Positions 1 to 40,753 of a DNA stretch of 40,753 bases are shown here, piece after piece (the stretch's first letter is position 1; the number at the start of each line of letters is the position of its first letter). The translations under genes were made by a program, and so were the position numbers. This DNA is from a virus. Under the pieces are notes generated by a model. It was not told where the DNA came from and searched no databases. It worked only from the letters and a program-made list of their open reading frames with translations. Location of the stretch: the IMG/VR virus record IMGVR_UViG_3300010885_052704, positions 1 to 40,753 of that record; one strand, given 5' to 3'.

Positions 1-2
1 CT

Positions 3-1547
3 TCATTTTATGCTTTGTTAAAAAACGGTTTTACACAAGCTGTTGATGGCTCATATCAAGGCACATTTGCTGCTTATGTAAATACAGGCATAGCATTTGT
101 TGCAGGCACAACGGAAAACGATTCCTTAGCAACATTGCTCAGCGGGGCTACGGAAGTAACAAGTGCCCTGCAATACAACGCTTGGACGCAAGACTTGGCT
201 ATTTCAAGCAATACAATAGCTTGGACGCGCCAAAACTCTATTAATCTTATCAGGGTATCAAATACTAGTACGCTTAATACCTTGACTGTTACAGGAGTGC
301 AGGATGGTGATATGGTTACGTTGACTACCAACGGAAACGTGGTAACGGTAACAAGTGCGGGAAACATTGGCGTAATTTCAAGTTTCATTTTTACCACAGG
401 CAGCTCGCTTGACCTTTATTGGAATGCAGGTAGTAACAATTGGATAGAACTTAATCGTTCTGTTGCACCGTTGACAACCAATACAACAGTAGTGGTGGCA
501 GCGGCAGGCATTACACTTTCCCTTAATCCTGACACAGACGCAAGGTATCAAATATTTACCGGCACAGGGGTGCTACTAGGCAACAGCGCAATAAGCGCCA
601 CATCGGCTCCTGATGGCTTTCAATGGTACATTGATTACCGTTGCACCTTTAGCGGCACATCAACATTCTCTGTGTTTGGCATTACTATGACGGTAGAGCA
701 AACATTGAATGGCAATAGCCTGTTTTTAGCTACCTATGACACCACTTTGGCAGATTACAGGGTAGAGCAAGTATTAAACTTTGAGGGATTGCTTGGCACC
801 AATATTATTACCGATGCCAATATTCTTTCTTTAAGTGGCTCAAAAATTACTGGTAGCATACCAAGTGGCACTGTGCCACAAATAAGCCCAAGTAAAATTA
901 TTGTGCCTAGTGCATCATTAATATTGGGCAATGGCAGCAATGTAGGCGCAGCAGTTGCTTTGACAGGAGATGCAAGCATTACCAATGCAGGTGTGATTAC
1001 TGTGCCACAAAAAACCGTGGCTTTTGCAGACGGTGCTGGATTAGCAGCGGCTACCCCTGAGTTTGTAGGACAAGTGGCGGTACAAACAAATACAGGCGTG
1101 GGGTATTATGGCGCAGGCACAAGTCTAGGCGCATGGAACCCATTGCAACAATTTGGAACTATCTCTACTTTTGTGGTGTCTATTTCTTCTTCCCAAGTTT
1201 TATCGCTTAACAGTGTGCCACAACAATTAGTGGCGGCACAGGGCGCAGGAATGGCAATAGAAGTAATTTCTGCTATTGTTAGCATAGACTACAACACAAC
1301 CCCTTATGCTACGCATACCGGATTAAGAATACTGACTAACACTGCAACAATAATGCAAATGTCGGCTACTTTCCTAAACAAAACCGTATCAGCAACAGCT
1401 AACCTTATCAAAGAAGCGGCAACAGGAGCTGCCGATACGCAAATAATAGCCAACGAGCCAGTATTGCTAACAGTTGGTGGTGGCGACCCAACAGCGGGTG
1501 ATAGCAACATTACAGTATATGGTACTTACAGGGTTTGGTCACTATAA
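3..1547 (+). CDS. Tail fibre/appendage protein, 5'-truncated by the window edge
   Basis: The frame is open to the left edge, so the true start lies upstream; the TTG at 15 is only the first in-window start-like codon. The visible 510+ residues are rich in Gly, Ala, Ser, Thr and Asn, with many short beta-strand-like segments and repeated pairs such as GVIT/GNIG, and few charged residues. This is typical of trimeric phage fibres or appendages. A stretch around residues 270-300 (SGSKITG, SGTVPQISPSKI) resembles the spacer motifs of fibre shafts. It lies 13 bp upstream of the first ring-like gene. The fold is inferred from composition only; receptor binding is not shown. Confidence 0.7.
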   Translation, partial: SFYALLKNGFTQAVDGSYQGTFAAYVNTGIAFVAGTTENDSLATLLSGATEVTSALQYNAWTQDLAISSNTIAWTRQNSINLIRVSNTSTLNTLTVTGVQDGDMVTLTTNGNVVTVTSAGNIGVISSFIFTTGSSLDLYWNAGSNNWIELNRSVAPLTTNTTVVVAAAGITLSLNPDTDARYQIFTGTGVLLGNSAISATSAPDGFQWYIDYRCTFSGTSTFSVFGITMTVEQTLNGNSLFLATYDTTLADYRVEQVLNFEGLLGTNIITDANILSLSGSKITGSIPSGTVPQISPSKIIVPSASLILGNGSNVGAAVALTGDASITNAGVITVPQKTVAFADGAGLAAATPEFVGQVAVQTNTGVGYYGAGTSLGAWNPLQQFGTISTFVVSISSSQVLSLNSVPQQLVAAQGAGMAIEVISAIVSIDYNTTPYATHTGLRILTNTATIMQMSATFLNKTVSATANLIKEAATGAADTQIIANEPVLLTVGGGDPTAGDSNITVYGTYRVWSL

Positions 1548-1560
1548 ATAAAAGTATGCA

Positions 1561-2376
1561 ATGCCAATATCCACAAATGATATTAAGGAAACTGTTGAGA
1601 AAATAATTCTCAAAGACCAACAGGGTTATTTAAACTCCGAGCAGTACAACCGTATCATTAACCAAGTCGATAAAAAACTGTTTCAATATTACTACAAGAT
1701 TTACGAGCAAACACAAAACGTGGTGGATAGCATGAAGCCATTTATCACTCCCGTAAACCTTGCAGTAAATCCCGATGGCACTCTTGTGTTGCCATTGGAT
1801 TATGTCCACAGGCTAGAGCTAGGGTACATCAAAGCAGTCAACCCCGTATATACCGTTTATAGCTCATTTGCGGCATTGCAATGCGACATACAGCCCCGTG
1901 GCAATTATGGCTTAGATAGTTCAAGCATGGTGTTTTATAAAAGCACCGGCAAAGCATGGGTAGCAGTGCCACCGTTGTCCCCTGAGATAACATATGTTCC
2001 CATTGATTACATGAACTCCAATGAAGTGTTTTACACACTTAGCTCACCTATCCGCAAGCCAAACCTTGCCAAAAACATAGCTAGGCACGAGGAATTGGAC
2101 AACACTATAAAAGTGTACCCAATTGATATGAAGCAAGTGGTGCTAAAATATCTCCGTAGGACAACGCAACCATTTTGGAATAGCACTCCTGTGTCAACAG
2201 CCAACGGTGATTTTGAGCAATACAATCCCGTGGGCAGTATTGATTTTGAATGGCAGTATGAAAATTTCCAAGATTTAGTAGATTTGGTAATGTTTTATAT
2301 GGGTATGCAAACAAGAGAAACAGATTTGATTAAGTTTGCCCAAATGGATCAACAAGAACCGTTTATAAACAAGTAA
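1561..2376 (+). CDS. Putative tail ring/adaptor structural protein
   Basis: 271 aa. The N-terminus (residues 1-50) is helical and charged, followed by beta-rich segments with an LPLDYVHRLEL motif near residue 77 and an IKVYP...LKYLRR strand pair near 185-200. This arrangement resembles head-tail connector or ring proteins of crAss-like and related Bacteroidota podoviruses, judged by memory rather than alignment. The ATG at 1561 follows an A-rich leader (AATAAAAGTATGCA). One base separates it from the next gene, so the two are likely co-translated. Unknown-structural is the safer label if the ring assignment fails. Confidence 0.75.
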   Translation: MPISTNDIKETVEKIILKDQQGYLNSEQYNRIINQVDKKLFQYYYKIYEQTQNVVDSMKPFITPVNLAVNPDGTLVLPLDYVHRLELGYIKAVNPVYTVYSSFAALQCDIQPRGNYGLDSSSMVFYKSTGKAWVAVPPLSPEITYVPIDYMNSNEVFYTLSSPIRKPNLAKNIARHEELDNTIKVYPIDMKQVVLKYLRRTTQPFWNSTPVSTANGDFEQYNPVGSIDFEWQYENFQDLVDLVMFYMGMQTRETDLIKFAQMDQQEPFINK

Positions 2377-2377
2377 C

Positions 2378-2995
2378 ATGACAGTAGGCGAATTTGTTGA
2401 ACAGGTATTTATTTTGGTTGAGGGTGGTCAATTGACACAGGACACCAATATATTCCGAGAGGATATAAGGAACTATTTGCCTTCACTAGCCAATTACTTC
2501 ATTACCAAGCAATACTTCATCAACAAGCAAGATGGGGAAAGCATAGTGCCTTCTGATTTTATTGCTACCTACGAAGATGTGGAAGTGCTGTACGATGACC
2601 GCAGGGGCAAAAGTTATATTGAGCTACCTGTGCCATTGGTTACATTGCCAAAAGATATGGGTTTGCAAATGGTGTCCCCAATGAAAGGCACTTATACTTT
2701 TGCCAGGCTACCAATACAAGCGGAGCAACACATGGCAACGGTGTATCAAAATGTGCCCGACACTGTTTGGTATATGCTTGAGGGAGCCAAAGTATTTTTG
2801 ATTAACATACCCAAAGAAGTGGAAACATTGCTTGTTAGGACAGTGGTTAACATACACACCCTTTCGGACAATGATTATTTTCCTATCCCTAGTGGCGATG
2901 TTGTGGCTGCATTGGACAAATGTGTTGAATTTTTCTTGAAGCAAAAGGGGATTATGCCTGACCAAGGCAACGATAACAGGGAGGCTATACGATGA
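2378..2995 (+). CDS. Putative tail ring/adaptor structural protein
   Basis: 205 aa. It begins with a helical segment (VGEFVEQVFILVEGGQLT) and a second helix around residues 30-50, then a beta-rich middle (IVPSDFIATYEDVEV, SYIELPVPLVTLPKDMGL) and a helical C-terminus. This matches the general build of small connector/ring proteins in short-tailed phages. It is flanked by two similarly sized proteins of the same apparent class and overlaps the next gene by 4 bp (ATGA). No enzymatic motif is seen. The family call is by pattern and context. Confidence 0.7.
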   Translation: MTVGEFVEQVFILVEGGQLTQDTNIFREDIRNYLPSLANYFITKQYFINKQDGESIVPSDFIATYEDVEVLYDDRRGKSYIELPVPLVTLPKDMGLQMVSPMKGTYTFARLPIQAEQHMATVYQNVPDTVWYMLEGAKVFLINIPKEVETLLVRTVVNIHTLSDNDYFPIPSGDVVAALDKCVEFFLKQKGIMPDQGNDNREAIR

Positions 2996-3747
2996 TAACA
3001 TTGACAGAAATAGCACAAGATTGCTGCATGGAAGCCGGTGACGACAGTTACAAGCTGCAATACAGGATGACCAAGTTTTGCATAAGGGCATTTGCGGAGC
3101 TAAACACCTATGTCAACCCAACCAATGTATCTCATTTGATGCCGGTTCACCCCAATAGGACGGTGGATTTGCGCAATGACTGTTTGAAAGTATGGAAAGT
3201 GGGCATCCTTGTTGATGGCAGGATAATCACCATGGGCATTGATAACACCCTATCCGATATTGTTGTTGACCCGTGCCCTTGTGAAACCATTGATGAAGCC
3301 AATGCACGCATTGAGGAGCTTGCATTAGGCACAGAATTGGGCACTGTGCCCTTTGGCAACGTGTGGGCAGGTAACGTACCCATCGGCACATTTTTTGGCA
3401 TAGGAGCAGGTTTTAATGGCTTGGGCTATTACAAAGAGGATTATGCTAACAAAAGGATTATCCTTGAGCCACATTTTGACAGTATTAAGTACCCTGAGAT
3501 AGTGATACAGCAAAAAGTAAGTGGCTTGGGTAGCTCCATGAATGAGGTAAGGGATGAGCTAAGGCAGCCAATTATTGATTTTGCTTTGTCTAAGCACTTT
3601 ATGAGCACCAGCCCACCATTGTCGGATAGGTATTGGAGGAACTGGATGGATTCAAGAAACCTTGTGAAGAAATTGATATATACCCATTCTTTGCAACAAT
3701 TGCACGAGGACAATTTGAAGAACGATGTGAACGCTCCTAAGCGATGA
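2992..3747 (+). CDS. Putative tail tubular/adaptor protein (T7 gp11-like position)
   Basis: 251 aa. An N-terminal helical region with a Cys-Cys pair (residues 11-12) precedes the motif DLRNDCLKVWKVGILVDGRI (residues 60-79). This beta-hairpin-like element is common in tail-tube adaptor proteins of Bacteroidota podoviruses. The middle is Gly-rich (residues 125-145) and the C-terminal 60 residues are helical. The gene overlaps both neighbours by 4 bp and directly precedes the giant nozzle-like protein, the same order as the T7 tail tubular A/B pair. Role inferred from position and motif style. Confidence 0.7.
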   Translation: MITLTEIAQDCCMEAGDDSYKLQYRMTKFCIRAFAELNTYVNPTNVSHLMPVHPNRTVDLRNDCLKVWKVGILVDGRIITMGIDNTLSDIVVDPCPCETIDEANARIEELALGTELGTVPFGNVWAGNVPIGTFFGIGAGFNGLGYYKEDYANKRIILEPHFDSIKYPEIVIQQKVSGLGSSMNEVRDELRQPIIDFALSKHFMSTSPPLSDRYWRNWMDSRNLVKKLIYTHSLQQLHEDNLKNDVNAPKR

Positions 3748-6700
3748 ACAACAAAAAAAGCAGTACCAATAAGATGAAAGGGTCTTTAGACCAAGACACC
3801 GACATTCTGAGCGTGAATGACGAGAATTACATTTATGCTCTTAACATTACACCAACGCAAGCCACTGGCACTTACGACAAAATAACAAATATTAGTGGAA
3901 ACACCATAGTGCCTTTTGCGTTACCTTTTGGCAACAACAAGGTCATTGGGCAAGTGGTGGACAAGAAAATGAACACCATTATCTACATGGTGTGGAATAG
4001 CCAAAACAACCATAGCATATTAAGGTACTATTCGGATACCAACAGTATTCAGTTTGTGGCTCAATATGATTTCAAGTGGGAAGATAAGCCCATTACCAAC
4101 ATTAACCTAGTTGCAGGTCATTTGCTTTATTGGACTGATTTTGTGCCAAGAAAGATTGATGTTGATTTGGCAAACAATACGGGCAAAAAGTTCAAATGGA
4201 ACTTGGTTGTTACTGATAAATTCTTTGCCTTAAATGCTTTCAATGGCACCGGTCAATCACAGAGCCACATTTTTAATGCTGGCACAACCATAGATGATGT
4301 ATTTGCTTATTTAAATGCAAACAATACGTTTTCAAACTTTTTTCGCTCCTTGTTCACATACCAATTGTGCAATGGGGCATTGGAGATTGAGCAACTTACT
4401 CCACAAAACGGTGGCAATTTAACCACATTGGGTGGAGCGATATTTATTTCGCAAAACTTTTACCCCGTTATTACCGATAATTTAATTGATGCTGGAAAGG
4501 CTACTCAAAATATTCCACCTAGGGTTACATTAAAGTATGACCCATTAGCTGTATCAAACAATTTGAAAGACAAATTACCTTGGCAATTTAGAACAAGGTA
4601 TGTGTATGACAATTATGAAAGGTCGGTACTAAGCCCATATTCAGATATTGCGGTAGATTCATGCGGAAGGGATTACAATTATATAATTATTGATTACACC
4701 GCAAACATACTTAACAATCCCGATACCATAGGGTTAATAAAACAAGTAGAAATATATGCCCGTGAGGGAAATGAAGCAATTGCCGGCAGCACCATAGGGA
4801 AAGATAAGTTGATAAAAATTATTGACCAAAACGAACTATGGTTACAATCCCAAACCATTGGGCTAAACACTTTTAATTTTTACAATGATGGCGTTTACTC
4901 TGTGTTGGACGATGCTAAAAGTTTTCAGCAATACGATTCTATTCCAATACGCCCAACGGATGAACAATATTCCATATCTCAAACATTTGCTTCCAACAGG
5001 CTTATGTATGGCAATTTTGTGGAGAATTACGAACAACCATGCGACAATTCCACGGTAACAGCAGAGTTTGTGCCATTGGAGTACAGGGTGTTCAGGCTTG
5101 ACCTTGTTGTAAGAGTTGGTTGTTCAAGTCAATTTTTTGCCGGAGGATATTCAACAGGAACAGGAAGAATAGGGGCTATAATAAATCTTGGTCCAACATC
5201 TCTTGACCCACCCGTGCCTTCTATAAGCATGTTTGGTGGATGTTCAAATAAAAATATAGGAGCACCCGACCAAACAGACATAATGGGCACCGCTGCCGAC
5301 CAATGGCTTCCTGAAAACGGATGGCCAATATACATAGCCAATACGGATTATTTTGCCATATCATCTCAATTGCAAAATACAGGTCTTGCGTATAATACCG
5401 ACGGTTCAATAAAAGCAGAAAACGATACTCAAAAAGATTCAATTAAAAATTGGTATGATACCTATAATAGCCAAACTCAAACAGGGGACATGCTATCAAA
5501 AGCGTCTCTTATTGGGATACCTATTGGTAGGCATGTAATAAGGTTCGCTTCCCACCTATGTTCGTTTGAAGATAAAATGCAACGTGGACCAATGTACGAC
5601 CTTAACAATGGTCGCTCATATCAGCAGACATCTACCTATATGTGGGGATTTTTCAATCCTGATAGTCCGAGTTACGACCAAATAGGCGACTATGAGATTG
5701 AGGTGTTTATTGATGCACAGGGTAATTACGAGATAAGCGCGCCTGGATATGGTGTTACCCGAACAGGGGTAGCATCGGCTGATGGAGAGATATTTTTAGG
5801 TGAGGCTATTGTACGCGATTTAACTAATCCTCAATTTAATTATCAATACGAAAGAGGAAAGGCTCCAAAAAATCAATTTAATACAATTAATGGATATTTG
5901 TATGATGGCAATTTTTTAAACCCAACCAACAATGGCCTTCCATCAGATATTAAAAAAGGAAGGGCAATAGAAGCGCAAATAGTTCAATTGTTAAATGCTG
6001 ATTCGGCCTATCTATTGCAAAATCAAACTGCATATGATTATACAGATGTAGATTATGGATGCACAACTGACCATAATGGTTTTTTCTATTTTAGAAACTT
6101 CTATGAAAGTGTAGCAATAAGAGCTATTGGTGCCAATGGAAATTTTATAAAAACAGTTCTTGACAATTTTTTGATAGGTAATCTTAATAATTTAATTGCC
6201 GGAACTACTTATAACAACACAGTAAAAGTAGGGCCAGCCGATAATTATTGGGGAGTAAAAAACAAAACCACTCCAAGCAGCAATGATAGATTTGGCATTT
6301 GCAATACTATTGTATTGTACAACACCAATGTTGCATGGCATCAAAATTACCGTACAAGAATTAGTGGACAAGTCCAGAATACCGATGGCTCAGTAGTGCC
6401 AGGGGTGATTTGTTTGTATCAACGAACAGGATTTGGGGATACTACTGATGGCAATGGGGATTTTAATATTGTGTGTTATGCGCGAGCATTTAAAGGCACT
6501 TTAATTGGGTTACTATGGAATACCAATCAATTTATAGGATGGCAACAACAAAAACCAATTCAACAATACACATCAACAGAACCAGTAGGAAACGTTATTG
6601 ATAATTTAATTTTAAATAGCGGCATTACGTGTTTAACATTAGGAGCAACAAATTACGCACTGGAGCTATTGCTTGAGATAAATTATTTTGTCACTCAGTA

Positions 6701-8744
6701 CACAGATTTATTGCCATACAAACCGGCTTTTTTAAATCCAGTAGTTGCATCTAATGTGCCTGCCCATTTGGATAAGTACCTTAAAATGGGTGGCGTTTAT
6801 GGGTTAGCAATGATGCCTATTGACAGAATTAATCGTCGGTGTGCTATTGTGGTAAAACCTCAATTAAAACTTCCATTTTGGACTGAGAACGTACAAAAAT
6901 ATTATCCATACCTTGCTTCACAGCAAGCAATAGGTGCAGTTAAATTTACCCTAAACCTTGTTGACAAACCAGAAATATGGGAAACGGAAAGATATTTTTT
7001 AAGGACCACTAACCAACGTCAACAAAACTTTTTGCAATTTCCTGCATTTGATATTAAATATGTCATAAGTTACGATACTACGGCAGCATCAACTACCAAC
7101 CCTGCCGAAACCGTAATACAGGAAACAACTTACGAAACAAGGCAAGCAAATAGGATATGGATAGGCATACCAAAATCCATATTGGCATACAATAGATTTA
7201 AAACCGGCTCAAATAAATCATGGACATTTAGCGAAGGAGACAGGTTGATATTTAAAAACAATTTTGATGGTGCTTATTTTGCCGAATACATAAACGTATC
7301 TGTATTAGGAACATCGCCTGACCTTAATTATTTTATTATTGAAAGCCAAGATAGGTTTCCTCAATTAGAAAAAGGTGCAGTGTTTGAAATATATTCGCCA
7401 AATTTTAACGATATTCAAACGGAGCTATATTATGAGTTTCCAGTAGTTGTTCCTGTGCTTGACGCAGGCACTCCAAACAGAAGATTTGCCACAACAACGG
7501 TTGATTTAAACACGGGCGATACTTACCGAAGGGGCCGCATTGTTCCAATATTTGAAGGCGTAAATACTTCTTTAATAGAAGATGTGGCAGTAAGTGATTT
7601 TTACCCATCAACAGTGCAAGACATTGGAAGGTTTAATATTGACGACAATACTTTTGGTCAATTATTTAGAACCAATACGGTACGTTATTCCGAAAAATTC
7701 ATAAACAACACTAAACTAAATGGGTTAAGTGATTTTCAGGGATTGAGCGAAATTACTACCCCAATGGATTTTGGAGCACTAAACAAATTGATATTAACTT
7801 CGGATGCTCCAAGCGACCCAGGCGGTATGTCTAATAGGCAGGTAATGCTTGCTATCCACGTCAACAAAGCAGCATCCATATACATAGGGGAAGTTGTATT
7901 CAGTGATACGGCTGGTAGCGCTACGGTGTCCACATCAGACAAAGTGCTTGGCTCAATTAGGATGCTCAAGGGCGACTATGGCACTGTTAATCCTGAGAGT
8001 GTGGTGGCTTATGATGGGCTTGTGTTTTGGTGGGATGCCATCAGGGGCAAAACGGTCCAATATGCTCAGGATGGGCTAACAGCGGTACAGGACTATAAAA
8101 TGATTAGTGCCGGTGAAAGGTGGAAAAGCCAATATGGTGGACAACGTGCTTTTGGTATGATAGACCCATATAATTACACATACTACCTAACATTGGGCGA
8201 CAGACAAAAGGAAACGGTAGGATTTAACTATGCAAAGAACGGATGGCAAAGCTATTATTCGTTCACTCCTGAAAATTATTCGTATATTGGCACTACATTG
8301 GTATCGTTCCGAAGTGGGGAGCTATGGCTGCATAACAGCAATGTGTTCAACAATTTCTACGGCACACAATATAGCAGTCAGGTAAGAGTGGTGAGCAACT
8401 TAGCAGAATTGACATTAAAATTGTTCTTTAACTTTAGAGAAGTGGCTAGTGGCAAGTGGTGGATGCCTGAGATAACAACGGTGCCCAACGCAAGTTACCC
8501 AACGGGAATGTTGTCAAGGCTAAAACCTGATAACATGAGCTTGAAGGAAGGTGATATATGGGGTTCGTTTTTGAAAGACATTAACGACCCTGCTTTCACG
8601 GGTCAGCCACCAATCAACGCTTTGCTAAAAGGAAGGAATTTGAGAGGAGAATGTCTTGTAATGACATTGCAAAACGATAGCACAGCACTAGCATGGATAA
8701 GGAGCATACAGGTATTTGTTAGCCCAAGTGAAAATACGATATAA
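3744..8744 (+). CDS. Giant tail nozzle/tubular (muzzle-like) protein with an inserted carboxypeptidase-regulatory-like domain
   Basis: 1666 aa. The N-terminus (ENYIYALNIT, then a propeller-like motif HLLYWTDFVPRKIDVDL near residues 131-148) is characteristic of the large nozzle proteins that close the short tails of crAss-like and T7-like phages. Around residues 870-915 lies a module reading SGQVQNTDGSVVPGVICLYQ...TTDGNGDFNI, which fits the carboxypeptidase-regulatory-like (transthyretin-type) beta sandwich common in Bacteroidota surface proteins. The rest is beta-rich with many aromatic residues. Parts of the middle (about 5100-7700) use more AT-rich codons than the two ends. It overlaps its neighbours by 4 bp and 1 bp. 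Role inferred from size, position and motifs. Confidence 0.8.
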   Translation: MNNKKSSTNKMKGSLDQDTDILSVNDENYIYALNITPTQATGTYDKITNISGNTIVPFALPFGNNKVIGQVVDKKMNTIIYMVWNSQNNHSILRYYSDTNSIQFVAQYDFKWEDKPITNINLVAGHLLYWTDFVPRKIDVDLANNTGKKFKWNLVVTDKFFALNAFNGTGQSQSHIFNAGTTIDDVFAYLNANNTFSNFFRSLFTYQLCNGALEIEQLTPQNGGNLTTLGGAIFISQNFYPVITDNLIDAGKATQNIPPRVTLKYDPLAVSNNLKDKLPWQFRTRYVYDNYERSVLSPYSDIAVDSCGRDYNYIIIDYTANILNNPDTIGLIKQVEIYAREGNEAIAGSTIGKDKLIKIIDQNELWLQSQTIGLNTFNFYNDGVYSVLDDAKSFQQYDSIPIRPTDEQYSISQTFASNRLMYGNFVENYEQPCDNSTVTAEFVPLEYRVFRLDLVVRVGCSSQFFAGGYSTGTGRIGAIINLGPTSLDPPVPSISMFGGCSNKNIGAPDQTDIMGTAADQWLPENGWPIYIANTDYFAISSQLQNTGLAYNTDGSIKAENDTQKDSIKNWYDTYNSQTQTGDMLSKASLIGIPIGRHVIRFASHLCSFEDKMQRGPMYDLNNGRSYQQTSTYMWGFFNPDSPSYDQIGDYEIEVFIDAQGNYEISAPGYGVTRTGVASADGEIFLGEAIVRDLTNPQFNYQYERGKAPKNQFNTINGYLYDGNFLNPTNNGLPSDIKKGRAIEAQIVQLLNADSAYLLQNQTAYDYTDVDYGCTTDHNGFFYFRNFYESVAIRAIGANGNFIKTVLDNFLIGNLNNLIAGTTYNNTVKVGPADNYWGVKNKTTPSSNDRFGICNTIVLYNTNVAWHQNYRTRISGQVQNTDGSVVPGVICLYQRTGFGDTTDGNGDFNIVCYARAFKGTLIGLLWNTNQFIGWQQQKPIQQYTSTEPVGNVIDNLILNSGITCLTLGATNYALELLLEINYFVTQYTDLLPYKPAFLNPVVASNVPAHLDKYLKMGGVYGLAMMPIDRINRRCAIVVKPQLKLPFWTENVQKYYPYLASQQAIGAVKFTLNLVDKPEIWETERYFLRTTNQRQQNFLQFPAFDIKYVISYDTTAASTTNPAETVIQETTYETRQANRIWIGIPKSILAYNRFKTGSNKSWTFSEGDRLIFKNNFDGAYFAEYINVSVLGTSPDLNYFIIESQDRFPQLEKGAVFEIYSPNFNDIQTELYYEFPVVVPVLDAGTPNRRFATTTVDLNTGDTYRRGRIVPIFEGVNTSLIEDVAVSDFYPSTVQDIGRFNIDDNTFGQLFRTNTVRYSEKFINNTKLNGLSDFQGLSEITTPMDFGALNKLILTSDAPSDPGGMSNRQVMLAIHVNKAASIYIGEVVFSDTAGSATVSTSDKVLGSIRMLKGDYGTVNPESVVAYDGLVFWWDAIRGKTVQYAQDGLTAVQDYKMISAGERWKSQYGGQRAFGMIDPYNYTYYLTLGDRQKETVGFNYAKNGWQSYYSFTPENYSYIGTTLVSFRSGELWLHNSNVFNNFYGTQYSSQVRVVSNLAELTLKLFFNFREVASGKWWMPEITTVPNASYPTGMLSRLKPDNMSLKEGDIWGSFLKDINDPAFTGQPPINALLKGRNLRGECLVMTLQNDSTALAWIRSIQVFVSPSENTI

Positions 8745-9589
8745 TGGCAGATGATTTAAGCACAGGCATAGGAGCGGCCACACAGATTGGTTCAGCCATC
8801 CCTTTTATTGGGGGCGCAATAGGCGCAGCGGGAAACATTTTCCAGCTAGTCAATGCTGCTAGCCAAAACAAAAAAGCCGACCAATTACAATCCCAATACC
8901 AAAGGCCCACAAGGACTATAAGCCCTGCCATGCAACAGGCTATGTCTATTTATCAAAACCTTGCAGGGCAAAGGATGATGCCAGGGCAGCAAAACACCCA
9001 AAACCAAATAGGGGCTAACACGGCTCAGGGCATCAGGGCTATCAGCCAAACAGCGGATAGCCCAGCGGCACAGTTGGCAGCAATAAGCGGGTTGGTGGGC
9101 AAACAGAATGATAGCTACAACAACCTTGGCGCACAGGCAGCCCAATGGCAAAACCAAAACCAACAAAATTTGGCAGGGTTTAATGCAGGAGCCATGAATA
9201 CTGAGCAACAGAACAATTGGCAATACAACCAATATGCGCCTTATGCAGCGGCAGGAGCCGCAGCCAGTTCGCTCAGGGGAGCTGCTATGCAAAACCAAAA
9301 CAATGCGGTGCAAGGGTTGAGCAATGTGTTTATCAATTCGCTCAAAGGCTACCAAGGGCTAGGCACTAAAAATACTAATCCAGGGAAACTTGATACTTCC
9401 ATGGTAACATGGGGGCAACAGCCAACAGGCTCACAATCTACAAGCATGCTATTGCCGGCACAACCTTTAACAAGTAGGCCAGCCAATAACATACCAAATG
9501 ATATACAAGGCTATTACCCAACAGACCAATTGGCTCCAAATACCCCTGATTACTTTACTAACTTGCAAGACCAATCTATTGGGCTATGA
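8744..9589 (+). CDS. Putative internal virion/ejection protein, Gln/Asn/Ala-rich
   Basis: 281 aa. Residues 8-37 form a Gly/Ala-rich hydrophobic stretch (IGSAIPFIGGAIGAAGNI) that could enter a membrane. The rest is rich in Gln, Asn and Ala with long low-charge helices (NNLGAQAAQWQNQNQQNL). This composition is typical of small internal core proteins of podoviruses, such as the T7 gp14 type, which leave the virion and form a channel. The start overlaps the last base of the nozzle gene and the end overlaps the next gene by 4 bp. The ejection role is inferred from composition and position. Confidence 0.65.
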   Translation: MADDLSTGIGAATQIGSAIPFIGGAIGAAGNIFQLVNAASQNKKADQLQSQYQRPTRTISPAMQQAMSIYQNLAGQRMMPGQQNTQNQIGANTAQGIRAISQTADSPAAQLAAISGLVGKQNDSYNNLGAQAAQWQNQNQQNLAGFNAGAMNTEQQNNWQYNQYAPYAAAGAAASSLRGAAMQNQNNAVQGLSNVFINSLKGYQGLGTKNTNPGKLDTSMVTWGQQPTGSQSTSMLLPAQPLTSRPANNIPNDIQGYYPTDQLAPNTPDYFTNLQDQSIGL

Positions 9590-11202
9590 TACAAGGCAAT
9601 CCAAGCATAGACCCTAATTTCATTGATGCCGCAGGCACTATTGGCCAAGGGGAGGCACAGATATTGCCTAACGTATATGATTTGGGCAAAGACGTAGCTT
9701 CATTAGTACCTAAGCCTGTTAAACCTGTAACCATTAACCCAACATTGCCCAAGACAGGCGGTTGGAGCGTTGACCAACCAGAATTGGGCACACACTATAA
9801 CAACCTAGCATCATTTGCTGCCAAAAATGCGGCAGGTCCAAATAAAATTGATGTTACCAATGCGGCTCAATCACCAGAAGGATGGAGATTGTATAACCAA
9901 GGCACAAATGAATATTTGCAAAATGTGCAAAAATCCACTCAGGATGAAGCGTTGTATAATGCAGCCATTAAGCAAGCTTCTGATTTAAAAAGCCAAGAGA
10001 AAATAGAAAACTATGATGACTATTTGAAAAGCCTAAGTGATTGGAAAGCTCAGGGTTTGGCAAGGAAAGATATTCCTATGCCTAAAACAAAGACACCCGA
10101 ATTTAACGAGGGAAAATACATTAAAGAATATGTGCCTCAAATAAAAGCAGGCGATGTGTCTGAAACAAAATCAACCCATAATAAGAAAACTAATCGAATA
10201 GAAAACTTAACAACAACTAGCTATTCATTGCCAAACCAACTACAACACGCACATGATTATTTGCTAACACCAGAAGTAGCGGCATATAATCAAAAGCAAT
10301 TTGATGCGTTATCGCCCGACCAACAAGATTTGTATAAAGGAATTGCTGACCAAGCAAACCAAAAAGCAGATGAGAAAATTTGGGCAGAAAACCCACAATA
10401 CCAAGGCAAAGCATTGTCCGATTATAATCCCATAGAAGCATTTGTAGCAGATAAGAAATTGCAGCCACATTTTACTACTAAATCCCAATGGGGTAGCAAT
10501 AGCATCCCGCAACAAACAGGCGCAGGGGCAGGAGCAAACAAAACAACCGTAGTAACTCCTTCTCAAGGTGGCCAATTTATATATGCCAACATTGGAGGGA
10601 AACCTATTTCTACTGACCAAACTACTGTTTACGATGTGGGCAAAGTAGGTGGTAACAAAAGTGTTCAGTTTACCCCTACTATGGTTTTTGATTCCCAAAC
10701 GGGTGTAAAAAATAATAAGCCTGCATTTCCTATTAAAGGAACAATAAACAGGCTAATAGGCATCCCTAATAAAATTGGTTGGGATGGCCAACCAGAAAAA
10801 GGATGGGATGGCAAAACAAAAGATTGGTTTGCTGAAATATCTGTGCCATTAAACGCAAATGATGTAAAAAAAGAACAACAAAGTGTATTTGCGGAAAACG
10901 CAAAACTAGATAACAGCGACCCTAACAAAGAAAAATGGGACAGCCCAAGTGATGTTCCAGAAGAAAGGTTGCAATCACAAAATAAGCTTGTTGTTGTTCC
11001 TGCTTCTGACATAAAACAAACGCTAACAAATTCTAAAATTGAGCTGCAAGGATGGGATCAAAATGCGCCATCAACTAAGCCAACATCAGCCACTCAAAAA
11101 GCAGGAGCGCCAATAAAAGTAACAAGCAGGGAACAATACGACAAAATACCAAAAGGAACGCCAATTATTGATGCACAAGGAAATGTAGGAGTTAAGCCAT
11201 GA
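9586..11202 (+). CDS. Unknown virion-block protein, possible internal protein
   Basis: 538 aa, no recognised domain. The N-terminal 250 residues are helical and hydrophilic with many Asn and Gln. The C-terminal half contains beta-like Gly-rich segments (TVYDVGKVGGNKSVQFTPTM) and a Lys-rich region. There is no signal peptide or membrane helix. It sits between a candidate ejection protein and a 1173-aa protein, with ATGA overlaps on both sides, so it is probably a virion component, possibly part of the ejected set. Function not recognised. Confidence 0.6.
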   Translation: MIQGNPSIDPNFIDAAGTIGQGEAQILPNVYDLGKDVASLVPKPVKPVTINPTLPKTGGWSVDQPELGTHYNNLASFAAKNAAGPNKIDVTNAAQSPEGWRLYNQGTNEYLQNVQKSTQDEALYNAAIKQASDLKSQEKIENYDDYLKSLSDWKAQGLARKDIPMPKTKTPEFNEGKYIKEYVPQIKAGDVSETKSTHNKKTNRIENLTTTSYSLPNQLQHAHDYLLTPEVAAYNQKQFDALSPDQQDLYKGIADQANQKADEKIWAENPQYQGKALSDYNPIEAFVADKKLQPHFTTKSQWGSNSIPQQTGAGAGANKTTVVTPSQGGQFIYANIGGKPISTDQTTVYDVGKVGGNKSVQFTPTMVFDSQTGVKNNKPAFPIKGTINRLIGIPNKIGWDGQPEKGWDGKTKDWFAEISVPLNANDVKKEQQSVFAENAKLDNSDPNKEKWDSPSDVPEERLQSQNKLVVVPASDIKQTLTNSKIELQGWDQNAPSTKPTSATQKAGAPIKVTSREQYDKIPKGTPIIDAQGNVGVKP

Positions 11203-14200
11203 GTGAAGAACAAGGATTTGTAATACCGCAAGAGGCAAGGACATCTGTAAAAAAAGATGAGGGATTTACTTTGCCCACAGAAGCAATGACCCAACCTGTT
11301 AACTTAAAAAAAAAGCCTTCTACGCAAGATGGCTCAACTGGCTCACAAGCTGGCACATCAGAAGCCCCTTCTACCGAGAATAAAGGGCTTGAAATTATGG
11401 GTGCTACATTACAACCACCCCAAGAGCCACAAGCTCCAACAGGGGCAATAGGGGCACCGCAACCAACACCATCAACAGGTGCTCCTGTGGGCGTAAATAG
11501 CCAAGGGGCTACCGTGATTCAAACAAAAAAGCCATTATCTGTTACCAATGCCAAAGAGGCAGCACAATCGCTTGTTGATTATGGTAACAAAGCCGACCAT
11601 TTAACCAAGATACAGCACGTAATGGGCGATGTGGTATCTGACCCCAATGTAGCAGAGTACATGAGCCTGCTTGACCATTTGAACGATTTGCAATCAAAAG
11701 GCGACACACAAGGCGTTCAAGAGGCATTGCCATACCTACATGAGCTATCACAAAGAAAAGCTCAAAATGGCTCTACGGTGGAGCAAAACATGCGTTTCCT
11801 AAAAGACACCCATGCTCAATCGCAAGAGATAGCTAATGACCTGCAACAGCACCAAGAAGAAATGAAACAGGTTGGGGATGCTTTGCAAAAAAACGATTTT
11901 GAAAGCAAATTGACTTTTGGTCAAGGAGCTAAAAAATTGGCTATTGATATAGCAAAAGCACCATTGGATGTTCTTAGTGGCATAGCCCCCGCAGGCGGTG
12001 ATTTAGAATATGCTACCCAAGGGCTAAGAAAAGGATTGGAAGCACACGAGCCTGAGCCTGAAACGGATTATGTGCAAGGAGCTTTTGGTGCCATTGCAAA
12101 AGTACATGAAGATTTCTTTAAAACCATTGCCTCTACTGAAAAATTATTGGGCGGCACGAATGAAAATTCATGGGCTAAAAAAGCTGCCGATTATTACACA
12201 ACGGTAGGCAAAGAAACAAAACAAGCCCCAAACACCCTTGGTGGCAAAATAGCCACAGGGCTAGGAGCATCAATACCGTTCCTTACCAAAATAATGGCAC
12301 TTCCCGAAGCGTTGCCGGCTAAATTTATAGCATTGTCGGCTGCATCTGCCGCAGGGGATAAGCTGAATGAGATAGAAGAAAAAACACCGGAACAAAGCAA
12401 CCTAAGCAAAATAGGCGAAATTGCAAAAGAAGCGTTAATTGGCGGAGTAAAAGCCGTTCCTTACGAGGTGTTTACGCACCTGCCCCTAAATGGCTTTTGG
12501 AAGCCAGGAGCAGCCGTTGGATTGACAGGTGTGTGGGATATAGCCAAAGACCCCGAAAAAGCCTCTGATGCCGTTGCAAACATGATTATCATGGGTGCTA
12601 TGTCATTGGGTGATACCAATAATAAAGCAGGGGTAATAGATGGTGAAAAAATCCAAAAAATAAAGGATAAAATCTCGTCTATCACCTCATCAAAGCTAAA
12701 TGCTGACGATGCCGGTGCCATCCTTGCATCCGTGGAGCAAAACATCAAAAATATCCATGGAGCAACATTTACCAACGCAGGCGAAGAATATGGCACAGAA
12801 ACTTATCTCAAGCTATTAAAAGCTAAGATTAAAAGCGGCACTAGCATTTTTGATGCAGTGAAATCACTTACCCCTGAGCAAAGGGAAGGATTGTTGAAAG
12901 ATGAAAAATTGCCCCAATCTTTACGTGAGAAGCTATCGCAAAACATTGTTGCTGAGAAAGTGGGTAAAAAGATTGGCGAAAATGGGCAAGTAATTACTCC
13001 CGAAGGCACATTTTATTCAGCTCCCGATGATGTAATTGGTGGCGCAATCAACACACCCGGCACAGTTGAGGAGCTAAGGGCAAAAGCCCAACAAGCCACA
13101 GCCAATGCTGAAATTGGTGATGACAAAGCAAAGTGGATTACCGTTGCCGAAACAACCAATAAAATTGCTGACATCAAAGAAGTGTCCCAAAACATAGCTA
13201 GGAATTGGGAAAAACACATTGAAAATATTGATGCTGACGAAACATTGTCCCCTGAGCAAAAGCAGGCAATGAAAGACAAGGTTTATAGCGCAAGAAACCA
13301 AGCAGACCCAAGGCTAAGTGGTATCACTAGGCTCAAAGCCGAAATTGAGCAAATGAAAGCCGATATGGCTAAAACGGATGGATTGCCACCAGAGGTAATC
13401 CAAGCCCGTAACGCTAAGATACAAGAGCAAATTGATACCAATATTAAGCACATAGGGGAACTTAGCAACAATGTTGTTGAACAACCCGTACCCACCTATG
13501 ATCAGCTCAATCCACCAATGGAAAAGATTGCTGATTTGGCGGCACGTATTGCCAAGGGAGAAAAAATAACTAGCCTTGAGGACTTGCAATTGCAAGCAAA
13601 CAACCCAGAGGCTATTGAGCAAGAATTAGCAAAATTAAAAACCGAAGAAAATGCCGTACAAAAGCAAAGCCCAAGCAGCGAAGTTTCACCTAATGGAGAA
13701 ACAGGGCAAAATATCCCCGAAAGTGGTCAAGGAGTTCGACCAAGCGAGCAAGGGCAAGAAGTTGCCCCAACGGGTGAAGCCCCACAAGGCGAAGTAAAGC
13801 CTATTGACCAAGAGGGTGAACCAGCAAAGCAAGAAACACGTGAAACCGTCTATAATGACGAGGAAAACCCACATGATATTCTTATAGATGAACATGGCAA
13901 CTGGAAATATGCTGACAACCAACCCGAAGGAGCTACGCCACAAAACAAAATAGATTGGGATGCCACAAATAAAGCGGCGGCAAAAGTTCATTCGCAAAAT
14001 TTGTTGGACGCACTCCATTCTGAATTTGGGGGCAAATACTCAACACAGGAAACGAATTGGGTGGATGAGGATGGCGACCCCGTTACAATGAAATTGCGAA
14101 TCGCAGACCATAGTGAGAATAGGGCAGCAGGTCGAGGTGGAGATGATTACCTTAGCTTTGTAACAGACAAATACGATAACACAGCAAATAAGTTTTCGGG

Positions 14201-14720
14201 TAGCCGCTCATATCGCAATACCAATATTAGCGAAATGTCCCCATCGGAAGCAATTGCCCATATCAAAGAGGAAATTGCAAACTACCGCCCGACTGATGCC
14301 AAAGAAAACGGATATACAGAAAAGCAAAATATTAGTGAACCAGTAAAACCAAAAACCAATGAAGAAAGCAATGAAAGTAGCAGCAAAAGTAGTGAAAGCG
14401 GTCAAGAAGGTGGAGTCAACCAAAAAAGACCTGAAACAGGACCTGAAAATGTCCAAGAAAATGAGGTAGCAGGAGAGGCAGGGGTTAAGAAAGCCCCTGC
14501 CGAACTCGAAACAAGCCAATCCAAGTTCCAAAAGGCTACGGAGCTAAAGGATGCCATTGATAATGCTGAGGACACCGCTAGCAAGCGTGAATTAGCCAAA
14601 GAAAGGCGTACCTTTATGGAGGAAAACCCATCTATCAAACACATAGATGATAACATAAGTAAGATTACAATGCAACTTGAAGAACAAGGATTGTTAAAGA
14701 AAAAAGGCAATTGCCCATGA
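11199..14720 (+). CDS. Large multi-domain virion-block protein, possibly ejected/polyvalent
   Basis: 1173 aa. Residues 1-100 are Pro/Thr/Gln-rich and look disordered. Residues 150-330 are helical. Residues about 345-480 contain Ala/Gly-rich hydrophobic segments (GLGASIPFLTKIMALPEALP, DAVANMIIMGAMSLGD). Residues 500-830 are helical and charged, and a Glu/Gln/Pro-rich linker follows. Residues about 880-1040 form a compact domain (MKLRIADHSENRAAG, DDYLSFVTDKYDNTANKF) reminiscent of the modules carried by polyvalent proteins of mobile elements. The tail is Ser/Glu-rich then helical. It is probably a virion-internal protein delivered with the DNA; this is inferred from architecture, and no catalytic motif is identified. 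Confidence 0.6.
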   Translation: MSEEQGFVIPQEARTSVKKDEGFTLPTEAMTQPVNLKKKPSTQDGSTGSQAGTSEAPSTENKGLEIMGATLQPPQEPQAPTGAIGAPQPTPSTGAPVGVNSQGATVIQTKKPLSVTNAKEAAQSLVDYGNKADHLTKIQHVMGDVVSDPNVAEYMSLLDHLNDLQSKGDTQGVQEALPYLHELSQRKAQNGSTVEQNMRFLKDTHAQSQEIANDLQQHQEEMKQVGDALQKNDFESKLTFGQGAKKLAIDIAKAPLDVLSGIAPAGGDLEYATQGLRKGLEAHEPEPETDYVQGAFGAIAKVHEDFFKTIASTEKLLGGTNENSWAKKAADYYTTVGKETKQAPNTLGGKIATGLGASIPFLTKIMALPEALPAKFIALSAASAAGDKLNEIEEKTPEQSNLSKIGEIAKEALIGGVKAVPYEVFTHLPLNGFWKPGAAVGLTGVWDIAKDPEKASDAVANMIIMGAMSLGDTNNKAGVIDGEKIQKIKDKISSITSSKLNADDAGAILASVEQNIKNIHGATFTNAGEEYGTETYLKLLKAKIKSGTSIFDAVKSLTPEQREGLLKDEKLPQSLREKLSQNIVAEKVGKKIGENGQVITPEGTFYSAPDDVIGGAINTPGTVEELRAKAQQATANAEIGDDKAKWITVAETTNKIADIKEVSQNIARNWEKHIENIDADETLSPEQKQAMKDKVYSARNQADPRLSGITRLKAEIEQMKADMAKTDGLPPEVIQARNAKIQEQIDTNIKHIGELSNNVVEQPVPTYDQLNPPMEKIADLAARIAKGEKITSLEDLQLQANNPEAIEQELAKLKTEENAVQKQSPSSEVSPNGETGQNIPESGQGVRPSEQGQEVAPTGEAPQGEVKPIDQEGEPAKQETRETVYNDEENPHDILIDEHGNWKYADNQPEGATPQNKIDWDATNKAAAKVHSQNLLDALHSEFGGKYSTQETNWVDEDGDPVTMKLRIADHSENRAAGRGGDDYLSFVTDKYDNTANKFSGSRSYRNTNISEMSPSEAIAHIKEEIANYRPTDAKENGYTEKQNISEPVKPKTNEESNESSSKSSESGQEGGVNQKRPETGPENVQENEVAGEAGVKKAPAELETSQSKFQKATELKDAIDNAEDTASKRELAKERRTFMEENPSIKHIDDNISKITMQLEEQGLLKKKGNCP

Positions 14721-15208
14721 AACCAACAAAACTATCACCAGAAGTCGTTAACCTCTTGTTGCCAAGGCTCAAAGATGAGTTCAACGCATTTTATTTTTAT
14801 CGCTCAGCAACCAATTGGTGCCAAAACGCAGGCTTTTTCAAAGCAGCCAAGTTCTTTGCCAAAGAGAGCGAAGATGAGCTTACCCATGCCAAAAAGATTG
14901 AGGACTACCTTGTTGATTGGAACGTGATACCGGCACTACCGGTGATAGCACAACCAATAGTGTTTTCGGGGCTATATGACATCATTACCAAAGCCTATGG
15001 CATAGAGTATGAGCTATATGAAGCCTACGAGGACACTAGTTCCAAAATATTCAAGACAGGCGACCTTTGCGTGTTTGACTTCCTGCAATTTTATAGGCAG
15101 ACACAAAAGGAATCCGTAGCCGAATATAGCGACAAGCTGAATTTATTGGAGGGCACTGAAACAAAAGACAAATTCCAACTATTGATGTTGGAGAAAAAAC
15201 TGTTCTGA
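14717..15208 (+). CDS. Ferritin-like di-iron protein
   Basis: 163 aa, about the length of a bacterial ferritin subunit (around 165 aa), predicted as a four-helix bundle. Helix A carries Glu21 with Tyr26 and Tyr28 (KDEFNAFYFY). Helix B carries the ExxH motif Glu54-x-x-His57 (ESEDELTHAKK). Helix C has Glu97 and Glu99. Helix D (FLQFYRQTQKES) keeps the Gln130 and Glu132 positions of bacterial ferritins, while Ser133 stands where a further Glu is usual. Most ferroxidase ligands are therefore visible. The ATG at 14717 overlaps the upstream stop (ATGA), and the next gene begins one base after its stop, so it is embedded in the virion operon. Iron storage or oxidation is the family role; a virion or host-iron role is inference. 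Confidence 0.85.
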   Translation: MKPTKLSPEVVNLLLPRLKDEFNAFYFYRSATNWCQNAGFFKAAKFFAKESEDELTHAKKIEDYLVDWNVIPALPVIAQPIVFSGLYDIITKAYGIEYELYEAYEDTSSKIFKTGDLCVFDFLQFYRQTQKESVAEYSDKLNLLEGTETKDKFQLLMLEKKLF

Positions 15209-15209
15209 A

Positions 15210-18200
15210 ATGGCTGAACCTTGTATATACACTTTTAAGGGCAAAGAATATTCCTATGACGAGTTTACATCCATGCTCCATGATGGGCTATTGGATGACT
15301 TTGTCAAAAGTGGCAACATAAGCAAGGATTTGGCTATGCCTGAGAATATTGCGGCACAAAAGCCCATGGCAGGCGAGAAGCCCGTGGAAAAAGAAAAAGC
15401 TACTGAGCCATCAGGCAAATTTGTTGGTTTATCTAATGAAGAAACGGCTACGCTAAGAAAAGCACTAGGACTGAATGAGCGACCAAGCGTAGAAACAAAG
15501 GCAGATGAAAAGACTTTGGGTGTGGCTATGGATAGAATGGCCAAAGACCCAAACTATACCGACAATTTGGTTCAAGATTATTTAGATGCCGAAAAAAACG
15601 GGGAGCAATTCTTTGTTGATGATGCAGGGTTAATGGCACTGGCAGCCAAAAGGGTTAGCTTAGAAACCCAAGTATTGCAAGCAGAAAGCAGAATGGAAGA
15701 AGCTCAAAAATCGGGCGATAAAGAGGCTGAAAAAGCAGAGCAAAAAAATATTGATAGGGCAAACGAGAAGTTGCAATTAATAGCAGAGGCGGCAGAGGCA
15801 ACAGGAACAACCACGGCAAGGGCATTAAGGATACGCCAATTGCTAATGAGCGAGGATTATTCATTGAGCGGAGTTAAACAAATGTTTAAGAAAGCCAAAG
15901 GAGTTGAAGCTACCCCCGCACAACAAGCCGAAGCTAAAGCTAAAGTAAAAGAGCTTGAAGATGTAAATAAAGCCCTTAAAGAAAAGGTAGATCAAATACA
16001 AAAAGCGTTGGATGAGGCTGCTAAAAAAGCCGAATCAAAAGCACCAAAAGCACCAAAGGGTACAGGAAAAACTTATACAGAAAAAGCTAAAGTAGCAGCA
16101 GATAAATTTAGGACATTAAAATCAAAGCCATTTGTTTTTAAAGATTCCAATGGCAATGAGATAGAAGTACACACTAATGGTCCTACATGGAACAGTGCTA
16201 TTGAGATTGGCGCAAAAGCCATTGAGGAATCAGGCAAAATTGCCGATAAAATAACCGTTGGGGTAAAAGCGGCTATTAATCATATAAAAGACCAAGATTG
16301 GTACAAAAAACTTTCCGAGGAAGATAAGGCAAGGTTTGAATCGGAACTAAAAGACCATTATACCCGCGGCAACGAAGAAACTATCCAAAAAAAGATAACC
16401 TCTCTTGAGACTAAATTGAAAAATCTTGAGGAAGGCATCAAAAAAGAACCAAACAAAAAGCTTACAAAAGAAGAAGATGAGCGCATTGTTGCTTTAAAAG
16501 ACCGTATTGAAAATTTCAAAAAAGAACAAGCGGTACAAGCAAAGATTACCAAATTATCTGACGAGTTATCCAATATCCAAAAAGGCATAAAAGAGCCAAA
16601 AACAGAAACAGAAAAAAAGATTGAGGACAAACGAATCCAAGGGCTAAAAGACAAAATCAAAGATGCCAAAAAAGAGCAAGGCACCCTTGAGCGAGTATCT
16701 AAGCTAAACCAAGACTTAGAAGATTTGCAAAATGGTGTTAAAAAAGAACCTACCACTAGCGAAAAAAGAGCCGAAGATAAAAGGATAGCAGAAGTAAAAC
16801 AAAAAATAGCTGATGCAAAATCCGAAATAGCTACCCAGAAAAAAATAGCCAAATTATCAGAAGAACTTAGCGATGCTGAAAAAGGCATCAAAAAACCCAA
16901 ACCTTTAGCAGAAAAGAAAATTGAAGATGAGCGCATACAAGCAATAAAAGATAAAATCAAAGATGCTAAAGCAGAGCAAGCTACACAAGAAAGGCTAGCA
17001 AATTTACAAGAGCAACTTGAAGATATTGAGGCAGGAGTTGAGAAAGAAACTGCGCCAAGAGAGCAAAAGGCAGAGGATGCAAGGATTGCTGCCAAGAAAG
17101 AAGAAATAGCTCAAGCCCGCAAAGAGCAAGCTATTCAAAAGCGTGTTGCCGATATTGAGCAAGAAATAGAGGATGCTAAAAATGGTGTTGCTAAAACACC
17201 ATCCGAAAAGCAAGTGCAAGATGACCGTATTGTAGAGGCTCAGCAAAGGTTGGCAGAAACAAGGCAAGAGCTTCGTGATCAACAAAAATCTACTACCGAA
17301 GCCGCAGAAAAAGAAAGGAAGCTAACGCAATTTGAGGGCAAAACCGACAATAAATTCACTATTCAAGAGGCAAAAGATATTTTTGACCACATGAAAGAGA
17401 ATTATATTGACCAAGGAGTTGAACTGCATGATGCTTTTAATAGGACAGCCAATGATTTAGGGCTGTCAAATGACCAAATCTTAGAAGCGTTTAAAGTAGA
17501 CACCAAAGTAAAATCCCTTACCAATCAAGCATACTTGTTGCAAAACAGGAGAATGGCAGCCAAAGCCGATATTAAACGATGGATAGACGAAGCCAATAGG
17601 CCACCTTGGGAAAAGAAAGCAAAACAGATATTAAGGCTACCAACCAATATATCTGTGTTTGGGCACGGAACGGTAGGTATGATAACCCACGCAGCAGAAT
17701 TGCTTCGCGATCCAAAATATTGGAGGACATGGTTTCCTGCTTTTGCTAGGCAATTTAAATATTCTTTTGGGGGCATTGGTGAAGCAGGTCGTGTTAAGTA
17801 TGAATTGGCAATGGCCAAATTAAAAGACCACCCAAGGTACAGTTTTTGGAAAAGAAATGGGCTTGCTGTTGACCCTGCCAAAAAATACGATGATTACATC
17901 CCTAAAGATGGATTCTTTGGCAAAGCGGCAGCCATTGGCGACAGGGGATTCAATGTGCTGAAAGAAGTACGATTGGATTTAGCTGAAAGCATGTGGAACG
18001 AATTGACCCCTGAGCAAAAAGCTGCGCCAGGCATGGCTAAAATGATTGCCGAAACAGCGAACAACATGACCGGCACAAATCAATTTGCTATCAAGGGTGC
18101 AGCGGGAACAATAGTAAATGAAGGCATATTTGCTCCAAAGTTAATGGCATCAAGGTTTAACAGGATATTAAAAATGCCTGTAACCACGTTATCCACTGGA

Positions 18201-18872
18201 TTGAAATCGCTTGGTGGTTATGCTACCCCTGTTGAGCGAGCCGAAGCCAAATTTTTTGCCAAAAGTGCTGGAAGGCAAATAGCATTTTACATGGGCACGC
18301 TTGCCGCTAGTGCAGGAATACAACAAGCATTAGGCTCAAAAAACAAAGTAAATTTTACAGACCCATCAAAATCTGATTGGCTCAAGCCAAAAATAGGCAA
18401 CAAATCAATAGATGCTACGGGTGGCATGTTATCCACCGTAAGATTTTTGGGTCAAGTGGGGCAAATAATATTCACTTCTAAAAAAGATTTGCCTTCTTAT
18501 CAAAAAGACAGAAAAAAAGCAATGGAGTCATTAGTGTCTCAATTTGTTAGACAAAAACTTTCGCCTACCGCATCAACCATTTATGATTTTGCATCAGGCA
18601 AAGATTATGAAGGCAATGTAATGCCATGGCGAGAGGATAAACCTAGTGAAGGAAAGCACAAATTGACTTTTTTAGAATACTTGCTTAAACATGAAGTGCC
18701 AATACCAGTAGCCGAAGCGGTAAATGATATAGCAGAATCCATGAAAGAAGCAGGCGTTTCAGCACCAACCACTTATATGGTAATAATGGGCATAATGAAT
18801 GGTGCTTTCCAAGGAGGCACGGGCATAAAAATAAAAGAGCAACACGTGGAAAAACACAAATCAAGGCAGTAG
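15210..18872 (+). CDS. Large coiled-coil virion-block protein with six 50-residue repeats
   Basis: 1220 aa. The first 45 residues (YTFKGKEYSYDEFTSMLHDG) resemble the opening of polyvalent or ejected phage proteins. Residues 120-290 are helical and Ala/Glu/Lys-rich. Residues 396-694 are six tandem 50-residue coiled-coil hairpins. Residues 700-1200 form a helical, more hydrophobic domain (PTNISVFGHGTVGMITHAAE; ATPVERAEAKFFAKSAGRQ). No membrane helix is obvious except Ala/Gly-rich segments near residue 1030. The start is one base after the ferritin-like stop. It is followed by a promoter, so this gene closes the first virion transcription unit. A role as an elongated internal or ejected protein is inferred. 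Confidence 0.65.
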   Translation: MAEPCIYTFKGKEYSYDEFTSMLHDGLLDDFVKSGNISKDLAMPENIAAQKPMAGEKPVEKEKATEPSGKFVGLSNEETATLRKALGLNERPSVETKADEKTLGVAMDRMAKDPNYTDNLVQDYLDAEKNGEQFFVDDAGLMALAAKRVSLETQVLQAESRMEEAQKSGDKEAEKAEQKNIDRANEKLQLIAEAAEATGTTTARALRIRQLLMSEDYSLSGVKQMFKKAKGVEATPAQQAEAKAKVKELEDVNKALKEKVDQIQKALDEAAKKAESKAPKAPKGTGKTYTEKAKVAADKFRTLKSKPFVFKDSNGNEIEVHTNGPTWNSAIEIGAKAIEESGKIADKITVGVKAAINHIKDQDWYKKLSEEDKARFESELKDHYTRGNEETIQKKITSLETKLKNLEEGIKKEPNKKLTKEEDERIVALKDRIENFKKEQAVQAKITKLSDELSNIQKGIKEPKTETEKKIEDKRIQGLKDKIKDAKKEQGTLERVSKLNQDLEDLQNGVKKEPTTSEKRAEDKRIAEVKQKIADAKSEIATQKKIAKLSEELSDAEKGIKKPKPLAEKKIEDERIQAIKDKIKDAKAEQATQERLANLQEQLEDIEAGVEKETAPREQKAEDARIAAKKEEIAQARKEQAIQKRVADIEQEIEDAKNGVAKTPSEKQVQDDRIVEAQQRLAETRQELRDQQKSTTEAAEKERKLTQFEGKTDNKFTIQEAKDIFDHMKENYIDQGVELHDAFNRTANDLGLSNDQILEAFKVDTKVKSLTNQAYLLQNRRMAAKADIKRWIDEANRPPWEKKAKQILRLPTNISVFGHGTVGMITHAAELLRDPKYWRTWFPAFARQFKYSFGGIGEAGRVKYELAMAKLKDHPRYSFWKRNGLAVDPAKKYDDYIPKDGFFGKAAAIGDRGFNVLKEVRLDLAESMWNELTPEQKAAPGMAKMIAETANNMTGTNQFAIKGAAGTIVNEGIFAPKLMASRFNRILKMPVTTLSTGLKSLGGYATPVERAEAKFFAKSAGRQIAFYMGTLAASAGIQQALGSKNKVNFTDPSKSDWLKPKIGNKSIDATGGMLSTVRFLGQVGQIIFTSKKDLPSYQKDRKKAMESLVSQFVRQKLSPTASTIYDFASGKDYEGNVMPWREDKPSEGKHKLTFLEYLLKHEVPIPVAEAVNDIAESMKEAGVSAPTTYMVIMGIMNGAFQGGTGIKIKEQHVEKHKSRQ
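16395..17291 (+). repeat. Six tandem 150-bp (50-residue) coding repeats
   Basis: Units start at protein residues 396, 446, 496, 546, 596 and 646; the last is slightly shorter. Each unit has an amphipathic helix, a Gly-[Ile/Val]-Lys/Glu turn (GIKKEP, GIKEPK, GVKKEP, GIKKPK, GVEKET, GVAKTP), then an EDxRI motif and a second long helix. The repeats have diverged at DNA level but the register is exact, suggesting old duplications kept for structure. Confidence 0.9.
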
Positions 18873-18883
18873 TCATTAAAATA

Positions 18884-18914
18884 TTTGCATAATCGCTTTT
18901 ATTAACTAACTTTG
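18884..18914 (+). promoter_or_regulatory. Bacteroidota-type promoter TTTG-N19-TAACTTTG
   Basis: A -33 element TTTG (18884-18887) lies 19 bp from a perfect -7 element TAACTTTG (18907-18914), fitting the known Bacteroidota consensus. It sits in the 57-bp gap after the 1220-aa gene, and transcription would begin a few bases upstream of the 53-aa gene at 18930. It probably drives the fibre and lysis genes. Confidence 0.8.
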
Positions 18915-18929
18915 GAAAAACATACGAAC

Positions 18930-19091
18930 ATGGCAGCACCATCATCAAAACCAAAAGGCACCAATCCCCCAAGCACAGCAAAAGCTAAAGCACCATCAGG
19001 CAACCCAGTGTTGAAAATGATGCAAGGTATGCAGCCAAAGGGCACAGCCAAATCGCCAATGCCAGGCTACAAGCCTGCCGGCAGGAAGTAA
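18930..19091 (+). CDS. Small basic Pro/Lys-rich protein (53 aa)
   Basis: 53 aa, starting at an ATG 15 bp after a perfect -7 promoter element. It is rich in Pro, Lys, Ala and Ser (PSSKPKGTNPPSTAKAKAPS) with three Met residues in the middle, and is probably disordered. It is strongly basic, with no acidic residues at all. Being first in a promoter-driven unit next to fibre genes, it could be a minor virion or nucleic-acid-binding protein. No family recognised; the call rests on start context, promoter and uninterrupted frame. Confidence 0.6.
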   Translation: MAAPSSKPKGTNPPSTAKAKAPSGNPVLKMMQGMQPKGTAKSPMPGYKPAGRK

Positions 19092-19117
19092 GAGAAACGG
19101 TTCAATACCATTGACCA

Positions 19118-19612
19118 ATGGCAACACTGTTGCAACCAGTAGTACGTAGTGGCGTTACTGGCGCTACAACCATACCCGCACCCGATGCGGCACTAAGTGG
19201 CACTTTTACAGGTGTTGTGGCATCAGGCCCGCCTGCATCTTATATCCTAGAAGGAGTAGGCTCAATATTATACACGGAGCTACCCAAGGAAGGAGACCCA
19301 CATCTTTTTATATGGATTCCATCAAGGAATATCCTTACAAGGTGCTTAGGGGTAAACTCTGACACATTCCTTGTAGTGGAAGATGATGTTACCGCTGTAT
19401 CAGGGGACACCATTTATCCCGTGTATGGCCATTTGACTAGCTGGACCATTGTAGACCCTATGCAAGCAGGCTACACTTTAAACGATGGGGCTATTTCAGC
19501 TACTTCGCCACCAATCAATGAAAGGATAATACCTTACAACAATACATTCAGATTGTTGTACCCTGCCAAAGTGAATGGTACCGAATTGGAAATAACCGAA
19601 AATTATGGCTGA
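19118..19612 (+). CDS. Putative minor virion/fibre-associated protein
   Basis: 164 aa, beta-rich and poor in charge, with a Thr/Ser/Pro-rich N-terminus. Segments such as HLFIWIPSRNILTR, DTFLVVEDDV and TFRLLYPAKVNGTELEI look like strands of a beta-barrel or sandwich. It overlaps the fibre gene by 8 bp and follows a promoter-driven small gene. It is plausibly an adaptor that joins the fibre to the tail. No family recognised. Confidence 0.65.
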   Translation: MATLLQPVVRSGVTGATTIPAPDAALSGTFTGVVASGPPASYILEGVGSILYTELPKEGDPHLFIWIPSRNILTRCLGVNSDTFLVVEDDVTAVSGDTIYPVYGHLTSWTIVDPMQAGYTLNDGAISATSPPINERIIPYNNTFRLLYPAKVNGTELEITENYG

Positions 19613-21191
19613 GACTACACGATATGGTGGCGGTGCCGGTGGCTCACCAAGCCCTCCTGCATGGAGATTGATAGGCAACGCAGGCACAACCTATGGCACA
19701 AATTTCATTGGTACCACAGATAATGTTGCGCTATCTATCAAAACCAATGATGTAGAAGCCATTGCTATTGATACGGCTCAAAATGTAGGCATTGGCACAT
19801 CAAGTCCAGCGGCTAAATTGGATGTAGCAGGCACTGTTAAATCGGATGCTATACTTGCCGATGGCGATACTTACGGGATTGACACGGGCGACGATTTGCT
19901 TGGCTATGGGCTAAGTGGCATGTCTTTGACAAATAAGACTACTGGCTACGGGGTATATCAGTTAAATTTCACTCCTTTTGGTGGCGACATAAATACAACG
20001 GTTTTAGGAAATCCAACCGATAAAAATTTTCTGATTGACCCTAATCATGCACTATTAAAAGTGCCTGCTACGGAAATAAGAAGTGATGTTATTGATTTAA
20101 ATGCTTCTAATGGAGCATCCAGAATTTCTCAATTAGCTAATGAATATATATTTGATAATGCAGATATAAGTGGTAATACAATAGGAACTGATGCATTAGT
20201 AGCAGTTAACGAGGTACACAATGCTTGTCAAATTGGAGGTAATGTTGTAACTGGAGGTATAGGTAATGCAGCTTGTGCTATTCAATTTAATAGACTTTGG
20301 GATAACTCTCAAATTAATAATAATCAATTAACTGGAGATGGTACTTATATTTGGGATGTTATAGCTGGTGAAGCTTGTCAAGTTAATACAAATACTCTTA
20401 GTGGACTTAATGCTTATTTTGATAATATAACTCAACATGATGGAGATAAGGTAAGAAATAACACATTAAGTGGTATTGGTTCTTATATAAAAGACATTAG
20501 GCAATTTGGTCAATCAGATATTAAAATTATTGAGCTTTCTGCCGATGGGTCCGGAGTCAACAGGGTAATGCAAATGTCATCCCTTATTGATCGTTGTACT
20601 TTAAATGTAGCAGGAAATATTTTTGAAGATTTGTTTTTGCATTGGGCGACCTTAGAAAATGCAACAGGAATTAGTGTTAAAAGATTATTTCTTGTAAACG
20701 CAGCTCTTGACCTTACTGGACAAGGGACAGATATTGAAGATGTAAACATATTTGGTGGTTTTACCAAACTAGGACCAAAGGGCACCAATGTATTGCCTAC
20801 TGCCACCCTTCACGTCGAAGGCTCACTAAGGTATGTTGATGGCAACGAAGGGGTTGGCAAAGTGTTGACAAGCGATGCCAATGGTAACGCATCATGGACC
20901 CCGCCTACTACCACGGTAATGGCTGTCAACTATTTGACACCAGCCACGGGAGACACCGTAACCGTCACTAGCGGTAGCTCAAACATTATTGACCCAGGCG
21001 GAAATATAGCCGCTTTGACTGTATCATTGCCATCAACACCGGCTAATGGACAACAGTTGCAATTGGCTTACATGCACAATATTATTACATTGACCTACAT
21101 CAATGGCACAGTGCATCCCAATAGCATACGTTCATTAGCAGGCACGCATGATGTATTGACTTTCGTGGCGGCACAAAACACTTGGTTCTAA
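19605..21191 (+). CDS. Tail fibre/spike, probable receptor-binding protein
   Basis: 528 aa. Residues 60-80 carry NVGIGTSSPAAKLDVAGTVK, a motif widespread in trimeric phage fibres and Bacteroidota surface repeats, and a similar PTATLHVEGSLRY motif returns near residue 400. Between them (about residues 165-300) Asn-rich NNxL/NTLSGxG units suggest a right-handed beta-helix. The C-terminal 100 residues are Thr/Ser/Gly-rich strands ending in a Trp-Phe. The central part switches to AT-rich codons (GGT/GGA for Gly, CTT/TTA for Leu), unlike its flanks, suggesting an exchanged receptor-binding module. It overlaps the upstream gene by 8 bp. Receptor binding is inferred. Confidence 0.8.
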   Translation: MAETTRYGGGAGGSPSPPAWRLIGNAGTTYGTNFIGTTDNVALSIKTNDVEAIAIDTAQNVGIGTSSPAAKLDVAGTVKSDAILADGDTYGIDTGDDLLGYGLSGMSLTNKTTGYGVYQLNFTPFGGDINTTVLGNPTDKNFLIDPNHALLKVPATEIRSDVIDLNASNGASRISQLANEYIFDNADISGNTIGTDALVAVNEVHNACQIGGNVVTGGIGNAACAIQFNRLWDNSQINNNQLTGDGTYIWDVIAGEACQVNTNTLSGLNAYFDNITQHDGDKVRNNTLSGIGSYIKDIRQFGQSDIKIIELSADGSGVNRVMQMSSLIDRCTLNVAGNIFEDLFLHWATLENATGISVKRLFLVNAALDLTGQGTDIEDVNIFGGFTKLGPKGTNVLPTATLHVEGSLRYVDGNEGVGKVLTSDANGNASWTPPTTTVMAVNYLTPATGDTVTVTSGSSNIIDPGGNIAALTVSLPSTPANGQQLQLAYMHNIITLTYINGTVHPNSIRSLAGTHDVLTFVAAQNTWF

Positions 21192-21201
21192 ATCATAGGC
21201 T

Positions 21202-21438
21202 ATGATAGGGTTCTTCCAAGAAGCAATAGGTGTAAGCTCAATGACAAGGCTAACCACTTTTATTGCTTTTTTGGTAGGCTGTGGCATATTGATAGCCGAA
21301 GTGGTAAAACACATAATCACCCCAACTTTTGTAGTGGAATGGACAAGCATCACCGTGTTCCTTGGGACATTTGGTGCCATGAAGCTTATTCAGAAAGGGC
21401 AAGAAATAACAGCAGCAAAAAACGCATTGAAGGAATAG
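21202..21438 (+). CDS. Holin-like small membrane protein (two TM helices)
   Basis: 78 aa with two predicted membrane helices, LTTFIAFLVGCGILIAEVV (residues 17-35) and WTSITVFLGTFGAMKLI (residues 48-64), separated by a short loop, and a charged C-terminus (KGQEITAAKNALKE). Length, topology and position before another small membrane protein and near a CHAP lysin fit a class II holin. The Met at residue 14 (position 21241) is an alternative start that could give a dual-start holin/antiholin pair. Pore formation is inferred. Confidence 0.7.
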   Translation: MIGFFQEAIGVSSMTRLTTFIAFLVGCGILIAEVVKHIITPTFVVEWTSITVFLGTFGAMKLIQKGQEITAAKNALKE

Positions 21439-21487
21439 GATAACGATGTTGCACGGGTTGGAATACGGGCAGCAAAAATTAATTAAC

Positions 21488-21778
21488 ATGGCAAACAATA
21501 CAGCAACTATGGGGCATGGGCTTGAGGATTATTTAAGGGATTACCCTATATTGGGAGTCCCGTTGGCAGTATTAATTGGGGTGGCACAAGCACCACAAGA
21601 TGTGCCTTTGTCCATCCGTATCGGCGGGGCAATCATTGCCGCATTAGTAGGCGTTGTGGCTCTTTTTGGGCAATGGGACCAATGGCAGTTAAGAAAACAA
21701 GAGAAAGAACTGAAAAAACTGGAAATTGAAAGGGAGACTTTGGAAATTGAGGAGTTTAAACACACCCATAACCATTAG
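21488..21778 (+). CDS. Small membrane protein with coiled-coil tail (holin/spanin-like)
   Basis: 96 aa from the ATG at 21488, which follows AAATTAATTAAC and fits the A/T-rich leaders used here; an earlier in-frame ATG lies at 21446. Two hydrophobic segments (PILGVPLAVLIGVAQA and IRIGGAIIAALVGVVALFG) are followed by a charged helix (RKQEKELKKLEIERETLEIE) and a His-rich end. Membrane anchors plus a coiled-coil tail suit a holin partner or an inner-membrane spanin-like protein. It directly follows the holin-like gene. No family recognised. Confidence 0.6.
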   Translation: MANNTATMGHGLEDYLRDYPILGVPLAVLIGVAQAPQDVPLSIRIGGAIIAALVGVVALFGQWDQWQLRKQEKELKKLEIERETLEIEEFKHTHNH

Positions 21779-21835
21779 TATTCCCTTTTTTTGCCCTGTT
21801 ATCTAGGTATTTATACTTACAAACCAATCATAACT

Positions 21836-23122
21836 ATGGCAGCAAGTCCTATCGTTCCATACTTTACTAGCCACCCAAAGGAGGTAGATGAAACGATTGA
21901 TAGGTACGTTGAACGCATATCTAGTATAGGGAATTTTTCTGTTGGCAGCGTCAAGAAAATATACTACCGTGACAAGAAACGTACCAATGGAACACCAACT
22001 AGCACCGTAACCGAAAGTACTACCATTGCAGGTGATAAATGCTTGTACGAGGGTACGTTTGACTTTCCAATCAAGACCGAAGAAGAAGCCATCAAATATT
22101 CCAAAGTCGATTTGGATAAATGGGAAGTAGACAAGATAATTATTAAACATTGGAGTACTACTACCAAGGACAAGAACGGCAAAGCCAACATAACGCAGAA
22201 TAGCGGGGTTACGCTTCACCTAAAGAAACGGGCGCACCTGACAGCCGACAACACCAAGGCGGAAATGATGGAGTGGCTTAAATCAATAGCACCTACCTAT
22301 CCTCCACTTTACCACAAATCAATACATGGCGAGCACCTGTTAGAGATTAACATTTTTGACCTTCATTTGGGCAAGTTGGCATGGAGGGGAGAAACTGGCG
22401 AAGATTACGACCTTGAGATAGCGGAAAAACGCTTTTACGATGGCCTAGAGAGCCTTATCTCTAAATCAAGCCCCTATCGTATAGGAAAGATACTTTTTCC
22501 TTTTGGCAATGATTTTTTCAATGCCGATAATATGTTCAACACCACCACCGCGGGCACGCCGCAGGACCAAGACGGACGGTGGATGAAAATTTACACCAAG
22601 GGGCGCAAAATGCTCCACACGGCTGCCACAATGTTGGCACAAATAGCACCGGTTGAAATGGTATTGGTTCAAGGAAACCACGATCATCAAACTTCTTTCT
22701 ATGTAGGGGATGCCTTGGAATGCGCCTTTGCAAATAACCCCGATGTTACAATTGACAACAAACCCGTATTAAGAAAATACAAAACCTTTGGCAATTGCTT
22801 GATAGGCTATACTCATGGTGACGGGGCAAAAGATGTAAAACTACCGTTACTGATGGCTCAGGAAGCTAAGGAACAATGGGCGGCAAGCGATTACAGAGAA
22901 TGGCACTTGGGGCACTTCCACACTCAACAAACAAAACAAACGGCAAGCGGATTGACTGTGAATACCGAAGAATATAATGGTGTAATTGTGCGGAAACTTC
23001 CTAGCCTAAGCGGTACGGACGCATGGCATCACAAAATGGGATACAAATCATTACAAGCGGCTCATGCAATGATATGGGACAAGGAACAAGGCGTGGTGGC
23101 AATTTTACACCACAACCTATGA
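21836..23122 (+). CDS. Calcineurin-like metallophosphoesterase
   Basis: 428 aa from the ATG at 21836 (ACTATGGCAG); an upstream in-frame ATG at 21791 adds 15 unlikely residues. All five metal-site blocks are present: D175-x-H177 (IFDLHLGK), GND 224-226, GNHD 280-283, H327 in THGDG and GHFH 359-362. This predicts a two-metal phosphoesterase or nuclease. The first 165 residues form a separate N-terminal domain I do not recognise (GRAFT-like DNA or substrate binding cannot be judged). Similar enzymes occur in many phages; the substrate is unknown and could be DNA, a cyclic nucleotide or a phosphoester. It overlaps a 27-aa membrane peptide by 4 bp. Confidence 0.85.
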   Translation: MAASPIVPYFTSHPKEVDETIDRYVERISSIGNFSVGSVKKIYYRDKKRTNGTPTSTVTESTTIAGDKCLYEGTFDFPIKTEEEAIKYSKVDLDKWEVDKIIIKHWSTTTKDKNGKANITQNSGVTLHLKKRAHLTADNTKAEMMEWLKSIAPTYPPLYHKSIHGEHLLEINIFDLHLGKLAWRGETGEDYDLEIAEKRFYDGLESLISKSSPYRIGKILFPFGNDFFNADNMFNTTTAGTPQDQDGRWMKIYTKGRKMLHTAATMLAQIAPVEMVLVQGNHDHQTSFYVGDALECAFANNPDVTIDNKPVLRKYKTFGNCLIGYTHGDGAKDVKLPLLMAQEAKEQWAASDYREWHLGHFHTQQTKQTASGLTVNTEEYNGVIVRKLPSLSGTDAWHHKMGYKSLQAAHAMIWDKEQGVVAILHHNL

Positions 23123-23202
23123 TAATACTGGCAATACTTGCTTTTTGCATTTGCGCCACAATACGAATAATAATAATGGATTTATTCAAGCGTAAAAAAT
23201 GA
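23119..23202 (+). CDS. Micro-membrane peptide (27 aa)
   Basis: 27 aa encoded by an ATG that overlaps the phosphoesterase stop (ATGA). A hydrophobic helix (IILAILAFCICATIRIIIM) is followed by a basic end (KRKK), consistent with a single-pass inner-membrane peptide. The next gene begins 4 bp after its stop. Coupling at both ends favours it being real, but it is too short for a firm call. Confidence 0.45.
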   Translation: MIILAILAFCICATIRIIIMDLFKRKK

Positions 23203-23205
23203 AAC

Positions 23206-23460
23206 ATGCTTCCAATAGAATTGCCAATCCGATTTTTGACAGAGGAGGCAATCCAAATGGAGCAGCTAGACATACAACATACAGATGATTTTTATGAGGA
23301 CAAGGTTACTTTCTACCAAATATCTTCCATAAGGTCTAACGATGATTATGAAGGGTGGTCAACCATTGTGAGTGATGGCATAGAATACATTTGCCCAATA
23401 GCTTATAATGCACTAAAAGACAAGTTGGCACAGCCTATATTTATGATAAACTTTCAATAA
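23206..23460 (+). CDS. Unknown small acidic protein (84 aa)
   Basis: 84 aa, rich in Asp, Glu and Ile, starting 4 bp after the stop of the 27-aa peptide. It contains a helical N-terminus (LPIRFLTEEAIQMEQLDI) and strand-like segments (KVTFYQISSI, IEYICPIAY). No motif recognised. It ends just before a promoter-like palindrome region, so it probably closes the phosphoesterase unit. Confidence 0.6.
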   Translation: MLPIELPIRFLTEEAIQMEQLDIQHTDDFYEDKVTFYQISSIRSNDDYEGWSTIVSDGIEYICPIAYNALKDKLAQPIFMINFQ

Positions 23461-23471
23461 ACACGTATGGT

Positions 23472-23497
23472 TTATTGTGCAATAATAACTATATTTG
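23472..23497 (+). promoter_or_regulatory. Candidate promoter -7 element with adjacent palindrome
   Basis: A perfect -7 match TATATTTG (23490-23497) stands 18 bp before the DUF3310 start. No -33 TTTG lies at the right distance. Instead a palindrome TTATTG-TG-CAATAA occupies 23472-23485 in the would-be spacer. It could be an operator site or an activator-dependent promoter. The element match is seen; function is inferred. Confidence 0.4.
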
Positions 23498-23515
23498 TGC
23501 GAGTAAACAAACACT

Positions 23516-23740
23516 ATGGACGCAATAAACCCACAGCATTACAAAGGCAAGATTGAGTGTATAGAATGTATTGAACAGCAGGGATTAGGTTATCATATCG
23601 GCAATGCGTTTAAGTACATTTGGCGGGCGGGCAAAAAAGATAAAAGCAAAGAGATTGAGGATTTGAATAAAGCAAAGTGGTACATTGAGCGCAGGATTAA
23701 ACAACTTCAAGAAATTAACAACACCCCTGAAATTTACTGA
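23516..23740 (+). CDS. DUF3310 family protein
   Basis: 74 aa. The pattern NPQHYKG...IECIE at the N-terminus, GNAFKYIWRAGKKD in the middle and EDLNKAKWYIERRI near the end matches the DUF3310 family (sometimes called phage nucleotide kinase-like or SaV-like). The family occurs widely in phages but its biochemical activity is not settled. It starts at an ATG downstream of a -7 element match and ends 1 bp before the endolysin start. Confidence 0.85.
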   Translation: MDAINPQHYKGKIECIECIEQQGLGYHIGNAFKYIWRAGKKDKSKEIEDLNKAKWYIERRIKQLQEINNTPEIY

Positions 23741-23741
23741 C

Positions 23742-24266
23742 ATGATAGATAAATTTGTAAACATCGCATTAAGCAAGGTCGGCACACGTGAGAAAGGTGG
23801 CAACAACAAGGGCGCATCCATTATTGAGTTCCAAAAGGCTACATGGCTAAAACCTGGCGCGTGGAGTTGGTGCGCTGCATTTGTTTGTTGGTGTGTTAGG
23901 GAATGGCTAAATAGCGACCCCGCATTATTGATTGATTTGAATATTACTGATGTTGAGGCATGGCGGTGCAAGGATGCAAGCGCATTTGGGTGGATTAAAT
24001 GGGCAAAGGCCAAGGGATTGAAAGTGTTTGAATATGCTGATGGCATTCCTACCGACTTAATTAAAGCCGGTGATATTATTGTTTACGCCTTTTCACACAT
24101 TGGTATAGCCAGTAAGGACCAAACGGCTATTGGGGCCCGTATTGATGCGATAGAGGGCAATACAAATGCAAGCGGGACGCGTGACAGCAATACAGGTGAT
24201 GGGGTGCTGCAAAAGAACAGGGCATCAAAACAAATAAAAGCAATCATAAGACTTGAAAACGCATGA
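23742..24266 (+). CDS. CHAP-domain endolysin (TIGR02594-like peptidoglycan hydrolase)
   Basis: 174 aa from the ATG at 23742; the longer in-frame form would overlap the DUF3310 gene. The catalytic Cys44 lies in the motif SWCAAFVCWC, His119 in AFSHIGIA, and a third residue near E138-G-N140. This fits a CHAP/NlpC-P60-type amidase or endopeptidase of the TIGR02594 family, common in phages of Gram-negative hosts. There is no signal peptide, so it should depend on the holin-like proteins at 21202-21778 to reach the periplasm. A 30-aa membrane peptide overlaps its stop. Confidence 0.88.
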   Translation: MIDKFVNIALSKVGTREKGGNNKGASIIEFQKATWLKPGAWSWCAAFVCWCVREWLNSDPALLIDLNITDVEAWRCKDASAFGWIKWAKAKGLKVFEYADGIPTDLIKAGDIIVYAFSHIGIASKDQTAIGARIDAIEGNTNASGTRDSNTGDGVLQKNRASKQIKAIIRLENA

Positions 24267-24355
24267 CAGGGATTTATCTAATAGCCGGCATTGGCTTATT
24301 GATAGCCATATACAATATTTTCTTTGGCAATGATGACACCGGTTGCATTTATTAG
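24263..24355 (+). CDS. Micro-membrane peptide after the endolysin (30 aa)
   Basis: 30 aa; its ATG overlaps the endolysin stop (ATGA). A hydrophobic helix (GIYLIAGIGLLIAIYNIFF) is followed by a short acidic tail with one Cys. Position directly after the lysin suits a lysis accessory (holin regulator or spanin fragment), but this is inferred from context only. Confidence 0.5.
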   Translation: MTGIYLIAGIGLLIAIYNIFFGNDDTGCIY

Positions 24356-24367
24356 CTATATTTGGGC

Positions 24368-24574
24368 ATGACAACAGAACGTGTGTGTGGCAACTGTTTT
24401 TGGTGGGCCAAAGGAAAATGTAATCGTGGCAACAAGCCAACAAGTGCTGATAGCAATTGCACAGAAATCAATACCCTAACTATCAAAGAGGCTTTTAGTG
24501 CCAAAACTTCACAATCATATCCTTTAGAGAAATGTTCAACAACCTTACCCAAAACAGCGCCAAAGAAGAAGTAG
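24368..24574 (+). CDS. Small Cys-rich zinc-binding-like protein (68 aa)
   Basis: 68 aa from the ATG at 24368. Cys7, Cys10, Cys18 and Cys31 (CGNCFWWAKGKC and DSNC) form a CxxC-x7-C-x12-C pattern that could bind zinc or an iron-sulfur cluster. The C-terminus is basic (TAPKKK). A -7-like TATATTTG ends four bases before the ATG, but with no -33 match. The end overlaps the next gene by 43 bp in another frame, which is unusual in this window; one of the two boundaries may be wrong. Confidence 0.6.
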   Translation: MTTERVCGNCFWWAKGKCNRGNKPTSADSNCTEINTLTIKEAFSAKTSQSYPLEKCSTTLPKTAPKKK

Positions 24575-24885
24575 AAACAGCTTTGGCTAAAGCCCCTTGG
24601 CTAGTATTGCGGCATTGTTGCCAAATGCTAGGGATACCAACAAGAAGGCCCAAAGATTGCAACTTGATGCGCATGGATATTCTTGACAAATGGGATGCAG
24701 ACAAAGCTCATGTGCTTACTAGCTACCATGTGGCAGTTGCGCTTAGGGAGCAAAGGCTATCAATAGCATTGGACATATTCAAAACCATAGCCCAAATTCT
24801 AATCAAAGTAGTCCTTAGCGGCAAAAGGATTAATAGCAAGGAAGGTGCCATTGAGTTGATTAACGATACCATAAGCACGTTGTAA
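24532..24885 (+). CDS. Unknown helical protein (117 aa)
   Basis: 117 aa, mostly helical, with a Cys-Cys pair (RHCCQMLGIPTRRP) and a short hydrophobic helix (ALDIFKTIAQILIKVVLSG). The first 14 residues overlap the previous gene; no other ATG lies near enough to shorten it without losing the conserved-looking start. It ends with an ATG overlap to the next gene. No family recognised. Confidence 0.6.
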   Translation: MFNNLTQNSAKEEVETALAKAPWLVLRHCCQMLGIPTRRPKDCNLMRMDILDKWDADKAHVLTSYHVAVALREQRLSIALDIFKTIAQILIKVVLSGKRINSKEGAIELINDTISTL

Positions 24886-25106
24886 TGGAAATTACTGGCC
24901 ATACTGACAAAGGATGGTTGAAAATATACATCAACGGCTTGCTTCACATAGCCTTGCCAATAACAAAAATAAATGGGGTGCAAGCGTGGACCGACCATGG
25001 CTGGTTTGTCATAGAGTGCCATTCAGAAAGCTCCGTTGTGGTTATGGAATACAACACAATCGAGAAGTGGCGCAAAATATTGGAAATAATAAACACCCAT
25101 TTGTAA
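24885..25106 (+). CDS. Unknown small protein (73 aa)
   Basis: 73 aa, sharing one base with the upstream stop (TAATG). It looks like a small beta sheet with a C-terminal helix: WLKIYINGLLHIALPI, GWFVIECHSESSVVVMEY, then IEKWRKILEIIN. No family recognised. It is the last gene before the near-consensus promoter at 25108. Confidence 0.6.
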   Translation: MEITGHTDKGWLKIYINGLLHIALPITKINGVQAWTDHGWFVIECHSESSVVVMEYNTIEKWRKILEIINTHL

Positions 25107-25107
25107 A

Positions 25108-25138
25108 TTGCAAAAGTTAGCAGATAACACTATCTTAG
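25108..25138 (+). promoter_or_regulatory. Near-consensus promoter TTG-N20-TATCTTAG
   Basis: A -33 TTG at 25108-25110 and a -7 TATCTTAG at 25131-25138 (one mismatch to TAnnTTTG) are separated by 20 bp. It stands 34 bp before the 123-aa gene, whose mRNA would end at the terminator at 25559, making a monocistronic unit. Confidence 0.6.
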
Positions 25139-25172
25139 TGGCTCATTTATAAATCAATAAAAACATTCAACC

Positions 25173-25544
25173 ATGGCAGAATTAGCACTATTGGAGCAAT
25201 CATTGCTCACGGATCTTCCAATTATTATCAGGTACATTGAGCAAAAGCTTGAGCCAACTGCGGCTAAAGAGCTTCATGCCAAAATTATCAATGCCTTGAC
25301 CAACACTAGCCCCGATGGCGAACCGGTAACGGATTCCGAGCTGTTTGGAGCAAGCAAAGGTGTTGTGGATGGTATTGTATCTGTTATTCCTGATGGCAAA
25401 GCAAAAGAAATCACCACATCGGTGCTTGACTATGGCTACGAGGTGGCAGGCAAAATCACCGGTGAAAACCATGATACCATTATCAAATTGGTCATTGATG
25501 GTATTGGGTTGGTAAAAGAAATCCAAGCAGACCTAAAAAAGTAA
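25173..25544 (+). CDS. Unknown protein, probably monocistronic (123 aa)
   Basis: 123 aa. The start follows an A-rich leader (AATAAAAACATTCAACC). The sequence is largely helical and mildly acidic (EQSLLTDLPIIIRYIEQKLE), with a central Asp/Ser-rich turn and a C-terminal helix (IKLVIDGIGLVKEIQADLKK). It has its own near-consensus promoter and a strong terminator 14 bp after the stop, so it is likely expressed on its own and at a different level from its neighbours. No family recognised. Confidence 0.7.
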   Translation: MAELALLEQSLLTDLPIIIRYIEQKLEPTAAKELHAKIINALTNTSPDGEPVTDSELFGASKGVVDGIVSVIPDGKAKEITTSVLDYGYEVAGKITGENHDTIIKLVIDGIGLVKEIQADLKK

Positions 25545-25558
25545 TCAATCTTTGCCAC

Positions 25559-25598
25559 AATAGCCCTGTCATTTGTTTGACGGGGCTATTTTTTTTGT
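25559..25598 (+). terminator. Strong intrinsic terminator
   Basis: A 13-bp stem (AATAGCCCTGTCA pairing with TGACGGGGCTATT, one G-U) around a 6-nt loop is followed by a run of nine Ts. It is the only clear intrinsic terminator in the window. It separates the lysis block from the DNA-metabolism block. Confidence 0.95.
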
Positions 25599-25610
25599 TT
25601 AATTTCAATT

Positions 25611-25721
25611 ATGCTCCAATTTATCCAAGATTGGTTTTTGCCCATGGTGCTATTAATTGGTTTTAGTGCCATATTGATAGGAAATATCTATGTTTCTTAT
25701 AGGGATAGAAAAATAAAATGA
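25611..25721 (+). CDS. Micro-membrane protein (36 aa)
   Basis: 36 aa starting 13 bp after the terminator T-run. A single membrane helix (WFLPMVLLIGFSAILIGNIYV) is followed by a basic tail (SYRDRKIK). The leader (TTTAATTTCAATT) is A/T-rich as for other starts here. No promoter match is seen between the terminator and this ATG, so expression would need readthrough. Weakly supported. Confidence 0.4.
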   Translation: MLQFIQDWFLPMVLLIGFSAILIGNIYVSYRDRKIK

Positions 25722-25859
25722 GCCTTGAAAGCATTGATTTCATTGGCTTTTAAAAAATACTTTACAATATTGGTAAAAATAATTGCCACAATATTAGCAT
25801 TGTATTGCAAATGGTACTATCTTTACATTATTAATAACGGAAAACAAAACCAAAACAAC

Positions 25860-26129
25860 ATGAAACAATCACTAAGAAACAAACTAGCCAAAATGGATGA
25901 AAAGCTAATGGCTTTTCGTGGCAAAATTGAAGACATGAAATCAGAACTAGAAGAAATCCTAGAAAAGGAAGAAGAAAGTTTTAACAATAAATCCGAAAAA
26001 TGGCAAGAAAGCGATACAGGGGAAGAAGCCCAACAAGCTATTTCTGACCTAAAAGAGATTATTCAAGACTTTGAATGCACATTAGACCAAATGGACAGTA
26101 CATCAAGTGCCATTGGAAACACAATCTAA
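25860..26129 (+). CDS. Small coiled-coil protein (89 aa)
   Basis: 89 aa from the ATG at 25860, preceded by an A-rich leader (CAAAACCAAAACAAC); the 45 residues of open frame upstream are hydrophobic and lack an ATG. The protein is highly charged and helical (KMDEKLMAFRGKIEDMKSEL and EEILEKEEESF), ending in a second helix. A -7-like TATCTTTA at 25818-25825 lies 35 bp upstream but has no matching -33 element. Possibly the first gene of the DNA-metabolism unit. No family recognised. Confidence 0.65.
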   Translation: MKQSLRNKLAKMDEKLMAFRGKIEDMKSELEEILEKEEESFNNKSEKWQESDTGEEAQQAISDLKEIIQDFECTLDQMDSTSSAIGNTI

Positions 26130-26151
26130 CTAACCTCACAACCTAAAAAAC

Positions 26152-26367
26152 ATGAGTAAATTTATCACCAAAACAGCAGCACAAGCACTATTTATTAAGC
26201 GAACGGAACTAACGGTTCACAGCTTTGAAAAGTGGCTAAAAAAGCACAGGAGCGAACTTAAACAAGCACTACCTAACAACAAAGAACAAGGGGACTGGTA
26301 TCGGGATGGGCAAAAAGTATTCTTCAACCAAAAAAGCATTGAAACGCTTTTAAAACAAACCACATGA
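26152..26367 (+). CDS. Unknown small basic protein, HTH-like (71 aa)
   Basis: 71 aa, basic, with the leader CACAACCTAAAAAAC before its ATG. The pattern TKTAAQALFIKRTELTVHSF followed by a Lys/Arg-rich helix and a strand pair (YRDGQKVFFNQKSIETLL) resembles small helix-turn-helix or excisionase-like proteins, in which the final strands form a wing. This is a guess from shape. Its stop overlaps a 24-aa ORF (ATGA). Confidence 0.6.
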   Translation: MSKFITKTAAQALFIKRTELTVHSFEKWLKKHRSELKQALPNNKEQGDWYRDGQKVFFNQKSIETLLKQTT

Positions 26368-26438
26368 AAACATTAAAAATAACAAAAGCAGATTTAGACA
26401 ACCTACAGCAATCACTAAACCCAACCAAAGCAGCATGA
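26364..26438 (+). CDS. Coupled micro-ORF (24 aa)
   Basis: 24 aa, opening with KTLKITKADLDNLQQSLNP, one amphipathic helix. Its ATG overlaps the upstream stop and its own stop overlaps another ATG, so ribosomes could pass along a chain of tiny frames. It may be a real peptide or a ribosome-passing device. Low support because of length. Confidence 0.4.
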   Translation: MKTLKITKADLDNLQQSLNPTKAA

Positions 26439-26476
26439 ACAGTATTGCTTCAACTGTATCCTTGGAGCGCAAGTAA
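26435..26476 (+). CDS. Coupled micro-ORF (13 aa)
   Basis: 13 aa, overlapping the preceding 24-aa ORF by ATGA and ending 18 bp before the 234-aa gene. Too short to judge as a product; it may simply carry ribosomes toward the next start. Confidence 0.2.
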   Translation: MNSIASTVSLERK

Positions 26477-26494
26477 CCCACAAAACAACCAACC

Positions 26495-27199
26495 ATGAAA
26501 AAGATACTAAGAGTAACAGAACAAGAAATAACAGCAGCTTTGGGATTTAGAAATTTGTCATCGACTAGTACTAATATCTATCATGCTATGGCACAATACG
26601 CCAAATCCAAAGAGCAGCCATTGCTTGACAGGATTAAGGAGCTGGAACAAATCAACAAGCAATTTTTAGAAGATAACTGGGATTTATCTATGCAAATAAC
26701 AAATTTAACTAACGAATTTGAATATCCAAAGCCCACCGACTTCGATGTGAGGGAATTTGCCCTTAACATCTGTACCGCTATCAAGGATATTAACCTAGGC
26801 AACAGACATATTGCTAGGGACATTACAGACAAATGGCTATCCATCCTATCTCCCTCCACCGCAAAAGAGCCAACGGATGCCCAAAAGGAACAGCCCAAGG
26901 ATGAAGCCCCAAAGGAAGTGGATGGAGATAAATTCAGAGTTGGTAAAAAACAACGGAGGGCAATTCTAAACCAAGATGGAAGTGAGTATTTATTATTTCC
27001 AATTGGTCAAGAAGATGCAGCAGAAAAATATTGCCAATATCTAAATCAACAATCCAATCCACAGCCTACCATATCAAATGAAGCACAAGCTGTAATTGAT
27101 GCGGCTGTGGAATGGTATAAGGCGTTTGATGCAGAAAAAGAATTGGTGCTAGCTAAAGCAGTAAGCGCCTATAAAACAAGTAAAAACCAAGAAGCATGA
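26495..27199 (+). CDS. Unknown protein with central coiled coil (234 aa)
   Basis: 234 aa; leader AAAACAACCAACC before the ATG. Residues 35-70 form a coiled coil (LLDRIKELEQINKQFLEDNW). Residues 80-120 form another helical part, then a Lys/Glu/Pro-rich linker (residues 120-145). Residues 145-175 look like beta strands (FRVGKKQRRAILNQDGSEYL), and the C-terminus is helical. No catalytic motif. It overlaps the next gene by 4 bp, and three genes in a row are coupled this way. No family recognised. Confidence 0.65.
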   Translation: MKKILRVTEQEITAALGFRNLSSTSTNIYHAMAQYAKSKEQPLLDRIKELEQINKQFLEDNWDLSMQITNLTNEFEYPKPTDFDVREFALNICTAIKDINLGNRHIARDITDKWLSILSPSTAKEPTDAQKEQPKDEAPKEVDGDKFRVGKKQRRAILNQDGSEYLLFPIGQEDAAEKYCQYLNQQSNPQPTISNEAQAVIDAAVEWYKAFDAEKELVLAKAVSAYKTSKNQEA

Positions 27200-27396
27200 A
27201 CTGGAATAAATATAATATTCAAAAAGGAGATAGGGTAATTCTTGACAAAGGATTTGCTAATTCGAGCGAAGTTACTGTTATTGATTTTACGCCTAATTAT
27301 TTGTTTGCTACGGTTGCTTCTGATGGTCAAAATTGGGATACCATGACTAACAGGTTAACCCCTATTGATAATGAAATCAAAAACCAAACGAAATGA
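27196..27396 (+). CDS. Small SH3/KOW-like beta protein (66 aa)
   Basis: 66 aa with alternating strands (YNIQKGDRVILDKGFANSSE, VTVIDFTPNYLFATV) that resemble a small SH3-like or KOW barrel, found in many phage accessory proteins that bind nucleic acid or modify host factors. It overlaps both neighbours by 4 bp. The fold guess is by eye; function unknown. Confidence 0.6.
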   Translation: MNWNKYNIQKGDRVILDKGFANSSEVTVIDFTPNYLFATVASDGQNWDTMTNRLTPIDNEIKNQTK

Positions 27397-27677
27397 AAAC
27401 AATTGAACAATGGGTAAACATTGAGTTTGCCAACAGGTCAAAGGCTGATAGGCTTGATATTAAAAATGGCATTGAGCTATACTTGCAACAGCATCCCCAA
27501 GGATTAACCCCCGACCAACTCAAAGAATATAGGGAGTGGCTGGAAGGGGAAATAAAGGAAAATGAAGCCACATCAGACAAGGTAAACAGTGGCAGATATG
27601 AGCACGACACATCTTACGCTAACACTGCCATAGCCCTACAATATGCACTTGACAAACTAAACCAACTGACAAAATAA
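27393..27677 (+). CDS. Unknown helical protein (94 aa)
   Basis: 94 aa, helical and acidic (IEQWVNIEFANRSKADRLDI; LTPDQLKEYREWLEGEIKEN), with a C-terminal helix. It overlaps the 66-aa gene by ATGA and is followed by the hairpin that encloses the methyltransferase start, so expression of the two may be uncoupled there. No family recognised. Confidence 0.65.
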   Translation: MKTIEQWVNIEFANRSKADRLDIKNGIELYLQQHPQGLTPDQLKEYREWLEGEIKENEATSDKVNSGRYEHDTSYANTAIALQYALDKLNQLTK

Positions 27678-27683
27678 CCCCCG

Positions 27684-27731
27684 CCCCTGCATTGTCCTTT
27701 TAGGTTTAGGAAGGTTGAGCCGATGCAGGGG
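27684..27731 (+). promoter_or_regulatory. Hairpin that encloses the methyltransferase start codon
   Basis: CCCCTGCAT (27684-27692) pairs perfectly with ATGCAGGGG (27723-27731), and inside it CCTT (27696-27699) pairs with AAGG (27711-27714). The ATG of the methyltransferase (27723) lies in the 3' arm, so folding of the mRNA would hide the start. No T-run follows, so a terminator is unlikely; translational control is the natural reading. Confidence 0.6.
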
Positions 27732-29276
27732 TATTCTTTAACCAGTAAATTTTTGAATGTGAAACCACAGATAATACTTCTCGATTTATTTAGCGGCTAC
27801 GGTGGCTTTCACAAAGGGCTAGAAGATGCTAGCATTGATGTTGCTCACGGTTTTTTTAGCGAAATAGACACCCATGCCATTGCCAATTACAGATTTAACT
27901 ACCCAAATTCAACTTATGTCGGTTCAGTCACAGAAACAGAATACATTGCCGGACTTGTTCAACAGTGCAGGGATAGCAACTCAGGATTGCCCCTCATTAT
28001 CACTTTTGGAAGTCCTTGCCAAGACTTTAGCCTGGCTGGAGGACGTACCGGCCTTGAAGGCAGCAAATCATCCCTTATCACCGCTGCCCTTGCACTTATC
28101 GAAAGGCTTAGACCTGACGTTTATATCTGGGAGAACGTTAAAGGGGTGTACTCCTCAAATGCTGGCGCAGACTATTGGGCAATTCAACAAGCCTTTGCCA
28201 ACATACATGGTTACAGACGAGAACAACAACTGCTTAATACAGCATGGTTTTTACCCCAAAACCGCGAGCGGCTATACCTTGTCGGACATCTTGCAACCAG
28301 CGCACGAAGTGGACGAGAAGTATTTCCTATCGGAGAAACAGCAGAATTACATAATGAAAGACAATGCAAGAAGCCAAGTAAATTTGCATCAACGCTAAAT
28401 GCTGGCGATGCCAAAAGTTGGGTGGGCAATTTTATCAATGAAGCAACAACGCTACACGGAGCGGATGTAGTGAAAGTAACCAGTGCCACCAATGCAGGCT
28501 ACGAAGAAGCCACGGAGGGCGACAGCATCAACCTGAGCAACCCTGACAGCAAAACCCGCAGGGGTAGGGTGGGTAAGGGTAAGGCTCAAATACTAGACAC
28601 CAGTTGCAACCAGGCGGTGGTGATAACGCATAATTACATACAAACGGACCCAAACAATACAGGCCACGCATCAGCACCGCACAGGATTTACACCCCGCTC
28701 TCAACGTCTCCAACGTTGAGAGCGAAAGATGAGGTAAAAATTCAAACCGTACAACCAATCCTAACACCTGACAGCAGTGTAAAAAGCAAAATAATACAGG
28801 TTAATACCGCGCAGGAATTTGGAGGGTCGCCACGGCAACAGAATAGGGTATATGATACTGATGGCATAATGCCGACTTTGAATAGTAGTGGCAACAATAA
28901 AACCCCTAAAATTCAAACCGTACAACCAATCCTAACCCCTGACAGGCCCAACAAACGCCAAAATGGGCGTAGGCTGAAAGATGATGGCGAAGAAGCATTT
29001 ACCCTTACAGCCCAAGATAAGCATGGGGTAATGATTACCGATAGCGACAAGGTGGCCACAACAACAAGGATACGTAGGCTCACTGAGATAGAATGTGAAA
29101 AATTACAAGGATTGCCTCCCAACTGGACGCAATGGGGCTATTATTCCAACAAACAAGGGGAATTAGTGCTAAAGGAAATCAGTAGCACCCAACGCTATAA
29201 GCTATGTGGCAATGGGGTAACAGCCAAAGTGGTGGAGCAAATTGGGCTCAAATTGATTGCTTTGCTCCAAAATTAA
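27723..29276 (+). CDS. C5-cytosine DNA methyltransferase
   Basis: 517 aa. Motif I DLFSGYGGFHKG (residues 21-32), motif IV FGSPCQDFS with catalytic Cys99, motif VI ENV (137-139), motif VIII QNRER (179-183), and C-terminal motifs IX (RRLTEIECEKLQGLPPNW) and X (GNGVTAKVVEQ) are all intact, so the enzyme should be active. The target-recognition region (about residues 220-440) is long and contains repeated PTL-type elements, including a 35-bp near-exact duplication. Start choice: the ATG at 27723 sits in a hairpin; TTG 27753 and GTG 27759 are later alternatives. No cognate restriction enzyme is recognised beside it, although an HNH gene follows, so it may be an orphan that protects phage DNA. Confidence 0.92.
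   Translation: MQGYSLTSKFLNVKPQIILLDLFSGYGGFHKGLEDASIDVAHGFFSEIDTHAIANYRFNYPNSTYVGSVTETEYIAGLVQQCRDSNSGLPLIITFGSPCQDFSLAGGRTGLEGSKSSLITAALALIERLRPDVYIWENVKGVYSSNAGADYWAIQQAFANIHGYRREQQLLNTAWFLPQNRERLYLVGHLATSARSGREVFPIGETAELHNERQCKKPSKFASTLNAGDAKSWVGNFINEATTLHGADVVKVTSATNAGYEEATEGDSINLSNPDSKTRRGRVGKGKAQILDTSCNQAVVITHNYIQTDPNNTGHASAPHRIYTPLSTSPTLRAKDEVKIQTVQPILTPDSSVKSKIIQVNTAQEFGGSPRQQNRVYDTDGIMPTLNSSGNNKTPKIQTVQPILTPDRPNKRQNGRRLKDDGEEAFTLTAQDKHGVMITDSDKVATTTRIRRLTEIECEKLQGLPPNWTQWGYYSNKQGELVLKEISSTQRYKLCGNGVTAKVVEQIGLKLIALLQN
28696..28724. other. Perfect 12-bp hairpin inside the methyltransferase gene
   Basis: CGCTCTCAACGT (28696-28707) pairs fully with ACGTTGAGAGCG (28713-28724) around a 5-nt loop. 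It is in the target-recognition region and is far stronger than expected by chance in coding DNA. No T-run follows. It may be an mRNA structure, a protein-binding palindrome or a recombination scar. Confidence 0.8.
28740..28945 (+). repeat. 35-bp direct duplication in the methyltransferase target-recognition region
   Basis: Copy 1 spans 28740-28774 and copy 2 spans 28911-28945, 171 bp (57 codons) apart, with a single mismatch. Both encode IQTVQPILTPD in frame. The spacing keeps the frame, so the region looks like a duplicated recognition element separated by a YDTDGIMPTL-type motif. Confidence 0.9.
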
Positions 29277-29277
29277 A

Positions 29278-29309
29278 TTTGCCATTGTCAATTATTGTTT
29301 GTAAGTTTG
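29278..29309 (+). promoter_or_regulatory. Bacteroidota-type promoter TTTG-N20-TAAGTTTG
   Basis: TTTG at 29278-29281, 20 bp, then a perfect -7 TAAGTTTG at 29302-29309. It begins one base after the methyltransferase stop and would drive the HNH, initiator and primase-helicase genes. This is one of the best matches in the window. Confidence 0.85.
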
Positions 29310-29327
29310 AAATGCTTATTCGGTTAT

Positions 29328-29423
29328 ATGAAAGACATAAAATCCCAACCCTACACATTGCCACTTGCGCTACCTGCGCTACCGGATAAGCCTTTGTGTG
29401 GGGTTTGGGTACCTTTCAAATGA
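29328..29423 (+). CDS. Short leader ORF (31 aa) coupled to the HNH gene
   Basis: 31 aa, Pro/Leu-rich (TLPLALPALPDKPLCGVW), beginning about 18 bp after the -7 element and ending in an ATGA overlap with the HNH start. It is the first frame on the predicted transcript, so it could be a leader peptide or a small protein. A competing out-of-frame ATG at 29312 would be nearly leaderless. Confidence 0.45.
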   Translation: MKDIKSQPYTLPLALPALPDKPLCGVWVPFK

Positions 29424-29884
29424 CATATGCTGCATCTGAATACTCCAAAAAGTTGCTTGACCCACGTTGGCAGCGTGTGCGCCTAGAAATATTTAATAGG
29501 GACAACTTTACGTGCCAACGATGTTTTTCTGGTCACAAAACCCTGCACATCCACCATCATTATTATAATAGGGATTTAGATCCATGGGAATACCCGTTAG
29601 AAGCGCTTGTGTGTTTGTGTGATACTTGCCATCAAGAAGAACATGATTACAAGGAAACGGAAGCACAAATGCTCAGAGACATGAAAATGGCAGGATTGTA
29701 TGGAGATGATTTTTTTACCATAGGCAAGATGTTTTTAGATTGTAAACAAGAAGAACAAAGATTAGGTTATTTTTTAATAGCATTGTCTAGTTTTTTATCC
29801 CGCAAAGAATACAGAGATTTTATTGTTAAGATTTTTGATGTTGAAATATCTGCCATAAATCAGGCATCGAAAGGGTTAAAATAA
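29420..29884 (+). CDS. HNH endonuclease
   Basis: 154 aa from the ATG at 29420. Cys32-x-x-Cys35 and Cys67-x-x-Cys70 flank the beta-beta-alpha-metal core LHIHHHYYNRD (residues 42-52), and the motif closes with CHQEEH (residues 70-75). Together these give a zinc-stabilised HNH fold. The C-terminal 75 residues are helical and not recognised. HNH enzymes in phages serve in packaging, as homing nucleases or as nickases; here the neighbours are replication genes, so a homing or DNA-processing role is more likely than packaging, by inference. Confidence 0.85.
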   Translation: MTYAASEYSKKLLDPRWQRVRLEIFNRDNFTCQRCFSGHKTLHIHHHYYNRDLDPWEYPLEALVCLCDTCHQEEHDYKETEAQMLRDMKMAGLYGDDFFTIGKMFLDCKQEEQRLGYFLIALSSFLSRKEYRDFIVKIFDVEISAINQASKGLK

Positions 29885-29892
29885 TTTTTATT

Positions 29893-30660
29893 ATGCTAGC
29901 AGAAGAGCCACAAATAGGTTACATTATGGTGCCTAGAGATTTCTTTATGGGGGAGGATTGGATTGCCAAAAGGAAGCTATCTAAGGCCGAGGCATGGATA
30001 TGGTTAGTTGCCAATGCTAGGTTCTCTGAAACACCCCAAAAAGTAGTGATAAAAGGAGTTGAAATTACCCAAAATAGGGGTCAATTAATATACAGTTTAG
30101 ATGGTTTGGCAAGGGCTTGGGGATGGCAAAAAACAGCCGTTCAAAGGTACTTAAAAGCGATACGGGACCGATACGAGATTGATACGGAGGTGTGTACGGT
30201 AGTGACACGCATAACTATCTGTAAATACGATAGTTACAGCGGTTCAAGATACGCAACTGATACGAAGAAGATACGGAAGCGATACGATAGTGTGTCCTAT
30301 ACTAATAAGGAGAATAAGGAAATAAGGAAAGAAGGAAAAGATTCTGTTGCGTTTGTTTTGCCTTCTGATTACGAAACGGCATCCAAAGAAAAGCAGGAAG
30401 GGTATCTTAGGTGGAAAGCAATGGTTGAGCAAAAGTATCCGGTTGTTATTGGAATGAAAATGCCGTTGGTTGAAACGCTGATGGAGTTAGGCAGAAAGTA
30501 CGGTGCAGATGTGCTAGAAAGTAAACTGGCATACATGCAAAATAAGCCTGTTTCGATAAAAGGGTTTACGGACCTTGGGTTGACTTTGCAGAGTTGGACT
30601 CGGAAAGAAAAAACACTAAAGGAAATTGAGGAAGAAAAACACATAAACTCTAGGTCATGA
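29893..30660 (+). CDS. Replication initiator / replisome organiser-like protein (winged helix)
   Basis: 255 aa. The N-terminal 110 residues form a winged-helix domain (RGQLIYSLDGLARAWGWQKT then AVQRYLKAIRDRYEI) like those of phage initiators and DnaD-type organisers. A basic, low-complexity linker (residues about 130-155) leads to a C-terminal helical domain (residues 165-245; LRWKAMVEQKYPVVIGMKMP). The gene overlaps the primase-helicase by 4 bp, the expected partner to be loaded. It carries the phased GATACG iterons within its own coding sequence, as lambda O and related initiators carry their origins. Initiator function is inferred from fold, neighbour and iterons. Confidence 0.75.
   Translation: MLAEEPQIGYIMVPRDFFMGEDWIAKRKLSKAEAWIWLVANARFSETPQKVVIKGVEITQNRGQLIYSLDGLARAWGWQKTAVQRYLKAIRDRYEIDTEVCTVVTRITICKYDSYSGSRYATDTKKIRKRYDSVSYTNKENKEIRKEGKDSVAFVLPSDYETASKEKQEGYLRWKAMVEQKYPVVIGMKMPLVETLMELGRKYGADVLESKLAYMQNKPVSIKGFTDLGLTLQSWTRKEKTLKEIEEEKHINSRS
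30159..30328. other. Candidate replication origin: 11-bp-phased iterons plus purine-rich AT tract
   Basis: GATACG occurs at 30159, 30170, 30181 and then at 30248, 30259, 30270, 30281, so within each group copies are exactly 11 bp apart. The gap between groups (67 bp) is close to six turns. Since 11 is not a multiple of 3, the copies are read in different frames and cannot reflect a protein repeat. Directly after follow three AATAAGGA copies (30304, 30313, 30321) in a purine-rich, AT-rich tract that could be the melting region. The layout is like lambda ori inside O. Confidence 0.8.
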
Positions 30661-32420
30661 ATACTGCATTTTGGGATAGCATTGATTTTAAGGGGCACAT
30701 AAAAGGAAATCCAAAGTTATTGTGCCCTGCTTGTAGCCACAATAGAAAAAAGAAAACTGACCCCTGTCTAAATGTTGACTTAGACCAAGGCGTATATTAT
30801 TGCCATCATTGCCATGTAAACGGATCTAAAAATATTTTTGTACCTATGGAAAAAAAAGAACCCGCAATCTTACCTAAACTGAATACAGGCAAGTTGAGCG
30901 ATAAAACATTCAAATGGCTTAACGAGGTAAGAATGTTGTCGAATAACACAATTAAGCGCAACCAAATAACCGATGGCGACCATTATTTTCCACAGGTAAA
31001 CGCTAGCAGGAATAGTATTTGGTTTAACTATTTTGTTGATGGCAATTATACCAATACAAAATTTAGGGACGCAGAAAAGAACTTTGCTCAAGTTAAAAAT
31101 GCAGAAAAACATTTTTACAAAATTGATGATATTAAAAATTCAGACACGGTAATTGTTGCCGAAGGGGAAATTGATGCTCTGAGTTGGGAAGAAGCGGGGT
31201 ATTTGTTTGCGGTATCTGTGCCTGATGGGGCTATATCTCCAAAGCAAGTGGCCAGCGATAAGAAGTTTGAATTTATAGATAACGACATTGAAAGGTTTGC
31301 CCACATAAAAAAGGTAATTCTTGCCCAAGACAACGATGCAAATGGGCAGGCAATGCAAAAAGAGCTATCAAGGAGATTTGGTAGGGAAAGATGTTGGACT
31401 GTTGATTTTGGCGAATATAAGGATGCTAATGATATTTTACAGGCACTAGGTAGGCACGATGGCGTAGCGCAATTAGTATCAATATTTGAGGCAGCAAAGC
31501 CGTACCCATTGTCGGGCATTGAAACGGTTTCCGACCACGCCAAAGCAGTATTTGAGATATACGAAAATGGCATTGACTCAGGAAGCGGAATTGGTTACTA
31601 TGAACTAGACGAGCATATCAGATGGCTTGTGGGGTGGATGTATGTAATTACAGGAGTGCCTGGACATGGCAAATCAAATTGGTTTGACCAAGTTATGTGT
31701 AAGTTGGTTTCTATGGATTGGAAGTTTGGCGTTTATAGCCCGGAGCACATAATAGTGCTTCATATACACAGGTTATGTAAAATACTTTCAGGTAAGCCGT
31801 TTTGGGGCAATGGAAGAATACCTGTAAGTGAACTAAAGGAGCTATTGGCATTTTTAGAGCGAAATATTTTTTTTATACGCCCAGACAATGAAGATTTTAG
31901 TTTGGATAATATACTTTTTCTTGCCAAGCAGTTGGTGGTACGGCACGGGATAAAAGGATTGGTTATAGACCCTTGGAACACGATTGACCACCAAAGACCA
32001 AAAGGAATGGACAAAGGGGATTTTATCAATCAAAGCCTAGGCAAGCTCAATATGTTTAAGCAGCAACATGATTGTGCGGTCATAATAATGGCACATCCCA
32101 CCAAAATGGAGAAAAACAATGACGGAACATACAAGGTACCAACGGGATACAGCATAAGCGATAGTGCTCATTTTTACAACAAAGCAGATGTTGGTATTAC
32201 GGTTTACCGGAACAAAGACAATACTGTTGATGTTGAAATATGGAAAATTAAGTTTGAGGGCCTAATAGGCAAAAAAGGCGTTGTTAAATTTTCGTTCAAC
32301 CAAATAACAAACGAGTATATTGCCATTGGCGAAATCTCGCAGTCAGTTCAATCGCATTATGAAGTAGAGCCACGTAGCAATATACCACGGCCTAACGAAG
32401 AAGATATTGTGCCGTTTTAG
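30657..32420 (+). CDS. Bifunctional primase-helicase (T7 gp4-like, zinc ribbon + TOPRIM + RecA fold)
   Basis: 587 aa. The N-terminal zinc ribbon has Cys23, Cys26, Cys49 and Cys52 (LLCPACSHN, YYCHHCHVNG). A TOPRIM domain follows with AEGEIDALS (about residue 169) and the acidic metal motif LAQDNDANG (about residue 223). The RecA-like helicase shows Walker A GVPGHGKS (about residue 335), Walker B LVIDPWN (about residue 436) and a motif IIMAHPTK (about residue 477). It synthesises primers and unwinds DNA as a hexamer at the fork. It lies directly after the initiator, with 4-bp overlap. The DNA polymerase is not in the window and may be the host's. Confidence 0.92.
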   Translation: MNTAFWDSIDFKGHIKGNPKLLCPACSHNRKKKTDPCLNVDLDQGVYYCHHCHVNGSKNIFVPMEKKEPAILPKLNTGKLSDKTFKWLNEVRMLSNNTIKRNQITDGDHYFPQVNASRNSIWFNYFVDGNYTNTKFRDAEKNFAQVKNAEKHFYKIDDIKNSDTVIVAEGEIDALSWEEAGYLFAVSVPDGAISPKQVASDKKFEFIDNDIERFAHIKKVILAQDNDANGQAMQKELSRRFGRERCWTVDFGEYKDANDILQALGRHDGVAQLVSIFEAAKPYPLSGIETVSDHAKAVFEIYENGIDSGSGIGYYELDEHIRWLVGWMYVITGVPGHGKSNWFDQVMCKLVSMDWKFGVYSPEHIIVLHIHRLCKILSGKPFWGNGRIPVSELKELLAFLERNIFFIRPDNEDFSLDNILFLAKQLVVRHGIKGLVIDPWNTIDHQRPKGMDKGDFINQSLGKLNMFKQQHDCAVIIMAHPTKMEKNNDGTYKVPTGYSISDSAHFYNKADVGITVYRNKDNTVDVEIWKIKFEGLIGKKGVVKFSFNQITNEYIAIGEISQSVQSHYEVEPRSNIPRPNEEDIVPF

Positions 32421-32442
32421 AAAAATAAATGTTGCCTAACCC

Positions 32443-32473
32443 TTGACAATTACAATCCATAGTATTACATTTG
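32443..32473 (+). promoter_or_regulatory. Bacteroidota-type promoter TTG-N20-TACATTTG
   Basis: TTG at 32443-32445, 20 bp, then a perfect -7 TACATTTG at 32466-32473; start of the RHH gene follows 18 bp later. It would drive the RHH, SSB, Gp157, NinB-like and RusA genes. The downstream RHH protein could regulate it. Confidence 0.8.
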
Positions 32474-32490
32474 TAGCACAACTAACAACA

Positions 32491-32673
32491 ATGATAAAAG
32501 ACACAACAACGACATACAGGACATCAACAGCCACAAAGGAGGCGTTGATAGCATTGGCCAAACAGGATGGTGTTAAGCCATCAAGGCTAATTGATGATTT
32601 GATTGGCGGCTATTGCAAGTACAGGGAAAAGAACCCAGAGGTTAAATCATTTTACAAATGGCTGCACAAATAA
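32491..32673 (+). CDS. Ribbon-helix-helix (Arc/CopG-type) DNA-binding protein
   Basis: 60 aa from the ATG at 32491; an in-frame ATG at 32443 would overlap the promoter. A short strand (TTYRTSTAT) is followed by two helices (KEALIALAKQDGV and KPSRLIDDLIGGYCK), the standard RHH plan, and a basic tail. Such small dimeric proteins are usually repressors. Being the first gene after a strong promoter suggests autoregulation. It overlaps the next gene by 16 bp. Confidence 0.75.
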   Translation: MIKDTTTTYRTSTATKEALIALAKQDGVKPSRLIDDLIGGYCKYREKNPEVKSFYKWLHK

Positions 32674-32885
32674 CCGTTGGGGAGCTTGAGCTATTCTTTA
32701 GCCGTCCGTTGCCCAAGGAGCTACAAATAAGCCCCTGTGAGCGCAGCACCGACCTGAGAAAGACTGTGGATGCACATATCCACTATCTCAAAGCAAACAA
32801 GGGCAACAGGTTATTTAAACCCTATTATAACAGACTTGTGATTATATACCAAAAACTATCTCATGACACTACTACTCAACATTAA
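32658..32885 (+). CDS. DUF6965-like small phage protein
   Basis: 75 aa. The layout TVGELELFFSRPLPKELQIS, then CERSTDLRKTVDAHIHYLK and FKPYYNRLVIIYQKL recalls the DUF6965 family of Bacteroidota phages and mobile elements, judged from memory. The family has no known activity. It starts inside the 3' end of the RHH gene and overlaps a 51-aa ORF by 23 bp. Confidence 0.65.
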   Translation: MAAQITVGELELFFSRPLPKELQISPCERSTDLRKTVDAHIHYLKANKGNRLFKPYYNRLVIIYQKLSHDTTTQH

Positions 32886-33018
32886 AGCCTATTTTTTTGC
32901 TACCCCAAAGGAAATGGATACCATTGATTATTATTTGAGCCAACCATTAGGCACTTGCCACAGGGTTGAGCATGAAAGCATTAAGAACAGGTTTCACTTT
33001 AGAAAATTGGCACAATGA
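32863..33018 (+). CDS. Small protein (51 aa), coupled
   Basis: 51 aa: TLLLNIKAYFFATPKEMDTI then DYYLSQPLGTCHRVEH and a basic end (KNRFHFRKLA). Its stop overlaps the next start by ATGA and it fills an otherwise gene-free 129 bp, which supports it. It may be a small alpha/beta domain. No family recognised. Confidence 0.55.
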   Translation: MTLLLNIKAYFFATPKEMDTIDYYLSQPLGTCHRVEHESIKNRFHFRKLAQ

Positions 33019-33257
33019 ACAACTGGCTAAACAACGAAGGGCAAAACATTCCCCCTGGCTCAGACATTGAGGATGACCCATCATTCTACTCGGGCACAAC
33101 AAAAGGCTCAAGGAAAAAGCGCTACAAGCACCCTGTTAGGCTAGACAATGTTGCCGGCAGGGAAATGAGCATAAAAGAAATATTCCCCGACTACGATGAG
33201 CGCATTAAAGCTGATTTGGATAGGGAGCAGGAAGCAATCAATAATTGGAAATTTTAA
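33015..33257 (+). CDS. Unknown basic/acidic small protein (80 aa)
   Basis: 80 aa. The N-terminal half is Asn/Asp/Pro-rich and likely disordered, the middle is basic (KGSRKKRYKHPVRL) and the C-terminus is an acidic helix (DERIKADLDREQEAINNW). It sits directly before the SSB-like gene. The basic patch may bind DNA or RNA. No family recognised. Confidence 0.6.
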   Translation: MNNWLNNEGQNIPPGSDIEDDPSFYSGTTKGSRKKRYKHPVRLDNVAGREMSIKEIFPDYDERIKADLDREQEAINNWKF

Positions 33258-33279
33258 CTCACTATAAAACCAACAAACA

Positions 33280-33924
33280 ATGGCTATTTTTGCAAGCAGC
33301 GAAGGCAACAGCAACAATTTTTCCCCAGTACCGGCAGGCACACACATTGGCAGGTGCTATTCCATGATTCACATTGGCACAGCTCCAGAGCTATACATGG
33401 GTCAAGAAAAGGTGATGAACAAAGTAAGGATTTCTTTTGAGCTACCCACGGAGCTAAAGGAATTTAAGGAAGGCGAAGGCGAAAAGCCTATGTCTATTAG
33501 CAAAGACTTCACCCTGTCTATGCACGAAAAGTCTACCCTGAGGAAGATGCTTGAAGGATGGAGGGGCAAAGTATATACCGAAGAAGAAGCAAGGAAAGTT
33601 GACCTCACTAAGCTATTGGGGCAACCTTGCATGTTGACTGTGGTCCACAAAGAGAAGCAAGGCGGTGGCGGCTCTTATGCTACTATCAACAGCATCTCAG
33701 GGCTACCAAAAGGCATCCCTTGCCCACCACAGGTAAATGATACCTTTGAGTGGAACTATGACAATTTCAACCAAGCCAAGTTTGACAAAATCCCTGATTT
33801 CATCAAGGACAGGATGAGGCAAACCAATGAATACAAGAAAGCCGTGGCGCCACACAACCAAGAGGTTGAGAGCCAAACATCAAACAATAATATTGATGAT
33901 GATGATCTTGGATTACCTTTCTAA
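33280..33924 (+). CDS. Single-stranded DNA-binding protein (SSB-like)
   Basis: 214 aa; the ATG follows TATAAAACCAACAAACA. The first 150 residues look like an OB-fold (VPAGTHIGRCYSMIHIG; KVRISFELPTELKEF; LLGQPCMLTVVHKEK). The end is acidic and finishes IDDDDLGLPF, like the C-terminal tip (DDDIPF) by which bacterial SSBs recruit repair and replication enzymes. Similar proteins serve as SSBs in many phages. Location between RHH and recombination genes fits. SSB identity rests mainly on the tail and context. Confidence 0.75.
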   Translation: MAIFASSEGNSNNFSPVPAGTHIGRCYSMIHIGTAPELYMGQEKVMNKVRISFELPTELKEFKEGEGEKPMSISKDFTLSMHEKSTLRKMLEGWRGKVYTEEEARKVDLTKLLGQPCMLTVVHKEKQGGGGSYATINSISGLPKGIPCPPQVNDTFEWNYDNFNQAKFDKIPDFIKDRMRQTNEYKKAVAPHNQEVESQTSNNNIDDDDLGLPF

Positions 33925-33945
33925 AATATCCATAAAACACAACCA

Positions 33946-34074
33946 ATGAGCCACGCATCAGAAAGATTCCTTGAACTAAGGGAGCAAGAGTTAATCAAAG
34001 AGAAAGAATTGGAAGGACAAAGGGAACACCTGCGCCTGACTGCTAAATATGAAACAACCATAAAACCCAAATAA
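33946..34074 (+). CDS. Small helical protein (42 aa)
   Basis: 42 aa, entirely a charged amphipathic helix (SERFLELREQELIKEKELEG). Leader TAAAACACAACCA is typical of the window. It fills the gap between SSB and the Gp157-like gene, 2 bp before the latter. Probably a short coiled coil. No family recognised. Confidence 0.5.
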   Translation: MSHASERFLELREQELIKEKELEGQREHLRLTAKYETTIKPK

Positions 34075-34076
34075 CA

Positions 34077-34580
34077 ATGGCACTATCACTATATCACATA
34101 TCCCAAGAACACATGGACCTGCACAGGCAAATAGAAGCCTGTGCGGATGAGTTAACCCCTGAGCTAGAAGAAGCACTGTTGCTTAATGAGCAAGACTTTG
34201 AAGAAAAAGCCATAAGCTATGGTTTCCTGATAAAAAGGCTACGGGATGATGCTAAGACTGCCAAAGCAGAAAAAGAGCGCGTGGCGGCCATAGAAAAGCG
34301 TTACAACACCCAAGCAGATAGGCTTGAGTTTAATTTGCTCAATGCTATGCACACTTTTGGATTTAATGATGGCATCAAAACACCATTGCTAAAATTGTCC
34401 ATTATGAAATCAAAAGCCTTGATTGTGACCGATGAAACATTGGTGCCGGTGGATTATAAAACCACGGAAACAGTCACAAAAACCATTGTGGATAACAAGC
34501 GCCTAAAGGCTGACCTGATTGATGGGGCTGAGTTGGAAGGAGCCTACATTGAGGTGCGTGATAACCTGCAAATAAAATAA
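34077..34580 (+). CDS. Siphovirus Gp157-like protein
   Basis: 167 aa. The long N-terminal coiled coil (residues 15-85), followed by a beta-rich end (TPLLKLSIMKSKALIVTDET) and a closing IEVRDNLQIK, matches the Gp157 family found next to recombination genes in many phages. Family members have been linked to phage resistance in streptococci and to DNA metabolism, but their mechanism is not settled. It is part of the SSB-RusA unit. Confidence 0.75.
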   Translation: MALSLYHISQEHMDLHRQIEACADELTPELEEALLLNEQDFEEKAISYGFLIKRLRDDAKTAKAEKERVAAIEKRYNTQADRLEFNLLNAMHTFGFNDGIKTPLLKLSIMKSKALIVTDETLVPVDYKTTETVTKTIVDNKRLKADLIDGAELEGAYIEVRDNLQIK

Positions 34581-34584
34581 GGGC

Positions 34585-35040
34585 ATGAAAGTATCTGGCG
34601 AGGCAAGGATAATTAAAGGGAAGTTACCGCCAAACGCATCTGGTGCCATCAAAGAATTTATTGAAGGAAACGAAGGAAAGCTAATTGGCTATTCTTTTGA
34701 AACCATTGGTAAAAAACGCAGCACGCTACAAAATTCCTATTGGTGGGGAATTATTATTAACATGATACAAGCGGAATTTAAGCGCAGGGGAACACCTGCT
34801 AGTGCGGAAGCTGTGCATTATTTTGTAATGAGCAAAAGCGCTATTACTCAGCGAACCGTGGTAAACATGGAGACAGGTGAGATATTAGAAACCATGACAC
34901 GTTCATCCACAGAGCTAACAACTATTGAGTTCTGTGAAATGATTGCCGATGTTCAAAGGTGGGCAGCCGAAGTATTAGATTTGTATTTACCCGATCCAAT
35001 TGCTGAGTTTAGAGAAGAAAAATTAAAACCAAAACCATGA
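34585..35040 (+). CDS. NinB-like recombination-associated protein
   Basis: 151 aa. The motif RSTLQNSYWWGIIINMI (residues 45-61) matches the signature found in NinB/Orf-type recombination mediators and in a large family of Firmicutes phage proteins; the C-terminus (FCEMIADVQRWAAEVLDLYL) is shared with the latter group. NinB binds single-stranded DNA and helps load recombinases. The gene overlaps RusA by 4 bp, as expected for a recombination pair. Placement within NinB is tentative. Confidence 0.6.
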   Translation: MKVSGEARIIKGKLPPNASGAIKEFIEGNEGKLIGYSFETIGKKRSTLQNSYWWGIIINMIQAEFKRRGTPASAEAVHYFVMSKSAITQRTVVNMETGEILETMTRSSTELTTIEFCEMIADVQRWAAEVLDLYLPDPIAEFREEKLKPKP

Positions 35041-35543
35041 GCAAAGGAAAAGGCTTTTCCATGACCGATATTGCCAAGCTACAAGCCAAAGGGTTAAAAA
35101 TTACGGGCTTAGAGCCACGCATTAGCCAAGGTAAGGTGTTTGTATCAGAGCCAAAGGAAAGTGTGCCCAGCGATGGTTCTTTGCTTGTTTTTGAGGGGTT
35201 AAAACTTTTTGTTGGCACCAATGTTGACCGGTTGCGCCATTGGGCAGCACGAGCAGCAGAAAAGAAAATTTTTGCCTATCAAATATTGGCACAGAACCCA
35301 AAAAAGTTTGAGGGCAAAGTAAAAATTACCATGACAAGATATACTGTTGGTCAAATGGACGAGGACAATCTTGGCACCAGTTATAAATCCTGTGGCGATA
35401 CTTTGGTAAAAATGGGCATCATTAAAGATGATTCCCCTCAGTATGTGAAGTTTATTGCCAAACAGGTAAAAGTAAAAACCCGCAAAGAACAAAAAGTAAC
35501 CGTGCATATCGAACAGTATCACGGGGAAGAAGAATTTTTATAA
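35037..35543 (+). CDS. rusA: RusA-like Holliday-junction resolvase
   Basis: 168 aa. The RusA signature is clear: Asp108 and Asp110-Asn-Leu (MDEDNL), a conserved helix with Asp121 (SCGDTLVKMGIIK) and Asp131-Asp132 after it. These acidic residues bind the metal that cuts branched DNA. The N-terminal 70 residues are an extension beyond the usual 120-aa RusA and begin with a basic region. It would resolve recombination intermediates or trim branches before packaging. Directly after its stop begins a foldable non-coding region. Confidence 0.8.
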   Translation: MSKGKGFSMTDIAKLQAKGLKITGLEPRISQGKVFVSEPKESVPSDGSLLVFEGLKLFVGTNVDRLRHWAARAAEKKIFAYQILAQNPKKFEGKVKITMTRYTVGQMDEDNLGTSYKSCGDTLVKMGIIKDDSPQYVKFIAKQVKVKTRKEQKVTVHIEQYHGEEEFL

Positions 35544-35713
35544 GCCACCAATGTTTGAATCCTGGCTATGATTAAGTGGTTTTAGCGATAGTGCAGGGTT
35601 GGCATTGGTGGTAATAGTTTCCCAATGAACCTGAGCCGTTGTATCTCAGCGTGGTATGCTTTAAGTACATAATTTATGAGCCACGTGTGGGGTAGCGGCC
35701 AGGAGTCGGGCTA
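35544..35713 (+). ncRNA. Candidate structured non-coding RNA
   Basis: The 188 bp between RusA and the adenine methyltransferase hold no credible ORF. A 10-bp stem GCCACCAATG (35544-35553)/CATTGGTGGT (35603-35612) encloses a second stem AATCCTG (35558-35564)/CAGGGTT (35594-35600) and a third CTAT (35566-35569)/ATAG (35588-35591). Three further hairpins follow: CTGAG/CTCAG (35631-35649), CGTGGT/GCCACG (35650-35685) and TAGC-CC/GG-GCTA (35693-35713). The region looks more G+C-rich than its surroundings, as structured RNAs often are in such genomes. No known RNA family is recognised. Confidence 0.6.
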
Positions 35714-35731
35714 ATTTTTAAAAATGACTAT

Positions 35732-36349
35732 ATGGAATTGGATTTTGGCAACAAGGAAATAGTGCCGAAGCAAAAAGATTGGACGGGCAATAGGCGAACA
35801 ACTTTTGCCACATTGGGAGCAAGTTCACATGCGGATCACAAAAGAGAAGCAAACGATTATTATGCAACAGAGCCAGCAGCACTAGAAAAAGCTCCATTCC
35901 TACATTTGCTAAATAATGTTTGGGAACCCGCATGCGGTGAAGGGCATTTGTCAAAAGTGTTAGTAGAAAAAGGCATCCATGGCAAGTCAAGTGATTTAAT
36001 AGCCCGTGGGTATGGCGAAGTGCAGAATTTTCTTACTACTAAAGAGCCCTGGAATGGTTCTATTGTTACCAATCCACCTTTTAAATATGCGGCTCAATTT
36101 GTTGTAAAAGCTTTAAGCCTAGTTCCTGATGGTGAATATGTGTGCATGTTTTTACGCATACAGTTTTTAGAATCGGCTGAGCGCAAAAGCTTATTTGAAA
36201 CAATGCCCCCAAAATACGTATATGTGGCAAGCAAAAGATTGCAATGCGGCATAAACGGTAAATTTGGAGGCAGTAGTGCTGCGTGTTACGCATGGTTTGT
36301 TTGGCAAAAAGGGTATCAAGGAGACATGGTATTGCGGTTATTTAATTAA
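35732..36349 (+). CDS. DNA N6-adenine methyltransferase-like protein
   Basis: 205 aa. Motif I WEPACGEG (residues 64-71) binds S-adenosylmethionine and motif IV NPPF (residues 114-117) is the catalytic loop of amino methyltransferases; NDYYATEPAA (41-50) precedes motif I as in phage Dam-like enzymes. There is little room for a separate recognition domain, so specificity may be broad. It ends with a 4-bp overlap against the convergent minus operon, without a terminator. Adenine rather than cytosine-N4 is inferred from NPPF. Confidence 0.82.
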   Translation: MELDFGNKEIVPKQKDWTGNRRTTFATLGASSHADHKREANDYYATEPAALEKAPFLHLLNNVWEPACGEGHLSKVLVEKGIHGKSSDLIARGYGEVQNFLTTKEPWNGSIVTNPPFKYAAQFVVKALSLVPDGEYVCMFLRIQFLESAERKSLFETMPPKYVYVASKRLQCGINGKFGGSSAACYAWFVWQKGYQGDMVLRLFN

Positions 36350-36693
36350 GCTCCGTGGATATGTTTTATAGCCATGGCATTGCATAGCTCATCGGTGGCA
36401 ATCATTTGCCCGTGGAGCGCAGCCCTGTTTTTGGATAGTTTTTCAATCTCAGCATCCATTTTTTCCATCTCCTCAAATTGTTTCTTGTATAATTTGCTTA
36501 TAGCCATCAAGTCATCGTTGGATGCCAATGGTGTCCCTAGCTTGGGCAAATATTGCTCAGGTGCGTGCTTGTTGTTGCTTCTGCATAGCTTGCAAATGTC
36601 ATGGAATCCATCGGGCTTGGTTTTCTTGGCACCATAGCCTGAGTCTAGTTTCTTGTTCCTGCCACATTGTGCACACTGTTTCATTCGGATCAT
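36346..36693 (-). CDS. Zinc-binding treble-clef-like protein with coiled coil (115 aa)
   Basis: 115 aa. Cys7-x-x-Cys10 and Cys34-x-x-Cys37 (QCAQCGRNKKLDSGYG; CKLCRSNNK) look like the zinc-ribbon/treble-clef found at the start of small HNH-related phage proteins, but the His/Asn catalytic core is missing. Residues 60-95 are a coiled coil (KLYKKQFEEMEKMDAEIEKL). Last gene of the minus operon; its end overlaps the plus-strand methyltransferase stop. Nucleic-acid binding is likely; function unknown. Confidence 0.65.
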   Translation of the reverse strand: MIRMKQCAQCGRNKKLDSGYGAKKTKPDGFHDICKLCRSNNKHAPEQYLPKLGTPLASNDDLMAISKLYKKQFEEMEKMDAEIEKLSKNRAALHGQMIATDELCNAMAIKHIHGA

Positions 36694-37025
36694 ACTTTCT
36701 CCTTTATGGTTTCTTTAACAGGGTTGTTTAATGGCTCAGTCCACCAATCTTCAATGGTGTCCATAATAGTTTCCAAGGGCACAAAACCGTTGGGGTCAAA
36801 ACAGTGCCTTCCTGTATGGGAATAATCAATGGGGCAATTGCATTTTTGGGGTGGTCTTATGGTGTTAAATTCCTTTAGATATAGCCCTCCATTAACATCA
36901 TAGCCATCAGCAGTGTATATGCCATCTTTGGCTATGTTTACAGACATTTCATCAAAGCATCCGCAGGGCAAATTGCGGTTTATCTCCTTGACTCTTACAA
37001 TTTTTTGCCCTGAGTAAAATCTCAT
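36690..37025 (-). CDS. Unknown Cys-containing protein (111 aa)
   Basis: 111 aa. A beta-rich N-terminus (FYSGQKIVRVKEINRNLP) is followed by Cys21-Gly-Cys23, then CNC (62-64) and Cys75, with His70 and His74 close by, so a metal site is possible. The C-terminus is acidic with a WW pair. ATGA overlaps couple it to both neighbours. No family recognised. Confidence 0.6.
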   Translation of the reverse strand: MRFYSGQKIVRVKEINRNLPCGCFDEMSVNIAKDGIYTADGYDVNGGLYLKEFNTIRPPQKCNCPIDYSHTGRHCFDPNGFVPLETIMDTIEDWWTEPLNNPVKETIKEKV

Positions 37026-37246
37026 ATCATTGGTTTTAATGCAATGATACGGAAATCGGTTTTCTTATACTTGCCCAAAGGTGCGATATACTTTTTGCGC
37101 TCAGCCACACAGCCACAATAGGCTATGCCTTGCTTAATTATGCGCCCATCGTTCCACACTAGCTTCCATTGGGTTGGCTTAGGCTTGCCCGTTGGTAGTC
37201 CTTTCTTTGCCATATAAGCTAGTTTTTGGTAATCATTGTATTTCAT
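37022..37246 (-). CDS. Unknown small basic protein (74 aa)
   Basis: 74 aa, basic (19 Lys/Arg), with a helical start (NDYQKLAYMAKKGLPTGKPK) and a beta-rich middle (WKLVWNDGRIIKQGIAYCGC). The basic charge suggests nucleic-acid binding. It is coupled to the following gene by ATGA and lies 2 bp from the preceding one. No family recognised. Confidence 0.6.
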   Translation of the reverse strand: MKYNDYQKLAYMAKKGLPTGKPKPTQWKLVWNDGRIIKQGIAYCGCVAERKKYIAPLGKYKKTDFRIIALKPMI

Positions 37247-37248
37247 AG

Positions 37249-37566
37249 CTATCCTTTGTATGGTACAAAAAATTCAATTGCTTCAATTCCCTGGGTTAGG
37301 TACTCAGTGTCCACGGTGCAAAGATTGCTCTTTGCGTTCCGTGGGTTCACCTGTGTGCTTACTATGCCGGCTTTCTTTAGCATCATAATATGTTTGCTCA
37401 CTAGGCCCTGTGGCACTGGCAAGTTATCGTGGATGTCTCGGACCATACAGTTTTGGTTGGCCAATATGAAATTTACTATATCCATGCGCTCAGAGTGGGC
37501 AATAGCTTTTGAAAATATGTAGGCAGTTTTTGCCTGTGCTGAGGCCAGTTTTGTCAATGGTGTCAT
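37249..37566 (-). CDS. ArsR-like winged-helix transcription regulator
   Basis: 105 aa. Residues 26-85 match an ArsR-type winged helix: SERMDIVNFILANQNCMVRD, then a recognition helix region VPQGLVSKHIMMLKKAGIVS and a wing (NPRNAKSNLCTVD). No metal-binding Cys pair is present, so it is not a metal sensor. It is the only clear regulator of the minus operon and could control either that operon or host genes. ATGA coupling to the upstream 84-aa gene. Confidence 0.78.
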   Translation of the reverse strand: MTPLTKLASAQAKTAYIFSKAIAHSERMDIVNFILANQNCMVRDIHDNLPVPQGLVSKHIMMLKKAGIVSTQVNPRNAKSNLCTVDTEYLTQGIEAIEFFVPYKG

Positions 37567-37817
37567 TGGGCTTGATTTTTAGGGTTGGCAATTGCTGAGA
37601 TAGCGTTGAAAAGGTTGTCATGGTCAAGCAGGTTGATTGGCTCCGTTTCCCTTTTAAATAGTTTTTCAATGATTTCTTTGGCTTCAAATAGTCCCGATTG
37701 TACTCCAAGCATGTGCATTTTGTCCATCATGTCGGTTTCTGCTTGGTAATCAGTTTGTAGTTCAGCTATTTTTTCGTTTAGCTTGTTTTGCAGGTTGTAA
37801 TATTCGGTAGTAGTCAT
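37563..37817 (-). CDS. Unknown coiled-coil protein (84 aa)
   Basis: 84 aa, helical (YYNLQNKLNEKIAELQTDYQ and GLFEAKEIIEKLFKRETEPI) with Met-rich centre. The leader AAAAACTAACAAAC stands immediately before its ATG, one of the shared leader motifs of this operon. It overlaps the ArsR-like gene by ATGA and may modulate it. No family recognised. Confidence 0.6.
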   Translation of the reverse strand: MTTTEYYNLQNKLNEKIAELQTDYQAETDMMDKMHMLGVQSGLFEAKEIIEKLFKRETEPINLLDHDNLFNAISAIANPKNQAQ

Positions 37818-37821
37818 GTTT

Positions 37822-37831
37822 GTTAGTTTTT
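37822..37831 (-). promoter_or_regulatory. Shared leader motif AAAAACTAAC
   Basis: Exact copy ending 4 bp before the start of the 84-aa gene. It probably acts as an A-rich ribosome entry element, as Bacteroidota mRNAs generally lack Shine-Dalgarno sequences. Confidence 0.5.
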
Positions 37832-37850
37832 ATGGGTTATGAATAGTTTT

Positions 37851-38006
37851 TTATTGTTCATTTGTTGCCACTGTCTCCTGATGGTGCTTATAGGGCTTAC
37901 AGTGGTGGCAAAGGTAGTAAGTTAGGCTCACTATCACTAAGGATGCCAATAGTGCAATATAGGCACTTTTATCAGCGTATTTGTAGATGGTTTTGATTAG
38001 GCTCAT
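37851..38006 (-). CDS. Single-pass membrane protein (51 aa)
   Basis: 51 aa with one membrane helix (SAYIALLASLVIVSLTYYLC, residues 14-33), a basic N-terminus and a His/Cys-rich stretch after the helix (HHCKPYKHH), suggesting an outward-facing tail that could bind metal. Leader CAATTAAAAAACT. Small membrane proteins in phage accessory operons often alter host envelope properties or block superinfection; that is inference. Confidence 0.55.
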   Translation of the reverse strand: MSLIKTIYKYADKSAYIALLASLVIVSLTYYLCHHCKPYKHHQETVATNEQ

Positions 38007-38012
38007 AGTTTT

Positions 38013-38243
38013 TTAATTGAGGGATGATACAAATAGTTTATTGTCCTTTCGGGCTATGCCAATAAACCACCTTGAGTGCTTACTATCGGTGTCCCATTCC
38101 AGTTTTGCCACAGGCTTGCCAATCACCCCGTGCTTAAACAAATAGTTTGCCCGCTTTTGGAATCCTGCCACATGGCGCTCAAGCTCATGGTCCGATTCGG
38201 CTTTGAGCCTTGCTACTTGGTTAATTAGTTTTGCGTCGCTCAT
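38013..38243 (-). CDS. Unknown small protein (76 aa)
   Basis: 76 aa: a charged helix (LINQVARLKAESDHELERHV) then beta strands (VAKLEWDTDSKHSRWFIGIA; NKLFVSSL). Its ATG shares one base with the stop of the 43-aa membrane peptide (TAATG). The alpha then beta layout is like small host-factor binders, but nothing is recognised. Confidence 0.6.
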   Translation of the reverse strand: MSDAKLINQVARLKAESDHELERHVAGFQKRANYLFKHGVIGKPVAKLEWDTDSKHSRWFIGIARKDNKLFVSSLN

Positions 38244-38374
38244 TATTTGGGGTTTGAAATGATGTAAAATAAGGCAACATACAATATAGCTCCGATTATG
38301 GGCAAAATAGCTTCTGCAACGTGCTCAAATGTTGTTTCCCTGGTAACGGGTTCACTTTTGTGTTTTCGTTTCAT
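38243..38374 (-). CDS. Single-pass membrane peptide (43 aa)
   Basis: 43 aa with a basic N-terminus (KRKHK) and one membrane helix (AILPIIGAILYVALFYIIS, residues 22-40). It shares one base with the next gene (TAATG overlap). Together with the 51-aa membrane protein it gives the operon two tiny membrane products. No family recognised. Confidence 0.5.
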   Translation of the reverse strand: MKRKHKSEPVTRETTFEHVAEAILPIIGAILYVALFYIISNPK

Positions 38375-38386
38375 GGTGAGCTTGTT

Positions 38387-38596
38387 TTACAATGCGTTAA
38401 TTAATGGTATTAATTGCCAGTTTGGTTCTTTCAGCCAACCCACACAAAATACGGTGCATTGCCGCCTGAATGGTTTTGGCATTTGCCCAAATAGTTTGAG
38501 GGCGTTAACATCATCTCCCTGGCTCAAGTTGGCTGCAATTAGCTTGTAATAATCTTCATTGGTGCGTAGCCCGTGGGCAAATAGTAAGTTTTTCAT
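38387..38596 (-). CDS. Unknown small protein (69 aa)
   Basis: 69 aa: KNLLFAHGLRTNEDYYKLIA, then an Asn/Leu helix, a basic RRQC segment and a C-terminal hydrophobic end (WQLIPLINAL). Its start shares one base with the stop of a 19-aa frame upstream. No family recognised. Confidence 0.55.
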   Translation of the reverse strand: MKNLLFAHGLRTNEDYYKLIAANLSQGDDVNALKLFGQMPKPFRRQCTVFCVGWLKEPNWQLIPLINAL

Positions 38597-38655
38597 TATT
38601 TCTTGATTTTTAACTGGTTAACAGGAATGCCTAGTTTATTAGCAATTTCATCCAT
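38596..38655 (-). CDS. Possible micro-ORF with HTH-like sequence (19-32 aa)
   Basis: From the ATG at 38655 the product is 19 aa (DEIANKLGIPVNQLKIKK), which reads like half of a helix-turn-helix. The frame stays open upstream to about 38697 without an ATG, so a non-standard start could give some 32 aa. It joins the next gene by TAATG. Could be a remnant of a larger regulator. Confidence 0.3.
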   Translation of the reverse strand: MDEIANKLGIPVNQLKIKK

Positions 38656-38700
38656 ACTGAATTCCTTTATAGGCTTAGTACGATTATTTACAATGTTTCC

Positions 38701-38979
38701 TTATGAATTCTCAAAATAAATTTTATTGCCATTGGCATCATATTCCCTTTTAACCCAATTTCCATTTGAATTCTCCCAATAGACTTGATTGCCATTGGCA
38801 TCATATTCTCTTTTACACCAATCTCCATCTGAATCCGCCCAATAGACTTGATTGCCATTGGCATCATATTCTCTTTTAACCCAATATCCATCTGAATTCT
38901 CATGATAGACTACATTGCCATTGGCATGAATTTCAAATGGAAATGACTTGATGTTTAGTTGTTGTGCGATTGTTTTCAT
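38701..38979 (-). CDS. YD-type repeat protein (92 aa)
   Basis: 92 aa from the ATG at 38979. After a 25-residue start, 21-residue units follow: HANGNVVYHENSDGYWVKRE, DANGNQVYWADSDGDWCKRE, DANGNQVYWENSNGNWVKRE and a partial DANGNKIYFENS. They resemble the YD repeats of RHS-type beta structures and the short repeat proteins seen in other Bacteroidota phages. Copy number probably varies. AAAAACTAAC precedes the start by 4 bp. Function unknown; binding of a host protein or sugar is possible. Confidence 0.7.
   Translation of the reverse strand: MKTIAQQLNIKSFPFEIHANGNVVYHENSDGYWVKREYDANGNQVYWADSDGDWCKREYDANGNQVYWENSNGNWVKREYDANGNKIYFENS
38725..38933 (-). repeat. 63-bp tandem DNA repeats in the YD-repeat gene
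   Basis: The shared segment ATTGCCATTGGCAT (+ strand) starts at 38725, 38788, 38851 and 38914, exactly 63 bp apart. The three inner units are nearly identical at DNA level, including silent positions, which points to recent duplication and likely copy-number change. Confidence 0.9.
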
Positions 38980-38980
38980 G

Positions 38981-39178
38981 TTAGTTAGTTTTTTGGTTAA
39001 TAGTTTTTGAAAAATCAATAGGGGTGCTCAGGTCAATAATTGCTATCCTTATTCTGTCATACCCGTTGGCCAGTGCCCACTTTTTAGCTTTTGCAATGTG
39101 CTCAGGGTTATTAGTTATTAATTGCTCACAATAATCGGGATCACCTATTTTGGTTGCCCATAAAATAGTTTCCTTCAT
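38981..39178 (-). CDS. Unknown small protein (65 aa)
   Basis: 65 aa, alpha/beta: LWATKIGDPDYCEQLITNNP then a helix (EHIAKAKKWALANGYDRIRI). The spacing pattern strand-helix-strand resembles a small Rossmann-like or ferredoxin-like fragment. It overlaps the next upstream gene by ATGA. No family recognised. Confidence 0.6.
   Translation of the reverse strand: MKETILWATKIGDPDYCEQLITNNPEHIAKAKKWALANGYDRIRIAIIDLSTPIDFSKTINQKTN
38984..38993 (-). promoter_or_regulatory. Shared leader motif AAAAACTAAC
   Basis: Exact copy ending 4 bp before the start of the YD-repeat gene; same proposed role as the other copies in this operon. Confidence 0.5.
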
Positions 39179-39420
39179 AATTGATACCCGATTGACTCAA
39201 GCTCCTGCCTTAGTTGCTTGCTTTGCTTATAGCTTGCCAAGGGCAATTCCTCAAAGTAGTTCCTGCTACATTGGCTATGTTGCCCATTGCTTGAGTAGCA
39301 ATTTACTATGCCTGTTCCATATAGTTTTAGGTTGTAAAATTCCCTTGGCCATATTGCGAGAATCGTGCCATCAGGCTCAATATAGAATTGTATTAGGGTT
39401 GTTGTTTCTGTGTTTGTCAT
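39175..39420 (-). CDS. Unknown small protein (81 aa)
   Basis: 81 aa. An N-terminal beta part (LIQFYIEPDGTILAIWPREF) and a Ser/Asn/Gln-rich middle with two Cys lead to a helical end (SYKQSKQLRQELESIG). AAAAACTAAC lies just before its start. ATGA coupled to the 65-aa gene. No family recognised. Confidence 0.6.
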   Translation of the reverse strand: MTNTETTTLIQFYIEPDGTILAIWPREFYNLKLYGTGIVNCYSSNGQHSQCSRNYFEELPLASYKQSKQLRQELESIGYQL

Positions 39421-39425
39421 GGCTT

Positions 39426-39435
39426 GTTAGTTTTT
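39426..39435 (-). promoter_or_regulatory. Shared leader motif AAAAACTAAC
   Basis: Exact copy ending 5 bp before the start of the 81-aa gene (AAAAACTAAC-AAGCC-ATG). Confidence 0.5.
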
Positions 39436-39439
39436 AAGG

Positions 39440-40048
39440 TTAGAATCCTGCTAGTATTGCATTGTGCTGTTCTTTTGATAGTCCTAGTTTAAAACGTAGT
39501 ACCCAATGCGCATCAGATAATTCGTTGGCAAAGGGTATATTTTTGCTGTTTAGGTATTGTTTCATTTTTTCAACTGCTTCCAGTACGCTATTTGAGGCAT
39601 AAAAGATAAATGTACCGATACCATATTCCGTGGTATAAAAACCATAGCGACATATAACATCGTGAATTTCAGCGGAAGCAAAATTTTGCTCCACTTGCTC
39701 AAGTAGGGCTTTTTTGTTATACATATTGCTGCGGTGGTGACAATAGGCAAATTCCTTTTGCTCCTCTGTTTTGTCATTCCAGTAGTATTGTTTGCCTCCA
39801 TATACATGGTCATATGCCAATGGGTTAGGTTCAAAGTACTTGGTTGAAAAAGTAGTAATAAAAGTTTTTAGGATTTTCTCCTCGCTTTTTGGGCTTGTCC
39901 AGTAAAAGCCAACTTTGCACCCTGTTACTGGCAGTGTACGCTCAATCCAGTACTTTGTTTCCAGTTCTATATTTTCGCCTGTGGCAAGTAGCGTAAAGTT
40001 TCTACCTGTAATTGCTTGGATTAGTTTGTTGAAGTTTGAAGCTTTCAT
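39440..40048 (-). CDS. Unknown protein (202 aa), largest of the minus operon
   Basis: 202 aa, alpha/beta, aromatic-rich. Notable segments are NFTLLATGENIELETKYWIE, KVGFYWTSPKSEEKIL, a Tyr/His-rich part (EFAYCHHRSNMYNKK) and VICRYGFYTTEYGIGTFIFY. No signal peptide, membrane helix or known catalytic motif. Leader variant TAAAAACCAAAAAC before the ATG. Size and operon position make it a candidate for a host-takeover or anti-defence protein, but only by context. Confidence 0.65.
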   Translation of the reverse strand: MKASNFNKLIQAITGRNFTLLATGENIELETKYWIERTLPVTGCKVGFYWTSPKSEEKILKTFITTFSTKYFEPNPLAYDHVYGGKQYYWNDKTEEQKEFAYCHHRSNMYNKKALLEQVEQNFASAEIHDVICRYGFYTTEYGIGTFIFYASNSVLEAVEKMKQYLNSKNIPFANELSDAHWVLRFKLGLSKEQHNAILAGF

Positions 40049-40070
40049 GTTTTTGGTTTTTAGTTTTTGA

Positions 40071-40328
40071 TTATTGAATTGCTGCGTAGCTTGAATCGTA
40101 TGTCAACCGGTGCATAGTTCCCGCGCAACGGTATTGGCAAGATTCCCCATCAGCTTCCAAGCTCCTGTGAGCCTTGTGTAATGCCTGGACTGCTTTTAGC
40201 TTTGTGGGAAAGGTAACGGTATAGTTTCCAAATCCAGCAGGCTGGGCACTGGTGCCACTTGCCTCAATGGCAGTTTTTAGAATGTTGTTTCCTTGTGGTT
40301 GTCCTATAATGTTAATAATTGTTTCCAT
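40071..40328 (-). CDS. Unknown small protein (85 aa)
   Basis: 85 aa from the ATG at 40328; the longer frame upstream would run over the leader motif. Segments include IINIIGQPQGNNILKTAIEA, a strand NYTVTFPTKL and a helix AVQALHKAHRSLEADGE, with two Cys (CQYRC) after it. Looks like a compact alpha/beta domain. No family recognised. Confidence 0.6.
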   Translation of the reverse strand: METIINIIGQPQGNNILKTAIEASGTSAQPAGFGNYTVTFPTKLKAVQALHKAHRSLEADGESCQYRCAGTMHRLTYDSSYAAIQ

Positions 40329-40332
40329 TGGG

Positions 40333-40342
40333 GTTAGTTTTT
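40333..40342 (-). promoter_or_regulatory. Shared leader motif AAAAACTAAC
   Basis: Exact copy ending 4 bp before the start of the 85-aa gene. Confidence 0.5.
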
Positions 40343-40371
40343 GATGTTGTGTTAAAATTAGTTTGTTAGGG

Positions 40372-40617
40372 TTAAAATAATTGCAATTGAGATTCCAGTT
40401 TTTCAATCGGGCGTGCTCTGGTATAGGTGTCATAGGTCCTAACTAGGTAATTTTTGCACTGTTCTACGCTGTTAAGTAGTGCCAATCCTTCGCCATACAT
40501 TGCCAGGGCTTTGAATCCGTGCCTGGTTTGCTCAATTGTGCCTATTAATTCCGCGCCCTTGTGTACTTGGATCAATTGAGGATTGAACATATCGGGGGCT
40601 AATGTTATATTAGTCAT
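40372..40617 (-). CDS. Unknown small protein (81 aa), first in-window gene of the minus operon
   Basis: 81 aa: NITLAPDMFNPQLIQVHKGA, a strand-like stretch, then GFKALAMYGEGLALLNSVEQ and a basic helix (CKNYLVRTYDTYTRARPIEK). Leader AACCCAAACAAACTCAACC before the ATG. It lies 130 bp inside the window edge, with palindromes upstream but no consensus promoter. No family recognised. Confidence 0.6.
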   Translation of the reverse strand: MTNITLAPDMFNPQLIQVHKGAELIGTIEQTRHGFKALAMYGEGLALLNSVEQCKNYLVRTYDTYTRARPIEKLESQLQLF

Positions 40618-40644
40618 GGTTGAGTTTGTTTGGGTTGCTAGTTT

Positions 40645-40708
40645 ACAGCCTTACGGGGCTGTCATCACTATTTGAGGGCTTTGAACCTTAACCTATTGTA
40701 TTACAATA
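40645..40708 (-). promoter_or_regulatory. Candidate leader/operator region of the minus operon
   Basis: Upstream of the first minus-strand gene are a hairpin ACAGCC/GGCTGT with a 6-nt loop (40645-40662) and a perfect palindrome TATTGTA-T-TACAATA (40694-40708). No TAnnTTTG element is seen on the minus strand here. The palindrome could be an operator and the hairpin part of the 5' leader. The remaining bases to 40753 hold no recognisable gene. Confidence 0.4.
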
Positions 40709-40753
40709 TTGGTTAATTTTTACCCCGTTCAGCTCCGATACGCGGCAAAATTC

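Follow-up and report, generated by a model that had tools for sequence, protein, structure and literature searches.

Iron in phage particles is an open question that has so far been tied to tail proteins, in that the Ferrojan Horse hypothesis places iron in tail proteins serving receptor binding. Phage-encoded members of the ferritin superfamily have been described: Dps and Mn-catalase occur in the Gratiaviridae and Flandersviridae, phages of gut Bacteroidetes (PMC8008677), Dps occurs in Lactobacillus phages (PMC6669764), and a Dps-domain protein of SU10 was seen in PEG-concentrated, not gradient-purified, particles (PMC4281155). The giant eukaryotic viruses of the NCLDV encode a ferritin for which a role in iron management in the course of infection has been proposed (PMC7136201). 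Two routes by which phages carry proteins with their genome are also relevant here. In T4, a capsid-targeting sequence (CTS) of about 10 amino acids is enough to package foreign proteins, and the protease gp21 trims N-terminal peptides off IPI-III and Alt (PMC9958956, PMC3012670). The other route is predicted for polyvalent proteins, whose genes lie near virion genes: injection along with the DNA (PMC5512222).

The locus described here encodes a ferritin within a virion gene block. The window is the whole stretch of viral DNA that was analyzed, 40,753 nucleotides corresponding to positions 1 to 40,753 of IMG/VR record IMGVR_UViG_3300010885_052704. Among open-licence papers, none was found on this clade of Ftn-type ferritins, on placement in a virion block, or on capsid-targeting peptides on ferritin. 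Phage Dps proteins were known before; the gene placement is the new part.

The ferritin gene and its di-iron site

The ferritin gene (14717..15208, + strand) is an open reading frame of 163 amino acids that starts with ATG at 14717. The sequence ATGA (14717..14720, + strand) overlaps the ferritin start with the stop of the upstream 1173-aa gene (11199-14720), so that four nucleotides are common to both, and a single base separates the ferritin stop from the downstream 1220-aa gene, which begins at 15210. The preliminary description had reported both spacings, and they were confirmed; read from the sequence, the overlap and the one-base gap have the geometry of translational coupling.

Pfam Ferritin (PF00210) matched the protein at 1.1e-17 (64.8 bits, curated cut-off 24.5), phmmer matched it to H. 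pylori ferritin at 5e-15, and the nearest solved structures were H. pylori and E. coli-type ferritins. This match to ferritin is far above chance. The score against the NCBIfam FtnA equivalog was 48.7 bits, below the cut-off of 178, and bacterioferritin identity was rejected with an equivalog score of 18.9 bits where 125.6 were needed; because neither equivalog cut-off was reached, the protein is classed as a divergent Ftn. Identity as Dps was rejected as well, as a fifth helix is present and every di-iron ligand lies inside one subunit.

The AlphaFold model, generated from an input alignment of 18 viral homologues, had a pLDDT of 91.8 and a pTM of 0.86 and comprised four long helices followed by a fifth, short one (residues 152-162). 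The top Foldseek match of the model was V. cholerae ferritin (TM 0.90), and VIA-align gave a Z of 22.5 and an rmsd of 1.6 across 158 residues. The preliminary description had claimed a full-length ferritin-like subunit and proposed structure prediction as a check. Indeed, the Pfam and phmmer matches and the predicted ferritin fold, a four-helix bundle with a fifth helix, bear out that claim, and the reading frame at 14717-15208 is a genuine Ftn-type ferritin. In the viral structure library a few uncultured-phage proteins were already labelled ferritin. Separately, three BFVD entries annotated as 'prohead protease' of uncultured phages (A0A6J7XDU5, A0A6J7WPK9 and A0A6J7WIS1) matched the fold of the ferritin model, which suggests, from the modeled structures, that a Dps-like domain is fused to a head protease in these proteins.

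Residues E21, Y28, E54, H57, E97 and Q130 were identical in 66/66 distinct viral ferritins in the alignment. We take these to be E17, Y24, E50, H53, E94 and Q127 of EcFtnA/HpFtn, with the equivalences drawn through the phmmer alignment of the window protein. Glutamate was present at position 99 in only 7/66 and at position 132 in only 16/66 of the distinct viral ferritins; because these positions vary, E99 and E132 are not to be counted as ligands. Thus, of the ligands listed from the window sequence in the preliminary description, Glu21, ExxH at 54-57, Glu97 and Gln130 were retained and the other two were removed. Loss of ligands in relatives, which had been named as evidence against a ferritin, was seen at E99 and E132 and at none of the di-iron ligands. 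Of the third iron site (site C) of FtnA, the equivalents of E126 and E130 were lost in all viral ferritins, and the equivalent of E129 was variable. Pairwise dN/dS of the viral ferritins ranged from 0.035 to 0.23, a pattern that indicates purifying selection on the gene in the relatives. Because of the fold, the invariant ligands and the low dN/dS, the ferritin is considered constrained and is predicted to be, probably, an active ferroxidase.

Gene neighborhoods of the viral ferritins

Relatives of the window ferritin were encoded by at least 156 distinct IMG/VR contigs recovered in three scans, some of them near-identical. In 84,980 GTDB bacterial and archaeal genomes none was confirmed by pattern scans with the A1 and A3 queries, a method that could miss diverged bacterial ferritins. 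In INPHARED, tblastn with three different viral ferritins returned no relative. Because that search was empty although the muzzle-like gene of the window has relatives in 79 INPHARED records, the isolated relatives, which include phi38:1, elemo and Panino, are taken to be without ferritin.

The isolated viruses closest to the window virus infect Bacteroidota. The gene order of the window's virion block (1561-18872) resembles gp095-gp101 of Cellulophaga phage phi38:1 and gp24-gp18 of Flavobacterium phage elemo; sequence matches link the virion protein and the muzzle-like protein to their counterparts, a weak one does so for the downstream giant, and the others correspond by position. The genes of the block described below are all on the + strand. 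The first encodes a virion structural protein of 271 aa (1561..2376; phrog_14543, 7e-10), related to phi38:1 gp095 and elemo gp24, and is followed by the gene for a muzzle-like virion protein of 1666 aa (3744..8744; phrog_14478, 8e-26; weak PF25729; blastp 2e-16 to phi38:1 gp097). A small hydrophobic, glycine-rich protein of 281 aa (8744..9589), recognized by sequence and position, is possibly a T7 gp14-like ejection protein. The next gene, of 538 aa (9586..11202), equals phi38:1 gp100 in position and size, with no sequence match found between the two; gp100 is deposited as a structural protein, and structural-protein status in phi38:1 is throughout that of the deposited annotation. The ferritin sits in the portion of the block with the largest proteins, between an upstream giant of 1173 aa (11199..14720), which has a conserved C-terminal tail, and a downstream giant of 1220 aa (15210..18872), which has the conserved N-terminal module MAEPCIYTFKGKEYSYDEFTSMLHDGLL. 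Both are presumed virion cargo; neither matched Pfam or PHROG, and the downstream giant had a short, weak match to phi38:1 gp101 (E 5e-5). Elsewhere in the window, the replication part contains two DNA methyltransferase genes (27723-29276 and 35732-36349), and a Mu Gam-like end-protection gene lies at 34077-34580.

A survey of neighboring genes, also proposed in the preliminary description, found that the tight run with virion-block genes recurs in relatives. Four settings (A to D) were distinguished, with gaps mostly of -8 to +33 nt. In setting A, that of the window, the ferritin lies between two giants with gaps of about -8 to +24 nt. In setting B a giant of about 2900-3300 aa is followed by the ferritin and then, where assigned, by an endolysin. 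In setting C the ferritin adjoins head genes. In L080 it follows a portal gene (phrog_113) and precedes one for a MuF-like minor head/DNA pilot protein (phrog_220); in L075 it follows a portal gene (phrog_21) and precedes an unassigned 331-aa gene; and in L079 it stands between a portal- and NUDIX-like gene and the gene for a head maturation protease (phrog_1028). The portal-like protein directly upstream of the ferritin in L079 carries a NUDIX hydrolase domain. Setting D consists of T4-like jumbo contigs. In a tree of 90 ferritins, group D formed a single clade (100/98) with L079 adjoining, and group B was nested inside group A. The TerL marker PF03237 had no match in 28 contigs, and the kinship of the phages was not settable by TerL. 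Ferritins of groups A and B were approximately 54-75% identical to that of the window; because the giants beside them were barely alignable, nothing else in the surrounding region is as well conserved as the ferritin.

The ferritins of groups A-C, including that of the window, were without an N-terminal extension, and we infer packaging of the window's own ferritin from placement only. The same observations suit an unpackaged enzyme, expressed late, that would bind iron from host breakdown and limit oxidative damage to replicating or packaging phage DNA, its position in the virion block serving timing and dose. Tight placement in a late operon gives timing without packaging, the ferritin of group B adjoins endolysin genes, and phage Dps and Mn-catalase have been read likewise (PMC8008677). 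However, the ferritin is not scattered over the late region but is repeatedly found next to portal, MuF-like or protease genes, and we regard the unpackaged enzyme as a serious possibility that is nonetheless rather less than an even bet.

The giants that meet at the ferritin are conserved at their ends. The C-terminal tail of the upstream giant (about aa 1107-1173, ending in NCP) was conserved in relatives that were otherwise divergent; in the upstream giants this tail closes with a Cys-Pro-like motif (..GNCP; window 14517-14720), and the N-terminal module of the downstream giants reads MAxPCxIxFxGKEYSYDEFxxMLHDG (window 15210-15330). Conserved ends were seen in the window, L032, L036, L037, L050, L056, L070 and L096, and look as if they were docking elements. 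The N-terminal module had no convincing match in INPHARED. In L037 and L050, two giants with the same kind of ends meet at a junction that lacks a ferritin.

A ferritin located where a conserved tail meets a conserved module could be a structural or assembly part, its fold acting as a dock or scaffold between the two giants and its iron chemistry secondary or lost. We consider this very unlikely, as the di-iron ligands are invariant across lineages, the ferritin-less junctions possess terminal modules of the same kind, and the ferritin is retained beside quite different neighbors.

Several giants of groups A and B were related to elemo gp18 (3694 aa, deposited as 'structural protein'), and polyvalent or helicase domains were found in flanking giants (LPD23 in L045, LPD38 in one member, and a helicase in L098). 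Both neighbors of the L096 ferritin match elemo gp18; descent of the two from a single giant gene that the ferritin has split was considered and rejected, as domain order differs between phages. The sequences suggest that the giants on either side of the L096 ferritin share modular ancestry, and nothing further is claimed.

N-terminal peptides in the T4-like jumbo phages

The T4-like records tested over two rounds numbered 25, 24 of them distinct (L102 was tested twice). A match to the gp21-family protease was found in 17 and to gp23 in 18 of the T4-like records tested (E<=0.001); some ferritin contigs were thus without a detected gp21. The cleavage consensus of gp21 is (L/I)xE. Most T4-like ferritins had N-terminal extensions resembling the capsid-targeting propeptides of T4, as in L194 (MKTKLKTLNE/LQSA), L192 (MNNKLNLLNE/IQPA), L101 (...REIKRRGLME/QEDD) and L105 (...QLFKAIKLNE/QKSG), where the slash follows the site. 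An [LIM]xE site was present in 24/30 clustered long extensions compared with 12.6 +/- 2.6 after shuffling, and 0/5000 shuffles reached as high a count, although shuffling alone yields such a site in 42% of clusters. Some T4-like ferritins had a short extension or no [LIM]xE site, and an N-terminal targeting peptide with such a site was absent from the window's own ferritin.

A strict CTS regular expression matched only the ferritins themselves, and enrichment tests were used instead. In G022 and G015, eight CTS-like N-termini were found in each, compared with internal-control means of 1.2 and 0.5, respectively, among them MVKLIDILNE/, MIKLTDILNE/A and MVKLLQLLTE/A; 5/8 of the CTS-like genes in each lay within ten genes of the ferritin. 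The ferritin of G015 is one of its five nearby CTS-like genes, and that of G022 narrowly misses the pattern. The enrichment in G022 and G015 is exploratory, as the broader CTS-like pattern was chosen after viewing the neighborhood, and an [LIMV]NE-only pattern showed no genome-wide enrichment in either. A looser N-terminal site was enriched approximately twofold in G003, G001, G004 and G005. Many small proteins with propeptide-like N-termini were observed in these T4-like jumbo contigs (G003, G001, G004 and G005, which are L116-L146, and G022 and G015, which are L227-L241), for example MKKVIRLTESDLTRIVKRVINE/Q, MKIIITE/SQ and MVKLIDILNE/. To judge from their sequences, these could be families of prohead-protease propeptides, possibly marking a large internal proteome.

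Most T4-like ferritins bear an apparent capsid-targeting propeptide with a predicted cleavage site. Propeptide-like N-termini that cluster with similar genes argue against an unpackaged enzyme. That explanation, the main rival to packaging, accounts for groups A-C almost equally well, though not for the propeptides of group D.

Proposed function and comparison with known systems

The proposed function is that the ferritin is translated with virion cargo and packaged, catalytically intact, as an internal virion protein that protects DNA; we consider the chances for and against it evenly balanced. The Ftn-type subunit, with its complete di-iron site, would oxidize Fe2+ and store ferric iron in the cage. 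Late in infection the ferritin would be translated together with the giant virion-cargo proteins and would enter the virion as an internal protein. It would keep the levels of free Fe2+ and peroxide near the genome low, and Fenton damage with them, both while the particle is assembled and afterward within it. The same protection could extend to entry, provided that single subunits are ejected. The tool results behind packaging are the fold, the ligands, purifying selection, placement across lineages and the propeptide-like N-termini of the T4-like ferritins; from these we infer ferroxidase activity, cage assembly, packaging and the protective role.

The 24-mer ferritin cage measures approximately 12 nm (about 120 Å). 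The tail channel of crAss-like phages is <50 Å, and Crassvirales cargo is thought to pass through it partly unfolded (PMC10136315). Because the cage is wider than such a channel, an assembled ferritin would stay in the head. More tentatively, at a little under an even chance, a whole clade spanning crAss/phi38-like podoviruses, phages with other portal types and T4-like jumbo phages may package a working ferritin in the capsid, the T4-like phages by means of a targeting peptide cleaved by the prohead protease and the others alongside virion cargo.

An intact di-iron site could also carry iron, as in a ferritin-type Ferrojan Horse in which an iron-loaded protein exposed on the particle engages the iron-uptake receptors of the host. 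Such a carrier is scarcely credible: the protein is a bare ferritin domain without a receptor-binding, tail-fiber or display domain, it is surrounded by genes for cargo and head proteins, and the extension in T4-like phages suggests a destination inside the capsid. An internal or late protein fits the ferritin better than the Ferrojan Horse does.

A conserved ferritin with cargo, portal and MuF-like genes, together with an apparent capsid-entry peptide in T4-like phages, provides a concrete gene for the question of iron in virions, one that can be checked by mass spectrometry. If the ferritin is packaged, these phages would protect DNA from iron chemistry within the virion, move an iron-binding protein through habitats and hold a natural protein cage inside the capsid. 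This would amount to a dedicated system of iron and oxidation control built into the virus particle.

The FtnA proteins of E. coli, H. pylori and V. cholerae share with the window ferritin the four-helix bundle with a fifth helix and the intra-subunit di-iron ligands (TM 0.87-0.90). Unlike them, the viral ferritin, at 24-29% identity in fold alignments, has lost third-site ligands and is encoded by a phage, next to virion genes. Phage Dps and Mn-catalase are likewise members of the ferritin superfamily carried by phages and proposed to handle iron or oxygen damage (PMC8008677, PMC6669764, PMC4281155), but they belong to other branches of the superfamily, and the Dps genes of Lactobacillus phages and SU10 are found among replication or middle genes, outside the virion block. 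The large polyvalent and crAss-like cargo proteins resemble several of the giants that flank the ferritin in relatives, in that these have LPD or helicase domains, or are similar to a giant deposited as structural; the ferritin differs as a separate small gene beside giants, and the window's giants are without a domain match. T4 IPI-III and Alt have, like the ferritins of T4-like jumbo phages, a short peptide at the N-terminus that includes a gp21-type site, whereas here the cargo is a ferritin, its cleavage is predicted from sequence, and the window protein is without the peptide. The NCLDV ferritin differs from the phage ferritin in that it belongs to viruses of eukaryotic hosts and has been described within the metabolism of the infected cell.

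Follow-up and report, generated by a model that had tools for sequence, protein, structure and literature searches.

A putative replication initiator (replisome organizer) gene lies directly upstream of a primase/helicase gene in the window, by which is meant the whole stretch of viral DNA analysed here (40,753 bases), and it contains two arrays of the hexamer GATACG (Table 1). The seven copies are divided into one array of three and one of four, both with exact 11-bp steps, and the last copy of the first array is 67 bp from the first copy of the second. These coordinates match an earlier, sequence-only reading of the same DNA, which had taken the arrays as a candidate replication origin. That reading had also noted AATAAGGA units in a purine-rich A+T tract after the arrays, and they are present as an array of period 8 (4.2 copies) that codes for linker residues 138–149. 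The A+T content was 69% at positions 30300–30360, compared with 59% across the initiator gene.

Table 1. Features of the initiator locus, in window positions
Feature	Position	Strand	Description or basis
Initiator (replisome organizer) gene, 255 aa	29893..30660	+	PHROGs match; tblastn to SPP1 gene 38; AlphaFold2 layout
K80, T81 ... Q84 codons	30130..30144	+	start of recognition helix; columns co-varying with the iteron word
Iteron array 1	30159..30186	+	three GATACG at 11 bp (starts 30159, 30170, 30181; frames 2, 1, 0); codes residues 89–98, recognition-helix end and wing start
Degenerate array-1 copies	30193..30209	+	TGTACG (30193) and GACACG (30204), 11 bp apart; read directly in the sequence
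Inter-array spacer	30211..30237	+	encodes the conserved wing strand ITICKYDSY; family-wide anchor motif
Iteron array 2	30248..30286	+	four GATACG at 11 bp (starts 30248, 30259, 30270, 30281; frames 1, 0, 2, 1); codes residues 119–132 (linker)
AATAAGGA 8-bp repeats, putative DNA unwinding element	30304..30338	+	purine- and A+T-rich; period-8 array
Primase/helicase gene, replication module	30657..32420	+	directly downstream of initiator; phrog_239, E = 4e-72

Other elements were noted in the vicinity and elsewhere in the window. An HNH endonuclease gene (29396–29884) lies immediately 5' of the initiator gene, and an HNH gene also occurs near the initiator of Bacteroides phage BS-TP2 (L026). A tandem repeat with a 63-bp unit (3.7 copies, 85% matches) occupies positions 38696–38927. 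The inverted repeat formed by TAACTATC and GATAGTTA (spacer 30212–30236) was considered as a cruciform and is probably a chance occurrence, since a homologue (L046) keeps the protein strand without the palindrome; no inverted repeats of at least 12 nt were found at 29800–30800.

The initiator and its neighbours

Comparison with PHROGs gave matches to phrog_2514 and phrog_186, annotated as DnaD-like helicase loader, the other families matched being unnamed, while no Pfam match was obtained at E<=1. A tblastn search with the initiator returned 76 phage records, including gene 38 of the Bacillus subtilis phage SPP1, and matches were also seen in Staphylococcus, Vibrio, Sulfitobacter and Bacteroides phages. 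Similarity to SPP1 gene 38 (2e-6, ~31% identity) extended over residues 9–130, that is, over the N-terminal domain only; the initiator and SPP1 gp38 were co-aligned, and one profile retrieves both genes. A single-protein search of IMG/VR produced one distant homologue only.

The structure predicted by AlphaFold2, with 39 homologues as input, consists of an N-terminal winged-helix domain (pLDDT about 95), a disordered stretch at ~124–153, where most of the linker has a pLDDT of about 40–50, and a helical C-terminal part. The recognition helix occupies residues 80–94 and the wing strands residues 96–100 and 105–109. Foldseek found nothing significant for this model in the PDB, and similarity to PDB entries, in sequence or in fold, was of the generic winged-helix kind only. 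Both arrays had previously been placed in the codons of the linker; on the predicted structure this applies to array 2, but array 1 instead encodes the last part of the recognition helix and the first part of the wing.

The nearest relatives of the primase/helicase belong to phage vB_RanS_PJN03, whose host we take from its name to be Riemerella, and to Flavobacterium phages. The assignment of the window to a Bacteroidota phage agrees with these relatives; however, because the primase identity is just 33–36%, such a host is plausible and not proven. Immediately downstream of the initiator, SPP1 has a gp39 loader and a gp40 helicase, compared with a primase/helicase in the window; a helicase and loader pair as in SPP1 was looked for among the neighbouring genes, and no gp39-like loader was recognised.

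Phasing of the repeats in the window and in homologues

GATACG occurs 18 times in the whole 40,753-base record, compared with 5.4 ± 2.5 times in dinucleotide shuffles, and this number was reached by none of 100 shuffles. Within the initiator gene there were five pairs of identical hexamers at 11 bp, whereas 5000 synonymous recodings of the same protein, made with the phage's own codon usage, produced three at most. The copies of GATACG use all three reading frames, which rules out a protein repeat as their explanation. The earlier contention that the 11-bp period is kept at the DNA level is therefore borne out, both by the mixed frames and by the failure of synonymous recoding to reproduce it. 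No pairs of GATAC[AG] at 11, 12 or 22–24 bp were found beyond the arrays on either strand of the whole window.

Scans of sequence collections yielded several hundred loci, and an iterated profile identified 283 distinct N-terminal domains, of which 230 shared less than 85% mutual identity; these scans were seeded with patterns and the sampling is uneven. A region of 90 codons around the conserved ITICxYDxYQ strand was scored in each homologue against synonymous recoding. This showed 2057 exact 6-mer repeats at lag 11 among the 230 homologues, where 100 were expected (a 20-fold excess), while lags of 22, 23 and 34 occurred at 11–14 times expectation. Individually, 170 of the 230 genes were significant (p<=0.01). 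The flanking DNA of the same loci contained 0.10 lag-11 repeats per 270-nt segment, compared with 9.5 in the initiator region.

It is barely credible that the repeats are a by-product of selection on the protein for a repetitive, charged linker. The linker is partly of low complexity, and some homologues have repeats of 9 or 12 bp (i.e., multiples of a codon), as this explanation would have it; however, an 11-bp spacing spreads the copies over three frames, array 1 lies outside the linker, and the excess at lag 11 over synonymous recoding contradicts it.

A word of the form G-N-N-N-C was phased at least three times in 175 homologues, the commonest being GGGAC (46), GACGC (22), GAGAC (19), GAAAC (17), GATAC (12) and GACAC (10). 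Measured from the first ITIC codon, array 1 in these 175 homologues stands at -42, -30 and -18, and array 2 at +48, +59/60, +70-72, +81-83 and +92-94, such that the inner copies of the two arrays are ~66 bp, or six turns, apart. The corresponding positions in the window are -52, -41 and -30, and +37, +48, +59 and +70. Whatever the word, the arrays flank the ITICxYDxYQ codons on both sides at fixed positions. About one quarter of homologues could not be typed by the GNNNC form, among them PVL and some Vibrio phages, whose words differ and recur every 11 or 23 bp, and a few homologues (e.g., L002) are without a clear array. The sequence-only reading had asked whether homologues keep the GATACG phasing, and the outcome favours an origin: homologues retain both the phasing and the placement of the arrays, and only the hexamer varies, as expected of a co-evolving initiator–iteron pair.

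The homologues also resemble the window just downstream of their arrays, where A+T and purine content rises between +90 and +150; the AATAAGGA tract sits within this zone, at +93 to +127. Out-of-frame 8-bp repeats are concentrated in the same zone at ~6 times the synonymous expectation. These repeats, which take the form of AATAAGGA in the window and AACAAGGG in other homologues, may serve in melting or in single-strand binding. The word AAYAAGG was observed 63 times, with 47 expected, and so is mostly accounted for by amino acids, its 8-bp phasing alone exceeding synonymous expectation; for this reason no specific role is claimed for AATAAGGA.

A distinct arrangement was seen in the Bacteroides group (L026, L038, L040, L068), where the steps are mostly of 12 bp rather than 11 bp (GGGCACA, TGACACA) and an extra array is found downstream, at about +104/+116/+128.

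The iteron word and the recognition helix

When array-encoded columns were excluded, mutual information with the word was highest for alignment columns 73, 70 and 69, corresponding to Q84, T81 and K80 of the window initiator, followed by column 58. Where residue 73 was Q, the word was GATAC in 11 of 13 cases, and where it was D, GGGAC in 23 of 27. With respect to the middle base of GNNNC only, Q was associated with T (11/13), D or E with G (49/50) and R, the least specific residue at this position, with C (40/57). Permutation of words within clusters gave z = 13.7, 12.3 and 6.0 for columns 73, 69 and 70, respectively, and values no higher than 2.7 for 58 control columns. A key composed of the three helix residues predicted the whole word in 70 of 87 cases, each prediction being made between sequences that shared <50% identity elsewhere; by comparison, random triplets of variable columns achieved 2–33% and the majority word 27%. 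Among disjoint pairs matched for identity, 67 had different words and 67 the same word; the helix key differed in 58 of the former and in 39 of the latter (Fisher p = 4e-4). The matched pairs and the within-cluster permutation took the place of a tree-based test of independent pairs, for which supported branches were too few to be informative. The association is not circular, because words were called downstream of the codons for columns 69–73.

Initiators that each bind the arrays of the gene encoding them would be expected to show such co-variation. It is probable, though less secure than the reading of the window locus itself given below, that throughout the family the origin occupies a fixed place within the initiator's gene, with a phased array on either side of the codons for a single wing strand, and that specificity has evolved by a simple protein–DNA code, in which residue 73 (Q84), aided by 69 and 70, goes with the middle base of the word. 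If this is true, initiator and origin form one piece of DNA, so their specificity can shift jointly, and the origins of uncultured phages could be predicted from the protein alone.

Centromere-like sites typically carry phased direct repeats, and arrays of this kind might on that ground be the target of another DNA-binding protein, such as a partition protein, or a packaging/terminase site. This is very unlikely, given that the word varies in step with the recognition helix of the gene's own product, and that the gene lies directly upstream of a primase/helicase.

No earlier report of a fixed family geometry or of a residue-to-base rule was found in the open literature, subscription journals being mostly uncovered. 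Co-variation between an initiator domain and its origin is itself already known from RepA of the Vibrio cholerae PLE, where it concerns the RepA_N DNA-binding domain; the PLE origin, unlike the window arrays, is intergenic and has three ~30-bp semi-palindromic iterons (PMC8263062). In pSK41, a RepA_N plasmid, the origin lies centrally in rep, as the arrays do in the window initiator (PMC5703833). A RepA_N domain was not detected in the initiator, either with Pfam or with Foldseek, which gave no significant match.

Comparison with known origins and a proposed mechanism

Experiments have established that SPP1 gp38 binds direct repeats both in oriL, which lies within gene 38, and in a second origin, oriR, which is ~13 kb from oriL in the circularised genome (PMC6316719, PMC3485210) and intergenic (PMC6316719). 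In common with the window, the gp38/oriL system has a homologous N-terminal winged-helix domain, 11-bp direct repeats within the gene and a subsequent A+T-rich tract. It differs in its word, which is GACA[CG] rather than GATACG, while the two full arrays of three and four copies are a feature of the window as compared with oriL.

SPP1 also served as a positive control. The procedure applied to the window, when used on SPP1 gene 38, identified the word GACA[CG] at 11 bp, and a search of the 44,010-bp SPP1 record with this word located the gene-38 array (35941–35980) and one further place (4892–4909), which is ~12.9 kb away round the circle. Inspection of this second site (L475, record 4500–5400) revealed, within 4801–4910, arrays at 4801, 4813 and 4825 and at 4882, 4894 and 4905, followed by an A+T-rich tract. 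The region is taken to be oriR on the strength of its distance, its array layout and its A+T-rich tract. If 4801–4910 is indeed oriR, the two-array plan exists outside genes also, and an initiator-binding site was recovered from the word found inside the gene. A second, oriR-like array was not found in the window when GATAC[AG] pairs were sought on both strands.

Origins within initiator genes are already known from SPP1 oriL, 80alpha ORF20, TP901-1/Tuc2009, lambda O and pSK41 rep. ORF13 of TP901-1 and Rep of Tuc2009 (Rep2009) bind direct repeats within their own genes (PMC8965321). ORF20 of 80alpha is a gp38 homologue (26% identity) that could not be complemented in trans, from which its authors infer an embedded origin (PMC5499656). 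These replisome organizers, from two lactococcal P335 phages and a Staphylococcus phage, resemble that of the window, as read here, in having the origin in their own gene, and they serve hosts other than that of the window phage. The sequence-only reading had instead likened the locus to lambda ori inside O. The likeness extends to iterons and an adjoining A+T-rich tract in the middle of an initiator gene (PMC7466680, PMC6022878), but not to the type of iteron, which in lambda is an interrupted palindrome of ~18 bp (PMC7466680) and in the window a 6-bp direct word at 11 bp; for this reason SPP1 oriL and TP901-1/Tuc2009 are a better model than lambda ori. Lambda O is, moreover, unrelated to the gp38 type (PMC5499656), and the initiator matched no O-protein family (Pfam, E<=1; the PHROGs matches being DnaD-like or unnamed).

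The window arrays are, we consider, almost certainly a phage origin of theta replication that lies within the gene for its initiator, as SPP1 oriL does within gene 38, and belongs to the same type. Strong support for the proposal that initiator-binding iterons form a candidate origin here comes from homology to SPP1 gp38/oriL, from the retention of 11-bp phasing by most homologues and from the co-variation of word and helix. An intragenic operator, or an incompatibility or titration site concerned with self-repression, timing or copy counting, with the origin elsewhere, is improbable, if somewhat less so than a site for another protein. Binding of the arrays for any purpose would yield the same co-variation of helix and word; however, the arrays lie ~270–390 bp into the gene, away from the promoter, an A+T- and purine-rich tract follows them family-wide, the same layout is an experimental origin in SPP1 (PMC6316719), and the SPP1 word recurs where oriR is expected, beside an A+T-rich tract. 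A switch in GC skew, which had been suggested as a mark of the origin, was not seen at the arrays; this counts weakly against an origin, because nearly all genes are on one strand and replication may be unidirectional or of the sigma type. Also to be set against this reading are the low identity to SPP1 gp38, confined to the N-terminal domain, the failure to obtain a Pfam or a significant Foldseek match, the 12-bp steps of Bacteroides relatives and the few homologues that lack a clear array.

Under the origin reading, the winged-helix domain would read one GATACG per helical turn through Q84, K80 and T81. At a spacing of 11 bp, the copies would all face the same side of the helix, so that neighbouring initiators could line up along array 2 and also along array 1, which is about six turns distant. 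The nucleoprotein complex so formed may wrap or bend the DNA, straining and melting the adjoining A+T- and purine-rich AATAAGGA tract, which is the likely melting site, and the C-terminal part would then deliver the replicative helicase, probably the primase/helicase encoded downstream.

On this interpretation the locus would be one more origin of the SPP1 oriL type, and the few in-gene origins known from experiment would extend to a family-wide rule of fixed array geometry, with the word set by three helix residues. Origins would be predicted for hundreds of phages and prophages that lack replication data, and odd peptide patterns in the linker (IRxRYxxDT, RDSSGTAAGQQRD) would be explained as the translation, in three frames, of DNA signals. 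A change of initiator–origin specificity also becomes directly testable.

GATACG arrays were encountered elsewhere as well. Three copies at 11 bp occur in genes of a different-looking initiator-like family, outside the matches of the profile (L003, L012, L024). Seven loci in other viral contigs (L005, L010, L011, L016, L018, L021, L022) have 11-bp GATACG arrays, some of them also with steps of 9–10 bp, that lie outside long reading frames or at the edge of one. These could be further origins or operators.
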